From Sphingomonas sp. HMP6 (GTDB lineage Bacteria > Pseudomonadota > Alphaproteobacteria > Sphingomonadales > Sphingomonadaceae): a stretch of DNA of 64,000 nt. This document shows, one piece after another, positions 1 to 64,000 of this stretch (position 1 is its first letter; every line of letters starts with the position of its first letter). The notes beneath the pieces are model-generated. The model ran no database searches and had not been told where the DNA came from. It saw only the letters and a list, made by a program, of their open reading frames with translations. The stretch spans positions 2,293,501 through 2,357,500 of the forward strand of contig NZ_AP022672.1 of the NCBI RefSeq assembly GCF_013374095.1, given 5' to 3'. The translations under genes were made by a program, and so were the position numbers.

Positions 1-971
1 ATTTGCTGAAGGGCAGGCATCTCGAACTCGCCAAGCGCAGCTTTGTGGTCGCGGCCGCCTTCGGCCTTGCTTCCTCTCTGTCAGTCGTCGTGCTGGGGGA
101 CGAGAGCGGCTACGCACTTACCGATAACCAGAAAATGAAACTCGCCTCGATCGAGGCCGAATGGCATACCGAGCCTGCCCCTGCTGGGATCGCGGTATTC
201 GGCCTGCCATCCAATTCGGGACGCGAGACGCTGTATGAAGTGAAGATCCCTTATGTGCTGGGCCTGATCGGCACGCGCAGCCTGACCGGGCAGGTCGAGG
301 GCATTCATCCGATGGTCGCTCGAGCAAAGGAGCGAATCTTGAGCGGCCTGCCCGCCTATGACGCGGTCGAGCGGCTCAAGGCCAATCCCAAGGATCTTGC
401 TGCGCGCGAGGCATTCGAGCGTAACAAAGAAGACCTTGGTTATGCGATGCTGCTGAAGCGCTACGTCGCCGATCCGCGCCAAGCCGACGCGACGATGATC
501 GACAAGGCCGCATGGTCAACCGTCCCGAATGTCCCCGCGCTCTTCTGGTTGTTCCGCGGCATGGCGGGGCTCGGCTTCTTCTTCATCGCCTTCTTCGGTG
601 CGGCTATCTACTTCGCCAACACCCGCAAGTTCGACCGGAAATGGTTTCTGCGGCTGGCGGTGCTCATCATGCCGCTACCGTGGATCGCGGCGGAGATCGG
701 TTGGCTCGTGGCCGAGATCGGGCGCCAGCCCTGGGCGGTGGACGGTGTGTTGCCGACCTTCCTGGGGGCATCGAGCTTAAGCGTTCCCGCCATCTGGACG
801 ACGATCATCGGCTTCACCCTGCTCTATGGCACGCTGGCAGTGATCGAGGTCCGGCTCATGCTCGCGATGATCAAAAAGGGCCCGGAAACCTATACGCCGT
901 GGCAGCCTCGCCATGACGCCGTCCCTCCAAAGCCCGAACCGAGCCCGGCCTTCGCCGTGCCCGCCGAATGA
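1..971 (+). CDS. cydA: Cytochrome bd ubiquinol oxidase subunit I, C-terminal part
   Basis: Partial gene running in from before the window; about 322 C-terminal residues are visible. The frame opens with a GRHLELAKRSF segment, typical of the CydA region that follows a transmembrane helix, and continues through the periplasmic part into at least three more hydrophobic helices (around 185-205, 215-240 and 265-290 of the visible part). Subunit I carries the haems and the quinol site of the high-affinity terminal oxidase in the inner membrane. The TTG at position 3 is internal, not a start. cydB follows after 26 bp and a cydX after that, giving the order cydA-cydB-cydX. The tail is rich in Pro and Ala and looks unconserved. 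Confidence 0.93.
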   Translation, partial: LLKGRHLELAKRSFVVAAAFGLASSLSVVVLGDESGYALTDNQKMKLASIEAEWHTEPAPAGIAVFGLPSNSGRETLYEVKIPYVLGLIGTRSLTGQVEGIHPMVARAKERILSGLPAYDAVERLKANPKDLAAREAFERNKEDLGYAMLLKRYVADPRQADATMIDKAAWSTVPNVPALFWLFRGMAGLGFFFIAFFGAAIYFANTRKFDRKWFLRLAVLIMPLPWIAAEIGWLVAEIGRQPWAVDGVLPTFLGASSLSVPAIWTTIIGFTLLYGTLAVIEVRLMLAMIKKGPETYTPWQPRHDAVPPKPEPSPAFAVPAE

Positions 972-997
972 CTGCCTGATCGAACCGGAGACAGACC

Positions 998-2140
998 ATG
1001 CCGCTTGATTATGAAACGATGCGGATCATCTGGTGGGCGCTGATGGGCGTGCTGCTGATCGGCTTTGCACTGACCGACGGTTTCGACCTGGGGGCTGCCG
1101 CTTTGCTTCCCTTTGTCGGGCGCAACGACGAGGAGCGCCGTCTGGTGATCAATACGATCGGGGCGACCTGGGAGGGGAACCAAGTGTGGTTCATCCTTGG
1201 CGGTGGCGCGATCTTTGCGGCATGGCCTTTGGTATACGCGGTCAGCCTCCCGGGTTTCTACCTCGCCATGTTCCTCGTGCTGGCCGCGCTCATCTTGCGG
1301 CCGGTTGGGTTCAAGTACCGCTCCAAACATGACGACCCGAAATGGCGGAACCGCTGGGACTGGGCGTTGTTCGTCGGTGGCTTCGTGCCAGCGCTGGTGT
1401 TCGGGGTAGCGGTCGGCAATGTCCTGCTCGGCGCGCCCTTCAGGCTTGATGGTGATCTGCGGTCTTTCTATGACGGCGGACTGCTGGGCCTGTTCACGCC
1501 GTTCAGTCTGCTGACTGGTTTATTGTCGGTCGCGATGCTGGTGCTCCACGGTGCGGGCTGGCTGAGCCTCAAGCTTGAATCAGGTCCGGTCCTCGATCGT
1601 GCGCGCAGCTATGGCCGCATCGCCGCAGTGCTCGCGATCCTACTCTTTCTGACTGGTGGGGCATTCGTTGCCTGGAGCGGCATGGGTTATCGGCTCGAAG
1701 GGGTCGTCGACGCGAATGGCCCATCCAACCCGCACCTGATCAAGGCAGTCGCCGCCCCAGGTGCATGGCTTGACAATTTCAAGGTGCAGCCGTGGATGTT
1801 GGCCGCGCCGGTGCTCGGGCTTGTTGGGCCCGTGCTGGCGTTTCTCGGGATCAATGGCCGACGTAACGCGCTGGTTTTCGCAGGGTCGTCGCTCGCCAAT
1901 ATCGGGATCATTTCCACGGTTGGCCTTTCGATGTTTCCGTTCATCCTGCCGAGCTCGATCGACCCGGCGTCGAGCCTCACGGTCTGGAACGCTTCGTCAA
2001 GTCACCTGACATTGTTCGTCATGCTGACCGTCACCGTGTTCTTCCTGCCGGTGGTCCTTGCTTACACGGCGTGGGTCTATCGGGTGATGTTCGGGCGGGT
2101 GACGGCGGAGCAGGTTCGCTTCAACCCCGATTACTATTGA
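998..2140 (+). CDS. cydB: Cytochrome bd ubiquinol oxidase subunit II
   Basis: A 380-residue polytopic membrane protein of normal CydB length. It starts MPLDYETMRIIWWALMGVLL and has the conserved early segment TDGFDLGAAALLPFVGRNDEER, then WEGNQVWFILGGGAIFAAWP, both hallmarks of CydB/CydB-like subunits. GGAG lies 8 bp before the ATG. The subunit pairs with CydA to form the bd-type quinol oxidase that supports respiration at low oxygen. It is co-oriented with cydA (26 bp gap) and with cydX (23 bp gap), so the three are presumably one transcript. The final residues RFNPDYY are typical of CydB C-termini. A cyanide-insensitive CioB assignment is a possible alternative, but the CydX next door favours CydB. 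Confidence 0.95.
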   Translation: MPLDYETMRIIWWALMGVLLIGFALTDGFDLGAAALLPFVGRNDEERRLVINTIGATWEGNQVWFILGGGAIFAAWPLVYAVSLPGFYLAMFLVLAALILRPVGFKYRSKHDDPKWRNRWDWALFVGGFVPALVFGVAVGNVLLGAPFRLDGDLRSFYDGGLLGLFTPFSLLTGLLSVAMLVLHGAGWLSLKLESGPVLDRARSYGRIAAVLAILLFLTGGAFVAWSGMGYRLEGVVDANGPSNPHLIKAVAAPGAWLDNFKVQPWMLAAPVLGLVGPVLAFLGINGRRNALVFAGSSLANIGIISTVGLSMFPFILPSSIDPASSLTVWNASSSHLTLFVMLTVTVFFLPVVLAYTAWVYRVMFGRVTAEQVRFNPDYY

Positions 2141-2163
2141 TCGCCACCGAAGGGATTGATCGC

Positions 2164-2280
2164 ATGTGGTATTTTGCCTGGATATTGGGGCTTGGCCTTG
2201 CCGTTGGGATGGCTGTGTTGAACGGCGTTTGGCACGAGTTTCATGTCGACCCCGCGAGTGATCGGACGGTTGTCGACTGA
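2164..2280 (+). CDS. cydX: Cytochrome bd oxidase small subunit CydX
   Basis: A 38-residue single-helix membrane protein. The first nine residues MWYFAWILG are identical to those of E. coli CydX as I recall it, followed by one hydrophobic helix (about residues 5-23) and a short polar tail ending in VVD. GAAGGGA sits about 10 bp upstream of the ATG. In E. coli CydX stabilises the CydAB haems and is needed for full oxidase activity. It is 23 bp downstream of cydB in the same direction. An upstream in-frame start at 2071 would place the N-terminus inside cydB and has no support. Confidence 0.9.
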   Translation: MWYFAWILGLGLAVGMAVLNGVWHEFHVDPASDRTVVD

Positions 2281-2680
2281 GTTGGCATGTTCGGCAATTG
2301 GCTAGGTCGTATAGCACCGAGCCGATTCGGAGATGGTCCGGCTCGATCCAATTCTCGCTTGAAGCTGCGTCGTCGGCAGATCGATGCCTAAACCGCAACG
2401 CGAACAAGCGGCGAGTTTCAGGTCGCTGCGCGGGCAGCGGGAATGTCGTCTTCTGGATCACACCGGCCGACGTAAGATCAAGATGTGATCCAAAAAGCGA
2501 TCATATTCTGTGCGGGCATCGCCCCTCAGGGCGCGGAGCCGGGGAGCGTTAGTGGGGTCAGCTACGACGAATCCTCGACAAGCCATAATGTTACGGCGTC
2601 TTGCCAGTTCGGTGGTTCGCGCCATAACCGCGGTGTGAACACGACACCGGAAGCGCGGGCCCGCGAGGTCATCGACGGCC
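2281..2680. other. Intergenic stretch before the IS3 element, with a possible broken gene start
   Basis: This 400 bp stretch has no well-supported gene. The only suggestive piece is a GTG at 2635 that would give VNTTPEARAREVIDGL before the frame ends at the IS boundary. That peptide resembles the N-terminal TPEARAR..ID motif seen in many type I restriction HsdR subunits. The rest of such a gene is not present beyond the IS at 3931, so if real it is a remnant. Confidence 0.3.
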
Positions 2681-2698
2681 TGACGTGACCCCCGTCTT

Positions 2699-3610
2699 TC
2701 ATCCAGCGGCAGCCAGAGACCGACCGTTGTTGTCGCGCAGGAGCGCGGGCGAAGCAACGGGCGGGTTTAAACCCGCCCGTTGCTTTTCGAGGTCGGCGGC
2801 AAAGGCCGCCGGTGTGGCGTAGCCGAGCGAGGAATGTGGCCGCTCGGTGTTGTAGTCATCGACCCAGCGCGCGAGGATCGAGCGCGCCTGGCGGACCGTG
2901 AAGAACAGCGTCTCGTTGAGCAGCTCGTCGCGCATGCGACCGTTGAAGCTCTCGACGAACCCATTCTGCGTCGGCTTTCCCGGGGCGATATAGTGCCACT
3001 CGACGCAAGCATCGCCCGACCACGCGAGAACCGCGTTCGAGGTCAGTTCGGTCCCGTTGTCGCTGACGATCATCCTGGGCGCACCGCGCTCGGCGATCAG
3101 ATCACCCAGCTCGCGCACCACCCGCTTGCCCGAGATCGACGTGTCGAGCACCGCTCGCAAACACTCGCGCGTCACGTCGTCGACGATGTTGAGGATGCGG
3201 AACCGCCGCCCCGTGGCCATCTGGTCGTGGACGAAGTCCAGGCTCCAGCGCTGGTTGGGCAGCGCCAACACGGGTGCCGGTGCCCGCGCACCGACGGCGC
3301 GCTTGCGGCCCTTTCGGCGTCGCACCGTCAGACCTTCCTCGCGGTAGAGCCGCTGGGTCTTCTTGCGGTTGATCGTCATGCCGTCGCGCCGCAGCAGGAT
3401 ATGCAGCCGCCGATAGCCGAACCGCCGGCGCTGCTGCGCCAACTCGCGCAGACGCGACCGCAGGTCGCCATCATCCGCCCGGCACGAGCGATACCGCATG
3501 CTTTTGCGATCCGCCCCGACGACAGCACACGCCCGCCGCTCGCTCATCCCCAGCGCCGTCTGGAGATGCGCGACCGCTTCCCGCTTCGCGGCAGGCGTTA
3601 CCATTTTTTT
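2699..3610 (-). CDS. IS3-family transposase OrfB (DDE integrase)
   Basis: The downstream partner of the IS transposase, expressed by -1 frameshifting from orfA at the A7 run (3604-3610). Visible catalytic landmarks are [11 protein letters not shown] with the first Asp, [12 protein letters not shown] with the second Asp, and [18 protein letters not shown] with the Glu, i.e. the DDE triad of an rve integrase core. The upstream part contains a HTH_21-like segment ([16 protein letters not shown]). No internal stops are seen, so the enzyme may be active. The open frame extends upstream to 3784, but that part overlaps orfA out of frame and is not expected to be translated on its own. Confidence 0.9.
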
Positions 3611-3864
3611 GATAGCAGGTCCTTCAGACCCGCGTTGTCGAGCATCGTGTCCGCCAGCAACCGCTTGAGACGGGCGTTCTCCTCCTCGAGCGCCCGCAAC
3701 CGCTTCGCATCGGACACCTCCAGACCGCCGAACTTGGCCTTCCACGCATAATAGGTCGCGCTGGACATCCCGTAGCGCCGGCACAGATCCGTCACCACCG
3801 CGCCAGCCTCGGCCTCTTTCAGGATGCCGATGATCTGCTCTTCCGAAAACTGCTTCCGCTTCAT
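3598..3864 (-). CDS. IS3-family transposase OrfA
   Basis: An 88-residue helix-turn-helix protein starting [19 protein letters not shown], with HTH around [21 protein letters not shown] and a leucine-zipper-like stretch ([17 protein letters not shown]). It binds the IS ends and is the first half of the OrfAB fusion transposase. GGACGGAC lies just before the ATG at 3864; an upstream in-frame start at 3903 would include part of the inverted repeat and is less likely. It stops at TAA (3598-3600) immediately after the slippery AAAAAAA. Confidence 0.9.
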
Positions 3865-4180
3865 CTGTCCGTCCCTTCTTCCGGGGTCGGACTCTAGCTC
3901 CAACTGGAGGAAAAAACGGGGGTCACGTCAGTGGGCGCCGCAGTCAATAACGGCATTGGACAGGTTGAATGCAAGGGCCCTCATGACGCTTCTTGCTTCG
4001 ATCAACGAGGGCGCGTGGTATCCGTCGAGTGTGGACATGAACCGCCTTATCGAACGCAAAGAGCGAAAGCCGATATCAAGGTGAATGCAGCCAAGACTGC
4101 ACATTTAGCCTGGAACACGCCGATTCACCGGACTGACACCGGAGCCCGCCGCGGCAAAATTCTCGAAAACGGGGGAAATC

Positions 4181-4257
<77 letters not shown>

Positions 4258-4310
4258 CTGCACGCCCGCCTAGCAAAGGCGCGGGCGCTGCGCCAGTCCC
4301 TGCGTCACCG

Positions 4311-4682
4311 CTATTTGGCGAGCGTCACCGGCTGGAACTGGCCGAGGCCACAGCTCGCGCCGCGTTGCAGGGCGGGCGTCGCGTAGAGCACGGTGATGAT
4401 ATCTACCGAACAAAGCTGACTGAGGCTGGTTTCGTAGGTGAAGCGCTCCTCGAATCCCAGGCCCGGGCAGGCGTTGGGCAGCGTGTTGCGATAGACTTTG
4501 CGGCCATTCATGATGAAATCGATCGTCCGGTCACCATGAACGCGGGTTTCGCGGATCTGCCGCAGCGGGATGCAACTTTCGGGCTTGCCCACCTCGGTGG
4601 CGGCGGGGATTGCCTGACGGTCGCGCGCCATGCCGGGGGCGGCGAAAGCGGCGAAGGCAAGCGCGGCGAGCAGCAGGCGCAT
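4311..4682 (-). CDS. Small secreted protein of unknown function
   Basis: A 123-residue protein starting [19 protein letters not shown], a clear Sec signal peptide with likely cleavage after GMA. The mature part has [19 protein letters not shown] and [20 protein letters not shown], and three cysteines. The pattern (a preserved 'R.T.V.GD.TIDF' stretch followed by 'YRN.LP..CPGL') is common in small periplasmic proteins of sphingomonads, but I do not know a function. The ATG is one base after the nth stop codon (4684-4686), so it is probably co-transcribed with nth. The longer frame reaching 4793 overlaps nth and is not used. The 53 bp to the tRNA hold no gene. Confidence 0.75.
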
Positions 4683-4683
4683 G

Positions 4684-5358
4684 TCATGTCTCCTGTTTGG
4701 CGCGGACTTTCGGCGCCGGTGTCTTGGGCTTGAACGCACAAAGATCGGCAACGCTGCAGCGCCAGCATTCGGGTGTCCGGGCTTTGCAAACATATCGGCC
4801 GTGCAGGATTAACCAGTGATGAGCGTGTTGCCGGAACGGTTGCGGCGTCGCCTTGTCGAGCTTGAGTTCGACCGCAAGCGGGGTCTTGCCGCGCGCAAGC
4901 CCAGTGCGGTTGCCGACGCGGAAGATGTGCGTGTCGACCGCGAAGGTCTCCGCGCCGAACGCCACGTTGAGCACGACATTGGCGGTCTTGCGCCCGACGC
5001 CGGGGAGCGTTTCGAGCGCGGCGCGGTCGGCCGGGACTTCGCCGCCATATTCCGCGATCAGCCGCTGCGACAAAGCGATCACGTTCTTGGCCTTGGTGTT
5101 GAACAGGCCGATCGTCTTGATGTGCTGCTTCAGCCCCTCCTCCCCCAGCGCGACCATTTGCGCGGGCGTCGTCACCGCCTCGAACAGCCGGCGCGTCGCC
5201 TTGTTGACGCCGATGTCGGTCGATTGCGCCGACAGCGCGACCGCGACGACGAGCTGAAAGGCATTGCCATAAGCGAGCTCGGTCTCGGGATGCGGATTGT
5301 CCGCCGCGAGCCGGGCATAGAAGTCGATGACGTCGGCTTTCTTCAATGGCAGTCCCAC
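4684..5358 (-). CDS. nth: Endonuclease III (DNA glycosylase/AP lyase)
   Basis: A 224-residue base-excision repair enzyme that removes oxidised pyrimidines and nicks the AP site. The helix-hairpin-helix and catalytic Lys are in LPGVGRKTANVVLNVAFG, the catalytic Asp in VDTHIFRVGNR. The [4Fe-4S] cluster ligands are present with the canonical C-X6-C-X2-C-X5-C spacing at CKARTPECWRCSVADLC. Length is slightly above the E. coli enzyme (211). The start lies 16 bp inside the end of the upstream DUF1963-type gene; a start a few codons later (at LKKADVIDF) is possible. A small secreted protein follows immediately. Confidence 0.96.
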   Translation of the reverse strand: MGLPLKKADVIDFYARLAADNPHPETELAYGNAFQLVVAVALSAQSTDIGVNKATRRLFEAVTTPAQMVALGEEGLKQHIKTIGLFNTKAKNVIALSQRLIAEYGGEVPADRAALETLPGVGRKTANVVLNVAFGAETFAVDTHIFRVGNRTGLARGKTPLAVELKLDKATPQPFRQHAHHWLILHGRYVCKARTPECWRCSVADLCAFKPKTPAPKVRAKQET

Positions 5359-6233
5359 GAATAAGCGACGCGCGAAAAATCGCCACGCGCGAGATCGTCG
5401 CTACGAATCAGGAACACGCATTCCCCGACATCGCCCCACATGATGACATCGTCAGAGGTTAGACGCAGCAAGACATGGTCGAACGCGGCAAAGGCGGGCT
5501 GATAGTGCAGGTCGCGTTGCGTGTAGGCCGGATAGCCGCCGGTGTGGTGCCGCAGCGGCCGCGCCGCCGCATCGCTTTCGAGAAAGGCTTCGAGCCGGGC
5601 GATATCGAAGCGCTCATACAAGGCGACGACGCGCTGTTCGGCCGCCATGACGCTTTGATCGATGCGATCCGAGATCAGCGATGCGCGGAGGCCGATCCCG
5701 TTCGCGCGGACCGCCTCGTCCTGGAACGGGGTAAAGTCCGAGAATTCGGCGCCGGCGACGGGCTCAAGCGGCGGTGGCGCGACAAGCGCGCCGGCCGGCC
5801 TGCTCTCCCACCGACGCACGAGCATGGTGGAACCGGTCGGATCCTCGAAATCGGCGCCGTACAGATCGTCACGCGCGACGAAGAACTGGATGATCCCGCT
5901 TTCGGGATAGCCGTCGAGCCCGTGGCAATCGGCGCAATCGAGCTGCGCGATGAATTCGAGCGGAACGCCGCGCGGGTCCGCTGGCCACGCTTCCCCGGCC
6001 GCCAGCCACGCCGGACCACCGAGCCGTGAACCGGTCGCGGTAATGTCTGCCGTCGCATCGAGCGTAAGCGCGAGCGCGGGGCGCGTCTGCTGGAGGAACC
6101 AAGTCTTGAACGCATCCAGCTCGGCATCGGGGATCGGCGGCTTGGCCGAAGTCTGATCGCTGGCAGTGCTGGCGACTGTCGCCGGTCTGGCCGCCGGCGC
6201 TCTACCAAGCAGCCGTCGCAGAAAAGCGATCAT
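5343..6233 (-). CDS. DUF1963 (YwqG-like) protein
   Basis: A 296-residue protein starting MIAFLRRLLGR. Recognisable DUF1963 features are SRLGGPAWLAAGEAWPADPRG, LEFIAQLDCAD and SGIIQFFVARDD near residues 75-125, and a C-terminal MWGDVGECVFLIRSDDLARG. The family is widespread and its biochemical role is unclear (YwqG has been crystallised without an assigned activity). The ATG overlaps the dapB stop by 4 bp (ATGA), so translation is coupled to dapB. The much longer open frame reaching 6593 overlaps dapB out of frame and is ignored. The 3' end overlaps the nth start by 16 bp. Confidence 0.85.
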   Translation of the reverse strand: MIAFLRRLLGRAPAARPATVASTASDQTSAKPPIPDAELDAFKTWFLQQTRPALALTLDATADITATGSRLGGPAWLAAGEAWPADPRGVPLEFIAQLDCADCHGLDGYPESGIIQFFVARDDLYGADFEDPTGSTMLVRRWESRPAGALVAPPPLEPVAGAEFSDFTPFQDEAVRANGIGLRASLISDRIDQSVMAAEQRVVALYERFDIARLEAFLESDAAARPLRHHTGGYPAYTQRDLHYQPAFAAFDHVLLRLTSDDVIMWGDVGECVFLIRSDDLARGDFSRVAYSWDCH

Positions 6234-6958
6234 AGCCCCAGCACCTCCTCCATCCCGTAGCGCCCTGCCGGTTTGCCGACGAGCCACAGCGCCGCGGTGA
6301 TCGCGCCGCGGGCGAAGATCGCGCGGTTTTCGGCGCGGTGGCCGATCTCGATCCGCTCGCCCTCGGCCGCGAAGATGACGAGATGATCGCCCGCGACCGA
6401 TCCGCCACGCATAGACGCGAACCCGATCGTCCCCTCCGAGCGCGCACCGGTCAGCCCGGCGCGATCGGCGACCTTCGCCTCGGCCAGCGTGATGCCGCGC
6501 CCCGCCGCCGCCGCTTCGCCGAGCAGCAAAGCGGTGCCCGATGGCGCATCGACCTTGTGGCGATGGTGCATCTCGGCGATTTCGATGTCCCATTCGGGCC
6601 CGAGCCGCGCGGCGGCATCGCGCACCAGCTTCGCCAGCAAGGTGACGCCGAGCGAGACATTACCGGTCTGCAACACCGCAATATCGCTGGCGGCGGCATC
6701 GATCAGTGCGTGATGCGTGGTCGACAGGCCGGTCGTGCCGACCAGGATCGGCGTGCGCGCGGCGCGTGCGGCGGCGAGCGTACGTTCGAGCGCGGCGGGT
6801 GTCGAGAAATCGATCAGCACCGCCGCATCGTGCGCGAGCGTCGCCGGATCGCCTCCGGCATCGATCCCGCCAGCGAGCGTCGCGCCGAGATCGGGCACGG
6901 CAGCAGCAAGCGCCTGCCCCATCCGCCCCGCACTGCCGATAATGCCGATCGCGGTCAT
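6230..6958 (-). CDS. dapB: 4-hydroxy-tetrahydrodipicolinate reductase
   Basis: A 242-residue NAD(P)H-dependent reductase of the lysine/diaminopimelate pathway. It begins MTAIGIIGSAGRMGQALAAA, the family's Gly-rich nucleotide-binding loop. Further motifs are VLIDFSTPAALERTL, ILVGTTGLS, EMHHRHKVDAPSGTALLLGE (catalytic His/Lys and substrate-binding region) and FARGAITAALWLVGKPAGRYGMEEVLGL at the end. It heads an apparent operon dapB - DUF1963 gene - nth - small secreted protein, each overlapping or abutting the next. The 288 bp upstream (6959-7246) to the divergent sirtuin gene should hold its promoter; I see no distinctive site there. Confidence 0.96.
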   Translation of the reverse strand: MTAIGIIGSAGRMGQALAAAVPDLGATLAGGIDAGGDPATLAHDAAVLIDFSTPAALERTLAAARAARTPILVGTTGLSTTHHALIDAAASDIAVLQTGNVSLGVTLLAKLVRDAAARLGPEWDIEIAEMHHRHKVDAPSGTALLLGEAAAAGRGITLAEAKVADRAGLTGARSEGTIGFASMRGGSVAGDHLVIFAAEGERIEIGHRAENRAIFARGAITAALWLVGKPAGRYGMEEVLGL

Positions 6959-7246
6959 CTTCGCTCTCCCGAATCCTGTTGGGCGGCTCTACCGGGTCAG
7001 CGCGCGAGATGCCAAGCGAGAGATGCGCGCGATCGATCGAACACGCGCGCTAAAGTCACACCAGAGTCGCACCATCGGCGGGCAAGTGCGCGGGAGCGGG
7101 GGCGGTAACTCCGGACTAGCGACACGACGACGGTTTCAAAGAGCGCAAGGGCAGTGTGACAGATCGTGAGCGTGTAGGACAGACGGCGACGGCCGGTGGC
7201 ATTGGGCCGGTGGCGAAAGCCGTAATCCCGCTATATCGTCCCGGTC

Positions 7247-7948
7247 ATGACCAGCCCGCGCAATATCGTCATTCTCACCGGTGCGGGCATCTCCGCCGAA
7301 TCGGGGATCGCCACCTTTCGCGGCCCCGGCGGCTTGTGGGAGGGACACCGCGTCGAGGATGTCTGCACGCCCGAGGCGCTGGCCGACGATCCGGTGCTGG
7401 TGCACCGCTTCTACGATGCGCGGCGCGCGGCTCTCGCCACAGTAGCGCCAAATGCGGCGCATGTCGCGCTGGCGCGGCTCGATGCCGAATGGCTGGGCGA
7501 GCTGCTGATCGTGACGCAGAATGTCGATGATCTGCATGAGCGGGCCGGGGCGAAGCGTCTGCTGCATATGCACGGCGCATTACGGTCGGCTCTGTGTGCG
7601 GGCTGCGGTGCGCAGGAAACCTGGACCGGCGATTTGCCGCCGGGGTCGCTTTGTGCGGCGTGCGGGGCGGCGAAGCTCAGGCCCGACATCGTGTTCTTTG
7701 GCGAGATGCCCTACGACATGGCGCGGATCGAGCAGGCGCTGGCCGCAGCCGATCTGTTCGTGTCGATCGGCACGTCGGGCGCGGTCTATCCCGCCGCCGG
7801 GTTCGTGCAGGGCGCGCGCCATGCCGGGGCGGAGACGCTCGAGCTGAACCTCGAACGATCGGGCGGAAGCGGCTATTTCCACGAGACCAGGCTTGGGGCC
7901 GCCGGGGTGCTGGTGCCGGAATGGGTCGAGCAAATGCTGGCGTCCTGA
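7247..7948 (+). CDS. cobB: NAD-dependent protein deacylase, sirtuin family
   Basis: A 233-residue sirtuin. NAD-binding motifs GAGISAESGIATFRG and TQNVDDLHERAG, catalytic His in LLHMHG, and four zinc cysteines as C-X2-C (CAGC) and C-X2-C (CAAC) about 17 residues apart. The stretch RFYDARR contains the Tyr and Arg (YxxR) that in class III sirtuins recognise succinyl- and malonyl-lysine, so desuccinylation as well as deacetylation is plausible. Starts at ATG 7247 with no strong Shine-Dalgarno sequence. It is divergent from dapB and followed by a small secreted protein gene. Confidence 0.93.
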   Translation: MTSPRNIVILTGAGISAESGIATFRGPGGLWEGHRVEDVCTPEALADDPVLVHRFYDARRAALATVAPNAAHVALARLDAEWLGELLIVTQNVDDLHERAGAKRLLHMHGALRSALCAGCGAQETWTGDLPPGSLCAACGAAKLRPDIVFFGEMPYDMARIEQALAAADLFVSIGTSGAVYPAAGFVQGARHAGAETLELNLERSGGSGYFHETRLGAAGVLVPEWVEQMLAS

Positions 7949-8059
7949 GCCCCAGCAAACGGCCCGAAACGGACCCTGTGGAAACCTCGCGCGCGCCGAT
8001 CGTTGTTGCGCACAGTCCCCTAAGGGCTGTCGTGAAAACCCTATCTTCGAGAGGTCATC

Positions 8060-8329
8060 ATGAAGAACCTTCTTGCTGCCGCCTTGCTTGCCGGCGCGGC
8101 CACACTGGGTGCCACCGTTGCCGCCACACCCGCCGAGGCGCGCGATGGCTGCGGGCGCGGCGCGCATCGTGGGCCAGCGGGATATTGCCGCCCGAACGTC
8201 AACCGTGTTTACGTCGCGCCGGGGCGCCTTGTCATCGGGCGCTACTACGGCAATCGCGGCTATTGGGACGGGCGTCGTTACTGGCAGCACCGCTATCGTC
8301 ACCGGAGCGGCGGCTGGCGCTATCGGTAA
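8060..8329 (+). CDS. Small secreted Gly/Arg/Tyr-rich protein
   Basis: An 89-residue protein with a Sec signal peptide (MKNLLAAALLAGAATLGATV, cleavage probably after AEA). The mature part is basic and rich in Gly, Arg and Tyr (for example GRYYGNRGYWDGRRYWQ), with two Cys. Proteins of this build are frequent in sphingomonads and their role is unknown; a distant RcnB-like or surface-adhesive role is only a guess. GAGAGG lies 8 bp before the ATG. It is followed by a GC-rich hairpin at 8347-8380 and a convergent gene. Confidence 0.7.
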   Translation: MKNLLAAALLAGAATLGATVAATPAEARDGCGRGAHRGPAGYCRPNVNRVYVAPGRLVIGRYYGNRGYWDGRRYWQHRYRHRSGGWRYR

Positions 8330-8346
8330 TCCATAGCCAGGCGACA

Positions 8347-8380
8347 CGAGGGCCGGGCTTCGAGGAAGTCCCGGCCCTCG
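8347..8380. terminator. Bidirectional terminator-like hairpin
   Basis: An 11 bp perfect stem CGAGGGCCGGG / CCCGGCCCTCG with a 12 nt loop, lying between two convergent genes. There is no T-run on either side, so intrinsic termination is inferred from the position and stem strength. Confidence 0.55.
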
Positions 8381-8393
8381 ACGCGCATAGCGA

Positions 8394-8888
8394 TCAGGAC
8401 CCCGCGCAGACCACCGCGCTCACGTTGGCTGGTGCAAGAACGCGTTCCGACAGAGCGGGGCTACCGGCCTGGCGCCCACCCTTCATCGTCGCGAGATCCC
8501 AACTGGCGACTTGCGGCTTGCCCTGCACGCGCGTCGTCCAGTCGTCGTTCGCCATGATGCCGCCGGGGCGATCGAGCTCCTTGGTAATCACGAACGGCTT
8601 GTGCATGCGTTTGCCCGTCGGCAGCCCCGACGCCGAATCGCGTGGCGACACGATCGCCGACACGACCGCGCCGCGGCTGCACGTGACGCGGAGCACGACC
8701 TGGTCCGGCGTGCCGTCATTGTCGCTGTCGCGATCGAGATAGCCGTCCATCCCGCGCGTCTGTCCGTCGCTGAAGGTGCCGGTCGCAGTAAAGCGGACGT
8801 TGGGGCCGCCGCCTGGTTCGACCGCGCGCGCCGCGCTGGCCTGTGGTGCCGCGAGCAAGGCGAGCATGACGAGTGAATCCATAATCAT
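8394..8888 (-). CDS. Secreted protein with a DxDxDNDG calcium-loop-like motif
   Basis: A 164-residue protein starting MIMDSLVMLALLAAPQASA, a signal peptide. The ATG at 8888 has AGGAGAGG 8 bp upstream, which decides this start over one 20 codons earlier. The mature part includes GYLDRDSDNDGTPDQVVLRV, a DxDxDxDG type segment of the kind that binds calcium in thrombospondin type 3 or dockerin-like repeats, and two cysteines (VTCSRG and VVCAGS). No family recognised. It is convergent with the small secreted protein and upstream of the era gene's 3' end. Confidence 0.72.
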   Translation of the reverse strand: MIMDSLVMLALLAAPQASAARAVEPGGGPNVRFTATGTFSDGQTRGMDGYLDRDSDNDGTPDQVVLRVTCSRGAVVSAIVSPRDSASGLPTGKRMHKPFVITKELDRPGGIMANDDWTTRVQGKPQVASWDLATMKGGRQAGSPALSERVLAPANVSAVVCAGS

Positions 8889-8977
8889 GGCAAATCCTCT
8901 CCTGTCTTTTATGGAGGAGAGGCTGCGCCCCATCGGGACATTATGCAAGCGTTACGAGTACGCACCTTGGGCGGCGC

Positions 8978-9886
8978 TCACTCCACCCAGTCGAGCCCCA
9001 TTCCGCGATAGACCTCGCGTTCTTCGTCCCAGCCGGGCTTGACCTTGACGTGGAGGTAGAGATGCACCGGGCGGCCCATGATGCCGCTCAACTCGGCGCG
9101 GGCGCGCGCGCCGATTTCCTTGATCCGCGCCCCGCCCTTGCCCAGCACGATCGCGCGTTGCGTCGGGCGTTCGACCAGGATCTGCTGGTGGATCTCGACC
9201 GAGCCGTCCTCGCGTTCGAGATATTGTTCGGTCTCGATCGCCGAGGCGTAGGGGAGTTCAGCGTGGAGCTGGAGATAGAGCTGCTCGCGCGTGACTTCCG
9301 AGGCGAGGCTGCGTTCGGTCGCGTCGGACACTTGATCCTCGGGGAAATGCCACGGCCCCTCGGGCATCCGCGCGGCCAGATGGGCTTTCAGTTCGGGGAG
9401 GCCATCGCCAGTCGATGCACTGACGAAGAACACTTCGTCGAACGCGACCATGCCGGTCAATTTCTCGGCATGGAGCAGCAGCTTGCCCTTGTCGGCGAGA
9501 TCGACCTTGTTCAGGATCAGATATTTGGGTTCGCGGCGATCCTTGATCGCCTCGGCGATGGTGGTGACCTTGCTGCCGAGCCCGCCCTTGGCATCGACCA
9601 CCAGCGCCAGCACATCGGCCCCCTCGGCCCCGCCCCACGCCGCCTGCACCATCGCGCGGTCGAGCCGGCGCTTGGGTTCGAAAATGCCGGGCGTGTCGAC
9701 CAGCAGGAGCTGCGTATCGCCCTCGATCGCGACGCCCATCAGCCGGACGCGCGTGGTCTGCGCCTTGGGGGAGACGATCGCGACCTTCTGCCCGACAAGC
9801 GCGTTGACGAGCGTGGATTTGCCCGCGTTCGGCGCGCCGAGGACGGCGACGAGGCCGCAGCGTTGGGGGGTGGCAATATCGGTCAT
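8978..9886 (-). CDS. era: GTPase Era
   Basis: A 302-residue ribosome-assembly GTPase that binds the 3' end of 16S rRNA. G1 is GAPNAGKST, G2 is around QTTRVRLMG, G3 DTPGI and G4 NKVDLADKGK; the C-terminal KH domain includes VLGKGGARIKEIGARAR. The chosen ATG at 9886 overlaps the stop of the upstream GIY-YIG gene (TGA 9886-9888) by one base; a TTG one codon earlier is also open. With rnc and lepB upstream this is the classic lepB-rnc-era order, here interrupted by an inserted GIY-YIG gene and repeat sequences. Confidence 0.96.
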   Translation of the reverse strand: MTDIATPQRCGLVAVLGAPNAGKSTLVNALVGQKVAIVSPKAQTTRVRLMGVAIEGDTQLLLVDTPGIFEPKRRLDRAMVQAAWGGAEGADVLALVVDAKGGLGSKVTTIAEAIKDRREPKYLILNKVDLADKGKLLLHAEKLTGMVAFDEVFFVSASTGDGLPELKAHLAARMPEGPWHFPEDQVSDATERSLASEVTREQLYLQLHAELPYASAIETEQYLEREDGSVEIHQQILVERPTQRAIVLGKGGARIKEIGARARAELSGIMGRPVHLYLHVKVKPGWDEEREVYRGMGLDWVE

Positions 9887-10278
9887 CAATGGTCCTTGGG
9901 CGGTGCAGGCCCTTCGACAGGCTCAGGGCGAACGGAGGGGGTATGAGTGCTGTCCTTCCAACCCGTTCGCCCTGAGCCTGTCGAAGGGCTCGTCTGATCT
10001 TGGCGATTGCGTGCCAGTAAGGAAAGCCTGCTCCAATCGCCAGCGATCAGTGCTTCCTTCTTGGCGCGGCTCCAGCCTTTGATGCGGCGTTCCGCTTCCA
10101 AAGCTTCAATCCGGGAGGGGAAGTCCTGGCTCCATACAAGGGTGACCGGGCGGCGGTCATGGGTGTACCCCGGTATTGCGCCGGTCTGGTGCTGGCCGAT
10201 ACGCTGCTCCAGTGCATCGGTATGACCGGTGTAGTAACTGCCGTCGGAACAGCGCAGCATATAGGCCCAGAATGCCAT
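9886..10278 (-). CDS. GIY-YIG nuclease-domain protein with repeat-derived tail
   Basis: A 130-residue protein. The N-terminal 90 residues form a GIY-YIG domain: WAYMLRCSDGSYYTGHTDAL carries the GIY-YIG-like strands, followed by RRPVTLVWSQDFPSRIEALE with the conserved Glu region and RIKGWSRAKKEALI. Such small GIY-YIG proteins (YhbQ-like) are common, and their physiological substrate is unsettled. The last ~35 residues are encoded by the inverted repeat pair at 9909-9989 and read STGSGRTGW and SVRPEPVEGP, so the natural C-terminus has been replaced by translated intergenic repeat. It sits between rnc and era, where many sphingomonads have no gene. Confidence 0.85.
   Translation of the reverse strand: MAFWAYMLRCSDGSYYTGHTDALEQRIGQHQTGAIPGYTHDRRPVTLVWSQDFPSRIEALEAERRIKGWSRAKKEALIAGDWSRLSLLARNRQDQTSPSTGSGRTGWKDSTHTPSVRPEPVEGPAPPKDH
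9909..9989. repeat. Inverted pair of a 27 bp sphingomonad repeat (copy 1)
   Basis: Arm 9909-9935 reads GCCCTTCGACAGGCTCAGGG CGAACGG and arm 9963-9989 is its exact reverse complement, separated by 27 bp. The same element recurs at 10304-10383. It lies within the 3' coding region of the GIY-YIG gene and contributes its C-terminal residues. The structure resembles REP/BIME elements. Confidence 0.9.
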
Positions 10279-10303
10279 TTCGACCCTCCCTCGTGGTGCA
10301 CGG

Positions 10304-10383
10304 GCCCATCGACAGGCTCAGGGCGAACGGGAGGGAGGCAGGCTCTCACCCCAGATCCGTTCGCCCTGAGCCTGTCGAATGGC
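10304..10383. repeat. Inverted pair of the 27 bp sphingomonad repeat (copy 2)
   Basis: Arm 10304-10330 (GCCCATCGACAGGCTCAGGG and CGAACGG) and arm 10357-10383 in opposite orientation. It differs from copy 1 by one compensated-looking base in each arm (CCCATCG / CGAATGG), and lies between rnc and the GIY-YIG gene. The pair can form a long hairpin in RNA and may terminate or stabilise the upstream lepB-rnc message. Confidence 0.9.
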
Positions 10384-10401
10384 CTAGTCGCGCGGTGCCG
10401 C

Positions 10402-11067
10402 TCATTTCAACTTCCCCAACAATGCCGTCGCCGCCGCCGTCTCGGCTTCCTGTTTCGAACTCCCCTCCGCCTCGGCCTCGGCGAAAGTGCCGAGCGTCGC
10501 TTTCATGCGGAAGCGCGGGGCGTGATGCGGGCCGGAGCGTTCGACGATCTCATAGGCCGGGGCCTTGCGATTGTGCGCGGCGGCCCATTCCTGCAAAGCG
10601 GACTTGGGGTGTTGCGGGGCGGAGAGCACGCGGCTGGCGCGGTCGCCCCAGGCGGTGCGGATCGCGTGGCGCGCGCCGTCGAGGCCGGTTTCGAGATAGA
10701 GCGCACCGATCAGCGCCTCCATCACGTCGCCCAGCACATTGTCCGAATCCGCCGCGCCATCGTCGCGCGCTTGTTTGCCGAGGCGTAGATGCGTGGCGAC
10801 GCCAAGTCCGCGCGCGACATCGGCGCACACCGCGCCCGTCACAAGTGCGTTGAGCCGCTTCGACAGCGCGCCTTCTGGCTCGCCGGGGAACAGTTCGAAC
10901 AGCCACTCCGCCATCACCAGGCCGAGCACGCGGTCACCCAGAAATTCCAGTCGTTCGTAATTCGCCGCCGCCTGGCTGCCATGCGTCAGCGCGCGTTCGT
11001 AAGCGAGCATGTCGGCGGGCCGATGCCCCAGCGTCGCGGCCAGCCAGTCGCGCAAGGGCTCGCTCAA
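10402..11067 (-). CDS. rnc: Ribonuclease III
   Basis: A 221-residue double-strand RNA endonuclease. The signature ERLEFLGDRVLGL is present with catalytic acidic residues, the second acidic site is in LGDVMEALIGALYLE, and the C-terminal dsRNA-binding domain ends in SSKQEAETAAATALLGKL. The likely start is TTG at 11065-11067, which overlaps the lepB stop (TGA 11064-11066) and has GGGGAGGGG upstream; earlier starts would be inside lepB. This gives normal family length and translational coupling to lepB. The 3' side is followed by repeat copy 2. Confidence 0.94.
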   Translation of the reverse strand: MSEPLRDWLAATLGHRPADMLAYERALTHGSQAAANYERLEFLGDRVLGLVMAEWLFELFPGEPEGALSKRLNALVTGAVCADVARGLGVATHLRLGKQARDDGAADSDNVLGDVMEALIGALYLETGLDGARHAIRTAWGDRASRVLSAPQHPKSALQEWAAAHNRKAPAYEIVERSGPHHAPRFRMKATLGTFAEAEAEGSSKQEAETAAATALLGKLK

Positions 11068-11894
11068 AACCCCTCCCCGATCCGCTCCCAGCGCGCCGCC
11101 GAGAACCACGTCCACGGCAGGAACCAGTTGGCCGAACCATCGGTCGAGAAGAACGACACCATCGCGCGGCCCTCGATCCGCTCCATCGGGACATAACCCA
11201 TACCCTGTGGCGGATCGAACCGGCTGTCGCCGCTGTCGTCGCGATTGTCGCCCATCACAAAGACGTTGCCGGTCGGCACCTCGTACACGCCGGTGTCGTC
11301 GGCATTGGGCTGTTCGCCGCGGTCGAGCACGGCGTAACTCTTGCCGTTCGGCAAGGTTTCGCGGAATTGCTGGTAGCGGCAGACGGGCTTGCCCTCGAGG
11401 CTATCCTCGAATTCGGTCGGACACTCGCTGCCACCGGGATAGTTCGGGCTGAGCGGGATGATGAAATCGGCGATCCGCTGCTTCGGGATCGGCGTACCGT
11501 TGAGGATCACCTGCCCGTTCCGCATCTGGATCGTATCGCCGGGCAAGCCGATAACGCGCTTGATCACGTCATGATCATTGCCCACCGGCCCGCGAAACAC
11601 CACGACATCGCCGCGCGCCGGATCACGCCCGAGAATGCGGCCGGGGAGCAGCGGCACGCCCCACGGCAGCGACCAGCGCGAATAGCCGTAATTCCATTTC
11701 GACACGAACAGATAGTCGCCGATGTAGAGCCGCGGCAGCATCGATTGCGACGGAATGCTGAAGGGTGCCACGATAAAACTGCGCAGCACGAACACGATGA
11801 GCGCGAGCTTCAGGAAGAAGACGAGCGTCTCGCGCGTTTCGGACCGCGGCGGTTTCGCGCGCTTGATCCGGGTGGGTGTATCGGTGTCGGCCAT
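11064..11894 (-). CDS. lepB: Signal peptidase I
   Basis: A 276-residue inner-membrane serine protease that removes signal peptides. One N-terminal membrane helix (FFLKLALIVFVLRSFIVAPF), catalytic Ser in IPSQSMLPRLYIGD, catalytic Lys in DHDVIKRVIGLPGD, and the box MGDNRDDSGDSR. It is the first gene of the lepB-rnc-(GIY-YIG)-era cluster. The tail overlaps the rnc start. Upstream lies a 3 x 12 bp tandem repeat and an inverted repeat shared with the divergent pgi. Confidence 0.96.
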   Translation of the reverse strand: MADTDTPTRIKRAKPPRSETRETLVFFLKLALIVFVLRSFIVAPFSIPSQSMLPRLYIGDYLFVSKWNYGYSRWSLPWGVPLLPGRILGRDPARGDVVVFRGPVGNDHDVIKRVIGLPGDTIQMRNGQVILNGTPIPKQRIADFIIPLSPNYPGGSECPTEFEDSLEGKPVCRYQQFRETLPNGKSYAVLDRGEQPNADDTGVYEVPTGNVFVMGDNRDDSGDSRFDPPQGMGYVPMERIEGRAMVSFFSTDGSANWFLPWTWFSAARWERIGEGF

Positions 11895-11924
11895 TCGCGC
11901 GGTTTGGTGCTGTGGTGCTGCCCC

Positions 11925-11960
11925 GTCAAGCTGGTCGTCAAGCTGGTCGTCAAGCTGGCG
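11925..11960. repeat. Three tandem copies of a 12 bp unit
   Basis: GTCAAGCTGGTC occurs twice and GTCAAGCTGGCG once, head to tail, 30 bp upstream of lepB. Unit length is a multiple of three, and it is a simple slippage-prone repeat. No function visible. Confidence 0.85.
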
Positions 11961-11991
11961 GTTGTAATGGCACGGCGCTAGGGCGATCTAG

Positions 11992-12064
11992 CTGTTCCCC
12001 GGCGAAGGCCGGGGTCCAGGTGCCGGCGCTCCGATACTGGACCCCGACCTTCGCCGGGGAACAG
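11992..12064. repeat. Long inverted repeat between lepB and pgi
   Basis: Arms 11992-12019 (CTGTTCCCCGGCGAAGGCCG plus GGTCCAG) and 12037-12064 are reverse complements with one mismatch over 28 bp, around a 17 bp spacer. It is a second family of palindromic intergenic repeat in this window, positioned just upstream of pgi and divergent from lepB. Confidence 0.88.
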
Positions 12065-12087
12065 CGCATTGTTTGACGAGGTGTGAC

Positions 12088-13584
12088 ATGACCAAGGCCG
12101 ACTGGACCACGATCGAGGCGCTGCCCTCGCCCCGGCTGGAGACGCTGTTCGCCGAGGATGCGGCGCGACTGGCGCGCTTCAGCGTCGATGTCGCCGGCCT
12201 ACATTTCGATTGGTCGAAGACGCATTTGACGGCGGACGCGGTGGCGGCGTTCACCGCGCTGGCCAAGGCGCAGGACCTCCACGGCAAGCGCGAGGCGCTG
12301 TTCGCGGGCGAAGTGGTCAACACCAGCGAGGGCCGTGCCGTCACCCATGTCGCCGAGCGCGGCGAAGGCAGCGAGGATGATGTCGCCAGGGCGCGCGTGC
12401 TCCACGCCCGGATGCGCGCGCTGATCGATGCGATTGAGGCCGGCGCGCTCGGCGAAATCCGCCACGTGCTCCACGTCGGGATCGGCGGATCGGCGCTCGG
12501 CCCCGATCTGCTGATCGATGCGCTGGGGCGCGAGGATAGCCGCTATGACGTCGCGATCGTCTCAAACATCGACGGCGCGGCGCTGGAGGAAGTGTTCGCC
12601 AAGTTCGATCCGACCGCAACGTTGCTGGTGATCGCCTCCAAGACTTTCACCACCAAGGAAACGCTGACCAACGCGGATTCGGTGCTGCAATGGATGGGCG
12701 AGCATGGCGTCGAGGACGCCTATGGCCGCGTCATCGCGCTGACCGCCGATCCGGATAAAGCGGTCGAATGGGGCGTCGACGAAACGCGCGTCCTGCCGTT
12801 TGCCGAGAGTGTCGGCGGGCGCTATTCTTTGTGGTCGTCGATCGGCTTTCCGGCGGCAATCGCGCTCGGGTGGGATTGCTTCGAGGAACTGCTCGAAGGC
12901 GCCGCCGAAATGGACCGGCATTTCCGCCAGACCTCGCTCAGCCAGAATGCCCCGGTGCTCGCGGCGTTCGCCGACCTTTATTACACCCAAGTGCGCCACG
13001 CCGAGACGCGCGCGACCTTTGCCTATGACGAGCGGCTGCGCTTGCTGCCGTCCTATCTCCAGCAGCTCGAAATGGAATCGAACGGCAAGGGCGTGACGAT
13101 TGACGGTCAACCCGTCGGGCGGCCGACCGCGGCGATCACCTGGGGCGGGGTCGGCACCGATGCGCAACATGCGGTGTTCCAATTGCTCCACCAAGGCACG
13201 CACCTCGTGCCGGTCGAATTCGTCGCGGTAATCGAGCCGGGCGATACGCTGTCGGAGGAACATCACCGGCAATTGCTGCTCAACGCCTTTGCGCAGGGTG
13301 CCGCCCTGATGAAGGGCCGCCCCAATAACGATCTCGCGCGGAGCTATGACGGCGACCGGCCAAGCTCGACGATCCTGCTCGAGGACCTCGACGCCCGCAC
13401 CCTGGGCGCGCTGATCGCCTTTTACGAGCAGCGCACGTTCGTGAACGGCGTGCTGCTCGGGATCAATTCGTTCGACCAGTTCGGCGTAGAACTGGGCAAG
13501 GAAATGGCCAAGGCGGCGGATGCCGGCGGACAGGATTTCGACGTGTCGACGACCGATCTGATCGCGCGGGCCGGGTTGGCATAA
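12088..13584 (+). CDS. pgi: Glucose-6-phosphate isomerase
   Basis: A 498-residue cytosolic isomerase interconverting glucose-6-P and fructose-6-P. Motifs include HVGIGGSALGPDLL (sugar-phosphate binding), VIASKTFTTKETLTNA, GGRYSLWSSIGFPAAIALG, QLEMESNGKGVT with the family signature Glu, and LLHQGTHLVPVEF with the ring-opening His. The ATG at 12088 has GAGG 8 bp upstream; a TTG five codons earlier is also open but less likely. In organisms using Entner-Doudoroff metabolism, the enzyme mainly works in the gluconeogenic direction; that is inference here. It is followed by an inverted repeat and a glutathione reductase gene. Confidence 0.96.
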   Translation: MTKADWTTIEALPSPRLETLFAEDAARLARFSVDVAGLHFDWSKTHLTADAVAAFTALAKAQDLHGKREALFAGEVVNTSEGRAVTHVAERGEGSEDDVARARVLHARMRALIDAIEAGALGEIRHVLHVGIGGSALGPDLLIDALGREDSRYDVAIVSNIDGAALEEVFAKFDPTATLLVIASKTFTTKETLTNADSVLQWMGEHGVEDAYGRVIALTADPDKAVEWGVDETRVLPFAESVGGRYSLWSSIGFPAAIALGWDCFEELLEGAAEMDRHFRQTSLSQNAPVLAAFADLYYTQVRHAETRATFAYDERLRLLPSYLQQLEMESNGKGVTIDGQPVGRPTAAITWGGVGTDAQHAVFQLLHQGTHLVPVEFVAVIEPGDTLSEEHHRQLLLNAFAQGAALMKGRPNNDLARSYDGDRPSSTILLEDLDARTLGALIAFYEQRTFVNGVLLGINSFDQFGVELGKEMAKAADAGGQDFDVSTTDLIARAGLA

Positions 13585-13589
13585 TCCCA

Positions 13590-13679
13590 CGTCACCCCGG
13601 CCTTGTTCCGGGTCCCACCACGCAACAAACACCGCCGCGCGGCAGGCGCGGTGGACCCCGGAACAAGTCCGGGGTGACG
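13590..13679. repeat. Inverted repeat between pgi and gor
   Basis: Arms 13590-13618 (CGTCACCCCGGCCTTGTTCC plus GGGTCCCAC) and 13651-13679 are near reverse complements (two mismatches). A third family of palindromic element, only 6 bp after the pgi stop and 13 bp before the gor start, so it could form a strong hairpin in a pgi-gor transcript. Confidence 0.85.
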
Positions 13680-13692
13680 GAGTGAGAATGTA

Positions 13693-15042
13693 ATGACCAC
13701 GACCTACGACTACGACCTCTTCGTCATCGGTGCCGGTTCCGGCGGCACCCGCGCCTCGCGCGTAGCGGCGGCGCATGGGGCGAAGGTGGCGGTGGCCGAG
13801 GAATATCGCGTCGGCGGGACCTGCGTCATCCGCGGCTGCGTGCCCAAGAAGCTGCTCGTTTACGGCGCGCATTTCGCCGAGGATTTGAAAGACGCGCGGC
13901 GTTTCGGCTGGGACGTGCCCGAAAACCTCAACTTCGACTGGAAGCGGCTGCGCGACAATGTGATGGAGGAGGTTGACCGGATCAACGGCGCCTATACCGC
14001 CACGCTGACCAACAATGGCGTCGAGATCATCCTCGATCGCGCGACGATCACCGGGCCGCACAGCCTGACGCTGGGCGATGGGCGCGAGGTCACCGCGAAA
14101 TACATCCTGATCGCGACCGGGGCGACGCCGGTGGTGCCGGAATGCCCGGGGCATGAACTCGGCATCACGTCGAACGAGGTGTTCCACCTCGACGCGGTGC
14201 CCAAGCGCATCCTGATCGCGGGCGCGGGCTATATCGCCAACGAATTTGCCGGCATCTTCAACGAATTCGGCGCGAAGGTGACGCTGATCAACCGCAGCGA
14301 CGTGATCCTGCGCGGCTATGACGAGTCGATCCGCGACCGGTTGCTGCAGATCTCGATGATGAAGGGGCTCGATTTCCGCTTCAATGCGACGTTCCAGGGG
14401 ATCGAGAAGCAACCCGACGGGTGCCTGCGCGTATCGATGACGGGGCATGATCCGATCGACGTCGATTGCGTGATGTTTGCGACCGGACGCGCGCCCAACA
14501 CCGAGGGTCTGGGCCTCGAAAATGCCGGGGTCGAGTTGTCGAACGGCGCGGTGGTGGTCGATGCCGACAACAAATCGACCTGCGACAGCATCTATGCCGT
14601 CGGCGACGTGACCAACCGCGTGCAACTCACCCCGGTCGCGATCCGCGAGGGGCAGGCCTTTGCCGACACGCTGTTCGGCGGCAAACCGCACCGCGTCGAT
14701 TATGAAAACATCCCAAGCGCGGTGTTCAGCCATCCCCCGATGGCAGGCGTCGGCCTGACCGAGGCGCAGGCCAAGAACAAGTTCGGCTCGGTCAAGGTCT
14801 ACACCTCCGACTTCCGCCCGATGAAGAACGTGCTGGCCAACCGCAACGAGCGCGCGCTGTACAAGATGGTGTGCCATGCGGAATCGGGCGTGGTGCTGGG
14901 GCTGCACATGATCGGCCCCGACGCGCCGGAGATTCTGCAGGCGGCAGCGGTGGCGGTGAAGGCGGGCCTCACCAAGGATGCGTTCGACCAGACCGTCGCG
15001 CTGCATCCGTCGATGGCGGAGGAGTTGGTGTTGCTGCGGTAG
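13693..15042 (+). CDS. gor: Glutathione-disulfide reductase
   Basis: A 449-residue flavoprotein that reduces oxidised glutathione with NADPH. FAD-binding loop VIGAGSGGTRASRVAA, redox-active disulfide in GGTCVIRGCVPKKLL, second Rossmann loop ILIAGAGYIANEFAGIF, FAD motif TCDSIYAVGDVTNR, and the C-terminal dimer-interface motif HPSMAEELV with the catalytic His-Glu. NAD-versus-NADPH choice is suggested by the basic-residue region after the second loop but was not tested. Dihydrolipoamide dehydrogenases are related but have a different disulfide context. Confidence 0.95.
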   Translation: MTTTYDYDLFVIGAGSGGTRASRVAAAHGAKVAVAEEYRVGGTCVIRGCVPKKLLVYGAHFAEDLKDARRFGWDVPENLNFDWKRLRDNVMEEVDRINGAYTATLTNNGVEIILDRATITGPHSLTLGDGREVTAKYILIATGATPVVPECPGHELGITSNEVFHLDAVPKRILIAGAGYIANEFAGIFNEFGAKVTLINRSDVILRGYDESIRDRLLQISMMKGLDFRFNATFQGIEKQPDGCLRVSMTGHDPIDVDCVMFATGRAPNTEGLGLENAGVELSNGAVVVDADNKSTCDSIYAVGDVTNRVQLTPVAIREGQAFADTLFGGKPHRVDYENIPSAVFSHPPMAGVGLTEAQAKNKFGSVKVYTSDFRPMKNVLANRNERALYKMVCHAESGVVLGLHMIGPDAPEILQAAAVAVKAGLTKDAFDQTVALHPSMAEELVLLR

Positions 15043-15141
15043 GGGTGGCGGCATCCCCCCCGGTCAGGGGAAGGTGGCCGCGCGTTCTGCTCCATCCCGC
15101 CTAAATCGTTTTGCAACTGGGCGCTGAGATCCTGCACGGGC

Positions 15142-16191
15142 TCAAAGCGCCGCGGTGGGCTCAGCCGTGCGCCGCGCGACACGATCACGAACGCCGGCCA
15201 ATAGCGGTCGTTCTATCAAAAAATAGGCAGCGATGCCGACTGCGGTCGACAGGATCAGGACGATGACCACGATGATCGCGGGAGGGCTCGCAGGCGCGAC
15301 CTTCCGCAACGCGACCATCAGGACGGATATCGCAGGATAGTGAAAGAGATAGATCGAGTAGGAGGCGTTTCCGAATAACTCGCCGACGCGCCGCGCGAGC
15401 CCTGGCGGGCATTCGACATGTACGGCGAACAAGAGCAGCGGCACCAAGATGAGGATCAGACCTACGCCACTGTCGATCTTAAAGGCCGGTACAATGATGA
15501 AAATTACGAGTGCGCTGGCAGTGAGCAAAATTGCGAGCGGTTCGATGGGCGAACGGTACCGCCAAAGACTGCTATAGCGAAGCCAGGCGAGCGCAACGAA
15601 GAGCCCGCAAGGAAACCCCAGATTTCGAAGGTTTAAGAGCAGTGCCAGCGGCGCGTCGTGTGACCATAAAGTCTGCGGGCCGCGCGGCACCAGCAGGATT
15701 GCGGCGAACCACAAGATCGGAACGAAGCGCCACCGGCGACCGGTCAGGAAACTGAGAGCAAAAATAACGTAAAAGATCAGTTCCTGCCGCAGCGTCCAGA
15801 CGATCGAGGGAATGAGCGGGCCGGGCAACAGCAACGCCGTGCGGAGGTAGCCCAAGCCACTGCCGGAAACATGACCGAGCCACTGCAGCGCTGCAAAGGC
15901 GAGAATGGCGATCCACATCAACGGCACGATGCGAACGAAACGGCGCGCGAGAAACCGACCTACACCGATTGACGGCGCAAGATCCGTCTCGCGCAGCGAG
16001 ACGATCGCGATAACGAAGCCGCTGATCTGGAAAAAGATATCGACGCCGAGCCGACCGAATTCGAGCGCGCCGCCGAATAGCGGCGGGCTGTGGTACGCGC
16101 TGCTGGTGAAGCTGGCGCTATGGCTCAAAACGACCGCCAGCACGGCAATGCCGCGCAGATATTGCACGCCGACGTTGGTTCGATGCGGCAA
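15142..16191 (-). CDS. Acyltransferase family 3 (OafA/YrhL-like) membrane protein
   Basis: A 349-residue polytopic inner-membrane protein with about ten hydrophobic helices. It starts MPHRTNVGVQYLRGIAVLAV, the usual start of acyltransferase-3 proteins, with LSHS (catalytic His region) and FGRLGVDIFFQISGFVIAIV, followed by RRFVRIVPLMWIAI. Members O-acetylate lipopolysaccharide, peptidoglycan or exopolysaccharide. C-terminal SYSIYLFHYPAI is also typical. No linked polysaccharide genes are seen, so the target is unknown. The stretch has slightly lower GC than its surroundings and may be a recent arrival. Confidence 0.88.
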   Translation of the reverse strand: MPHRTNVGVQYLRGIAVLAVVLSHSASFTSSAYHSPPLFGGALEFGRLGVDIFFQISGFVIAIVSLRETDLAPSIGVGRFLARRFVRIVPLMWIAILAFAALQWLGHVSGSGLGYLRTALLLPGPLIPSIVWTLRQELIFYVIFALSFLTGRRWRFVPILWFAAILLVPRGPQTLWSHDAPLALLLNLRNLGFPCGLFVALAWLRYSSLWRYRSPIEPLAILLTASALVIFIIVPAFKIDSGVGLILILVPLLLFAVHVECPPGLARRVGELFGNASYSIYLFHYPAISVLMVALRKVAPASPPAIIVVIVLILSTAVGIAAYFLIERPLLAGVRDRVARRTAEPTAAL

Positions 16192-16249
16192 AACGCTATT
16201 TCCTCAGCGATCAGGTTCGCGGGTGTATAGAAGATACCGGACCCCCGCC

Positions 16250-17083
16250 CTAACTCAACGCCACCCCCGAAATCGTGATCCGGTGCATCAGCCGCCGGTG
16301 CCCGTGATAATCGTTCGCCGCGAAGTGCCAGGTCGAGCGGTTATCCCACACCGCGACCGAACCTTCGCGCCATTGCAACCGGCAGTGGAATTCCTCGCGC
16401 ATCGCGACCGAATACAGATATTGCAGCAGCGGCTGGCTTTCTTCGCGCGTCCAGCCTTCAAAATGAAGCGTGAAGGCCGGGTTGACGTAGAGCAGCTTGC
16501 GGCCCGTCACCGGGTGGTGGATCACCGCCGGGTGAACGGCGTTGGCGCTGATGTCATGGCCCTTCAGGTCGGCGGCCTGGTCGGTCTTCGCGTAGATGCC
16601 GTCATGGCCGTAAATGTGATCGGCGCTGTGCACCGCGCGTAAACCGCCGAGCGTCGCCTTCAGCCCATCCGACAGCGCATCGTAGGCCGCCCCCATGCTG
16701 GCGAACAGCGTGTCGCCGCCCACCGGCGGCAGTTCGCGCGCGACGAGGATCGATCCCATTGCGGGCACCGGATCATAGCTATGATCGGTGTGCCAGCCGC
16801 CGCCGATATTGACGAATTGCGTCTCGGCTTTGCGGACCTCGGCGATCTCGGGATAGCCGCCGTTCGCGGGGAAGTAGTTATTGACGTCGATCTCGCCCCA
16901 GCGGCGCGCAAAGGCGATGTGATCTTCGGGACTGAGCTGCTGATCGCGCAACAGGACGACGCCTGTCTCGGCGAGTGCCGCGCGGATCGCGGCCATGTCG
17001 GCCTCGCCGATCGCACGGACGTCGATTCCGGTGACTTCCGAACCGCACTGCGCGGACAACGGCCTGATCTGCATCTCGCCCAT
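16250..17083 (-). CDS. TauD/TfdA-family Fe(II)/2-oxoglutarate dioxygenase
   Basis: A 277-residue non-haem iron oxygenase. The iron ligands are visible as WHTDHSYD (His-X-Asp) and the distal His in HRRLMHRITI, with the 2-oxoglutarate-binding Arg region next to it; PVVL-type N-terminal segment is AETGVVLLRDQQLSPEDHIA. Substrates of relatives include taurine, alkyl sulfates and 2,4-D; here it cannot be assigned. The ATG at 17083 has AAGGAGAGG 6 bp upstream, so the longer frame (to 17314) is not used. It lies 50 bp after the M13 peptidase stop in the same direction. Confidence 0.9.
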   Translation of the reverse strand: MGEMQIRPLSAQCGSEVTGIDVRAIGEADMAAIRAALAETGVVLLRDQQLSPEDHIAFARRWGEIDVNNYFPANGGYPEIAEVRKAETQFVNIGGGWHTDHSYDPVPAMGSILVARELPPVGGDTLFASMGAAYDALSDGLKATLGGLRAVHSADHIYGHDGIYAKTDQAADLKGHDISANAVHPAVIHHPVTGRKLLYVNPAFTLHFEGWTREESQPLLQYLYSVAMREEFHCRLQWREGSVAVWDNRSTWHFAANDYHGHRRLMHRITISGVALS

Positions 17084-17133
17084 GCTGCCTCTCCTTCTTT
17101 TATGGAGCGCAGCATGGGCGAAGGCCGCGTGCT

Positions 17134-19176
17134 TTACCAGATGTGGACGCGCTTCTCGGGTGCCAGGTACAATTTGTCGCCGGGCTTCACGTTGAAGGCG
17201 GTGTACCAGGCGTCGACGTTCCGGACGATGCCGTTGACGCGGTAGAAGGGTGGCGAATGCGGATCGGTGAGGAGCCGCGCGCGCGCCGCCCCTTCGCGAA
17301 GCTTGGCCTGCCACGCCTGCGCATAGGCCATGAAAAAGCGCTGGTCGCCGGTCAGGCCGCCGATGACGGGTGCCTTGCCGTGCTTGGCCTGATAGCGCTG
17401 ATACGCGCCATACGCCGCCTCGACGCCGCCGAGATCGCCGATATTTTCGCCGAGCGTCAGCTTGCCGTTCACCTTGGTGCCGGGGATCGGCTCATATTGG
17501 TCATATTGCGCGGCAAGCGCTGCGGTGCGCACTTTGAACGCTTCCTTGGCCGCCGGCGTCCACCAATTCTCGAACTTGCCGGTCGCGCCGAACTGGCTGC
17601 CCTGATCGTCAAAGCCATGGCCCATTTCATGGCCGATGATCGCGCCGATCGCGCCGTAATTCACCGCCGGATCGGCATTCGGATCGAAATAGGGTGGCTG
17701 CAGGATGGCGGCGGGGAAGGTGATCTGGTTGGCGAGCGGGTTGTAATAGGCGTTCACCGTCTGCGGCGTCATGCCCCATAGCGACCGATCGACCGGCTTT
17801 ACGAAGCGTTCGAGTTCGAGCGCGTGCCCGAATTGGGCCGACCGCTGCGCATTGCCGAGCATGTCGCCGCGCACGACGTTGAAGCTTGAATAATCGATAT
17901 ATTTGTCGGGATGGCCGACGCGCGGCTCGAACGCGGCGAGCTTGACGAGCGCGGCCTTGCGCGTGGCCTCGTCCATCCAGGCCGATTTGCCGATCCGGTC
18001 CTGATAGGATCCGCGCAAATTCTCGATCAGTTCGCTCATCTGCGCCTTGGCAGCGGGCGGGAAGAAGCGGGCGACATAGAGCTGGCCGACCGCTTCACCC
18101 AGCGCACCGTTGGTGAGCTGGACGCCGCGCTTCCAGCGATCACGCTGAGTCTTCACGTCCGACAGCGTGGTCGAATAGAAATCGAACTGCGCCTGATCGA
18201 ACACCTTGGGCAGATACGCGGCGTTGTCGCTGACGAAGTGGAAAGCGAGATAATCCTTCCACGTGGCCAGCGGCGTCGCGACCAAGATCTTGCCGAGCGC
18301 GGTGATCGCGGTGTTGTTGGTCATCAGCACCTTCGGCGAGCTGTCGACCCCGGCGGTCTTGAGCATCAGCGCCCAATCGAATTCTGGTGCCTTTTTGGTC
18401 AGGCCGGCAACGTCCTGCGGATCGTTGAGCGCGGCGATGTCGCGGCTCTTTTCGGGCGACCAATGTTCCTTGGCCATCGCGGTTTCGAGCGCCATGATTG
18501 CATCGGCCTTGGCGGCGGCATTCGCGATGCCGGCCAGCGTCTGCATCTTCTCGATATAAGCGCGGTACGCCTTGCGATAGGTGTCGTATTTGGCGCCTTC
18601 GAGCAGATAATAGTCGCGCGGCATGCCGAGCCCGCCCTGACCGACCGCAGCGGTATATTGGGTCGGATCGGCGAGATTCGGGATGATTCCCACGCCGACC
18701 GGGGATTCATAGCCGACGCTGGCGAACAGTGTCTGCAGGCCCTTCATGTCGCTTACGGCGTCGATCCGGGCGAGATAGGGTTTCAACGGCGCGGTGCCCT
18801 TGGCTTCGATCCCCGCTTCGTCGATCCAGCTGCCGTAGAAATCGCCGACCTGCTTGCCGGTCGCGCCATATTTCGCCGGGTTCTTCGCCATGTCGTCGAG
18901 GATCGCGCGGACGTTCACCTCGGCTTCGTCGCTCAGCATATTGCCATAACCGACCGCTGCCTTGTCGGCGGGAATTTCGGTACGCTTGTCCCACGCGCCG
19001 TTGGCATAGGTCCAGAAATCGTCGCCCGGTTTCAGGTCACGTTGCTGCGCGGTGAGGTCGACCCCGAACGTGCCATAGCGCGGCGCGGCCTTGGACACCT
19101 CCTTGGCGAGGCCGGGAACAGTGAGCGCAGCAACCGCGACGGCGGCAGACAAGCGTAGGAACGTGGCACGGCGCAT
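17134..19176 (-). CDS. M13-family zinc metallopeptidase (neprilysin/PepO-like)
   Basis: A 680-residue secreted endopeptidase. N-terminal signal peptide MRRATFLRLSAAVAVAALTV; the catalytic zinc site is IIGHEMGHGFDDQGSQFG (HExxH) and the third ligand Glu is in GENIGDLGGVEAAY. The substrate-binding NAYY motif is present as TVNAYYNPLANQITFPA. The C-terminus YLAPEKRVHIW is close to the canonical CxxW end (here HIW). Start ATG 19176 follows GAGGGGATCC; the 70-codon upstream extension is not used. Targets of bacterial members are small peptides; specificity unknown. Confidence 0.93.
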   Translation of the reverse strand: MRRATFLRLSAAVAVAALTVPGLAKEVSKAAPRYGTFGVDLTAQQRDLKPGDDFWTYANGAWDKRTEIPADKAAVGYGNMLSDEAEVNVRAILDDMAKNPAKYGATGKQVGDFYGSWIDEAGIEAKGTAPLKPYLARIDAVSDMKGLQTLFASVGYESPVGVGIIPNLADPTQYTAAVGQGGLGMPRDYYLLEGAKYDTYRKAYRAYIEKMQTLAGIANAAAKADAIMALETAMAKEHWSPEKSRDIAALNDPQDVAGLTKKAPEFDWALMLKTAGVDSSPKVLMTNNTAITALGKILVATPLATWKDYLAFHFVSDNAAYLPKVFDQAQFDFYSTTLSDVKTQRDRWKRGVQLTNGALGEAVGQLYVARFFPPAAKAQMSELIENLRGSYQDRIGKSAWMDEATRKAALVKLAAFEPRVGHPDKYIDYSSFNVVRGDMLGNAQRSAQFGHALELERFVKPVDRSLWGMTPQTVNAYYNPLANQITFPAAILQPPYFDPNADPAVNYGAIGAIIGHEMGHGFDDQGSQFGATGKFENWWTPAAKEAFKVRTAALAAQYDQYEPIPGTKVNGKLTLGENIGDLGGVEAAYGAYQRYQAKHGKAPVIGGLTGDQRFFMAYAQAWQAKLREGAARARLLTDPHSPPFYRVNGIVRNVDAWYTAFNVKPGDKLYLAPEKRVHIW

Positions 19177-19264
19177 CGAAAGGATCCCCTCTAACCTAGT
19201 GTATTGCTCATCTATACCGGTGCAGCCGGAGCGACGCAATGGCCTAGGTCGGCCGCACGTCCCG

Positions 19265-19335
19265 ATTGATCGTCCCGCTTGATCGCCCCGTTGACGCCCC
19301 GTTGACGCCCGGGTTGACGCCCCGGTTGACGCCCA
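19265..19335. repeat. Helically phased degenerate tandem repeat upstream of the M13 peptidase gene
   Basis: GTTGACGCC occurs at 19290, 19301, 19313 and 19325, i.e. at 11-12 bp steps, preceded by two weaker copies (CTTGATCGCC near 19279 and ATTGATCGTCC near 19265). Six units stand head to tail at roughly one helical turn each. The stretch is 90-160 bp before the M13 peptidase start and divergent from the TonB receptor. The rest of 19177-19600 holds no gene. Confidence 0.8.
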
Positions 19336-19502
19336 GTCACCCGTGCGGCACCGGCATCGATCGGCCTCCAAACTTCGGCTATTCAAGCGTTACACCCAGC
19401 AGCCCAAGTCATCGCCAAGAGATGTTCGTTCACCGCGCGACCGTCGTGAAAAGAATCTTTGTCAAAATGTCGGCTCGAAACCGACCCGGTCGATCCGCGC
19501 TC

Positions 19503-19508
19503 TATAAT
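19503..19508 (+). promoter_or_regulatory. Possible -10 box of the TonB receptor gene
   Basis: A consensus TATAAT stands at 19503-19508, about 95 bp before the receptor start. The matching -35 position (around 19480-19485, ACCGAC) is poor, so this may be an activated or extracytoplasmic-type promoter. Weak call. Confidence 0.3.
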
Positions 19509-19600
19509 TAGTACCAGGCGCCGACGCGTGACTGAAGAAACCGCTTTGCGCCCGAACGAACGGTGCGGAGCCAACCGTTATTCATGAGGTCGAAGTAACA

Positions 19601-22129
19601 ATGAAAAAATCTTTGAGGATGTCGACGGTTGCGTCGATCGCGATTGTTTGTTCGGCCTTGACCGCAGCCAATGCGGCCGCCGCCGAGCGCAAGCCCGCCA
19701 GCGGTATCGCAGACGGTACCGAAGCCGAGACCCCGGCTGCCGAGCCGCAAGCCAAGGCGCCGGTCGAAGCCGCGTTCTCCACGGGCGTCGCCAAGGGCCG
19801 CGACCGGCTCGATAGCGCGACCTCGACCAGCGCGCTGCGCGGCGATGACATCCAGAAACTGAGCGCGCGGACGCTGGCCGACATCCTGCGCAACATTCCG
19901 GGGATCCGTACCGAATCCTCGACCGGCGACGGCAATTCCAGCTACACGATCCGCGGCCTGCCGCTGGCATCGGGCGGCTCCAAATTCATGCAGATCGAGG
20001 AAGACGGCTTGCCCGTCCTCGAATTCGGCGACTTCTTCAACGTCGCCTCGGACATCTTCATCCGTGCCGATTTCAACCTGGCAGCGGTCGAGGCGATCCG
20101 CGGTGGTTCGGCCTCGACCTTCGCGTCGAATTCGCCCGGCGGCGTGATCAACCTGATCTCCAAGACCGGCGACGTCGAAGGCGGCGCGATCCAGCTCACC
20201 AGCGGCATCGGCTATGACACGAAGCGCGTTGATTTCGATTATGGCACCAAGATCAGCGACACGCTGCGCTTCCATATCGGCGGATTCTACCGTTCTGGCG
20301 AAGGGCCGCGCCATGTCGGCTACAACGCCTATCAGGGCGGCCAGGTGAAGTTCAACATCACCAAGCAGCTCGGCGATGACGGCTATATCCGCCTGTCGGC
20401 CAAATATCTCGACGACCGATCGCCGCAATATCTGCCGGGGGCGGTGCGCATCACCGGCACCAACGACGAGCCGGTCTATTCGAACTTTGCGAATTTCGAC
20501 GTGCGGCGCGATTCGGTGCTGTCGCGCTACATTCCGAATGTTATCACGCTCGACGGCAACAACAATCCGACCTCGATCCCGCTCAGCCAGGGCATGGATG
20601 CGAAGGTCGCGTCTATCGGCGTTGAAACGCAATTCACCGTCGCCGGTTGGTCGATCACCGAAAAGGCACGCTTCTCGAAAATCTCGGGCGGCACGACGCG
20701 CGATCTGGTCGCCGCCATTTATTCGGCGACGGCCCTGCCGGCCTCGCTTGGCGCGGGGACGGGAACGTTCAGTTATGCCACCGGCCCCAAGGCGGGCCAG
20801 GTGATCCCCAACCTGAGCGCGCTGAACGGCAACGGCCTGATCGCGGCGACCTCGCTCAACCGGGTCGATGCCACTTCGCTCGACAATTTCACCAACGATT
20901 TGCGCGCCAACCGCGCGTTTATGCTGGGCAAGGGCGAACTGACCCTGACCGGCGGCGTGTACAAGTCGATCCAGAATCTGGGCAGCGACTGGCTCTATGG
21001 CAACATCTTGCAAGACGTGACCGGCGACGGGCGCGCGGCCCTCATCAACTACACCAACGCCGCCGGCGTGCCACAGTCGCAGGACGGCTATCTCGGCTTC
21101 AACCGCTCGGGCTCGACTGCCTTTTATCGCCGCAAGTACGACGTTCAATATGACGTGACCGCACCCTATGGATCGGTCAATTACCGGTTCGGCAAGATCG
21201 CGATCGGCGGCAGCATCCGCTATGACATGGGCAAGGTAACGGGCCAGATCTACGGTGCCGACCTGGGCGATGGCCGGATCGGGATGAAGCCGTTCGACTT
21301 CGATGGCAATGGCGTCATCTCGGTCGCGGAATCAAAGACTGCGTTCACCCCGCTCGGCCGCCCTGCCCCGGTGAATTACAAATATCACTACATCAGCTAC
21401 TCGACCGGCATCAATTACCGCGTGGCGGAGCAGCTTGCCGTATTCGCGCGCTACAGCAGCGGCGCGCGGGCGAATGCCGACAAGGTGCTGTTCTCCAACA
21501 AGGTGAGCGTAACCGACGGCAGCATGCCGAACAGCGCCGATGGCTATGACATCGTCAAGCAGTTGGAGGGCGGGTTCAAATATCGCAATTCGGCGCTGAC
21601 GGTGAACGTGACCGCGTTCCTGGCCAATACCGAGGATACCAACGTCCAGGCGGGTGCGATCACCACCGACCGCAAATATCGCGCGTACGGCGTGGAGGCG
21701 GAGGCCGGCTATCGGCACGGCCCGTTCAGCGTGACCGGTGGTGTCACCTATACCAAGGCGACGTTGCAGAGCGACCAGTTGAACGCCGCGGTCGCGGGCA
21801 TGACGCCGCGCCGTCAACCGGACTTCATCTTCCAGGCGACGCCGCAATTCGAAGTGCGCAAATTCACCATCGGCGCGAATTTCGTCGGCAGCACCGGCAG
21901 CTTCACGCAGGATGCCAATGCGTTGCGCCTGCCGGGCTACACGCTGGTCAACGGCTTCCTCCAGTTCCGCCCGGTCGACCGGGTGCAGGTGATGATCAAC
22001 GCTAACAACCTGTTCGACACACTCGGCATGATCGAAGTCACCCAGCCTTCGGTCCCGGGCAACGGCGTCGGCGTCGGCCGCGCGTCGAACGGCCGCACCG
22101 TTTCGGCTTCGCTGCGGCTCGATTTCTGA
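19601..22129 (+). CDS. TonB-dependent outer-membrane receptor (siderophore-type)
   Basis: An 842-residue receptor with signal peptide MKKSLRMSTVASIAIVCSAL. Plug domain from about 65 to 190 (ADILRNIPGIRTESSTGDGN, IRGLPLASGG, VEAIRGGSASTFASNSPGGV), then a beta-barrel ending in SASLRLDF with the terminal Phe. The TonB-box region is not obvious. A loop in the barrel contains DFDGNGVISVAE, a perfect 12-residue EF-hand-type calcium loop. GAGG stands 10 bp before the ATG. The ligand is unknown; the plug resembles receptors for sugars or ferric chelates. No biosynthetic or sensor genes are adjacent. Confidence 0.92.
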   Translation: MKKSLRMSTVASIAIVCSALTAANAAAAERKPASGIADGTEAETPAAEPQAKAPVEAAFSTGVAKGRDRLDSATSTSALRGDDIQKLSARTLADILRNIPGIRTESSTGDGNSSYTIRGLPLASGGSKFMQIEEDGLPVLEFGDFFNVASDIFIRADFNLAAVEAIRGGSASTFASNSPGGVINLISKTGDVEGGAIQLTSGIGYDTKRVDFDYGTKISDTLRFHIGGFYRSGEGPRHVGYNAYQGGQVKFNITKQLGDDGYIRLSAKYLDDRSPQYLPGAVRITGTNDEPVYSNFANFDVRRDSVLSRYIPNVITLDGNNNPTSIPLSQGMDAKVASIGVETQFTVAGWSITEKARFSKISGGTTRDLVAAIYSATALPASLGAGTGTFSYATGPKAGQVIPNLSALNGNGLIAATSLNRVDATSLDNFTNDLRANRAFMLGKGELTLTGGVYKSIQNLGSDWLYGNILQDVTGDGRAALINYTNAAGVPQSQDGYLGFNRSGSTAFYRRKYDVQYDVTAPYGSVNYRFGKIAIGGSIRYDMGKVTGQIYGADLGDGRIGMKPFDFDGNGVISVAESKTAFTPLGRPAPVNYKYHYISYSTGINYRVAEQLAVFARYSSGARANADKVLFSNKVSVTDGSMPNSADGYDIVKQLEGGFKYRNSALTVNVTAFLANTEDTNVQAGAITTDRKYRAYGVEAEAGYRHGPFSVTGGVTYTKATLQSDQLNAAVAGMTPRRQPDFIFQATPQFEVRKFTIGANFVGSTGSFTQDANALRLPGYTLVNGFLQFRPVDRVQVMINANNLFDTLGMIEVTQPSVPGNGVGVGRASNGRTVSASLRLDF

Positions 22130-22148
22130 GCGGGGTCCGGGTGGCGGC

Positions 22149-24089
<1,941 letters not shown>

Positions 24090-24203
24090 GCTGCACACTC
24101 CTCGGCGCGCCTTGTGCCGGGCGGACGCTCCCGAATGCAAGCATCACTTGGCGCAACTTTAGTTTCATTGTAAAACCGATCCGGCGCGGTGGGGAGTGTT
24201 GCG

Positions 24204-25220
24204 ATGACGGGTACGGTTCTGGTCACGGGCGGCAGCGGCTACATCGCCGGTTTCCTGATCCGGCAACTGATCGCGGAGGGGTGGCGCGTCCACACCACGA
24301 TCCGATCGCTGGCGCGCGAGGCGGAGGTGCGCCGCGTGCTGGCGGTCGACGATACGCGGCTCAGCTTCTTCGCGGCGGATCTGCTGAACGATGCCGGCTG
24401 GGCCGATGCGGTGGCGGGCTGCAGCCATGTCGCGCATGTCGCCTCGCCGCTTCCGGCCGGGGCGGTGCGCCACGAAGACGATCTGATCGTGCCCGCGCGC
24501 GAAGGCGCTTTGCGCGCACTACGCTTTGCCAAGGCGGCAGGGGTCGAGCGTTTCGTCATGACCTCGTCGGTCGCGGCGATCGCCTATGGCCACAATAAGA
24601 AAAGCGCGACCTTTACCGAGGCCGACTGGACCGACATCCACGGCCCACAGGTCCATGCCTATGCCAAATCGAAGACGCTGGCAGAACGCGCCGCGCGCGA
24701 CTGGGTGGCGGCCGAGGGCGGCCATATGGTGTATTGCACGATCAATCCCGCCGCGGTGTTGGGGCCGGTGCTCGGGCCGGATTTCTCGGCCTCGATCGAA
24801 GTGGTCAAGCGGCTGATCAGCGGGTCGCTGCCCGGCCTGCCCGATTTCGGGTTCGGCGTGGTCGACGTGCGCGACGTCGCCGATCTTCACGTTCGGGCAT
24901 TGAACGCAGAGGACATGGCGGGGGAACGCTTCATCGCGTGCGGCCCGTTCCTGATGATGGCCGATGTTGCCGCCGTGCTGCGCGACCGCCTCGGCGCGGA
25001 GGCGCGGAAAGTGCCGACGCGCAAACTGCCCGATCTGCTGCTCCGGGCGGTCGCGCTGTTCGATCCGGCGGTGCGGATGGTGACGGGCGAGCTCGGCAAG
25101 CGGCGCATCACCCCTGCCGATCATGCGCGCGAACGGCTTGGCTGGGTGCCGCGGCCTGCCGCCGAAACGATCGTCGATACCGCCCGCAGCCTGATCGATC
25201 GGGGGATCGTAACGCTCTGA
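24204..25220 (+). CDS. NAD(P)-dependent epimerase / dihydroflavonol-4-reductase-like protein
   Basis: A 338-residue extended short-chain dehydrogenase. Rossmann loop [16 protein letters not shown] at the N-terminus, catalytic Tyr-X3-Lys as [14 protein letters not shown], and SSVAAIAYG with the active-site Ser. These proteins reduce aldehydes or ketones, with dihydroflavonol reductase and cinnamoyl-CoA reductase as named relatives; the true substrate is unknown. ATG 24204 has GGGGAG 8 bp upstream; a GTG at 24189 is a possible alternative. It is 53 bp ahead of the truncated pccB in the same direction. Confidence 0.88.
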
Positions 25221-25273
25221 GGCTTGCCCACGGCCACGGCTTTTGCCAAGCACGCGCCCATAGGAGAGAGCCA

Positions 25274-26117
25274 ATGTCCTCGACCATCGCCGAATTGGAA
25301 CGCAAGCGCGCGGCCGCGCGCATTGGCGGAGGTGAGAAGCGCATCGCCGCGCAGCACGCCAAGGGCAAATTGACCGCGCGCGAGCGGCTCGACGTGCTGC
25401 TCGACGAGGGATCGTTCGAGGAACTCGACATGTATGTCGAGCACAATTGCGTCGATTTCGGGATGCAGGACCAGATCATCCCCGGCGACGGCGTGGTCAC
25501 GGGATCGGGCACGATCAACGGGCGGCTGGTGTTCGTCTTCAGCCAGGATTTCACCGTGTTCGGCGGCTCGCTGTCGGAACGCCACGCACAGAAGATCTGC
25601 AAGATCATGGACATGGCGTTGAAGGTCGGCGCGCCGGTGATCGGCCTCAACGATTCGGGCGGTGCCCGCATTCAGGAGGGCGTCGCCAGCCTGGGCGGCT
25701 ATGCCGAAGTGTTTCAGCGGAACGTATTGGCCAGTGGCGTGGTGCCGCAGATCAGCTTGATCATGGGGCCGTGCGCCGGCGGTGCAGTCTATTCGCCGGC
25801 GATGACGGATTTCATTTTCATGGTGAAAGACTCGTCGTATATGTTCGTCACTGGCCCGGATGTAGTGAAGACCGTTACCAACGAGATCGTCACGCAGGAG
25901 GAACTGGGCGGTGCGGTGACGCACACCACGAAGTCGGGGGTCGCTGACGTGGCCTTCGAAGATGATATCGAGGCGCTGCTCGCGGCCCGCGACTTCGTGG
26001 ACTTTCTCCCCGCCAGCAACCGCGAAGCCGCGCCCGAGCGGCCATCGTCCGACCCGTGGGACCGGATCGAGGAATCGCTCGACACGCTGGTCCCGGCAAG
26101 CGCCAACCAGCCGTATG
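25274..26117 (+). pseudogene. pccB: Propionyl-CoA carboxylase beta subunit, truncated by IS6
   Basis: Starts normally (GAGAGAGCCA then ATG) with [20 protein letters not shown], and shows [58 protein letters not shown] and [16 protein letters not shown], typical of PccB/acyl-CoA carboxyltransferase N-terminal half. After about 281 codons ([14 protein letters not shown]) the sequence runs into the IS6-family left end at 26118 and continues only into IS-derived residues to a stop at 26180. Full-length enzymes have about 510 residues, so the whole C-terminal carboxyltransferase domain is missing. The remainder is not found anywhere in the window. Confidence 0.93.
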
Positions 26118-26950
26118 GGCACCGTCAAGTTAAGCCCTGTGGCTTTGCGGTGCCGGATCGGAGGGCTATTGCGGATGTATGACCACATCACGAGACCCGA
26201 TTTACGCGGGTTACCGCTATCCTCCCGAGATCATCTGCTACGCGGTCTGGCTGTATTTCCGGTACCCACTGAGCCTGCGGATGGTCGAGGAACTGTTGGC
26301 TGCGCGCGGTATCGAGGTCAGCTATGAGACGGTTCGGCAATGGGGGCTGAAGTTCGGTGAGGTCTTTGCCCGCCGCATCCGGCAGCGAGCGCCGCAACGC
26401 GGCGACAAATGGCATCTCGACGAAGTCGTGATCACCATCGCCGGGCACAAACACTGGCTGTGGCGCGCGGTTGACCAGCAGGGCTTTGTTCTGGACGTCC
26501 TTGTCCAGAGCCGGCGCAACACCAAGGCTGCCCGCCGTCTGCTACGCAAACTGCTGAAGAAACAGGGTCGGGCTCCCCGGGTGATGATCACCGACAAGCT
26601 CAGAAGCTACGGCGCCGCCAAACGAACCATCATGCCCGGCGTCGAGCACCGCCAGCACAAGGGCCTCAACAACCGGGCCGAGAATTCCCACCAGCCAACA
26701 AGGCGACGAGAGCGCATCATGAAGGGCTTCAAGTCGCCGCGCCACGTCCAGCGCTTCCTGTCCACCCACGATCAAATTGCCCACGTCTTTTCCCGCCCGC
26801 CTCTTGCCAGCGCCGCCACCGTCCGTTCTGCCCGCACCCAGGCGTTCACGCACTGGGCTGAGGTGACCGGCGTCGCAATGGCCGCATGATTGCGCCCAAT
26901 TCCAGCATCGCGTCTTTCCTCGCGCCCGACCGCAGCAAGTTGACGGTGCC
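26118..26950 (+). mobile_element. IS6-family insertion sequence
   Basis: An 833 bp element with inverted ends GGCACCGTCAAGTTAAGCC and (read inward) GGCACCGTCAACTTGCTGC. It carries a single transposase. The 8 bp flanks (GCCGTATG left, ACCCCACC right) do not match, so there is no target duplication. IS6/IS26-type elements typically fuse or delete neighbouring DNA, which would explain both the lost end of pccB and the lost left end of the adjacent island. Confidence 0.9.
26179..26889 (+). CDS. IS6-family transposase
   Basis: A 236-residue DDE transposase. It starts [19 protein letters not shown] and has the [18 protein letters not shown] HTH region ([18 protein letters not shown]). Catalytic residues are in [13 protein letters not shown] (first Asp), [13 protein letters not shown] (second Asp) and [20 protein letters not shown] (Glu). 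Alternative ATG two codons earlier. The protein appears intact. Confidence 0.93.
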
Positions 26951-27226
26951 ACCCCACCGCATAAGGGCATAACCCGCTCACTTTGCATGATAGATTTGCT
27001 GTTGAGGGGGCCCGACCGACGCCGATCGGGACCCGCTCAAAAAACGGGTTTTCGCTTGGCCATCAATCATTTGTGTGGGGAAAAGGCGGGGTCCGTTTCG
27101 ACGCCGATCTACATTTCCTTGTTTAGATTGGTCGAGGCGGCCCGTTCAAAGGCGGGAGCTGGCCACATAATTTCTGAGAATTCGATGATTATTAGAGACG
27201 ATGGGGGCTGCGACCGCCCACCCTGG

Positions 27227-27832
27227 TCAGCCGTCGAGCCACCGCTCGAATGCTTCCGAAACAGCCGCGGCAGTGCCGTTGCCTTCAGCAAGCCAAAGCC
27301 GCCAGGTCGTTATCGCACGCGCCTCCACGTCCACACTAAGCAGCTTGCGGTTACCGAACGCCCACGCCGTTTCAATCTCAGCGATCGTCATGGCATTGGC
27401 TGGAATTCCGCGTCGGCCAGCGATCTCTGCCAGTGGTGGCGCACCGGCACCGCCATGCGGCACGGCGAGATCGATGCTCGGGGCCGTAACCAGCCGCGAC
27501 AGACGATCGATAAACGCTCGACCGATTTCGGGATCGCCGCTGAGCCCAGCGTCGAGCAACGGGGGCACGATGCGGTCGGCAAGCTGCCAGCCGATGACGA
27601 TACCGGTCGCCTGCATCGCGCCGCAGCCCCATGCAAGCAACCCATCCTCGCTGTCGCCGGCGGCGAGGGCATGGCTGTCGAGCCTGAACCGGAAGCTGCC
27701 GTCGGCACCGCGCTGAGCGATCAGCAAGCCGATCCCTGCAAGGTGGGTCGTGGCGGGCAACGTGCCCTGAGTGCTGGCTGGCGCATCGACGTACGACACG
27801 GCGATCGATACGAAACGCGAAGTGATATTCAT
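27227..27832 (-). CDS. Hypothetical island protein with exonuclease-like layout
   Basis: A 201-residue protein starting MNITSRFVSIAVSYVDAPAS. It has DGLLAWGCGAMQATGIVIGW and LADRIVPPLLDAGLSGDPEI, and later MTIAEIETAWAFGNRKLLSV. The order of segments loosely recalls the DnaQ-like fold of the upstream exonuclease, but conserved acidic residues are not clear, so this is at best a degenerate relative. It lies 107 bp downstream of the exonuclease gene on the same strand. No confident family. Confidence 0.6.
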   Translation of the reverse strand: MNITSRFVSIAVSYVDAPASTQGTLPATTHLAGIGLLIAQRGADGSFRFRLDSHALAAGDSEDGLLAWGCGAMQATGIVIGWQLADRIVPPLLDAGLSGDPEIGRAFIDRLSRLVTAPSIDLAVPHGGAGAPPLAEIAGRRGIPANAMTIAEIETAWAFGNRKLLSVDVEARAITTWRLWLAEGNGTAAAVSEAFERWLDG

Positions 27833-27938
27833 GACTTTGTCTTTCAAATGCACGCGTCGTCACACCACCGGTCGAGACCGGCAGCGCGAGGGACGCGGGA
27901 GGTGGTGGAAGCTGTCGGCGATCAGCCGACGGATCGGA

Positions 27939-28772
27939 TCAGATGGGTCGTGCGCCGGAGAAGGCGCGCTCGTCGGCCGCGCGGGTGACTCTGCGCTCGG
28001 CATCGCGACTTGCCGCCTCGACCCGATGGAACAGCGCTCGCGGGCGCGCCCACATCGTCGGCGGACAGGTCGCGAACGCGGCGAGGTGCGCGAGTTCCGG
28101 TGTGGTTTCGAGGAACCGCGCGAGATCGGCGAGTGGCTCGGCGATCTTGCGCTCGTCGACCGCGCGCGCTGCGGCCCAGTGGAGCCACAGGATGTATGTC
28201 GCGACGACGTCCTCGCGGACATAAGCGGAGATCGCCTCGATATCGCCATCGCGCCACAGCGTTCCTACGTCTGCCCCGTGGACCGACGTCTTCACCGGGA
28301 TCGCCAGCGCGGCGCACAGCTCTGAAAGTCCGACCTTGCGCGTGCCGCCATAGCCACCGAACTGGTCGGCGAGATCGCAGTGATGTGGCCCGTACCGATG
28401 AGCATGGGTATGATGCGCAAGCCCTTCGAGTCCGAACTGCGCTGCCGCCATCGCCTGGACCTGAAGGACGGGTAGATCGAACCCGCGTCCATTATACGAT
28501 ATGCTGGTCACGCCGGTTGGCAGCAGGCGATCGACCTCGTTATAGAATTTTGTTTCCTCGCCTGGCAGGCAGATCAGCGTCTGGAAATCGAAGCTGTAGC
28601 CACTGGTGCTCCAGTCGGCTTGAAGGAACGCGGCAGCAACCGGACGGTGGCGCGGCCAAGGCGGAAAACTTCCATCTGCCATTTCTTCATCGACGATGGT
28701 TTCGATATCGAACGCGACGACATGCTCGGTCGCATGGCTATCGCTGGGTCTGCTAAATTGCTGATGTCGCAT
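27939..28772 (-). CDS. Predicted 3'-5' exonuclease, PolB-type (DEDD superfamily)
   Basis: A 277-residue protein. The DEDD exonuclease motifs can be read: Exo I VVAFDIETIVDEEM, Exo II SYNGRGFDLPVLQVQAMAA, HHCDLADQFGGYG, and Exo III YVREDVVATYILWLHW. This matches the family of predicted PolB-like 3'-5' exonucleases (Pfam PF10108) found on plasmids and islands. It would degrade DNA from 3' ends, perhaps during conjugative replication or repair. The C-terminal 70 residues are Arg/Ala rich. AAAGG precedes the ATG. Confidence 0.85.
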   Translation of the reverse strand: MRHQQFSRPSDSHATEHVVAFDIETIVDEEMADGSFPPWPRHRPVAAAFLQADWSTSGYSFDFQTLICLPGEETKFYNEVDRLLPTGVTSISYNGRGFDLPVLQVQAMAAAQFGLEGLAHHTHAHRYGPHHCDLADQFGGYGGTRKVGLSELCAALAIPVKTSVHGADVGTLWRDGDIEAISAYVREDVVATYILWLHWAAARAVDERKIAEPLADLARFLETTPELAHLAAFATCPPTMWARPRALFHRVEAASRDAERRVTRAADERAFSGARPI

Positions 28773-29047
28773 TTGCTTTTACCTTTCTCGGTTGCGACCG
28801 AGAAGGTTCGAGGCGTGCCGCGTATGCGGCTTTTCCTCATCCCCTTCCCGATCACTTCAGCTGTCCATTCATCGCCGTTGGCGCCGCCAGCGCCGCAATC
28901 CCGCCTTGCCGTGGCGGCTTTTCCGAAGCCCGGCGCAGACTGGTTTGTCCGCGTCGCAATCGAACTGTGCCGCTTGACCGGGCGCGATGTCGCGCTTCCC
29001 ACCGGCCGATCGCTGCGAACGTCAGGATCGAGGTCGTAGAATGACAT
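28773..29047 (-). CDS. Possible small ORF upstream of the exonuclease gene
   Basis: An ATG at 29047 with AAGGAACAG upstream opens a frame starting MSFYDLDPDVRSDRP that stays open past the exonuclease start. About 90 codons (28773-29047) precede that gene and include DEWTAEVIGKGMRKSRIRGT. A similar short stretch, TAEVSRKVMGKCRKH, is encoded upstream of the neighbouring gene (minus strand, near 29860-29900), hinting at a repeated leader or small-gene module. Overlap with the exonuclease gene makes the 3' end uncertain. I do not recognise the product. Confidence 0.3.
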
Positions 29048-29123
29048 GGACTGTTCCTTGAGATGCGAACGCCCGCCGTCCCTGGGGACGACGAGCGTTG
29101 ACGTTGTCAGCTGGCGATCAGGA

Positions 29124-29786
29124 TCAGGCGGCGAGCGCGGTCTGCATGCCAGTGAAACGGAACCAGTCGTCTTCTGCGGTGCGCATCTGATCGGCGTTGG
29201 CGAGCCATTGCCACTGACGCGATCCGACCCGGCCGTTCTGGCGCCAGAACCTGGCCGAGGCGAGCAGATGGACATGCGGGGTGCCCGGCAGGGTGCCATC
29301 GGCACTGTCGCGCCAATGGATCGCCCAGTCGACGATCATGCCTTTGTCGACCAGATGGCGGTAAGCATAGTTTTCGACCAGCCAGACCCAGCGCGCCGGA
29401 TCGGCGTCCCGCGGCAGGTCGGCGACGATGTGCGTCGCAGAAATGCCGCGGGGGCCTTCGAGGGCCGCTGCATCATCGGCCTCGCGCCACAGCGTGTCGC
29501 CGAGGCGCAGGCGGGGCGGCAACTTTTGGGGATGACAGCGCCCGGTGGCGACAAGATCGCCGCGAAGGGTATAACCGTCCGGCACCGGCCCGAACCGGTC
29601 ACTACCGCTGACCCGATTGATGTAGAGCCAGGACGCAGTGGCGGTGTAGTGCGTCGAGTAAGGTCCTTCGGTAGACCGGCTCTCGCGCCCGGCGGCGCAG
29701 ACTGGCCTGGCGTTGAAGGGCGGGCGCGGACGCAGGAGATCGCGTCCCGCTTCGCTGGTACGAGGCACTGAGGTGTTATCGAACAT
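29124..29786 (-). CDS. MobA/MobL-like HUH-motif protein
   Basis: A 220-residue protein with the core of a MobQ-type relaxase: THIVADLPRDADPARWVWLV, KGMIVDWAIHWRDSADGTLP and PHVHLLASARFWRQNGR. The HVH (about residues 171-173) is the metal-binding histidine pair of HUH nucleases, and the preceding PxD/AIH arrangement is as in MobA/MobL N-terminal domains. A candidate Tyr is in YSTHYTATASWLYIN. It lacks the primase or accessory C-terminal region, so it is a single-domain HUH protein. AAAGGAAA lies 8 bp before the ATG. Confidence 0.65.
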   Translation of the reverse strand: MFDNTSVPRTSEAGRDLLRPRPPFNARPVCAAGRESRSTEGPYSTHYTATASWLYINRVSGSDRFGPVPDGYTLRGDLVATGRCHPQKLPPRLRLGDTLWREADDAAALEGPRGISATHIVADLPRDADPARWVWLVENYAYRHLVDKGMIVDWAIHWRDSADGTLPGTPHVHLLASARFWRQNGRVGSRQWQWLANADQMRTAEDDWFRFTGMQTALAA

Positions 29787-29810
29787 GGATGTTTCCTTTA
29801 GGCTGTGATC

Positions 29811-29832
29811 GTGCGTCGCTGCTGCGACGCAC
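29811..29832. repeat. Perfect 9 bp hairpin
   Basis: GTGCGTCGC-TGCT-GCGACGCAC between the HUH gene start and the terminator at 29961. It is in the 5' leader of the HUH gene on the minus strand. Could be a regulator site or leader structure; no known family. Confidence 0.6.
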
Positions 29833-29960
29833 GGAGCCGTCAGCGACGGATCAATGCTTTCTGCATTTTCCCATCACCTTTCGGCTCACTTCAGCCGTTT
29901 CTGTCCTCTCATGCCTTGGAACGCGCGGCGTTTGTGCGCGCTTTTCCATCGACCAAACAC

Positions 29961-29980
29961 AAAAAAGCCCCTCGAGAGGC
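29961..29980 (-). terminator. Rho-independent terminator
   Basis: On the minus strand GCCTC-TCGA-GGGGC is followed directly by TTTTTT, a short stem with a T6 tail. It stands 40 bp downstream of the interrupted relaxase gene's stop at 30020. Confidence 0.7.
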
Positions 29981-30019
29981 GGCAAGATCGACGGCGAAAA
30001 GCAATGCTGGACAGCAGCG

Positions 30020-30987
30020 CTATCTTGCCGGGCCACGCTCAAGGTCGGGCGGTGGTCGACCGATAGCCGACGCAGATGTGCCCGACGCCCGAACGATGTA
30101 AGACTGGACCGCCGCGGCGACGCGCGCTGGCCAGACCGGGCTGCCGGCCGCGCGGCTGTCACGCACGGTCTCGCTCACTAGCGTCGAGACGGCATCGTCG
30201 CCGCGCCAGGCATGAAGCAGGGGCGCCAGCATCGCCGGCTTGCCGGGGAGCGCCATCAGCCGACCGTCGCTGGCAACCTCGATCCGGCGAGGATGCTGTC
30301 CGGCCAACATCAGCAACAAAAGCAATTGCTCGGTCGGCTTGCCGTTTGCCGGGTCGAACGCATGGATGCGAGCGCGGATGCCGTCATCCTGGAACGCGGG
30401 TGCCGACCCCTGCCGCCATCCGCCAAACCCGTCCGGCACTGACGGCAAGGCGCCGGCACCAGCGTCGTTATCGATCTCGCGCGCCGCACGACGTTCCGTA
30501 TCACGCGCTATATGCGCCCGACCGATCACCTGTTGCACCTTGGACACATCCTGCTGAAACCCCGGATCGTTCGCCCAGCGATCGAGCCGGCGAAGCTGGT
30601 CGGCAGGGAGATCGCGCGGCCAGAATCGGGAGCCGTTCTTTGCGAACATCAGCGGTCGGACGTCGGCGTCACGCGTCAGCGCAGCGACGACCTGTTGCTG
30701 CTCTTCCCGCATGGCGCGAAGGGCGATCTGTACACCTGGTGCCTTCAGCCAGTCCCAGCCGACTCCGATCGCCTTCAGCGCCGGATAGTCGGTTTCGACC
30801 TGCTGGTCCGGTCCGCCATAGTCGGCGACATAGGCGTCGATCGTCACGAGCCGTGCGATCCGGGCACGGCCGTCGTCACTGAGCAGGTCGGGTTCGGTCG
30901 GGATACGAGCGATCACTTCGGCGGTAAGCCGATCAAGACTGGGCAGCGTGTCGAGCGTGGCAACGTCGCCCAGCGCCGGCAGGGTAT
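30020..30987 (-). pseudogene. MobA/MobL-like relaxase, 3' half (separated by IS1380)
   Basis: Continuation of the gene interrupted at 32628. When the IS and one CTAG copy are removed, the frame runs from ...EGLRL straight into DTLPALGDVATLDTLPSLDR and LTAEVIARIPTEPDLLSDDG and on to the stop at 30020. The total is 927 codons with no stop, so this is one gene. This half contains LKAIGVGWDWLKAPGVQIAL, a WPRDLPADQLRRLDRWANDP segment and a Leu-rich stretch (EQLLLLLMLAGQHPRRIEV), not matched to a family. On its own, the GTG at 30916 could start a 298-residue product, but that is probably fortuitous. Confidence 0.85.
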
Positions 30988-30991
30988 CTAG

Positions 30992-32628
30992 CCCGGATTA
31001 TTCATCGGGAGCGATAATCGGTGGTGGCGATCGTGGTCTAAGTCTTTGGTTTGGAGTAGAGAAAGGGTGCTTACGCCATCCCTCTGCTCCAGACAGAAAG
31101 TGCCACGACCGCCATGGCCGACGATAGTGGGTTCTCCTTCACCTTCCCAGCCATTCGTGGTCGAAAAATCACCGCCGCGTTCGACGGCGGTCGGCTGACG
31201 TCGGACGGCGGCGTGCTACTGCTCGCACAGGCCGAGCGGCGGTTGGGGATCGCGGATCGGCTCGCCGCCTGCATCGCTGATCCGCGCGATCAGGGTCGGG
31301 TGATCCACCGGGTCGCCGACATCTTGCGCGCCCGCATGCTCGCGATCTCGTGTGGGTATGAAGACGCCAATGATCTCGACGCCCTGCGGCATGATCCAGG
31401 GTTCAAGCTGGCGCTCGGCAAACTGCCGGGTGATCCGTTCGGGCTGGCCAGCCAGCCGACGATGAGCCGGTGGGAAAACGCGCCGACTACGCGCGAGTTG
31501 ATCCGTCTGACCGGTACGCTGGTCGACCTTTATTGCGCGAGCTACCCCGTGCCACCTGCGGCGGTGACGCTCGACATCGATGATACCGTCGACGTCGTAC
31601 ACGGCGCGCAGCAGCTCTCTTTCTGGAACGGCCACTACGGCGAGCGCTGCTTCCTGCCGATCCATGTCTACGACACCGCTACCGGGCGGCCGGTTGCGAT
31701 GCTGCTGCGCACCGGCAAAACGCCGTCGGGCAAGGAAGTCGCCGGCCATGTTCGCCGGCTCGTGCGACGTATCCGTCGCCACTGGCCCGATACCCGGATC
31801 ACGCTGCGCGGCGATGGTCATTACGGTCGGCCAGAGCCGATGGCCTGGTGCGAGGCGAACGGAATCGACTACATCTTCGGGCTGCCCGGCAACCGCACGC
31901 TCCACGCCGATCCCGTCATCGTTCGGGAAGGCGATGCCTGCGCGACCGACCGGGCATTGCAGGGACTGGTCGAACTAAGGCGTTACGCAGAGACGCGCTA
32001 CGCTGCGAAAACCTGGGGGAATACCGAACGTCGCGTCGTTGCTCGCATCGAGGCGAGCAGCCTCGGCCTCGACATCCGCCTCGTTGTCACCTCGCTTGCC
32101 GAGGGCAGCGCTGAACGGATCTATGACACGCTTTACTGCGCCCGCGGCCAGGCGGAAAACTTGATCAAGCTGCATAAAACGCAGCTGAAGAGCGACCGAA
32201 CCTCCTGCTGCTCGGCCAACGCCAATCAGATGCGGCTCATCCTTCACACCGCCGCCTACTGGCTGATGTGGGCCGTGCGGCACGCTATGCCCGCAACCGC
32301 CACGCTCCGCACCGCCGAGTTCGCGACCATCCGCCTGCGGCTGCTCAAGGTCGCCGCGCGCGTCGTCGAAACCACCAGCCGCATCCGCATCGCCTTCGCA
32401 AGCGCCTGTCCCGATGCCGCGCTGTTCCGATCCATCGCGCTCAACTTGCGCACCACGGGACCATGATCGATGCGGCAGTGGCCGCCAAACGAACCCCGCC
32501 CATCAACTCCGCCCCAAACTGTGAACCCGCGATGAGACAGGCGCTTGGGACCCATGCGCCCTGCCTGCGGCTACACGACGCCTGCGCTGACCCATCGGCT
32601 GAGAAACGCTGCCGGTGAATAGATCAGG
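30992..32628 (+). mobile_element. IS1380-family insertion sequence with CTAG duplication
   Basis: A 1637 bp element flanked by direct CTAG repeats at 30988-30991 and 32629-32632, the 4 bp duplication expected for this family. Ends are CCCGGATTATTCATCGG and, inverted, CCTGATCTATTCACCGG. It carries one transposase gene. It splits a relaxase-like gene on the opposite strand. Confidence 0.95.
31114..32466 (+). CDS. IS1380-family transposase
   Basis: A 450-residue DDE transposase starting MADDSGFSFTFPAIRGRKIT. Characteristic segments are FDGGRLTSDGGVLLLAQAER near the N-terminus, VTLDIDDTVDVVHGAQQLSF with the first Asp, the basic middle HVRRLVRRIRRHWPDTRITL, and LRGDGHYGRPEPMAWCEANG with the second Asp. 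The C-terminal region CARGQAENLIKLHKTQLKSD carries the Glu. No stop or frameshift, so it may be active. It may have its promoter in the 120 bp before the ATG. Confidence 0.94.
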   Translation: MADDSGFSFTFPAIRGRKITAAFDGGRLTSDGGVLLLAQAERRLGIADRLAACIADPRDQGRVIHRVADILRARMLAISCGYEDANDLDALRHDPGFKLALGKLPGDPFGLASQPTMSRWENAPTTRELIRLTGTLVDLYCASYPVPPAAVTLDIDDTVDVVHGAQQLSFWNGHYGERCFLPIHVYDTATGRPVAMLLRTGKTPSGKEVAGHVRRLVRRIRRHWPDTRITLRGDGHYGRPEPMAWCEANGIDYIFGLPGNRTLHADPVIVREGDACATDRALQGLVELRRYAETRYAAKTWGNTERRVVARIEASSLGLDIRLVVTSLAEGSAERIYDTLYCARGQAENLIKLHKTQLKSDRTSCCSANANQMRLILHTAAYWLMWAVRHAMPATATLRTAEFATIRLRLLKVAARVVETTSRIRIAFASACPDAALFRSIALNLRTTGP

Positions 32629-34441
32629 CTAGACGCAGGCCCTCGGTGTCCATTCCCATCCGTCGCTTGCGGAGACGGCGCGACCGCGCCAAGGCGAGCG
32701 CGTCGAACATAGTGAAAATCGCAGGTTCGTTGCGCCCCGTGATGTTCGCACTGGCCGCAATGAGCGTGATCGGCGGGCGCACGGGTCGTGCGGCCGCAAG
32801 CGCCCGGCGCGGCGCCACAATGGCGCCAGGCGCGAAAGGCGACGCGACGGGACGTGCGCGACCGACTAACTCCAAGACCGATCCCGGATTTACCGGTTGG
32901 CTTGCACGAAGGTAATGAGCCGGGTCAGGAACTGGCGACACAGACCAGCGCCTTGCGCCAAGAACCGGTGCGGCGGATGTCGAGCGTATGGTAGCAGGAG
33001 CAGGCACGGTCGATGGCGCTATGGCTGCGGCTTTGACTGACGGCGTGGTTGCCGTAATGGCCGGCCGAACAGCCAGAACCGGAGTGGCCGACGTTTGTAC
33101 CTTGACCGGTGCGGTCGGCAGCGACTCAGTCCACACCCTAGCTGGCACCGGGGCGCGTACGCGCGACAGGATCGCGGCCGATTCAACGGTGGATGCGCCG
33201 CGGACAATTTTCGCCGGAGTGACATCAATGCGCCACTCAAGTCGTTTCACCGCAGCATCGCGTATCTTCGTCACCGCCGCAATCTTGTCATCGGCGTCGC
33301 GAATCGCTCGGCGCGCAGCATTGCGCGCTGCCCTGATCCGGTTGCGCTCGTGCGCCCAGACATGGCCGCCGCGCACGACAATGGCAGAGTTCCCCTCGCC
33401 GAGATGCTCACCTGTCTCGAGATCGAGCTTGCGCGCGCCGTATCCCAGACCGGTATAACGCCGATCGCTTTGAGCCTGCTCGGCCGCAGCCGACATCGAA
33501 TGTGCCCACAAATGACGAAGCATCTGGACACCGTCACGGCCGTCGAGCTCCCCGCAGACTTCGTCTGCGACCTCCCAGCAATAGGGCTCGATCCAGCGCA
33601 TCGGCCGCAGCGAGAAGGCGATGTGCGGGTGGAAATTACGCGCATCGCCCTGGGCAGGGGGGCGGTGGATCGCGGCGGAATAGGGCAGATCGAGCGGTTC
33701 GAGTACGGTCTTGCAGAAGTGCGTGAGCGCGGCGATCATCTCCGCCTCGCTCATGTCGCTATCGAAGGGCGCGATGGCGAGCATCTGGATCTTGGCGTTG
33801 GCGCGCGTGCTGGCATCTTCAAGTGCCTGCCAGGCAGCGCCGATCTCGACCCAGTCATCGCCCATATTGCTGATGATAACAGGTTCGCCAGCCTCATCGA
33901 GCAGGACTGCTTCATCGCGGACGATATACTCCCAATTCTCGCGCGCTGCGCCGCGTTTGAAGTTCGGTGACTTGCGGCCGAGATAGCTTTGTTGCCAGAT
34001 GACACCCTTCATGCCGAGCGCATCGACGGCCCAGGACGAGTCCGGGCGCGGTGCTCCGGGCATACGCACCGCCTTCATCGTGGTGCCGATAATACGCTTG
34101 GTGACCGGCGACGTCCTCGTCTCGGGCTTGTCCGGTTTGACCTGAACCTTGAACTGCGCCGCCCAGCGAATTGAGCCGTGATGAAGCTCGGCGAGTTCCT
34201 GCTGCAACGCTCGTGCCGCAGCGCGGTCTTCAAGCGCCATCTGCAGCTGGACCGCTTTCTCATGGCGCTTGATCTTGGCCTGCTTGCGCGCATCCGACCG
34301 CGCCTGCTGCATGACGATTCGGCAGTTCCCGGGCGTTGCAGGGATACAACTGCCGTCGGGCAGCAGGAGAAAGAACTCAAGAAGGGGCGGGGGTGAGACA
34401 GGGCCGGCGGAGCCGCCCGAATTGGCCGAAGGACAATTCAT
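32629..34441 (-). pseudogene. MobA/MobL-like relaxase, 5' part, interrupted by IS1380
   Basis: About 604 codons of a gene originally of 926 residues. HUH-type metal site at RNFHPHIAFSLRPMRWIEP (residues ~269-287). Downstream it has LRHLWAHSMSAAAEQ and RRYTGLGYGARKLDLETGEH plus LGEGNSAIV, the arrangement of MobA/MobL relaxases after the HxH. An N-terminal basic coiled-coil (RSDARKQAKIKRHEKAVQLQ) precedes it. The last quarter is Pro/Ala/Val-rich. The frame ends artificially in IS sequence (TGA 32624-32626). Because the gene is split, conjugative mobilisation by this relaxase should be abolished unless the two halves complement. An oriT-like structure overlaps its start. Confidence 0.8.
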
Positions 34442-34456
34442 TTAATGCGCCCCCCG
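34419..34456 (+). other. Candidate oriT of RSF1010 (MobQ) type
   Basis: GAATTG-gccgaagga-CAATTC (6 bp arms, 9 nt loop) is followed after 3 bp by TAATGCGCCCCCCG. In RSF1010/R1162 the oriT has an inverted repeat followed directly by the nick-site core TAAATGCGCCCT. The order, spacing and the ATGCGCCC core agree. It overlaps the start of the relaxase-like gene; such oriTs usually lie next to mob genes. Sequence identity beyond the core is limited. Confidence 0.5.
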
Positions 34457-34899
34457 CCCTTAATCCTGAATGCCTCCTCACCTGCCGCTCTTCTGATCCT
34501 GATCGAACCGCCAGCACTGTATTGATGATCTGACACACCGAACCCAGCGGCTTGAAGCGATCGATCGGTTTGGCGGATGGAAAGTAGGACCATCTCCGAC
34601 ACATCGCCGATCGGTATGTGCGCCAGCCATGACACTCCCGCTGGATTAGCGAACGATCGGCGTCGGCGCTGACTGCGGCAACGCTGGCGCACATCGAACT
34701 ATGCAAACTCAGGCACCCATCCCATAAGCTCTGAGTTGGGCATCGCGTCCAGCAGATCCGCTGGAACCCGCCGATGATCATCGCCCGCTCGACCCATCCT
34801 TCATCGCGGCATGCGCTCGCACACGCGCGAACGCGCCTGCGACTGCCGTGGCTGGCACACACACGTCTGTGGTCGATGCGTCTCGAAGGAGACGCGACC
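34457..34899. other. Intergenic region between relaxase-like gene and the unknown operon
   Basis: About 440 bp separating two divergent transcripts. A minus-strand frame is open across much of it, but its product is Cys/Arg/Trp-rich with no Shine-Dalgarno and unlike a real protein. I see no gene here. It should hold promoters for both sides. Confidence 0.5.
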
Positions 34900-35775
34900 A
34901 TGAACGACCCAGCCCCACCCCCCTGCGACGGGGACCTCGTCGGAACCCTCGACCGGTTGATCGCTGATGCCGGTGCCGCCCGACAAAGCGCGTTCTATAC
35001 GATCGCCGCGCTCTACGCCGAGCAGGCCGCACTTGGACACCATCCGCATTACCCGGCGTACATCACGGGCGGCATGCTGCTCGGGCACGGGTTCGGCGCG
35101 GGGCATATTCTCGCAGTGCTCGGTGTGCACACGCTCGATTGGCGTGAGGTTCTCGCCCCCCTGGCCGACGCGGCCCTTGAGGCCGACGACAATGCCGATC
35201 TTCTGCTTCGGCTGCGGGCTTTGTGCGAAGCGGACCCGATGCTCGAGATCGCTGGCGAGGTGCTGGCAGACGAGCTTGACCTGCTCAAGCACGGTCGCAT
35301 CGACCCGTTCTGGCTGAGGCGGCCGAAGTTCGGGCTTGGCCAGGCGGCGCTCGCGTTCGGGCTGAAGCCCCACCATGCCGAAGGGCATCGCGGGCTCTAT
35401 GCCCTGCCGCTCGAGGTGCTGCGCCGCGGGTTCGAGAATGCGGCACCGAACCAGCACGACCAGCGGTTCGGAGCTATGCTGGTGCCCGTAATCGAGACGG
35501 GTGGCGAGCGGCTCGCCCGCATCGGTGCGGCCGCCCAATACCGCAATGCCGAGACACGCTACCATGACGACAGCGCGCGGTTCGCCGCGCACCAGCGAGC
35601 GCATCCCGATCGCCGCTGGCGCTGGAAGCCGCCGCTGTCGCGCCAGGGGCATCTCGCCGTCACGACAGCGCAGACGCTGGACATCGATGTGCCGGCCGCC
35701 CGCACGCGCGGCCACGCCGCCAACTGGCTCGGTGATCATCATGCAAATCTGCGCTTCACAGTCAAGGAGTCGTGA
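34900..35775 (+). CDS. Hypothetical protein, first gene of unknown operon
   Basis: A 291-residue protein starting MNDPAPPPCDGDLVGTLDRL. AAGGAG stands 9 bp before ATG 34900, which sets the start (an upstream frame to 34774 is ignored). The body is mostly helical, with PAYITGGMLLGHGFGAGHIL (Gly-rich hydrophobic segment) and RPKFGLGQAALAFGLKPHHA. It ends with RTRGHAANWLGDHHANLRFT. No family recognised. The next gene starts 2 bp after its stop. Confidence 0.72.
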   Translation: MNDPAPPPCDGDLVGTLDRLIADAGAARQSAFYTIAALYAEQAALGHHPHYPAYITGGMLLGHGFGAGHILAVLGVHTLDWREVLAPLADAALEADDNADLLLRLRALCEADPMLEIAGEVLADELDLLKHGRIDPFWLRRPKFGLGQAALAFGLKPHHAEGHRGLYALPLEVLRRGFENAAPNQHDQRFGAMLVPVIETGGERLARIGAAAQYRNAETRYHDDSARFAAHQRAHPDRRWRWKPPLSRQGHLAVTTAQTLDIDVPAARTRGHAANWLGDHHANLRFTVKES

Positions 35776-35777
35776 CG

Positions 35778-36062
35778 ATGGCTGAGACCACCATCACCGT
35801 CGCTGGCGTCACAATCTGCGATGTCACCGGCTATCGCGCCCAGCTCACCGCGGTGCGTGCCCGGCTCGACGCAATCTACGCCGGGTTCGATCCCACCCGC
35901 CCTGAGTTGCTGCTCGTTCGCCATAACGAAATCGTCGACCTCGCCAACAATGCGGAGCGCCTGCGCGAGATCGTCGAAACCTGGGATGCGGCTAAGGAAC
36001 AACGCGCCAACGTTGTCGCCGTCTGGGAACTCGTCAAAACGTTCACCGGAGGCGGCGAATGA
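35778..36062 (+). CDS. Hypothetical 94-residue helical protein
   Basis: Starts MAETTITVAGVTICDVTGYR and is predicted helical: TAVRARLDAIYAGFDPTRPE followed by RHNEIVDLANNAERLREIVE and EQRANVVAVWELVKTF. The Shine-Dalgarno AAGGAG lies within the end of the previous gene. Its stop overlaps the start of the next gene (ATGA), indicating coupled translation. Function unknown; size and helicity suit a structural or partner subunit. Confidence 0.7.
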   Translation: MAETTITVAGVTICDVTGYRAQLTAVRARLDAIYAGFDPTRPELLLVRHNEIVDLANNAERLREIVETWDAAKEQRANVVAVWELVKTFTGGGE

Positions 36063-38446
36063 CGCCGGACCGCGCGCTCGACCGCGACACCCGTGAAGAT
36101 ATCGAAGGGCTGGTCCACCGCGGCCGGATTACGTTGCCCGAGGTAATCCTGGCCGATGGCACCGCGTCGCCGGAGCAAGTGGCAATCGTACCGCCCGGCG
36201 TCGATCTCGCCAAGGCGTTCCTGCCGTACCGCGAACTGCCTGGTCCCCCGGGCACCGGGGCAGGTGCCGCGATCGTCGGCACCCGCGAGCCCGACATCGG
36301 CCCGTATCTGGACGGGTTCGGATCAAAGGTGCTCGGTGATTACCGGCACCGCCACATCACGCGGCCGCAGAGCCGCGGCGCCATTCTCGCCTGGCTCTAC
36401 GACATCACCGGCATCCGCTATGCACCGGCTGCTTTTTGGCGGATTGCCGGCTGGGAGATCGGCTGGGCAGCCAACTGGCTCGATCGCATGTTTACAGGCG
36501 GCGCAGTGGGCGAGCTGATCGTGGCCGAGCGTCAAGCCGCTGCTGCGGTTCGCGCGGCCTGGATTGCGCAACGTGGCGGAATGACCGGCTCGCCGCTCAT
36601 AGACACCGGCATGTTGATCGCGGCGCGAGCGATCATCGACATGCTTGCCGCTTTCGAACGCGTGATCGAAGAGGCGCTGCAGGACTCCACGGTCCGCGCG
36701 AAGCGGCGGGAGATTGATGCTGCTCGCGCGGCAATCCTCCAGCGACTGCGTTCGTGCATCACGGCAATCGAGGATGCCGCGACCATCCGCATGCTCGCTT
36801 ACGACCGCGTCAAAAAGATCGACCGCGCCCTCGATCATGCGCGTGACCTCGTCGAAAGCATCGGCCTGTTCACCGCTGCCGGCGAGCAGGTAGGCGAGCG
36901 TGTGGTCCGCATCACCCAAGCGCTTCCTACGACAGGCCGTAAACCGCCGCCGATCGCCACGACGTTCGCCGCGAGTCTGAATGACCTTTCCGCGCGATTG
37001 GAAACAGTGATCGCTGCGGGCTTTGTTTCGACCACGCCCACGACATGGAGTTTCGACACGACGGGTGATCTGAGCCGTCTTCACAGTGCCGATATGCAGG
37101 CTCGCGTTGCAGCCTTGGCGCTGGTACGGACCGACCTCGTCTACAAGCTCGTCGTCACGCGGCGGCTCGATCGGCTGTTTACAGCGCTGCCATGGATGGC
37201 TGCGCCTTCAGGCGCGTTCCGCCTGACCTATGGCGGTCCGCTCGGTGCCGCGGCCGATCTGTTCGAGGTCGCGCGCTACCGCGAGATTGCGATAGAGCAG
37301 GCGCACCGCGCTCGCGAACCGCTGTCGGGCGCGCGGCTCGACACTACGCTCGGCAACGCTGTGTATAGCACGGCGTCGAAAGTTCTTAATGCTCTGACAA
37401 GCGCCACCCGCGCCGGCTTCTGGCTGGCTGGAAGCGCCCTCTCTCACCACATGGTAAAGGCGTTTTTGGCGCAAAAGCCGTTCGATCCGGCACATCCGTT
37501 GCCCACGCTGCAGGCGGGGCGGCTCGACTTTGCGTTCGAACGATCGATGCAGGACCCAGCAACGATGGCGACGGTCACCGAAACCGAGCGCGCCAAGCCG
37601 ATTTACGCCTCGACCGACTACCACCGCGACCTGCCCCGCTACATGGGGTTGACGGTTGCAGATGTGCTGACGGTTGCACTCGACGACGTCTTCCCCTGCG
37701 ACTTTCGCGACCGCACCTTCGCCAAATTCACACGCCTCGCCGACCAGCGACGCAGGGATCTAAATCGCGCTGCCCCCACGTTCGGAACTCACAAGGCGGC
37801 AGCCGCCACGTTCGGTACTGACAAAGCGGCAGCCGCCAGTCGCGAACTGCTGCGCTCGGTTTTGAAATCGATCGACCTGCCGACCGATGGCATCAGCACC
37901 GACTGGCGCCCCTCCTTGATCGTGACACGGAGCCCGGTAACGGTAGAGTTGCGCCGATTCGACGATCGCAACATCGGACATAACGGCGACCGGCTCAGCC
38001 AGGGTCGACGCCTTCGAGACCGTGCATCGGACCTCCGGGCCTTGCACAACGATCCCGGCAAGCAGCTGCGCGATCGGGTCAATCGCGCGCGTACCTGGAA
38101 AGAGGGGTATAGCCACGACCGGCCGCTCGCCGCCATATTGTCAGGCCGCCATCGCCTGGCCAGGCTGACCCCGGTTGCACAGACCGGTATTTCCGCGATC
38201 TGGTTCTATCCCGGTATCGACACGTCGATTCACAATTGGATCGCAAGCGGCGCACCGATGTGGGCGCCGCTGGCGTTCAGCAACGTCGTCCACGCCGGGC
38301 TGATTGCACGCGAAGTGCAGCAGGTGACGGCCGCTATGCCGCTGCTGCTCGGCATGCCTATCGCGCCTGCACTCCGCCAGCGCATCCTCGTGCCGCTATG
38401 GACCGGGCTCGCCGGAATTACCGAGGACCACGCCCATGTCCGGTGA
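36059..38446 (+). CDS. Large hypothetical protein with internal short repeat
   Basis: A 795-residue protein starting MTPDRALDRDTREDIEGLVH. It overlaps the previous gene by 4 bp (ATGA). The middle is helical and Ala-rich; a 10-residue motif repeats directly as AATFGTHKAA-like units (around residues 575-595), encoded by a 30 bp tandem repeat near 37775-37835. Hydrophobic segments (FWLAGSALSHHMVKAF, IWFYPGIDT and HAGLIAREVQQV) suggest a peripheral or integral association, but no clear membrane topology. No known domain recognised. Its position before a ParB-like gene in an island suggests a maintenance or transfer role, but that is inference. Confidence 0.7.
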   Translation: MTPDRALDRDTREDIEGLVHRGRITLPEVILADGTASPEQVAIVPPGVDLAKAFLPYRELPGPPGTGAGAAIVGTREPDIGPYLDGFGSKVLGDYRHRHITRPQSRGAILAWLYDITGIRYAPAAFWRIAGWEIGWAANWLDRMFTGGAVGELIVAERQAAAAVRAAWIAQRGGMTGSPLIDTGMLIAARAIIDMLAAFERVIEEALQDSTVRAKRREIDAARAAILQRLRSCITAIEDAATIRMLAYDRVKKIDRALDHARDLVESIGLFTAAGEQVGERVVRITQALPTTGRKPPPIATTFAASLNDLSARLETVIAAGFVSTTPTTWSFDTTGDLSRLHSADMQARVAALALVRTDLVYKLVVTRRLDRLFTALPWMAAPSGAFRLTYGGPLGAAADLFEVARYREIAIEQAHRAREPLSGARLDTTLGNAVYSTASKVLNALTSATRAGFWLAGSALSHHMVKAFLAQKPFDPAHPLPTLQAGRLDFAFERSMQDPATMATVTETERAKPIYASTDYHRDLPRYMGLTVADVLTVALDDVFPCDFRDRTFAKFTRLADQRRRDLNRAAPTFGTHKAAAATFGTDKAAAASRELLRSVLKSIDLPTDGISTDWRPSLIVTRSPVTVELRRFDDRNIGHNGDRLSQGRRLRDRASDLRALHNDPGKQLRDRVNRARTWKEGYSHDRPLAAILSGRHRLARLTPVAQTGISAIWFYPGIDTSIHNWIASGAPMWAPLAFSNVVHAGLIAREVQQVTAAMPLLLGMPIAPALRQRILVPLWTGLAGITEDHAHVR

Positions 38447-38525
38447 CACGAACATGACTGACATGGCTGACGTACATCAAGGGCGTGCAGGACGTGCAGA
38501 TCGAACCACAAGGATCTTTACATGA
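38436..38525 (+). CDS. Possible 29-residue coupling ORF
   Basis: ATG at 38436 lies within the end of the 795-residue gene and the ORF (MSGDTNMTDMADVHQGRAGR, then ADRTTRIFT) ends with TGA that overlaps the ATG of the ParB-like gene (ATGA at 38522-38525). It may be a real small protein or simply a device coupling translation across the gap. No recognisable motif. Confidence 0.35.
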   Translation: MSGDTNMTDMADVHQGRAGRADRTTRIFT

Positions 38526-39382
38526 CCGACCAACTACCGCTCCAGCCGCGCAAGGCCACCACCCGCGTGATACAGGTCGATCCCGCCTCGGTCCGCATCT
38601 CGCCACTCAATCCGCGCGGCAGCACGCCGCACGATCCCGAAGGCATCGCTCGGCTCGCAGCCGAACTCAAGGCGGTCGGGCAGATCAACGATGCGCACGG
38701 CGAAACCGCTGGCGATGGCGTGGTCGAGCTGCTCGCCGGCTCCCGCCGCTGTGCCGCCTGCGCGGTCGCCGGGATCCCGCTTCGTATCCGGGTCCATGCC
38801 GAGCTGCCCCGCACCGAGGCGATCGGCATCGCCTATCGCGACGATCGCGAGGCGGTGACGCCCAGCTTCTGGGACTTGGCCTGTGGCTGGGCGGCGCTGT
38901 GCGAAGGCACTACTTTCAAGACCGATGCCGACCTTGCCAATGCGGTCGGGATCGATAAGGGCATGCTGAGCCGCGGCCTTGCGCTTCGCAAGGCGCCGGA
39001 GACCATCCTCGATGCTTTCGCCGACCGCCGTGCGATCAGCATCAGCCAGTGGATCGACCTAGCACCGCTGGTCGAGGATTTGGATAGCCGTGCAAAGCTC
39101 GTCGAGCGTGCCGGGTTGATCGTCGGCAAGGGCTATACTGCGCCACGCGTTGCGGCCGAGCTCAAGGCCGCCGCCGCCGGCAAGACCGAGATCAAGGCAG
39201 TCGAGGTTTGCAATCGCCACGACCGCGTCGTCGCCACCATCCTCCCCGATCACCGCGGCGGGTTCACCATCAAGGTCAAGCCGATGACCGAGGCGCACCC
39301 CAGCTTCCGCCTGGAATATACCCGTCTCGTAAACGAACGATTCGTCGAGCTGGTGAAAACTTGGTTCGATCGCGACGCCTGA
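38522..39382 (+). CDS. ParB-like nuclease/partition-domain protein
   Basis: A 286-residue protein. The N-terminal ParB/Srx domain is seen in ISPLNPRGSTPHDPEGIARL (box I-like: NPR followed by acidic helix) and LLAGSRRCAACAVAGIPLRI (box II-like GxRRxxA). This is followed by a helix-turn-helix candidate, TDADLANAVGIDKGMLSRGL. Such domains bind DNA (parS or similar) and, in ParB, CTP. No ParA/MinD ATPase is encoded in the window, so a regulator or a plasmid/ICE-maintenance role is as likely as partition. The predicted recognition helix lies near residues 138-152. It is the fifth frame of a coupled operon. Confidence 0.8.
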   Translation: MTDQLPLQPRKATTRVIQVDPASVRISPLNPRGSTPHDPEGIARLAAELKAVGQINDAHGETAGDGVVELLAGSRRCAACAVAGIPLRIRVHAELPRTEAIGIAYRDDREAVTPSFWDLACGWAALCEGTTFKTDADLANAVGIDKGMLSRGLALRKAPETILDAFADRRAISISQWIDLAPLVEDLDSRAKLVERAGLIVGKGYTAPRVAAELKAAAAGKTEIKAVEVCNRHDRVVATILPDHRGGFTIKVKPMTEAHPSFRLEYTRLVNERFVELVKTWFDRDA

Positions 39383-39408
39383 TCCACCGAATCCCTGAGG
39401 AAACAATC

Positions 39409-39705
39409 ATGGCATCCACCGAACAGGTCCCGATGTGGTTCGGCTCCATCAGCCGGATCATGGGCGCAGATGACAGCACGCTGCTGGCGCAGCTGCCCAT
39501 GGGCATCTACCCCGATCCGGAACCGGCCTGCGCAACCTGTCCAGCCAAGGACTGGTACCTGACCGCCAAGGAACTCCGCTGTTACTGCACTGCGCGAGGC
39601 GTCATCTCGTGGGTATCCAACGATGCCCCGGTTATGGCCTGCGATGCGCGCGAGCAGCTGATTGAAGACGCCGAAGATCGCGCGGGTGCTGGCCAGACTG
39701 ATTGA
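39409..39705 (+). CDS. Hypothetical Cys-rich small protein
   Basis: A 98-residue protein starting MASTEQVPMWFGSISRIMGA. It has EPACATCPAKDWYLTAKELR and CYCTARGVISWV, four cysteines with C-X2-C and C-X-C spacing, plausible for a zinc or iron-sulphur site. TGAGGA lies about 10 bp before the ATG. It is 26 bp after the ParB-like gene. No family known to me. Confidence 0.7.
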   Translation: MASTEQVPMWFGSISRIMGADDSTLLAQLPMGIYPDPEPACATCPAKDWYLTAKELRCYCTARGVISWVSNDAPVMACDAREQLIEDAEDRAGAGQTD

Positions 39706-39782
39706 GATTGGCATGTCCTTGCGTTCCGTCGCACGCGCGACGATCGCCACCACAAACCATCGCTTCTGGAAGGACGGTAAAG

Positions 39783-40370
39783 ATGACCGATTGCTGGAAT
39801 AGCGTGACCCTCTACGGGCCGTCTGCGGAGATCGAACGCTTCCGTCGACTGTGCATCGATCTGCCGCCCGGCAGCGATCCGCAAGACGTGTCAGGCGGCT
39901 GGGACGGCTACGACACCTATATTGGATTTGACGGCGTCATGCCCGCAGAGCCTGGGTGCAACTCCCGCCGGGCCCAAGGAGAATATGCGTGGAACTATCG
40001 GGAACACGCCCCCCAGCCGGGCAGCTGGTCGTTCGCCTTCGACACCGATCAAAGTTTCCCCGAGGGTGTATTCGAAGATCTGGCCGCGCTGTTCCCGGCG
40101 TTGCACTTTGATTGCGACTGCATCGACGCGCTGGACGATTATATGGGCTGCGGCTGGTTCAATCCGCCCACGGGCGGCGAACCATTCCGCCAGGATATGG
40201 AAGTTCCGGCTGACTATTGGACGGGCGGCGGCAGCAGGAAGCGTACTCCCGAGGTGGATGCGAAACATACGGCGCTCGTGAAGGCATTGCTGGACGCCGC
40301 GCAAGACGCGGATCGGCGCTCCTCGAAGTTCGAAACTTTTGTTCATGTCTTGAAGGAGGTGGGTCGCTGA
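39783..40370 (+). CDS. DUF1281/YubB-like (Api92-like) protein
   Basis: A 195-residue protein starting MTDCWNSVTLYGPSAEIERF, the 'NxLTVxGPxxExxRF' start of the YubB/Api92-like ferredoxin-fold proteins common on plasmids and phages. Central features are WDGYDTYIGFDGVMP and GEYAWNYREHAPQPGSWSFA, and the acidic FDCDCIDALDDYMGCGWFN near 110-130. Function unknown. It has GGACGG before the ATG and lies 77 bp downstream of the previous gene. It is the last gene of the plus-strand series before the divergent block. Confidence 0.72.
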   Translation: MTDCWNSVTLYGPSAEIERFRRLCIDLPPGSDPQDVSGGWDGYDTYIGFDGVMPAEPGCNSRRAQGEYAWNYREHAPQPGSWSFAFDTDQSFPEGVFEDLAALFPALHFDCDCIDALDDYMGCGWFNPPTGGEPFRQDMEVPADYWTGGGSRKRTPEVDAKHTALVKALLDAAQDADRRSSKFETFVHVLKEVGR

Positions 40371-40538
40371 TAGGAACGCTCGTTGAAATGAAGGCACCTG
40401 CTCGACCGCTTCCGAAGCCGTGTCAGCTTAAACCTCACGGAGGCTACGCGCCCCATCTCGGCAGTTCCGCCGAGCTCGGCGCGATCCTAAAACCCGCCGT
40501 TGGTTCGTCCCGCTGCGAGCGGCGGGCGGAACGACCTG

Positions 40539-41186
40539 TCAGACAGAGAACCGCAGTCCATCGAGTTCGTGGGCAAGCTCATCCTCGGTCGCCATCGTTT
40601 CCCAGGCGAACCCCTGCACGACGCCAGGCATATAGCCGGTAGTATCAACGACCAGTGCAGCGCCGCCTATCCTTCGCACTGCGTTCTGCAATGCGGCGGA
40701 ACCAACCGCGCTCAATTCGCCTAGCATGCCGGTATACCGCTCATCATGCCGACCTTGTCGGCCCAGATCCGCTAATGCGGAAGCCTCGATGACGATGACC
40801 GTCTCGTCGCCAAGGGGCCGCCGGGCAAGATAGCTTGCTGGTAGCGCCGCCTGCGCTCCCGCTAGAAGAGCCGGTGTCAGCGTGTCCCACCGCTCGACGA
40901 CATACCGTGCGGCGAGCGAGGGCACCATGAACGCCGCCATCAGCCGGACAGCGGTCGCAAGCGCGGCCAGTTCGACGATACCGTATTGCAGTGGACCGGC
41001 TGATCGCGCGCCATCGCGTGGGGACACGCCGAGACGCTGAAGCTGCCGGATACGTGCATCGAATGCGGTACGCGCAGACGGATCGACACCGCATGCCGAC
41101 ATCAAGAGCGGGATAGCCTGCGCATAACGAAGGGCGAGTCGAGGCTGAGGGGTCGTCGGCATCGGTGCTGATTGCCATGACTGCAA
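40539..41186 (-). CDS. Hypothetical protein divergent from the Ubl/E1 operon
   Basis: A 215-residue protein starting MQSWQSAPMPTTPQPRLALR. Mostly helical with AIPLLMSACGVDPSARTAFD, QLQRLGVSPRDGARSAGPLQ (helix-turn-helix-like spacing) and GDETVIVIEASALADLGRQG. It ends in EDELAHELDGLRFSV. I do not recognise a family. It lies head-to-head with the operon beginning at 41244, so the interval 41187-41243 must contain both promoters; a regulatory role is possible but unsupported by a clear DNA-binding motif. M at 41162 is an alternative start. The 168 bp to the DUF1281-like gene contain nothing firm. Confidence 0.65.
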   Translation of the reverse strand: MQSWQSAPMPTTPQPRLALRYAQAIPLLMSACGVDPSARTAFDARIRQLQRLGVSPRDGARSAGPLQYGIVELAALATAVRLMAAFMVPSLAARYVVERWDTLTPALLAGAQAALPASYLARRPLGDETVIVIEASALADLGRQGRHDERYTGMLGELSAVGSAALQNAVRRIGGAALVVDTTGYMPGVVQGFAWETMATEDELAHELDGLRFSV

Positions 41187-41205
41187 ATGACAGCAAGAGG
41201 AACCA

Positions 41206-41234
41206 TTGACGCATTACAAGTACGATCGTATATA
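41206..41234 (+). promoter_or_regulatory. Sigma-70 type promoter with palindromic operator
   Basis: TTGACG (41206-41211), a 17 bp spacer and TATATA (41229-41234): an unusually good consensus promoter. The 10 bp perfect palindrome TACGATCGTA (41221-41230) lies in the spacer and overlaps the -10 start, as expected for a repressor site. Transcription would begin near 41241, leaving little or no leader before ATG 41244. Confidence 0.6.
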
Positions 41235-41243
41235 CACTCTGCC

Positions 41244-41885
41244 ATGCAACTTATTCCGCTTCACGATCCTGCCGACAACGCGTTCCGTCTGCGCCAGAAC
41301 GGCAAGAGCAAGAACGCGCTCGAACTGCTCGCGCAGCCACCCGGAAGTCGGGCAGCGCCGACCATCGTTTGGAGCCGCCGCTTCGAGACGACCGAGGATC
41401 GCGATACGCTGCTGGGTGCCGTGAAAAAGGGCCAGCTCGATACGGTTTTCCTCGGCCGGCTCACCATGATGTTCGGCAGCGACGCGCTCGACGAGCTGGC
41501 AGACAGGCTCGTCGCTGCTGCCCGGTCGAAACGCGAAGAGAAACTGGAGGAAGCAGCCGAGCGGGCGCGCAAACATTTCGTGGTCAACCTGTACGCCCGC
41601 GAAGGCAAGCACGGACGCCATTTGCTTGAGCTGCAGCGCAAGAGCAGCGATACGGCGGAATGGTCGATCACCTACGATCGCGCCATCGAACGTGACCGGC
41701 TGTGCGACTGGCTTCGCTGGCAGAAGGGGCGGTTCCTCGGCTTTCTCGAACACGCCGCCGAGCATGGCGGCGAAGCGCTCTCGCGTATGCTGATCGACGA
41801 AATGTTCGCCGCCGAACGCCGGGTCAGAGCAGAACGGCGCGGTGCCGGTGGCATGCGCCCCTTGCGCATGTGGCGGGGCGACTGA
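41244..41885 (+). CDS. Hypothetical first gene of the Ubl/E1 operon
   Basis: A 213-residue protein. The start ATG 41244 is set by the promoter at 41206-41234, giving a nearly leaderless message; no Shine-Dalgarno is visible there, nor for an in-frame ATG at 41187. The product has ATTPxxRLRQNGKSKNALEL-like N-terminus (MQLIPLHDPADNAFRLRQNG), a long basic coiled-coil region (AARSKREEKLEEAAERARKH) and a C-terminal basic tail. No family recognised. Its TGA overlaps the next ATG (TGATG), so it is the first gene of a coupled operon leading into the AAA+ protein, the ubiquitin-like protein and E1. Confidence 0.72.
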   Translation: MQLIPLHDPADNAFRLRQNGKSKNALELLAQPPGSRAAPTIVWSRRFETTEDRDTLLGAVKKGQLDTVFLGRLTMMFGSDALDELADRLVAAARSKREEKLEEAAERARKHFVVNLYAREGKHGRHLLELQRKSSDTAEWSITYDRAIERDRLCDWLRWQKGRFLGFLEHAAEHGGEALSRMLIDEMFAAERRVRAERRGAGGMRPLRMWRGD

Positions 41886-42766
41886 TGGCAACCCTCGCAC
41901 CCTTCCAGACCGCCACGCCCGCGATGATCGTCGGTTATAGAGATGGCGACGAGCCGCTGCCGCTCGAACTTGGCGAACCCTTCGCGCTGCTCGGCGGCGA
42001 CCGGCTCGGTCCTGATGGCATCCCGTTCCTCGTTATGCATGAGCACCAGCCCGACTTCCTCGCCTGGGTTCGTAAGCGCTGTGCGGCGATGCTCGCCGCC
42101 GAGCGGCCGTGGTTTGGCGGCGGCACACTCATTCTCGGCGGTGTCGAAGGTGTTGGTCGTACCCACGCCGCGCGCTGGCTTGCACGGGTGGTCGGCGTGC
42201 CGCACGCCGTGCTCAATCTGACCAATCCTGTCGTTGCTGCCAACGTTGCCGCCTCGGGCGAGATTGGCGAGGCGATGGGTGCGTCGCCAGTCACCATTGC
42301 CATGGCGACCGCGCGTTGCGCCAATCCGGTAGTTACCGTGGTCGGTGCCGACCGTGTCGGTGACAACGTGCTTGCCGGGCTCGCGGCGATGATTGATCCG
42401 GAGCGCTGTCGCCGCTGGCGCGAGGACCGCCTCGGTATAGACGTGGATCTTGGCGAAGTGACCTGGATTCTCCAGCGCGATATGAGGCGCGGCATTCCGT
42501 CGTGGGTGGCTCCTGGCGCCGACACGGTTGCGTTGCGAGCGGCTCCCTCCGGGTTTGATCACGTTCTGGCGCTGTCGATCTGCAGCGAGGCGATGGGAGA
42601 TCTCGGGATCGATCCGCGCGCAGGAACCGTCTCGTGGCAACGCATTCGCGAGCAGCTGCCGCGCTACGGCCAGAGCTCCGCGAAGGCGCTTTACGCGAAC
42701 ATCGTCAATGCCCTGCGAGAGTGCCTGCGCCCAAGCGAAACACCGATAGATCACGAGCTATTCTGA
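41885..42766 (+). CDS. Lon-like AAA+ protein with altered Walker motifs
   Basis: A 293-residue protein. Walker A is GVEGVGRT (residues ~86-93) with Arg where ATPases have Lys. The Walker B position reads NPVVTVVGADR (147-157), with Asp but no Glu. The next segment AAMIDPERCRRWREDRLGID followed by VDLGEVTWI matches the order of the Lon AAA+ module (LDPEQN..F.DHYLD...DLS.V.FI). It lacks a Lon protease domain. ATP may bind but hydrolysis is doubtful. It starts 1 bp inside the previous gene's stop (TGATG) and precedes the ubiquitin-like gene by 14 bp with AGAGGAG. Role in a ubiquitin-like pathway is inferred from position. Confidence 0.72.
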   Translation: MATLAPFQTATPAMIVGYRDGDEPLPLELGEPFALLGGDRLGPDGIPFLVMHEHQPDFLAWVRKRCAAMLAAERPWFGGGTLILGGVEGVGRTHAARWLARVVGVPHAVLNLTNPVVAANVAASGEIGEAMGASPVTIAMATARCANPVVTVVGADRVGDNVLAGLAAMIDPERCRRWREDRLGIDVDLGEVTWILQRDMRRGIPSWVAPGADTVALRAAPSGFDHVLALSICSEAMGDLGIDPRAGTVSWQRIREQLPRYGQSSAKALYANIVNALRECLRPSETPIDHELF

Positions 42767-42780
42767 AGAGGAGAACGTGC

Positions 42781-43152
42781 ATGTTGCCGACCGTTACCCC
42801 TGTCACGCCAATCGCCACCTCGGCGACCCTACTGCCCCCGCTCGCGCCACGCCGCCGCGCATTATATCTCGTCGGCGAGGCAGAGCGCTCTACGCCGCGC
42901 CCAGCGGCCGCAGTTGGGCGGACGATGATTTCGGTCAACGGTCGCTGGAACGCTTTGCGCGGTCGCAGCGCGACCTATGCACAGTTGCTGCGCATCGCCT
43001 TTCCAGACCGCGAGGGACAGGATCCCGGGGTGGCGACCGTGTCGTTCCGCAATACGCTCGACGGAGGGCTTTCCGGATTGCTGACGCCGGGTGACGTTGT
43101 GCCGCTTGCCGATGGCCTGCTGGTCAACGTCAACGCCACTTATGCCAGTTGA
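42781..43152 (+). CDS. Ubiquitin-like (beta-grasp) protein
   Basis: A 123-residue protein. The first ~47 residues are Pro/Ala-rich and likely flexible. Residues 49-123 form a prokaryotic ubiquitin-like domain: ISVNGRW, TYAQLLRIAFPDREG, ATVSFRNTLDGGLSGLLTPG, then VVPLADGLLVNVNATYAS. This follows the pattern 'VNG....TY.QLL.LAFP....TV.Y......G.L..G..V...DG..FNV..T' of bacterial Ubl proteins encoded next to ThiF/E1 enzymes. It ends in AS with no di-Gly. The Ubl gene overlaps the E1 gene by 11 bp, so the two are co-translated. A Shine-Dalgarno AGAGGAG lies 6 bp before the ATG. Confidence 0.78.
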   Translation: MLPTVTPVTPIATSATLLPPLAPRRRALYLVGEAERSTPRPAAAVGRTMISVNGRWNALRGRSATYAQLLRIAFPDREGQDPGVATVSFRNTLDGGLSGLLTPGDVVPLADGLLVNVNATYAS

Positions 43153-43915
43153 GCCGGACAGCGCGGTGGCGGAGAACGGCGCCACCAGTCCGTTCGTCTA
43201 TCCCGACACTGACTCAACCCGCGCCGGGATCGAAGCGGTGTCGCGCCGGCTCGCCGGTGGCACCATAGCGATCATCGGGCTGGGCGGCACCGGCTCGGTC
43301 GTGCTCGACCTTATCAGCAAGACGCCCGCCGACCGCATCCTGCTGATCGACGGCGACCGCGCCGAGCAGCACAACGCGTTCCGTTGGCCGGGCGCGATGG
43401 CGATCGAGGACATTGCGGCGAAACTGTTCAAGGTCGAGTATTTTGCAAATATCTATGGCCGGATGCACACCGGGATCGAACCGCACGCGGTGCATCTTGC
43501 CACCAATACGATTGGCTTGCTCGAGGAAGCGGACTTCGTGTTCGTGTGCGTTGACAGCATCGCGGCGCGCGCCTTTATCATTCCAGCGCTCGAGCAACGC
43601 GACCTGCCCTTTATCGATTGCGGCCTTGGCCTCAGCCTGATCGACGACCGGTTGATGGGCCTGATCCGCGTTACCACCAGTACGCCGACGATGCGCACCC
43701 ACGTCCACGTCAAAGATCGGATCCCGTTGACGGGAAATGCCGACGACGAACTTTACCGCAGCAACATCCAGGTTGCCGACCTCAACATGCTGGCCGGCAC
43801 ACTGGCGGTGATTCAGTACAAACAATTGCGTGGCTTCTATGTCGACACCGAGGCCGAATATCACGCCATCTACTCGACCGATGGCAACGCGATCATCAAC
43901 GCGGATCGCGCGTAG
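43142..43915 (+). CDS. E1-like ThiF-family adenylyltransferase
   Basis: A 257-residue enzyme that would activate the adjacent Ubl by adenylation. Nucleotide loop IIGLGGTGSVVLDLI (residues ~44-58), LLIDGDRAEQHNAFRWPG with the Asp-Asn-Arg triad, FKVEYFANIYGRMH with the Lys region, VCVDSIAAR, and FIDCGLG with a candidate catalytic Cys at ~160. The later part RVTTSTPTMRTHVHVKDRI, NIQVADLNMLAGTLAVIQYK and GFYVDTEAEYHAIY resembles E1 domains of bacterial Ubl operons. No zinc CxxC pairs are visible. It overlaps the Ubl gene at its start and the convergent gene at its end by 20 bp. No E2 or JAB peptidase is recognised in the window. Confidence 0.85.
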   Translation: MPVEPDSAVAENGATSPFVYPDTDSTRAGIEAVSRRLAGGTIAIIGLGGTGSVVLDLISKTPADRILLIDGDRAEQHNAFRWPGAMAIEDIAAKLFKVEYFANIYGRMHTGIEPHAVHLATNTIGLLEEADFVFVCVDSIAARAFIIPALEQRDLPFIDCGLGLSLIDDRLMGLIRVTTSTPTMRTHVHVKDRIPLTGNADDELYRSNIQVADLNMLAGTLAVIQYKQLRGFYVDTEAEYHAIYSTDGNAIINADRA

Positions 43916-44738
43916 CCGCGAAACGATGGCGCGCTTCCTCGACCAAGCCGTTCAGCCGGCGGCGCTCGCTCAAGGTTGCGCGCCACGGAAAAGCGGGATC
44001 CGCATCGGACGGTATAACGTTCAATGCGGCGGCTGGCACTGGCTCGAGCGGGGTCCAATGACTTTCGACTTCGAAAACGACCGCCAATCCCTCGTTCGCA
44101 ACGCCGATGATCCCGAGTTCGGCTGCAACGAAGAAGGGATGGCTGACGACGTCGGCAAGCGGCCGCAGCGCATTCGCGCGGGCATCTTTCTGCAGCGCGC
44201 AAATCAGCGTTTCGGGCAGCTTGTGCGCCTCGATGCGGATACGCGCTGTCTCTCCCAAGGTCGCGATGCAGCGCGGCTGATCGCAGAGTTCGATCCGCTC
44301 GGCGATCGCCACGCCACCCCGCACCCTGATCCTGGCACCGCCTTGGCCGAGGTCGCGCCGGGCCCGCCGGTCGAGATGGCCGGCAACTGGCGCGGTGCCG
44401 ATAGCGTCGCTGAGCGCGAGGGCCTTGCTCAAAGCATTACTCACGCCCGCCCAGGCAAGCCATTTGGCGAGGACGTCGGAGCCACTCACCAACCAAAGCA
44501 GTGGCAGCTGAGGTTCGGCCCCGGCAGCCTCGATCATGCGCCGCGCCCGCTCGACGGCGATGGTCGCCTCTATGGCCGCGGCGAGTTGTTCGAACGCGAG
44601 ACCGATCGACGTCGTCGTGGTATCGAATTCGATGCGTGCTCCCGTGATGGCGATGCCGAACCGCTCTTCGTCTCCATCGGCGGACCAAGCCCCTCGGTCC
44701 ACCATCGCCAGCATTTGATCGACCAGGTTGCGCATCAT
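43896..44738 (-). CDS. Hypothetical protein convergent with the E1 gene
   Basis: A 280-residue protein starting MMRNLVDQMLAMVDRGAWSA. It has a helical N-half (FEQLAAAIEATIAVERARRM), LLWLVSGSDVLAKWLAWAGV, a middle GGARIRVRGGVAIAERIELC and a tail LNGLVEEARHRFAATRDPR. GGAGG lies 11 bp before the ATG. The last 20 bp overlap the E1 gene's 3' end on the other strand. Not recognised; it shows no E2 catalytic Cys-context or JAB motif (HxH, D). Confidence 0.65.
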   Translation of the reverse strand: MMRNLVDQMLAMVDRGAWSADGDEERFGIAITGARIEFDTTTTSIGLAFEQLAAAIEATIAVERARRMIEAAGAEPQLPLLWLVSGSDVLAKWLAWAGVSNALSKALALSDAIGTAPVAGHLDRRARRDLGQGGARIRVRGGVAIAERIELCDQPRCIATLGETARIRIEAHKLPETLICALQKDARANALRPLADVVSHPFFVAAELGIIGVANEGLAVVFEVESHWTPLEPVPAAALNVIPSDADPAFPWRATLSERRRLNGLVEEARHRFAATRDPR

Positions 44739-44791
44739 TGCCTTGCCAGCCTCCAGACTCTGCCGCCCGAGAATCTAAACCTTATAACCCA

Positions 44792-44801
44792 CACGATCGT
44801 G
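44792..44801. promoter_or_regulatory. Palindrome sharing the ACGATCGT core with the Ubl-operon promoter
   Basis: CACGATCGTG is a perfect 10 bp palindrome lying in the 160 bp leader before the next small ORF. It shares its central eight bases with the palindrome at 41221-41230. A common regulator is possible, though eight bases can match by chance. Confidence 0.3.
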
Positions 44802-44898
44802 CTGAACATCCGCTGCCCAAAGTTTGGCAAGCGAATCATCCCGATTGCCCCGCGACTGACATCGCTGCCGTACATCGATCCCGTCCAGACGCTGATGC

Positions 44899-45099
44899 AT
44901 GGCATCGCCGCCCAACCCGTCGGGAAGACCCCCTGCTGCAAAAGCGGTCTCACGCGATGTCCGCCAGGTCGTCGACCATTTGCCTCGCTCGTTCGACGTG
45001 GGGGCCGACGAATCGACCTGGCTGCTCACGCTCCTCAGCGCAAACGAGCTGCGCTACATCTTCGAAGGAAAACACGATGACGACCAGCGTTCAAATTGA
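44899..45099 (+). CDS. Small hypothetical protein before the recombinase genes
   Basis: A 66-residue ORF, MASPPNPSGRPPAAKAVSRD, with a natural-looking helical continuation VRQVVDHLPRSFDVGADEST and WLLTLLSANELRYIFEGKHD. It overlaps the start of the downstream recombinase fragment (ATG 45077). No Shine-Dalgarno is strong. Family unknown. Confidence 0.45.
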   Translation: MASPPNPSGRPPAAKAVSRDVRQVVDHLPRSFDVGADESTWLLTLLSANELRYIFEGKHDDDQRSN

Positions 45100-45481
45100 G
45101 CGTGCCCTCGGCTATTTCCGGACGTCGAGCCAGACTCAGGCGAGCGAAGGCACCGGTGTCGACAAGCAGGAAGCCGATCTTCGCGATTATTACCGCGGCC
45201 AGAGTATCGATCTGGTCGCGATCTATCGTGACAGCGCCGTGGCTGGCACCACCGACAATCACACCGCTCTGCAAGCGCTGATAGAACACGCCATTCGTCC
45301 CGGCAGTGGCGTCACCGAGATCGGGGTCTGCAGCTTGTCCCGCCTGTCTCGCGACCCCGATCTGCTCGATGAGGTTCGCCGAACGCTCGAGCGAGCAAGC
45401 ATCCGCCTCGTCGCGATCTCCGAGGTCGCCGGGCAGGCGACAAGCAACATCCTTGTGCGCAGCACCGAGACGACGTTGTGA
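45077..45481 (+). CDS. Truncated serine recombinase (catalytic domain only)
   Basis: A 134-residue protein equivalent to the N-terminal resolvase domain. RALGYFRTSSQTQASEGTGV carries the catalytic Ser region, and IYRDSAVAGTTDNHTALQAL and RPGSGVTEIGVCSLSRLSRD align residue by residue with the large recombinase at 46124 (about 60% by eye). The protein ends (STETTL) where the recombinase would continue into its DNA-binding part, which is missing. It is therefore a partial duplicate. AAGGAAAA lies before ATG 45077. It may be non-functional, or act as a regulator or partner of the intact copy. Confidence 0.75.
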   Translation: MTTSVQIERALGYFRTSSQTQASEGTGVDKQEADLRDYYRGQSIDLVAIYRDSAVAGTTDNHTALQALIEHAIRPGSGVTEIGVCSLSRLSRDPDLLDEVRRTLERASIRLVAISEVAGQATSNILVRSTETTL

Positions 45482-46023
45482 ACCGCGCGGCCAAGGCGCT
45501 CACCGCGCGCGATCCGCTCATCTCGGCCCACGCAGTACGGTTTCTGCTGATGGCGGGCACTAGCGCCTCGACCTTTCTGGCGGGGTTTCGACAGCGCCAG
45601 GATGGGGAATTGCTCTATATGTGGCAGTCCGCATCAGGCTCGCTCGTCGCGCGTCAGGCGCGAATCCATAATGGCGCCGGTAGCTTCTTCAGCGACGCCG
45701 CGCGCGGCAGGCTCAAGCTGAGTTACAGAACACACGGGTATAGCTACAACGAAAACACCATTGTTCTGGGACCGAACGGCTACATGATCGTAACCGAGCT
45801 TAGCATAGTGGGGCAGAGTCTACCCGAAACCTTGCTCACCGCGTTGCCAGGACGGTTACTCCGCGACGTGGTCGGCTACCACAAAATCCCGGCCTTTTTC
45901 ACGTCGAAATACACCACCATAATAGAAGCCGAGAAGAGCAATTTCCCTAGCAATGGCTCGCTCAACTTGTTCCTCGCCATGAAATGGCACCCCCTGTCGC
46001 GCGTGCTGCCGCATTTGCGGTAA
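45478..46023 (+). CDS. Hypothetical protein between the two recombinase genes
   Basis: A 181-residue ORF starting at GTG 45478, overlapping the stop of the truncated recombinase by 4 bp (GTGA). It contains MWQSASGSLVARQARIHNGA, SYRTHGYSYNENTIVLGPNG and AFFTSKYTTIIEAEKSNFPS. Its composition is less Arg-rich than surrounding genes. No family recognised. It may be coupled to the truncated recombinase. Confidence 0.5.
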   Translation: MNRAAKALTARDPLISAHAVRFLLMAGTSASTFLAGFRQRQDGELLYMWQSASGSLVARQARIHNGAGSFFSDAARGRLKLSYRTHGYSYNENTIVLGPNGYMIVTELSIVGQSLPETLLTALPGRLLRDVVGYHKIPAFFTSKYTTIIEAEKSNFPSNGSLNLFLAMKWHPLSRVLPHLR

Positions 46024-46123
46024 AGCCGGAAGTACCGCAAGCGCCGCTCGACTTCGCCACGATATCGGTTCGAATCTGGCTGCATGAACCTGTGGCTCAC
46101 TATTATCATGAAAGGTTGGCACA

Positions 46124-47755
46124 ATGGCCGGCAAACGTCCTCAGCGAGCTCTCGGCTATGTTCGGGTTTCGACCCAACGCCAGGCCGATGGCGGGATCAG
46201 CCTCGCTAACCAGGAGCAAAAGCTCGGCGAGCATTATCGCCGTCTTGGCGTCGAGCTGGTCGACATCTATCGCGACGCCGGGCTGTCGGGAACGACCGAC
46301 AATCGCCCCGGCCTTCAGGCATTGTTCGAACATGCATTGCGACCCGGCAGCGGCATCACCGAGATTGGCATCTACACATTCTCGCGGCTGTTCCGGGACC
46401 ATTATCTGCTGGAGCATCATCGGCGGCGGCTGAAACGCGCGGGCGTGCGCATCGTCGCGATCACACAGGAGGTCGGGCATGACGCCGAAGGCGATCTCGT
46501 CCGTGGCGTGTTATCGAGCTTCGACGAGTATCAGTCGCGCCAGACCGCCAAGTTCACGCTCGACACCATGATGCGCAACGCGGAAGCGGGGTATTGGAAC
46601 GGCGCCGTCCCGCCATTCGGCTATGTCAGCGAGATAGTGGAGATGCGCGGACCCAAGGCCAAGAAGCGGTTGGCGATCGAACCCTCCGAAGCGCTCATGG
46701 TGCAGCAGATCTACCGGATGAAGCGGATCGGGGTCGGCAAAGGCCCGATGGGCTATAAAAAGATCGTCTGCCACCTCAACGCGACGGGCGCGACCCTGCG
46801 CGGGCGCAAGTGGCACGTCTCCAACGTTCGCGACATCCTCACTCGCTCGACTTATCGCGGTATCCACCTCTACGGCGTCCATGATATCCGCAACGGCGTC
46901 AAACGATCCGAGGAGGAATGGCAGAAGGTCGCCGTGCCGGTCATCGTGCCCGAAGCGGAGTGGCTCGAGATCCAGGCTGGCATCGTCCGCAATTCCCGGC
47001 ACGTCACCCCGCCCACCTTCGTATCCGGACCAACGATGCTCGCGGGCATCGCCAAATGCGGACATCCCGAATGCGGTCACGCCCTTACGATCGCCACCGG
47101 CAAGGGTGGTCGCTACCGCTATTATCGCTGTTCACGGCGCCTGCGCCGCGGCGAGACCGTCTGTCCTGGCATCAGCATGCGCGATCACGCGCTCGAGACG
47201 ATCGTGATCGATGCGATGGCCGACCGCCTGTTTCGCCCCGACCGCCTTCGTGCACTCCTCGCCAATCTGCTGGACGATAGTTCAACGGCGGTTCGCGAGC
47301 GTCAAGCGCATCTGAAAGCGCTTCGTACCGAGCGGACCAGAGCCGAGGGTGCGATCCACAACATGTTCGATTTTATCGAGCAGAATAAAGTCAGTGTGCA
47401 CGATGAAGATTTTAGCGCACGGCTCGCCAACCAGCGGGTACGCCGCGCCGATCTCGAGCAAGAAATCCAGTTGGTCGAGCGCCAGCTTTCCACAGCGGAC
47501 AGGCACGTTACACCCGAGGCGATCGACAGACTGGGAGAGATGCTCCTTACAAAATTGCGTTCGGAAGACAGGAGCGTTCGTCAGGGTTATGCGCGGCGGT
47601 TTATCGGAAAGGTAGTCGTCACGCCGACCACGATCACCATTACCGGACCCATCAAACCCCTAGAATTCGCCGCCAACTACGATGCCGAAAAGAGAGCACC
47701 AATGGTGCCCTCTCTTGATCGGGAGTGGTGCCGCTTACAGGACTCGAACCTGTGA
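46124..47755 (+). CDS. Large serine recombinase (site-specific integrase)
   Basis: A 543-residue integrase. Resolvase domain (1-150) with LGYVRVSTQRQADGG including the catalytic Ser, IYRDAGLSGTTDNRPGLQAL and GIYTFSRLFRDHYLL; recombinase domain near 165-275 (AGYWNGAVPPFGYVSEIVEM). A zinc-ribbon region near 315-360 has CGHPECGHALTI and YYRCSRRLRRGETVCPG. A coiled-coil follows (residues 375-450). GAAAGG precedes ATG 46124. The final eight codons (RLQDSNL stop) lie inside the tRNA-Thr gene in antisense, so the C-terminus is completed by the attachment site. It presumably integrated the island. Confidence 0.92.
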   Translation: MAGKRPQRALGYVRVSTQRQADGGISLANQEQKLGEHYRRLGVELVDIYRDAGLSGTTDNRPGLQALFEHALRPGSGITEIGIYTFSRLFRDHYLLEHHRRRLKRAGVRIVAITQEVGHDAEGDLVRGVLSSFDEYQSRQTAKFTLDTMMRNAEAGYWNGAVPPFGYVSEIVEMRGPKAKKRLAIEPSEALMVQQIYRMKRIGVGKGPMGYKKIVCHLNATGATLRGRKWHVSNVRDILTRSTYRGIHLYGVHDIRNGVKRSEEEWQKVAVPVIVPEAEWLEIQAGIVRNSRHVTPPTFVSGPTMLAGIAKCGHPECGHALTIATGKGGRYRYYRCSRRLRRGETVCPGISMRDHALETIVIDAMADRLFRPDRLRALLANLLDDSSTAVRERQAHLKALRTERTRAEGAIHNMFDFIEQNKVSVHDEDFSARLANQRVRRADLEQEIQLVERQLSTADRHVTPEAIDRLGEMLLTKLRSEDRSVRQGYARRFIGKVVVTPTTITITGPIKPLEFAANYDAEKRAPMVPSLDREWCRLQDSNL

Positions 47756-47801
47756 CCCCCGCATTACGAATGCGATGCTCTACCAACTGAGCTAAAGCGG
47801 C
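47726..47801 (-). tRNA. tRNA-Thr, anticodon CGT; island insertion point
   Basis: On the minus strand: acceptor GCCGCTT, D-arm AGCTCAGTTGGTAGAGC, anticodon loop TTCGTAA (anticodon CGT for ACG), T-arm ACAGGTTCGAGTCCTGT, and encoded CCA at 47726-47728; 76 nt. The plus-strand recombinase gene ends inside it. The tRNA is intact, as expected when an element carries the 3' part of the tRNA in its att site. I found no second copy of its 3' end near the left side of the island. Confidence 0.95.
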
Positions 47802-48000
47802 GTCGGCCACGTCCTTGCCGGACGTTGGCGAGCGCGGGCGTTATCAGGTCGTGTCGGGGCTGACAAGCGCGGACGAGCCCTATTCGCCCGACGCGGCGAA
47901 AGCGTTGCCGGTTTACCCGGTGTTTACCACGGCGTGTGCACAACGGTGGCGTGACGGCGGCCCGCATCGGGTTCGGCCGAGCGAAGTAGGGCGTTTGCGC

Positions 48001-49320
48001 ATGGACAGTGTTCGCGGATTCGAAAGCGATTGGAGCGATCTGGACGAGAGCGCGTCCGTGCCCGCAGAGGAGGGCGAGGTTGCCGATACGCAGATCGAAG
48101 TCGGCACCGACGAACGCCGGATGCACGTGCGCGCCTATAATCACTGGGTTTCCTTGCTTGGCGGCCGCGCTTATCCCTCGATCGCCGACCTTCATCCCGC
48201 CAATATCGCCGATTTCGGGCCGCACAGCGTCCTGCTCGATTTTTCCGCAGGCATCGAAAATCCCGCGATCGCCTATCTCGGCAAGGCATTGCGCGAGGAA
48301 TGCAGCCTCGATTCGGCGACGACGCACATCGCGCAAGTGCCGAGTCGATCGTTGTTGTCGCGCCTGACCGACCATTATCTGCAGATCATCGCCAATCGCG
48401 CCCCGATCGGGTTCGAGGCCGAATTTGTCAGCACGCGTGGCTACAACACGATGTATCGCGGCATTTTGATGCCGTTTTCGTCGGACGAGGATTCGATCGA
48501 TTTCATCTATGGCGTGATCAACTGGAAGGAATTGCTCGACGCTGAGGCGCAGGCCAAGCTCGACGCCGAAGTCGCCGCCGCGGTGCGCAGCGCGCCACCG
48601 TCGGTCGCCACCGCGCCGGTATGGGCCGATGGGCCAAGCGCCGGGTTCGATTCGGGCGGTGCCGACGCCGGAGACCAGAATGCGCAGGACGATGGAGACT
48701 CCGTGTCGGACAAAGAGTCGTCAGTTGCCGCCGGTGGCAGTTTGCACGACCAGCTGACCCGCGCGCAGCAGTCTGCCGCCGCTGTTCGCGCCGCCGACAC
48801 GCGCACGCGCACCACGTTGTACCGTGCGCTCAGCATCGCGCACACGTTCGCCGCCGCCGCCGATGCCGATCCGGTCGCCTATGAGACACTGCTCGACATG
48901 GCGGGAATCGCGGTACAGGCGCGTGCGCCGATGACGCCGATCGTCAAGCTCGTGTTCGGCGTCGAGCACGACAAGACGCGGCTGACCGAATATGCCGCCG
49001 TGCTGTCCTACGCGCGCCGGATGGGCATTGCCGCAGGCACGCTGCGCGGTTTCCTCGACACGTTCGAGGGTGGGGTCAAGGGCGTCGTCAAGGCCGAACG
49101 GGCCGCGCGCGCGCCGGTCGCAAAGGCCAAGCCTGACCCTGCGACCATGCTAGCGGAGCGCCCGACGCTGGCCAGCATCGCGCTGGAAACCACGTCGGGC
49201 GATGGCGACTATGTCGTGCTGCTCGCGCGCGTGCGCGACGGCGAGACGCTCGATATCGTCGCGTCGATGGCGGGGGACAATGCGCTGACCGAACGCGCGA
49301 TGCGATCGGCGACCGCCTGA
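48001..49320 (+). CDS. PAS-domain protein (PAS_5-like)
   Basis: A 439-residue protein starting MDSVRGFESDWSDLDESASV. Residues ~35-180 form a PAS-like sensor domain (YNHWVSLLGGRAYPSIADLH, FGPHSVLLDFSAGIENPAIA, RGYNTMYRGILMPFSSD), matching the PAS_5 group common in alphaproteobacteria. An acidic linker follows, then a helical domain with QLTRAQQSAAAVRAADTRTR. No kinase or output domain is seen. It is immediately upstream of gdh2 in the same direction (gap 71 bp) and 200 bp from tRNA-Thr. Start ATG 48001 excludes an upstream extension to 47815. Confidence 0.8.
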   Translation: MDSVRGFESDWSDLDESASVPAEEGEVADTQIEVGTDERRMHVRAYNHWVSLLGGRAYPSIADLHPANIADFGPHSVLLDFSAGIENPAIAYLGKALREECSLDSATTHIAQVPSRSLLSRLTDHYLQIIANRAPIGFEAEFVSTRGYNTMYRGILMPFSSDEDSIDFIYGVINWKELLDAEAQAKLDAEVAAAVRSAPPSVATAPVWADGPSAGFDSGGADAGDQNAQDDGDSVSDKESSVAAGGSLHDQLTRAQQSAAAVRAADTRTRTTLYRALSIAHTFAAAADADPVAYETLLDMAGIAVQARAPMTPIVKLVFGVEHDKTRLTEYAAVLSYARRMGIAAGTLRGFLDTFEGGVKGVVKAERAARAPVAKAKPDPATMLAERPTLASIALETTSGDGDYVVLLARVRDGETLDIVASMAGDNALTERAMRSATA

Positions 49321-49391
49321 ATCGTCTCCCGCTGCATGTTGCAGCGCCACAAGTCTTGAGGTCGTGAAGCGTCCGGCGCATAGGGTGCGGC

Positions 49392-52300
49392 ATGGCTAAA
49401 ACCACGCTGAAATCGTTGTCGGATGCGCTCGCCGCCCGGCTGACCAAAGGTGCGCTTCCGGGCGAATTGCAGGGGTTCGGCAAGGCCGAGCGGGGCGAGG
49501 CGGCCGCCTTTGTCGCCGCCACCGCCGAACATCGCACCGCGGCCAGCGCGACGATCGCGCTCGAGGCGCTGTCGGGCGCCGACCCGCGCCGCCGGATGCG
49601 GCTGGCGATCGTCAATGACGATATGCCGTTCCTGGTCGATTCGATCGCGGCGACGATCGGCAGTTTCGACATCGCAATCGACCGGATTATCCATCCCGTT
49701 GTGCGGGTTACGCGCGATGCCGATGGCGCGCTGACCAGCGTGGGTGATGACGGTGCGGCCGAGTCGATGATTTATATCGAGTTGGAGCGGGCCGATGCGC
49801 GGGAGCGGCGCGATCTGGTTGCCGCATTGGAACATAACCTCGCCGATGTTCGAATCGCGGTGCAGGATTGGCGCGCTTTGCAGGATGCGATGGCGGCCGA
49901 TATCGCGACGCTGCCGACGGGCGAGGGCGCGGCGCTGCTCGCGTGGCTGCTCGACAAGAATTTCACGCTGCTGGGGCATGAGGGGTGGCACGGCGGGACT
50001 GCGACGACGCTCGGCATCGCGCGCAACCCGCACCCCGTGCCGTTGCTGGCCGAAGCGTCGCGGGCGCTGGCGATGCGCTGGTTCAGCGATGGGGGGGCGG
50101 CACCGCTGCTGCTCAAATCGAATTTGATCTCGGGCGTCCACCGCCACGTGCCGCTCGATCTTGCGGTGGTGCCGGTGCGCGACAAGGGTAAGGTGACCGG
50201 CCTGTCGATTCATGCCGGGCTGTGGACCAGCGCCGCGCTCAACGCCGCGCCGCAAGATGTACCCGTATTGCGCGCGCACCTGGCCGCGCTGCAAAAGAAG
50301 TTCGGCTTCGATCCCGCGAGCCATACCGGCAAGGCGCTGACGCATGCGCTGGCGGCGCTGCCGCACGATCTGATCACCGCTTTTACGCCCGAAGCGCTGG
50401 AAGACGTCGCGCTGACCGCGATGTCGCTGGCGGATCGTCCGCGCCCCAAGCTGGTGCTCGTGCGCAGCGTGCTCGGGCGGCATCTGTTCGCCTTCGTGTG
50501 GTTGCCGCGCGACGATCTCACCACCGCGCGCCGCATCGCGATCGGCGAGATGCTGGCCGGGGCGGCGAGGGCACACTTGCTCAACTGGGCGGTGGCAATG
50601 GATGGGGTCACGGCGTTGATCCGCTTCACGCTCGACATTCGCGGCGAGGGCACGATGCCCGATACCGCCACGCTCGATGCCGCCATCGCGCGGATGGTGC
50701 GGGGCTGGGTGCCGGCGGTCGAGGCGGCGCTGGGCGAGCTGCTCGATCCGGCACGCGCGACGCGGCTCGCGCTGAAGCACGCGGCGAGCTTTCCGCAAGG
50801 CTATCGCGCCGCCAATAGCGCCGAGGAAGCGGCGCGCGACATCGATCGTCTCGCGCGGCTCGAAACGCCCGAGGATCGCTCGGTTCGGCTCTACCGGGGC
50901 GATGCGGGTGCGGCGCGGCTCAAAATCTATCGGCTCGGCGGGGCATTGCCCTTGTCGGATGCGGTTCCGGTGCTGGAGAATTTCGGATTCCGCGTGATCG
51001 AGGAAGTACCGACCGCGCTGACCGACGATCAACACGGCTTCGTCCACGATTTTCTGGTCGATATCGGCAGCGTGCCGAGCCATCCGACCGTGCTCGAAGA
51101 CGCGGTCAAGGCGGTGCTGGAGGGCAAGGCCGAGAATGACGCGTTCAACCGGCTGATCGTCGATGCCGCCCTTGCGCCGTCATCGGTACTGCTGTTCCGC
51201 GCGTGGTTCCGCTATCTGCGGCAGGCCGGATCGACCTACAGCCTGGTCACCGTGGTCGATGCGCTGCGCCGCGCGCCGAAGGTCGCTGCCGCGCTGATCG
51301 ACCGTTTCACCGCCGCGCACGATCCGGCGCGCAAGCGCAAGGGGGTTGAAGCCGCCGATGCCGCGATCGACGCGGGGCTCGACGCCGTTTCCGCGATCGA
51401 TGACGACCGCATCCTGCGCGCGATCCGATCGGTGATCGCGGCGACGCTGCGGACCAATGCTTTCGCCCCCGCCGGACAAACGGCGCTGGCGTTCAAGCTC
51501 GATAGCCATCTGGTCCCAGGACTTCCGGCACCGGTGCCGTGGCGCGAGATCTGGGTCTATTCGGCGCGGATCGAGGGTATTCATTTGCGCGCCGGGCCGG
51601 TCGCGCGCGGTGGCTTGCGCTGGTCCGACCGGCGCGACGATTTCCGCACCGAGATCCTCGGGCTGATGAAGGCGCAGCGCGTCAAGAACGCGGTGATCGT
51701 GCCGACCGGCGCCAAGGGCGGCTTCTATCCCAAGCAATTGCCGCCGCCGTCCAACCGCGACGCGTGGCTGACCGAGGGCACCGAAAGCTACCGCGATTTC
51801 ATCCGCTCCCTTCTCTCGATCACCGATAATATCGTGGAGGGCGCGGTGGTGCATCCCGAGGGCGTCGTGATTCATGACGGCGAGGACCCCTATTTCGTGG
51901 TCGCCGCCGACAAGGGCACCGCGACCTTCTCCGATGTCGCCAATGCGATCGCACTCGAACGCGGCTTCTGGCTGGGCGACGCCTTCGCCAGCGGCGGGTC
52001 GGTCGGCTATGATCACAAGGCGATGGGCATCACCGCAAAAGGTGCATGGCTCAGCGTGCAACGCCATTTCGCCGAGCGCGGGGTCGATGTGCAGACGCAG
52101 CCGATCCGCGTGGTTGGATGCGGCGACATGTCGGGCGACGTGTTCGGCAACGGGATGCTCTTGTCGAAGACGCTCAAGATCGTCGCGGCGTTCGACCATC
52201 GCCATATCTTCCTCGATCCAGACCCCGATCCGGCGGCAAGCTGGGAGGAGCGCAACCGCATGTTCGCGCTGCCGCGCTCATCCTGGGCGGACTATGATGC

Positions 52301-53981
52301 GTCGCTCATCTCGAAGGGCGGCGGGGTGTTCCCGCGCACCGACAAGGTGATCAAGCTGTCGAAGCAGGTCCGCGCCGTACTGGGCATCGAAGAAAGCGAG
52401 CTCGACCCCGGCACCCTCATTTCGGCGATCCTGAAGGCCCCGGTCGATCTGCTGTGGTTCGGCGGGATCGGCACCTATGTGAAGGCGCGGTCGGAGAACA
52501 ATATCCAGGTGGGCGATCCGGCGAACGATCGCCTGCGCGTCGATGCCGAGGATCTGCGGGTGACGGCAATCGGCGAAGGTGCGAACCTTGGCGTCACGCA
52601 AGCCGCGCGCATCGCCTTCTCGGCGTATGGCGGGCGGATCAACACCGACTTCATCGACAATTCGGCGGGCGTCGACTGTTCGGATAATGAGGTCAACATC
52701 AAGATCGCGCTCAACCGCGAGATGATCGAAGGGCGGTTGGGCTACGAAAAGCGCAACACCTTCCTGGCCGGGATGACCGACGACGTCGCGCATCTCGTGC
52801 TCGAGGATAACCGGCTCCAGACGCTCGCTTTGTCGATCGCCGAGGCCGACGGCGCGCAAGCGGTGCCGAGCTATGTCCGGCTGATCGAAATCTTCGAGGC
52901 AAGCGGTTCGCTCGATCGCAAGGTCGAGGGGCTGGCCGGGAATGACGATCTGCTGCGCCGCGCCGCCGAGGGGCGGGGGCTGACGCGGCCGGAACTGGCG
53001 GTGCTGCTGGCGACAGCCAAGCTTGGGCTACAAGCGTCGATCGAGCGGTCGGGGCTGGGGCTTGATCCCGATCTTGCGCCCGATCTCCACGCCGCCTTCC
53101 CGAAGGCAATGCAGAAGAAGTTCGGCACCGCGATCGACCAGCACCGTCTGCGCGGCGAGATCGTCGCGACCAAGCTCGCCAACCGCATCGTCAACCGGAT
53201 GGGCGTGCTCTACCCGTTCGAACTGGCCGAGGAAGAAGGCGCGGCGATGAGCGACATCGCCGGCATGTTCGTCGTGGTCGAGCGGCTGTTCGACTTGCCG
53301 ACGTTGTGGCGCGAGATCGAGACCGCTGCGATGCCCGAGGCGGCACGGATCGCCTTGTTCGATGAAGTCGCGGTGGCGACGCGCTCGCAAATCGCCGATC
53401 TGTTGCGGGTGACACGCAGCGGCACGGGGCCGGGGGCGACGCTTGCGCGGCTGTCGAAGGGCATCGCGCAGCTCGACAAGCAGACCAAGGCGCTGTTGCT
53501 GGCGGAGGCGAGCGCGCAGAGCGCGCGGATCGCCGATACGCTGGAGACGGCGGGGGCGCCGAAGAAACTGGTGCAGAAGGTCGTGCGGTTGTTCGAACTC
53601 GACGGCGCGGTGGGCTTGGCCGATCTCGGCGAGCGGCTCGGGTTGGACGAGACCGTGCTGACGCGGGCGTTTACGCGGCTGGGTCAGGCGCTCGGGCTGG
53701 ATTGGGCGCAGGCGAATGCCGCGCGTATTTCGTCGAGTGATCCGTGGGAGCGGCTGTTGATCGCGGGGCTGGCGCGCGATTTCCAGCAATTGCGGCTGGA
53801 ATTCCTCGGGCGTGGAGCCGGGAACGATCCGCAGGCTTTGGTCGAGGCGTGGCTGACCGCGAACGCCGGGCGCGTTGCGCAATTCAAGGCGGTGGTCGAC
53901 CGGGCGCGGCTGGCGCCTGCGCCGAATGCGGCGATGCTGGCGCAGATTGCGGGGCAGGCGCGGGTTTTGTTGGGGCGGTAA
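49392..53981 (+). CDS. gdh2: NAD-dependent glutamate dehydrogenase, large (180 kDa class)
   Basis: A 1529-residue enzyme converting glutamate to 2-oxoglutarate and ammonia. Regions: N-terminal ACT-like (about 1-250), the central catalytic core with [38 protein letters not shown] (active-site Lys area), [20 protein letters not shown], and [20 protein letters not shown] (NAD Rossmann). [19 protein letters not shown] follows, and a long C-terminal helical extension. It is the usual length for alphaproteobacterial enzymes (1530-1620). Starts at ATG 49392; no clear Shine-Dalgarno. Downstream is a palindromic repeat and a convergent gene. Confidence 0.96.
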   Translation: [1529 protein letters not shown]

Positions 53982-53988
53982 GAGATAA

Positions 53989-54121
53989 AATCCTCCCCGG
54001 CACGGGGAGGGGGACCATGAGCATTTAGCGAATGGTGGAGGGGGCGCGCCACAGGTGGAGCGTTCGTGGCACGCCCCCTCCGTCAGCCTGCGGCTGCCAC
54101 CTCCCCGTGCCGGGGAGGATT
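53989..54121. repeat. Nested inverted repeat between gdh2 and the PepSY gene
   Basis: Outer arms 53989-54010 (AATCCTCCCCGGCACGGGGA plus GG) and 54100-54121 are perfect 22 bp reverse complements. Inner arms 54037-54052 and 54066-54081 (GGAGGGGGCGCGCCAC and GTGGCACGCCCCCTCC) match with one mismatch. The whole can form a cruciform or long RNA hairpin and sits between convergent genes, where it may end both transcripts. Confidence 0.88.
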
Positions 54122-54126
54122 GGGCG

Positions 54127-55218
54127 TTATCGCGCCGCCATCCGCGCCTTCAGTTGCGCTTTCCAGCCGCGCGCGCGCCACCACATGATGATGCCGGTTA
54201 CCGCGAGGATCGCGGGCAGGATGCCGCCGAGGAAGATCACGATCTGCCACAGCAGCCCCATGCGCGTGCCATCGTGGATGCGGCGCATCAGGCGGGCGGT
54301 GTCCTCGGGGCGGGCCGGTTCGACCTTGGCCGCGCCGGTCGCCTCGGCGACGGCGACGTTCGTCTGGGTGCCGTTGAAGGAGATTTTCCACTCGGGCTTG
54401 CGATCGGTCGGCCATTCGATCTTGCTGACCGCGCCGGGCACCTTGGCGGCTTCGGCAGCGACGACCACTGCATCGACCGACAGCTTGGGTGCGGCGAGCG
54501 GCACCGGGCGCGGCGCGCCGGGGCGCATCCCCATCGTGTTGGGTCCACCGCCGAAGAATTTCGGGAAGGAAATCCACGCGCCCGTCAGCGACAGGACGAA
54601 CAGCGGCAGCGCGATCCAGAAACCGAACAGATGGTGCAGATTGGTGTCGGTGTTGCGGTGACGCTTCCAGCGAAGCCCGCGCGCCCAGCGCCCGACCGTC
54701 GGCCACCACAGCCACAGGCCCGATATGGTCGACAGCAGCATCGCGACGCCGATCCAGCCGACGATCTGCCGTCCGACGCCGGGGATCAGCAGCGATCCGT
54801 GGATCATGTGCATCGTGCGGATCAGGCCGGTGCCGCCTGCGCCGTAATCGAGCACGCGCGCGGTGGGCGGGTCGAGCCAGACGGTGGTGCGCGCAGGCGG
54901 GCCTTGCAGCCGCTGGCCCGTCGTCGTCGGCTTGGCCGCGGTCACGACCACTGGCCCGCCATCCTCGTCGGGCAGAGCCAGCGACACGATCCGCTCCTCT
55001 GGCGCGAGGATGTCGCGCGCGGCGGTGATGTAGCGGGCGGGCGCGAGTTCGCCCGCACCGGTCGTCGCATAGCGAACGGGGTTGAGCATATGATCGAGCG
55101 CATCATCCCATACCAAGGCCGCGCCGGTTACCGACAGCGGGATGATGAGGATGGCGAGGATCAGGCCGATCCATTTGTGAAGTTGAAACCACGCTTTGCG
55201 TACAGCGATTTTCGTCAT
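54127..55218 (-). CDS. PepSY-associated membrane protein (PiuB-like)
   Basis: A 363-residue inner-membrane protein. MTKIAVRKAWFQLHKWIGLI opens with the typical 'HKW.GL' helix; further helices are around GRQIVGWIGVAMLLSTISGL, LFGFWIALPLFVLSLTGAWI and the C-terminal GLLWQIVIFLGGILPAILAV. His residues in HKWIG, MHMIHGS and LHHLFGF suggest haem or iron-siderophore reduction. PiuB-type proteins accompany siderophore receptors and are thought to reduce ferric complexes. It is last in the run with the receptor, Sel1 and PiuC-like genes. Confidence 0.88.
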   Translation of the reverse strand: MTKIAVRKAWFQLHKWIGLILAILIIPLSVTGAALVWDDALDHMLNPVRYATTGAGELAPARYITAARDILAPEERIVSLALPDEDGGPVVVTAAKPTTTGQRLQGPPARTTVWLDPPTARVLDYGAGGTGLIRTMHMIHGSLLIPGVGRQIVGWIGVAMLLSTISGLWLWWPTVGRWARGLRWKRHRNTDTNLHHLFGFWIALPLFVLSLTGAWISFPKFFGGGPNTMGMRPGAPRPVPLAAPKLSVDAVVVAAEAAKVPGAVSKIEWPTDRKPEWKISFNGTQTNVAVAEATGAAKVEPARPEDTARLMRRIHDGTRMGLLWQIVIFLGGILPAILAVTGIIMWWRARGWKAQLKARMAAR

Positions 55219-55244
55219 TGAAACGGAATTCCAGGGGAGGGGGG

Positions 55245-55928
55245 TTAGAGCTCTGCCCAGCGGCGGAGCAGATTGTGATAGACGCCGGTCAGCCGGACGA
55301 TCTCAGGGTCGTCCTGGCCAAGCCGCGCGCCGGTCGACTGGATCGCGGTGTCGAGCGCGAACAGATCGGCGCGCGCGTCGGTATCGCGCACCATCGATTG
55401 AATCCAGAAAAAGGATGCGACCCGCGTTCCCCGCGTTACGGGGGCGACGCGGTGGAGGCTGGAGGCGGGGTAGAGCACCATCTGCCCGGCGGGGAGCTTG
55501 ACCGCTTGCTCGCCGAACTGCGTGTGGATGATGAGTTCGCCGCCGTCATAGCTCTCGGGGTCGCTCAGGAAGAGCGTCGCGGACAGATCGCTGCGGATGC
55601 GGAAATCGCTGCCGCGCCGGATGCGGATGGCGTTGTCGACATGCGGTGCGAAGGCGTCGCCCACGCCATAGCGGTTGAACAACGGCGGGAAGACTTTGAG
55701 CGGCAGCGCGGCGGCCACGAACAAGGACGAGGCGGCGAGGGCATCGAGCACGAGTCCGCCCCCGGCGCGGGCTGCGTCCGACTCCTCGGGCAATTGCCGG
55801 TTGCGCTTGGCGAGCGCGGATTGCGCGCCCGACGTGGCATTGCCGTCGATCCAGTCGGCCGCCTCGATCGTGTCGCGCAAGGTGGTGAGCTGCACAGGCG
55901 ACAGCAGATCGGGGATGACGGTCAGCAT
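55245..55928 (-). CDS. piuC: PKHD-type Fe(II)/2-oxoglutarate hydroxylase, PiuC-like
   Basis: A 227-residue oxygenase, the usual PiuC length. Iron ligands HVDNAIR (HxD) and [20 protein letters not shown] with the distal His and 2-oxoglutarate Arg; start [20 protein letters not shown] with [20 protein letters not shown] is typical. Homologues next to catecholate receptors are iron regulated. The ATG overlaps the stop of the Sel1-repeat gene by 7 bp. The much longer frame through 56378 is out of frame with that gene and ignored. PepSY gene follows after 26 bp. Confidence 0.92.
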
Positions 55929-56668
55929 GGGGCACCACTGCGGATCGCCTGTACGCCGCGCGCGCGGAAGGCGGCGATGTCGGATGCCGCGAGCCAGGCG
56001 GCGGCTTTCTCTATGAACGCCGGGGTCGCGCCGGCACCGGCGCGCTTGAGCCAGGTGATCGCGTCCTCGTGTCGGCCCGCCGCGCCGAGCATCCGCGCGT
56101 GGTTGAACGCGCCGCGGAAATCGCCGCCTTGCGCGGCGCGGGCGTAGTAGCGCGCGGCCGCCGCCAGATCGCGTTTCACGACCCAGCCATCCTCGTGGAA
56201 GCTGCCGACGAAATTGGTCGCCTTGGCGCTGGCGAGCGGGGTGCTGCTTGCGGCGGCCTTGCGGAACCAGTCGAGCGCTGCGGCGCGGTCGAGCGGTACG
56301 CCGTCGCCGAGCGCGAGCAGCGTTGCGTAATTGTACATGCCCCAATCGAGGCCGCGTTCCGCCGCGATGCGGTAGCATTCGGCCGCGCGCGCCTTGTCGG
56401 GCGCGGTGCCCCAGCCGAGATCGTAGCAGCGCCCGACCATGTTGATCGCCATCAGGTGATGCTGCGCCGCCGCCTTGACGAACCAGCCGAGCGCCGCCTG
56501 CTGGTCGACGCCGACTCCCGCGCCGTCGAGCAGCATCTGGCCGTACACCGCTTGCGCCTCGGCCTCGCCCGCTGCGGCGCAGGCGTGGACGAACCCCGCG
56601 CGCTCCTCGGGTGTCCCGGAGAGGCGCGCGGCGATGTCCTCCGGCGAGAGCGTTGCCGGATCGAGCAT
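55922..56668 (-). CDS. Sel1-repeat (TPR-like) protein
   Basis: A 248-residue protein with four to five Sel1 units: [59 protein letters not shown], and [19 protein letters not shown]. Each unit has the alternating 'A...LG..Y..G' helix pairs. These proteins scaffold protein-protein contacts. It starts 1 bp from the receptor stop (sharing position 56668) and overlaps piuC, so it is part of the iron operon. Its role there is unknown but such a gene often sits with PiuC homologues. Confidence 0.85.
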
Positions 56669-59139
56669 CAGAATTTGGCGATCAAGGTGCCGAACACCGT
56701 GCGGCCCGGGGCGATCATTGCATAATGGCTGCTATAGGCGCTGGTGAAATAGGTCTTGTTGGTCAAATTCTGCGCGTTGACCGACACGTCGAAATGGTCG
56801 TTCAGCTTGACGCGCGCCTGCGCATCGAAGCGCCAGTAGCTCGGGATGCCGCGCGTCAGGACCTTGGTCGCCGGGTTGACCGTCACGACGCCCGCGCTGG
56901 TCTGCGTCGCGCTGCGATTGTCGGCATAGCCGCCATTCTGCTCGCTCATATAATAGGCGCCGCCACCGATCGAGAAGCGCTTGGTAACTTCATAGTTGGT
57001 CGACAGCGTGAAACTGTGGCGCGCGGTTTGCGGCACGGCCTTGCCGGTGTTGACCGAGGGGACGAGCACGGTCTTCGCCGCCGCCGCGCCGTTCGCCGCT
57101 GCGGTCAGCGCGGTGAAGCCGCCATCGACGATCTTGGCGTCGAGGAAGGTATAGCCGCCGAACACCGACCAGCCGGGCAGGATCATGCCATTGGCGTTGA
57201 GCTCGACGCCGCGAATCCGGGTCGATCCGAGGAAGGCGATGTTGTTGTTATCGTCGGTGACGCGGGCGTTGCTGATGTCGGTCTGGAACACTGCCAGCCC
57301 AAGCGCGAGCTTCTCGTTGAAGAGATTGCCCTTGGCGCCGACCTCATAGGTCTTGGTCTTCTGCACGCGCAGCGAGTCGAGCAGGTTGGCGGTCACGGCC
57401 GTGGTGGGCAGCGCGTTGTTTTCGAACCCTTCGCCAAGCAGACTGTTGGGCGGCGTCGCGGCGGTCGCGTAGCTGGCGTAGAGGCTGGTTTCCTTGGTCG
57501 GCTTGAACACCAGACCGGCCTGCCAGTTGAACAGCTCGTCGGTGCGCGACAGGCGGAACGACGTCGTCGCACTGACCGGCTGCCCTGGCGTGATGCGCGA
57601 GGTGAAGCGGTCGTAGCGCGCGCCGACGTTGAGGATCAGCGACGGCAGCAGCGTGATCGAATCGAAGCCGTAGATCGCTTGCGTCTCGGCATCGTTCTGC
57701 GTCTCGGCGAGCGGCAGCGAGCGGACGATCGCGGCGGGCGTGGTCGACGTGTCGCTGGCGTAATTGACCCACGGGTCGTTGGGGTTCGGGTTGAAGATGC
57801 TCGTGCAATAATAGCGTGCGACCGTCGCGGTGTTGCAGCGCGGCGAGATGGTCGATCCGTTCGACAGGAGTTCGGTCCCGGCGGCGTTCTGGAACCCGCG
57901 CGTGACGAAAGTGCCGCGCCGTGTCTTCTGCCACGACACTTCCGCGCCGACCGCGAAAGCATGCTTGATTTGGCCGGTGTTGAAGCTGCCCGACAGATCG
58001 AGCTGGTCGATGATGCTTTCGGCATAGCTGTAGCGCGTGTTGGCGCGCCGCCACACTTGCCCCGTGGCATAGGCATTGCCGGTCGAATCGTCTGGCTGGG
58101 TGAAGATGTACGCCTGATCGTCACGAGAATAGCGCGCGGTGTTGCGCAGCGTGATGCCGCCGAAATCATGCTCCACCCGGATCGTCGCCTGGTTGGTCGT
58201 CGTGTCGCGGAAATCGCGGTTGGTCAGGCCGTAAAAGGTCGATCGCGCGACGAAGCCGGTCTGACCATTGGCAGTGGTGATCTGGCCGATCGCCGGGTTG
58301 CTGCGGATGTTGCCGGTGCCGGGCGCGTTGCCGATCGTGTAGAGATACGGAATGCCGCTGTCGGGCAGTTCATGGCTTTCGAGATAGTAATAGCCGATCG
58401 TCAGCCGGGTCGACGTGCCGAGCCCGAGCGTCAGGCTGGGGGCCACGCCCCAGCGCCGCTGATAGATCGCGTCGCGCCCGGCGACGTCCTGATCGTGCCA
58501 TAGGCCCGCGATACGGAAGGCTGCAGTGTCGCTCAGCTTCACGTTCAGGTCCGCCGACACGCGCTTGTAATCGGCATTGCCATAACTGGCGGCGACCGAA
58601 CCGAAGGTCTTGGCTTGCGGCACCTTGGCGAGGATGTTGATCGATCCGCCGGCATTGCCGCGCCCGCCCAGCGTCGAATCCGATCCGCGCACGATCTGCA
58701 CCGAATCGATCGCGAAGACTTCGCGATTCTGTGCGCCAAGGTCGCGCACGCCATCGACGAAGATGCTGCCCTGACTGTCGAAGCCGCGGATGAAGGGCCG
58801 GTCGCCGATCGGATTGCCGCCCTCGGCCGCACCGAAGGTGATGCCGGGCACGGTGCGCAAGGCATCGGCGAGCGTGGTCGATCCGGTCTGCTCGATCACC
58901 GATTTGTCGATCACGACGATCGACTTGGGCGTGTCGATCAGCGGCGCGACGAGCTTCGGGTCACGTTGGCGGATCTCGCGTTCGCCATTGACGATGATGT
59001 CGCGTTTGTCCTCCGAGTCCACGTCATTGCTGGCCACCGGGCGCGCCTCGCTCGCGAAGGCGGGTGCTGTCGCGAAGGCGCCGACGCACGACAAAGCGAG
59101 ATAGGCGGGCTTGCGGAGAAGGGTGCTGGACGTGGTCAA
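56668..59139 (-). CDS. TonB-dependent siderophore receptor (catecholate-type)
   Basis: An 823-residue outer-membrane receptor. Signal peptide [20 protein letters not shown]; plug with [59 protein letters not shown] and [20 protein letters not shown], the pattern of Fiu/FpvA-like siderophore receptors. The barrel ends FGTLIAKF. Two Fur-box-like sites lie 30-75 bp upstream. It is followed by Sel1, PiuC-like and PepSY genes on the same strand, so a ferric siderophore uptake and reduction operon is the natural reading. Confidence 0.94.
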
Positions 59140-59168
59140 GGGTCGCTCCTGTTTGGTCAGAAACGGCT

Positions 59169-59214
59169 ATTGAGAATTATTCGCAGAGTCAACGCTATTG
59201 CGAGTTAGTCGCAA
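59169..59214 (-). promoter_or_regulatory. Two tandem Fur-box-like sites
   Basis: Site 1 at 59169-59185 reads ATTGAGAATTATTCGCA; on the minus strand this is TGCGAATAATTCTCAAT, a strong match to Fur boxes of the TGCGAATAATTCTC type. Site 2 at 59198-59214, TTGCGAGTTAGTCGCAA, is a 6-5-6 palindrome of the same shape. Both lie just upstream of the siderophore receptor start (59139). They should repress the operon when iron is abundant. Confidence 0.7.
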
Positions 59215-59326
59215 CATTTTCGGCGCTACCGAGTGTCGCCATAGGTCCCACCACGCATATCGAGTTGACGAGCCCATAGCAGGTGTGGCGAGATCGCGTA
59301 CGGGGCAAAGCAATAGAGGGGAATCT

Positions 59327-60211
59327 GTGGTCTATTTTTCGCAACGCTTGCGGGCGGCCGCGTTGGCGCTTGCCGCTCTGCCGGTGACCAACGCGACTGC
59401 GCAAGAATTGGTATCACTTCCCGAAACGGTCCTGCCTGACGGTAAAAGGCCGATCGACCAGGCGTTTAGCGGTATGCCAGGCGAATTGTTGATGTCGGGA
59501 CGTATCGTTCGCACGGAGGCCGCGATCGCCGATGGAACGGCGAAGGTCAGCGTCGATCGCTTCAGCGACGCGATCGTGCCCGGCGACGATCTCACCTCCG
59601 TATTGGTGCCGCCGACGATTGCCAAGAATATCGGCACGGATCGCGTGTTCTGCGGTCGTGACCAACGCACGCGCAGTGCTTTTACCAGCATGATGATCGG
59701 CGGCTTGGGGTCCAAGTTCAGGGAGATCGTCCGTTTCTGCTTCCTCGATGTCGATCGGGACGCGAAGTTCGACCATTACATGCTGGCCGGTGCGAAGGAC
59801 AAACTGCTGCAAGTGCCGCGCGACCTCGAACCAATGGCCTATCATATGGACAGGCTCACCCAGCTGCATCCGGACGACGAGGTCCGCCTGCGCTACCGAA
59901 AATACGTTCCAAGCAAGAACAAGGTGGAGCTAGAGGTCGAGGTCGTGCGCGAGGGGAAGAAGACCGCCTTCGACTATATCCTGTGGTCGAAACCCACGGT
60001 CGATCCACTGCAGAAGCTTTACAGCCGCATGTACACCGAACCGGCAAAAATCCCGTATCCGGTCCTGTTCGACGACATCATCGGCGCAGAGATCAAGGTT
60101 CTGGACGTCAAGCCGACGGGGGAGGCGACGTTCACGCTCACGCGCGATTTCGTGCCAACGTTCATGCGCCCCGAAACCGTCCAGGTGCGCTACATTTTCA
60201 TATATTATTGA
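59327..60211 (+). CDS. Secreted protein of unknown function
   Basis: A 294-residue protein starting at GTG 59327 (GAGGGG 6 bp upstream), VVYFSQRLRAAALALAALPV is a signal peptide and cleavage is likely after ATA. The mature part has CGRDQRTRSAFTSMMIGGLG, RFCFLDVDRDAKFDHYMLAG (acidic, DVDRDAKFD) and ends RPETVQVRYIFIYY. It is divergent from the siderophore receptor and could share the Fur region. Family not recognised. The last 7 bp overlap the convergent RHH gene. Confidence 0.72.
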   Translation: MVYFSQRLRAAALALAALPVTNATAQELVSLPETVLPDGKRPIDQAFSGMPGELLMSGRIVRTEAAIADGTAKVSVDRFSDAIVPGDDLTSVLVPPTIAKNIGTDRVFCGRDQRTRSAFTSMMIGGLGSKFREIVRFCFLDVDRDAKFDHYMLAGAKDKLLQVPRDLEPMAYHMDRLTQLHPDDEVRLRYRKYVPSKNKVELEVEVVREGKKTAFDYILWSKPTVDPLQKLYSRMYTEPAKIPYPVLFDDIIGAEIKVLDVKPTGEATFTLTRDFVPTFMRPETVQVRYIFIYY

Positions 60212-60462
60212 GGTGCTTCGGTGCGCTGCGCAAGAATCCAGCTGCGCAGCGCACTGGCCAAATTGGGCGGATCAGCGGCCTGAATACGCAGCGCGTCGAT
60301 CTCTGCGATCAGCGCATTAAGCGGCAGACTGCGCGCGTGCGCCGCATCCTCCAGCGCGTGCCAGAAGATCGGCTCGAGGCTGATCGACGTCGGATGCCCG
60401 GCGATCGTGACCGATCGTTTCACCGGGCCGTGGAAGCCGGTTGGGGGTGGGGAGATCGGCAT
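60205..60462 (-). CDS. Ribbon-helix-helix domain protein
   Basis: An 85-residue protein: VKRSVTIAGHPTSISLEPIF is the beta-strand and start of helix 1, then WHALEDAAHARSLPLNALIA and EIDALRIQAADPPNLASALR. This matches RHH_4-type proteins common in alphaproteobacteria, thought to be DNA-binding. It starts at ATG 60462 without strong Shine-Dalgarno. Targets unknown; it lies 39 bp after the terminator of the big receptor gene. Confidence 0.82.
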   Translation of the reverse strand: MPISPPPTGFHGPVKRSVTIAGHPTSISLEPIFWHALEDAAHARSLPLNALIAEIDALRIQAADPPNLASALRSWILAQRTEAPQ

Positions 60463-60500
60463 GGTGCGATCTTATAGGCACGACGCCACCGACCACGCAC

Positions 60501-60529
60501 AAAAAAGGGGCGCCCCGCAGGACGCCCCC
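60501..60529 (-). terminator. Rho-independent terminator of the TonB receptor gene
   Basis: On the minus strand GGGGCG-TCCTGCGGGG-CGCCCC is followed by TTTTTT at 60501-60506. It stands 25 bp after the receptor stop (60554). Confidence 0.85.
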
Positions 60530-60553
60530 AAAGTGTTTGCGTAAAACGTCCGA

Positions 60554-63500
60554 TCAGAACTTCATGCGGACGCCAGCATAATAACGGCGGCCGAGCGCAT
60601 CGTACGTGCCTGCATCGGTATCCTGACCGGCCGAGGCGCCGATATCGGCGAGGTACGGAGGCTGGTTGTTGAGCAGGTTGTTCGCGCCCACGTAGAATTC
60701 GAAGCCGTCCCGGGTCTGGAAACGGACCTGCGAGTCGAGGTTGAATTGCGGCCGCACGCGGTACAGCGGGTTGGTTCCCGCAGCAGCGCCGGTCAGCTGA
60801 TCGTCGAGGCTCGACTGGCTGATCCACGTGCCCGTCATCGTCAGGCCGAAACCCCGCAGATCGTAACCTGCCGCGACGGTGAACTTGTCACGTGGCGCGC
60901 CGATTTCGCCGGCATAGCTGTCCCGTGCAGACCCTGGCAGCGGAATGGAATAGCCGCTGATCAGGTGGGTATAGGCGCCATGCAGGTTCAGATTGCCGCC
61001 GATGCCAAGGCCGTTGAGGTTCGTGCGCCAATCGATGACCGTATCAATGCCCGAGGTCTTCGCGCCGCCGCTGTTCGACGGCGAGGTGTTGACCTGATCG
61101 AGCGAACCCGGGCTGTTTGGGCCAACGCCAGCCGCGCGGCGCACCACGAGGTTGCAGAACGCCTGGACCGACTGGTTGTAGCACTGGTTCAGGATGAACT
61201 GCAGCGGGGTGGTGACAATCGCATCCTTGATCCGGATGTTATAATAATCGACCGTCACGACCAGGTTGCGCAGGCCGAGCACCGAACGCGGGTTCAGCAC
61301 GACGCCAGCGGTGAAGGAATCGCCTTTTTCTTCCTGCAGCAAGCGGTTGCCGCCGCCGAAGCTGGTGATCCCCTGCAGATCCGCCTGGGATGCCGTGAAC
61401 GCGCCGTTGGCGGTGATGTTCGCTGCCACACCGGGTGCCGCGCGGCAGTTGGTCGCAAGCGTACCGGCTGTCGTTGCGGTGACGCCCACGCACGGATCCT
61501 GCAGACCCGACGGGAAGTCCTGCTGCGGTGCTGAGAACAGCTCGGCAATGTTCGGTGCGCGCACCGAACGCGCCTGCATCACGCGGAAGCGGATGTCGCG
61601 GGTCGGTGCCCATTCGCCGCCGAAGTTATAGCTGAGCGTGTTGCCAACGGTCGAATAATGCGAGCCGCGGACCGCACCCCGGACGTTCAGCGAGTGCACG
61701 AACGGCCGATCCTGCAACAACGGGACGATCGCTTCGGCAAAGCCTTCATAAACGCTCACGCTGCCCGAGGTGGACGGCAGGGCGTTGTTGCCGTTCAGGC
61801 CTTGCTGCGTCAGCAGATCGAACACGTTGCTGCTCGTCTCACGGCGATACTCGCCACCGACGTTGATGCCGATCGGGTCCGCGCCGAAAAGCGAGAACAG
61901 CTTGCCGGTGACGTTCGCGCCGCCGACGGTCTGCGTCACGCGGGTCGCGAGCGTCACCGGAACGGCGAGGTAGCCAGCCGCGGGTGCCAGCGCGTTGATG
62001 CCAAAGATGTTGGCAGGAACGCAGCCCGCCGCGCGGGCGGCCGCATCGGCACACTGGATCGTGCCCGTGACCGGATCACGATACGCGTTCAGCGCCTGGG
62101 TGAAGCGGCGGCTGTCGAACTGGCCATTGCCGCTCTGGTTCTCGACGGTCTGGCCATAGATGCCATACGCTTCGTAGCTGAAGCGATCGTTGAGGAACTT
62201 GCCGTTGATGCCGCCGGCCACGCGGAACAGGTCGCGCTTCGCGCTGCTGGTGCGCGGGCCGAAATCGGACAGGCGTCGATCGAAATAGATGTCGCGGAGG
62301 CCATCACCATCGGTATCCGTCGCGGCGTTGAAGATCGCGTCGGGCACGAATGGGTTGCGGAAGGTGACGCCCCCGACGACCGACTGGATCGCCACCTGGC
62401 CACCGGTTGCAATGTTGACCAGATCGGAACTGAGCGGGAAGGGCTCGATCACCGTGTTGACCTTGGTCCGTGCGAAATTGCCTTCGAGGAAGACGTTGAA
62501 CGCACGCGAGACTTCGAAATTGGCGCGACCGGCAGCGACATAGCGCTCGACCGGGACCGCGAGATAGCGCGAGTCGGAGCGGTTGAAGCCGCCGCAACTG
62601 ACGGTCGTGCAGTTGGTCAGGACGTTGTTGGCGCCGTACGAGAAGATCTGGTTGCCGGCATAGAAGCGACCGCCGGGCGTGAAGCCCGAAAGCAGCGTCG
62701 TCGGGGTGAAGAGATCGGCATCGTTGCCATTGCGGCCGCCCAGGCTGGTCGAATCGACCGCGCTCGAGCCGGCTTCGGTCGAGCGATCGCGCTTCAGCAC
62801 GGTGCCCTGCTTGGAATAGCCACCGAACAGCATGATGTTGCCGCGGCCGTCGGCGAAGTTCTTGCCGGCGAGCACGTTGACCTGCTTGTCGGCGCCATCG
62901 CCCTGCGGCGAAATACCGAACTGGCCATCGACCTGCAGGCCGTCGAACTTCGTCTTGTAGATGAAGTTGACGACACCCGCGACCGCGTCCGACCCGTAAA
63001 CGGCCGATGCGCCACCGGTCAGCACATCGACCCGGTCGAGGAACTGCGTCGGGATGACGTTGAGGTCGACGGCGTTGCTGCCGGGGACGCCCGAGACAAA
63101 GCGGCGGCCGTTGACCAGCACGAGCGTGCGATCGTCACCCAAATTGCGCAGGTTCACCGTGGCGACGCCCGCGCTCTGCGTTGCAAAGCTCGAATTGGTG
63201 CGGCTGATGCCCGGCGTGCCGAACACGGGGTTCAGCTGCAGCACTTCCTGAACGTTGATCGCGCCCTGCTGGCGGATCTGCGCGGCACCGATCGTCTGCA
63301 GCGGGGACGCCGAAACGGCACCCGGCGACGCGATGCGCGATCCGGTAACGATGATGTCTTCGCCTGGAGCCTCGGGCGTGTTCGCCTGGGTCACGGTATC
63401 GCCGGGAACGACGCCCGGTGACTGCACGGAGCAATCCTGGCTCTGCGGGTCGCAAGCCGGGGTGGTCGGGTTCTGCTGCGCGGCGGCGGGCAGGGCGGTC

Positions 63501-63559
63501 AGCGCGGCGCTGACGAATACGCTAGTTGCTAGAAGACGACGACGGATTACAAAAGACAT
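60554..63559 (-). CDS. TonB-dependent receptor, large (OmpA/carbohydrate-type plug)
   Basis: A 1001-residue receptor starting MSFVIRRRLLATSVFVSAAL (GAGG about 9 bp upstream). The plug has EDIIVTGSRIASPGAVSASP, LQTIGAAQIRQQGAINVQEV, RNLGDDRTLVLVNGRRFVSG, QFLDRVDVLTGGASAVYGSD and VAGVVNFIYKTKF. The barrel ends LGRRYYAGVRMKF. A loop carries DTDGDGLRDIYFD, a calcium-loop-like motif. EDIIVTGSRI near the start is the usual extension box of receptors for oligosaccharides and peptides. Ligand unknown. It is upstream of a terminator. Confidence 0.94.
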   Translation of the reverse strand: MSFVIRRRLLATSVFVSAALTALPAAAQQNPTTPACDPQSQDCSVQSPGVVPGDTVTQANTPEAPGEDIIVTGSRIASPGAVSASPLQTIGAAQIRQQGAINVQEVLQLNPVFGTPGISRTNSSFATQSAGVATVNLRNLGDDRTLVLVNGRRFVSGVPGSNAVDLNVIPTQFLDRVDVLTGGASAVYGSDAVAGVVNFIYKTKFDGLQVDGQFGISPQGDGADKQVNVLAGKNFADGRGNIMLFGGYSKQGTVLKRDRSTEAGSSAVDSTSLGGRNGNDADLFTPTTLLSGFTPGGRFYAGNQIFSYGANNVLTNCTTVSCGGFNRSDSRYLAVPVERYVAAGRANFEVSRAFNVFLEGNFARTKVNTVIEPFPLSSDLVNIATGGQVAIQSVVGGVTFRNPFVPDAIFNAATDTDGDGLRDIYFDRRLSDFGPRTSSAKRDLFRVAGGINGKFLNDRFSYEAYGIYGQTVENQSGNGQFDSRRFTQALNAYRDPVTGTIQCADAAARAAGCVPANIFGINALAPAAGYLAVPVTLATRVTQTVGGANVTGKLFSLFGADPIGINVGGEYRRETSSNVFDLLTQQGLNGNNALPSTSGSVSVYEGFAEAIVPLLQDRPFVHSLNVRGAVRGSHYSTVGNTLSYNFGGEWAPTRDIRFRVMQARSVRAPNIAELFSAPQQDFPSGLQDPCVGVTATTAGTLATNCRAAPGVAANITANGAFTASQADLQGITSFGGGNRLLQEEKGDSFTAGVVLNPRSVLGLRNLVVTVDYYNIRIKDAIVTTPLQFILNQCYNQSVQAFCNLVVRRAAGVGPNSPGSLDQVNTSPSNSGGAKTSGIDTVIDWRTNLNGLGIGGNLNLHGAYTHLISGYSIPLPGSARDSYAGEIGAPRDKFTVAAGYDLRGFGLTMTGTWISQSSLDDQLTGAAAGTNPLYRVRPQFNLDSQVRFQTRDGFEFYVGANNLLNNQPPYLADIGASAGQDTDAGTYDALGRRYYAGVRMKF

Positions 63560-63833
63560 TGAATACCTCACCTGGGACGCGCCTTTTGCAAGACGCTGAT
63601 ACTCCCCCCGGCGCGGTTGCTAGGCCGCAATATCGTCGTGCGCTATTGCGATCTGTACTGCGGGATTACTTTCCCATGGCGCTGTTGCATCAATGCTACA
63701 TTACTGAAGCGTAACGATACTTGTTTCGATCGTAAACTTTATACAGCGATGCTGTCCTATTGTTTGCATGGCAGCAGGGCGTGCAGCAGCCCCGACGCCG
63801 CGGGTAAAGTGCGCGTACCCCTGCCTGCAGAAA

Positions 63834-64000
63834 TCAGGGCGCGTCGAACAGCGCCGCGAGTTGCTCGATGATCGTGCCGCCCAATTGCTCGACATCCATG
63901 ATCGTCACGGCGCGCGCATAATAGCGCGTCACGTCATGCCCGATGCCGATCGCGGCGAGCTCGACCGGGGATTTGCCTTCGATCCAGCCGATCACCTGGC
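63834..64000 (-). CDS. cobT: Cobaltochelatase subunit CobT, C-terminal end
   Basis: Partial gene leaving the window. About 55 C-terminal residues: [40 protein letters not shown] and [14 protein letters not shown]. This is the C-terminal VWA region of CobT, the large-subunit partner in cobalt insertion into hydrogenobyrinic acid. The 274 bp between its stop and the receptor start hold no gene that I can see. Confidence 0.85.

Follow-up and report, generated by a model that had tools for sequence, protein, structure and literature searches.

A four-gene operon in a window of Sphingomonas sp. HMP6 DNA (by window we mean the whole stretch of 64 000 nucleotides analyzed) encodes the protein cc213, a Lon-like AAA+ protein (pseudo-Lon), a ubiquitin-like protein (Ubl) and an E1 of the ThiF family. 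We tentatively read it, with a probability of roughly 0.4, as a reduced and mobile offshoot of the multiubiquitin/ThiF class, in which the Ubl would be activated without an E2, pseudo-Lon and cc213 would provide a scaffold, specificity factor or acceptor, and the module would travel as cargo of a mobile element. By sequence, it holds a single Multi_ubiq domain and has kept the ThiF core, DUF6791 and DUF6527 are gone, and pseudo-Lon and cc213 are regular partners.

The operon and its setting

An ORF check of the window finds the four genes tightly packed at 41244-43915, where a first-pass annotation of this DNA had placed them (Table 1). The pseudo-Lon ATG and the cc213 stop codon share one base, the E1 start lies 11 nt within the Ubl gene, and related loci have the same gene order. 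The central claim of that annotation, that a Ubl, an E1 and a Lon-like AAA+ protein without its ATPase motifs are real, linked and carried by a mobile element, is borne out.

Table 1. Features of the window discussed in the text, with positions and strand
Feature	Position	Strand	Description
MobA/MobL-type relaxase of the element	32624-34441	-	PF03389, 2.3e-6
o333, o96, o795	34774-38446	+	Backbone genes of the element
ParB-like protein	38522-39382	+	TIGR00180, E 3.4e-9, below its cut-off; element backbone, outside the Ubl module
m215	40539-41186	-	Divergent neighbor; matched in 14/14 short-form and 0/17 long-form loci
cc213	41244-41885	+	213 aa; first gene of the operon; two beta3-alpha3 repeats, conserved C-terminal tail RPLRMWRGD
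Pseudo-Lon AAA+	41885-42766	+	293 aa; Lon-type AAA+ module, N domain and protease domain missing
Ubl	42781-43152	+	123 aa; single Multi_ubiq beta-grasp domain
E1/ThiF-family adenylyltransferase	43142-43915	+	257 aa; PRK06153 family; N-terminal DUF6791 missing
m280	43896-44738	-	Convergent neighbor; matched in 14/14 short-form and 0/17 long-form loci
Large serine recombinase	46124-47755	+	PF00239, PF07508, PF13408; ends inside the tRNA-Thr gene
tRNA-Thr gene	47726-47801	-	Presumed integration site

Pseudo-Lon and cc213

As a single sequence, pseudo-Lon matches the Lon model at E 0.04 only, while a family profile (A1: the window AAA+ protein plus 29 of 116 hits) matches Lon in the PDB at E 2.8e-11 over profile positions 79-282, in agreement with the assignment proposed earlier. 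The match spans the AAA+ module and continues into the helical part after it. Unlike Lon protease, pseudo-Lon has neither an N domain nor a protease domain, the ORF stopping after the AAA+ module, and it lacks both the Walker A Lys and the Walker B Asp-Glu. The loss of the Walker A Lys and of the Walker B Glu had been pointed out in the first-pass annotation and is confirmed: Walker A reads GxxGxGRTH, with Arg for Lys, and Val-Gly stands in place of the Walker B Asp-Glu. With a further profile (A3), matches at E<=0.001 occur in 394 of 396 Sphingomonadales genomes; those listed below the 14 family members fall mainly on frames of roughly 800 aa and longer, and the four of these frames that were read have the Lon Walker motifs.

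Among 31 Ubl-linked AAA+ copies, the Walker B Asp-Glu pair is absent throughout (Asp alone is kept in L110 and L113) and the Walker A Lys is absent from 29, with the remaining two lacking the Thr/Ser after the Lys and none having an intact Walker A. Both motifs are kept in all eight relatives without Ubl genes (seven plus one on a Methylorubrum megaplasmid), and the Ubl-linked copies make up one side of a 100/100 branch in the tree. At the level of sequence, motif loss thus tracks the link to Ubl genes (31/31 copies vs 0/8 relatives), and the family is a clear example of residence in a Ubl operon being accompanied by the loss of ATPase motifs. The dN/dS of the AAA+ gene, 0.12-0.16, argues against decay, and judging from its motifs, pseudo-Lon seems to be non-hydrolysing.

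The leading gene had been described as encoding a coiled-coil protein. That term suits cc213 poorly: its model (AlphaFold pLDDT 87.5, pTM 0.60) shows two beta3-alpha3 repeats and one long helix; the internal repeat of the window copy scores above all shuffles (0/500 as high). No protease domain was found in cc213, and one of the 17 sequences in its alignment (A4) matches a 51-residue stretch of IetS (IetAS) at E 4e-4. The C-terminal tail reads RPLR-[MF]-WRG in 25 of 27 sequences, the other two being one-letter variants. It is somewhat like the ubiquitin tail LRLRGG, and might conceivably serve the E1 as a further substrate.

The strong conservation of this tail would also fit another, rather unlikely reading, in which pseudo-Lon and cc213 are themselves the effector or target and attachment or binding of the Ubl assembles or disassembles them, by analogy with CBASS, where an enzyme of the same operon is reportedly conjugated. 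A metagenome protein (P0140) that joins AAA+ and Ubl within one chain points the same way, but it may be an artefact because one stretch looks frame-shifted. Against this reading, Pfam, NCBIfam, PADLOC and PDB sequence searches recognized no effector-like domain (nuclease, membrane pore or NADase) in cc213 or the AAA+ protein.

Short and long forms of the module

In Sphingomonadales, genes for cc, AAA+, Ubl and E1 occur together at 31 loci, of which 14 are short-form loci like that of the window and 17 are long-form loci with DUF6791; they were chosen for holding these genes and include near-copies, which makes the counts less than independent. The genes are conserved together in many islands, which the first-pass annotation had named as a sign in its favor, although its linkage of the AAA+ gene to the pair holds in these 31 loci and not in five standard plasmid cassettes, which have no AAA+ gene. 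All four components are matched in 14/14 short-form loci. The ThiF part is present in 30/31 loci, being absent from L111, where the long-form E1 is truncated, and the E1 is split in two long-form loci. The DUF6791 part is found in none of the 14 short-form loci, all 17 long-form loci and 5/5 plasmid loci; Pfam identifies the domain in both L011 and L012. A profile from six DUF6527 sequences matches none of the short-form loci and one of the 17 long-form loci, L115, which retains cc, AAA+, a long multiubiquitin, the DUF6791-E1 and DUF6527; PF20137 (DUF6527) was not found in the whole Sphingomonas sp. HMP6 genome.

The full set occurs in 12/12 loci of a contig scan, which favors the window form because its pattern contains GRTH. 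Among the 14 best AAA+ places across 396 genomes of the order, 7 have it, and in 295 genomes of the genus it was found at 28 of 33 cc places (E<=9.2e-12, with L111 included), leaving five cc places without the rest of the set. Over 27 of the 31 loci, distances correlate between AAA+ and E1 (r=0.95) and between AAA+ and cc (0.92), with 0/2000 permutations as high; such correlation is also expected from joint transfer of the operon. For the four operon genes, dN/dS is 0.10-0.26 (four comparisons per gene), the values being rough because dS (0.66-1.75) is near saturation, and it is well below 1 in all six genes compared. Judged by these sequence measures, the operon proteins are under purifying selection and co-diversifying, and the low dN/dS together with the shared gene order speaks for more than a chance arrangement.

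The short-form loci are mostly on the window's type of element, with backbone genes alongside in 11/14 and ParB in the fetched stretch of 9/14. These associations would suit a role of the operon, shared with the ParB-like protein and the backbone genes, in how the integrative element segregates or transfers, a reading that we consider improbable, as the backbone is found in 0/17 long-form fetched stretches and L011 and L012 sit elsewhere, the former adjoining HTH-ImmA/IrrE and Beta_protein genes and the latter TniB-like transposition genes. From the same settings it follows that the core module is mobile in its own right.

The Ubl and its E1

The beta-grasp domain of the Ubl covers about residues 50-123 and follows an N-terminal extension with a conserved YLVGEAERS-like motif. 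PF14452 (Multi_ubiq) matches it at E 5.5e-5 with 23.7 bits, 0.8 bits short of the cut-off of 24.5, and a family profile (A2: the window Ubl plus 26 of 64 hits) reaches the multi-ubiquitin structure 9cd2 at 4.8e-6, both supporting the fold that had been proposed. An hhalign comparison with the third domain of L011 gives E 9.1e-12. A C-terminus without Gly-Gly had been reported as a peculiarity of this Ubl; the ending is indeed YAS, but it is not distinctive, with Ser instead of Gly-Gly in 36/36 Ubl C-termini read, five of which are from standard plasmid cassettes.

The E1 is matched by ThiF (PF00899) at 1.4e-11 and by NF004805 (PRK06153) at 6.9e-83 over the C-terminal 245 positions, with 278.9 bits where the full-length cut-off is 352. 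It keeps the glycine-rich loop and the other residues invariant across 15 aligned members, and is 46-48% identical to five plasmid copies. Against the ThiF protein model of the PRTRC cassette (TIGR03736) it scores 14.2 bits, with a cut-off of 144.75.

An E1 core of this ThiF/MoeB kind serves ThiS and MoaD, according to one account (PMC12355090), and the Ubl might accordingly be a ThiS/MoaD-like sulfur carrier for a cofactor or nucleoside modification of the element, with pseudo-Lon incidental. This seems quite improbable, since the same account gives a C-terminal Gly-Gly as common to ThiS and MoaD, where the 36 Ubl C-termini read have Ser, and since no sulfurtransferase or cofactor-biosynthesis family was present among the neighbors scanned. 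That the window instead holds the remnant of a decaying multiubiquitin cassette is very hard to believe: the disappearance of DUF6791, DUF6527, the AAA+ motifs and the extra Ubl domains of longer forms, and the truncated and split E1s of long-form relatives, would fit lost catalytic partners, but the low dN/dS, the complete short-form loci, the single 100/100 group formed by 13 short E1s in the tree and the invariant residues kept in the five aligned all speak against it.

A possible mechanism

In the E2-less activation that we prefer, the E1 would adenylate the C-terminal carboxylate of the Ubl, and the activated Ubl, with no cysteine E2, would go directly from the E1 to an acceptor. Pseudo-Lon, perhaps still ring-like, would act there with cc213 and not as an unfoldase, and the integrative element would carry the module most likely against phages or rival elements, or for its own protection. 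More doubtful is a specific version in which the inactive Lon AAA+ assembly and cc replace the E2/E3 layer, pseudo-Lon being the receptor through which the acceptor is brought to the E1-activated Ubl, and the ATPase motifs having been lost upon recruitment by the Ubl genes.

As the first-pass annotation had stated, the neighbors scanned (Pfam; NCBIfam for ten proteins) include no recognizable E2, JAB or RING-like gene. At the level of fold, cc213 and m280 showed no clear E2 or JAB relative, m280 having a confident model but no convincing solved relative. Several points speak against the preferred reading: a JAB-domain gene elsewhere in the same genome (G000:C1:629188) could act in trans, PADLOC gave no match to the window cc213, AAA+ or Ubl, and the five cc places without the set and the truncated and split long-form E1s also weigh on that side. 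To our knowledge, the bacterial ubiquitin-like systems on record have E2, JAB or metal-binding partners; where a branch instead combines a Ubl, an E1 and an inactive AAA+ motor, the question arises of how specificity and transfer are achieved without an E2. The loci offer a natural series for this, from the standard trio to the trio with cc and pseudo-Lon (L115), then without DUF6527 and finally without DUF6791, in which each part is testable by removal.

Comparison with known systems

Type II CBASS E1-E2 proteins (Cap2) show partial PADLOC similarity to the window E1 in the adenylation core (best 5e-7), but the E2 part is missing here, and no nucleotidyltransferase (CD-NTase) family was found among the neighbors scanned. 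The Bil system (BilABCD) likewise combines a Ubl and an E1 in a bacterial operon; the two-domain Ubl, E2 with catalytic Cys, JAB peptidase and larger E1 with a Cys domain given for it in one account (PMC11354881) have no recognized counterparts in the window. The adenylation core is also related to that of Citrobacter BubCD (PDB 9ea4, E 1.3e-6), but about 180 N-terminal residues of BubCD have no counterpart: window E1 residues 41-164 align with BubCD from residue 189, and only 40 residues precede them.

The Ubl-E1 pair is not new in kind but a member of the multiubiquitin/ThiF class, which two earlier papers describe, one as operon type 6e (Iyer et al., 2006; PMC1779556) and the other as a 'multiubiquitin cassette' of plasmids (PMC4963859). 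We infer that the N-terminal domain which type 6e E1s can carry in place of JAB is DUF6791, and that the Zn-finger or metal-binding protein of that operon is DUF6527. The plasmid form comprises multiubiquitin, an E1 with DUF6791, and DUF6527, without cc or AAA+ (5/5 looked at). The AAA+ link is known only from the Sphingomonadales branch, absence from the open literature being weak evidence of novelty. With the type 6e cassette the window shares the Multi_ubiq beta-grasp, the E1 family, an overlap between the genes for Ubl and E1, the C-terminal Ser and a mobile setting. It differs in having neither DUF6791 nor DUF6527 and a single Ubl domain, although two Ubls from the five plasmids, with 88 and 94 aa, seem to have just one domain as well, and in adding two regular partners, cc213 and pseudo-Lon.

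Operon layout and setting

The open reading frames checked in the window bear out the positions given by the first-pass annotation for four genes encoding cc213, a Lon-like AAA+ protein (pseudo-Lon), a ubiquitin-like protein (Ubl) and an E1 enzyme. Spacing is tight: the AAA+ start overlaps the cc213 stop codon, GAGGAG precedes the Ubl gene, and the E1 start falls within the Ubl gene. The source genome is a single contig of 3.64 Mb that includes the window, and in protein searches the closest named relatives come from Sphingomonas. Flanked by m215 and m280, the operon sits in an integrative element with a MobA/MobL relaxase and a serine recombinase whose gene ends in tRNA-Thr. Two MobA/MobL-type genes occur near each other with a DDE transposase between them. 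Elsewhere in the window, an N-terminal resolvase domain without the remainder of the recombinase, followed by an ORF of unnamed family, looks like a second, broken recombinase. The genome carries, at another site, a Prok-JAB gene whose product might serve in trans as a Ubl peptidase.

Coordinates of the operon, its surroundings and features of comparison loci (L-numbers)
Feature	Location	Coordinates	Strand
cc213	window	41244-41885	+
AAA+/pseudo-Lon	window	41885-42766	+
Ubl	window	42781-43152	+
E1	window	43142-43915	+
m215, opposite strand to operon	window	40539-41186	-
m280, opposite strand to operon	window	43896-44738	-
MobA/MobL-type gene	window	29124-29786	-
MobA/MobL-type gene	window	32624-34441	-
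DDE transposase	window	31114-32466	
N-terminal resolvase domain	window	44738-45481	
Resolvase domain with following ORF	window	44738-46023	
Prok-JAB gene	own genome	G000:C1:629188-629478	
RNase_T-type exonuclease	L012	8170-9051	
Second cc	L110	4312-4992	
Intact-motif Lon-like AAA+	L050-L056	near 9.6-10.4 kb of each	
Intact-motif Lon-like AAA+	L129	4191-5810	
E1, DUF6791 part	L111	2984-3496	
E1, split	L013	11273-12471	
E1, split	L105	4356-5533	
Locus with DUF6527	L115	2650-7538	

Survey of related loci

Related loci came from three sources: 12 from a contig scan with patterns containing GRTH and RCANP, which favours this family; the best 14 AAA+ places in 396 genomes of the order, 13 of them fetched and the remaining one being the window; and 33 places in the genus (295 genomes) that match cc213-type (cc) proteins with E<=9.2e-12. 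Removal of duplicates left 31 loci with cc, AAA+, Ubl and E1 genes, counts from which are not independent because they include near copies (L002/L003; L012/L013/L105; L048/L049; L109/L111). The 14 short-form loci, with an E1 lacking the N-terminal DUF6791, all carry m215 and m280, and 11 have element backbone genes. DUF6791 is present in all 17 long-form loci, none of which matches m215, m280 or the backbone in the fetched stretches. DUF6527 occurs in one long-form locus, L115, and a six-sequence profile found no further locus. Of the loci found, L115 alone combines DUF6527 with cc, pseudo-Lon, long multiubiquitin and DUF6791-E1.

The 31 loci account for 28 of the 33 cc places, spread over 25 of the 295 genomes; requiring a ThiF part leaves 27 places in 24 genomes. 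The other five places (L114, L116, L117, L118 and the second cc in L110) are without the set, and an RPLR-[FY]-W tail recurs in the stand-alone proteins of L114, L116 and L118; the cc domain therefore exists also outside the Ubl module. In family searches cc213 has no match reaching a curated cut-off. Its predicted structure comprises two beta3-alpha3 repeats. Scored against 500 shuffles, an internal sequence repeat is evident in the window copy (0 equally high), weak in L012 (7) and not seen in L011 (311). Ten of the 17 long-form loci have an RNase_T-type exonuclease gene within the stretch fetched; in seven it immediately precedes the cc gene.

Loss of hydrolysis motifs in the pseudo-Lon

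Searched as a family profile, the AAA+ protein matches Lon over the AAA+ module. At E<=0.001 the AAA+ family profile matches 394 of the 396 Sphingomonadales genomes; among the matches listed, those outside the family fall largely on frames at least about 800 aa long, and the four of these that were read all have Lon motifs. Scoring of the Walker motifs in an alignment against four genomic Lon proteins showed Arg in place of the Walker A Lys in 26 of the 31 Ubl-linked copies, Ala with the motif erased in three (L047-L049), and a retained Lys in two that have lost the Thr/Ser (L109, L111). All 31 lack the Asp-Glu pair of Walker B, with the Asp retained in L110 and L113 and other acidic residues at the site in L109 and L111. 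Both motifs are intact in copies without Ubl genes, namely L050-L056 (seven of the best 14 AAA+ places, with no cc, Ubl or E1 within about 20 kb) and a Methylorubrum megaplasmid relative. A branch with 100/100 support separates the Ubl-linked copies from the others, in trees whose several long branches make the inner order unsure. The dN/dS of the gene is 0.12-0.16 (four comparisons). Taken together, the AAA+ protein is retained, without hydrolysis motifs, where it accompanies the Ubl genes. GRTH, conserved in 22 of the 31 copies, may still bind nucleotide.

Lon-like AAA+ proteins with intact Walker motifs but no protease domain, and without accompanying Ubl genes, occur in Sphingomonadales and on the Methylorubrum extorquens AM1 megaplasmid; relaxase-like genes are also present in L050 and L056.

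Ubl and E1

The window Ubl is one Multi_ubiq domain plus an N-terminal extension carrying a well-conserved YLVGEAERS-like stretch. It aligns with the third domain of the L011 multiubiquitin, which has three Multi_ubiq stretches (hhalign E 9.1e-12), and with the solved multi-ubiquitin protein 9cd2. The AS terminus, previously highlighted as a departure from Gly-Gly, is indeed there but is not unusual: C-termini are AS or LS in 14/14 short-form, KS or AS in 17/17 long-form and KS or QS in 5/5 standard plasmid cassette copies, and AS in 27/27 members of the Ubl alignment that includes the window copy, so it is normal for this group. In a metagenome protein of 424 aa (P0140), pseudo-Lon and Ubl read as a single chain, a fusion that may be an artefact because its inner stretch appears frame-shifted.

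The window E1 represents the ThiF portion, at the C-terminal end, of PRK06153-family proteins and retains the residues that do not vary in an alignment of 15 members, which includes five from standard plasmid cassettes. The 13 short E1s placed in the tree, which includes two untrimmed E1 rows, form one group (support 100/100). In L111 the E1 match is confined to the DUF6791 part, and a search of the fetched stretch found no ThiF part. In the near-identical L013 and L105, two overlapping frames encode the E1, with the break at the DUF6791/ThiF junction; this could be a sequencing error, a pseudogene or a real split.

Proposed mechanism and role

From homology, the E1 would adenylate the Ubl in an ATP-dependent step; the activated Ubl would then be transferred directly, without an E2, with pseudo-Lon and cc213 as putative scaffold or acceptor. 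Distances of pseudo-Lon, cc and E1 correlate over 27 of the 31 loci, omitting L003, L013, L105 and L111 (r 0.95, 0.92 and 0.90), and r is 0.81-0.91 in 14 long-form loci; 0 of 2000 permutations were equally high. Such co-diversification would fit contacts between the proteins, but is also expected of a jointly moving operon.

Of two long-form loci inspected, L011 has one HTH-ImmA/IrrE and one Beta_protein gene close by, and in L012 TniB and a Mu-type transposase are neighbours. HTH and ImmA/IrrE genes adjoin two of the five standard plasmid cassettes. A 2016 study places 70% of Pfam multiubiquitin genes beside COG2856/DUF955 loci (PMC4963859). The element setting and neighbours are compatible with cargo for conflict or maintenance, but PADLOC gave no direct family match for the window's cc213, AAA+ or Ubl.

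Comparison with known systems

The first-pass annotation suggested that a tagging system with a non-hydrolysing Lon-like partner would be new. Literature searches, with subscription papers mostly outside their coverage, found no description of the cc/pseudo-Lon partners; the Ubl-E1 core is already described in PMC1779556, whose uncharacterised E1 domain and Zn-finger protein we infer to be DUF6791 and DUF6527. From 114 plasmid records in which an E1 matched, five were taken as standard cassettes (Croceicoccus, Rhizobium, Tritonibacter, Acinetobacter, Leptolyngbya), and no cc or AAA+ match was found in them. All five combine multiubiquitin, DUF6791-E1 and DUF6527. Because two cassette parts are missing from it, we file the window module as derived from the multiubiquitin/ThiF cassette rather than as a full member.
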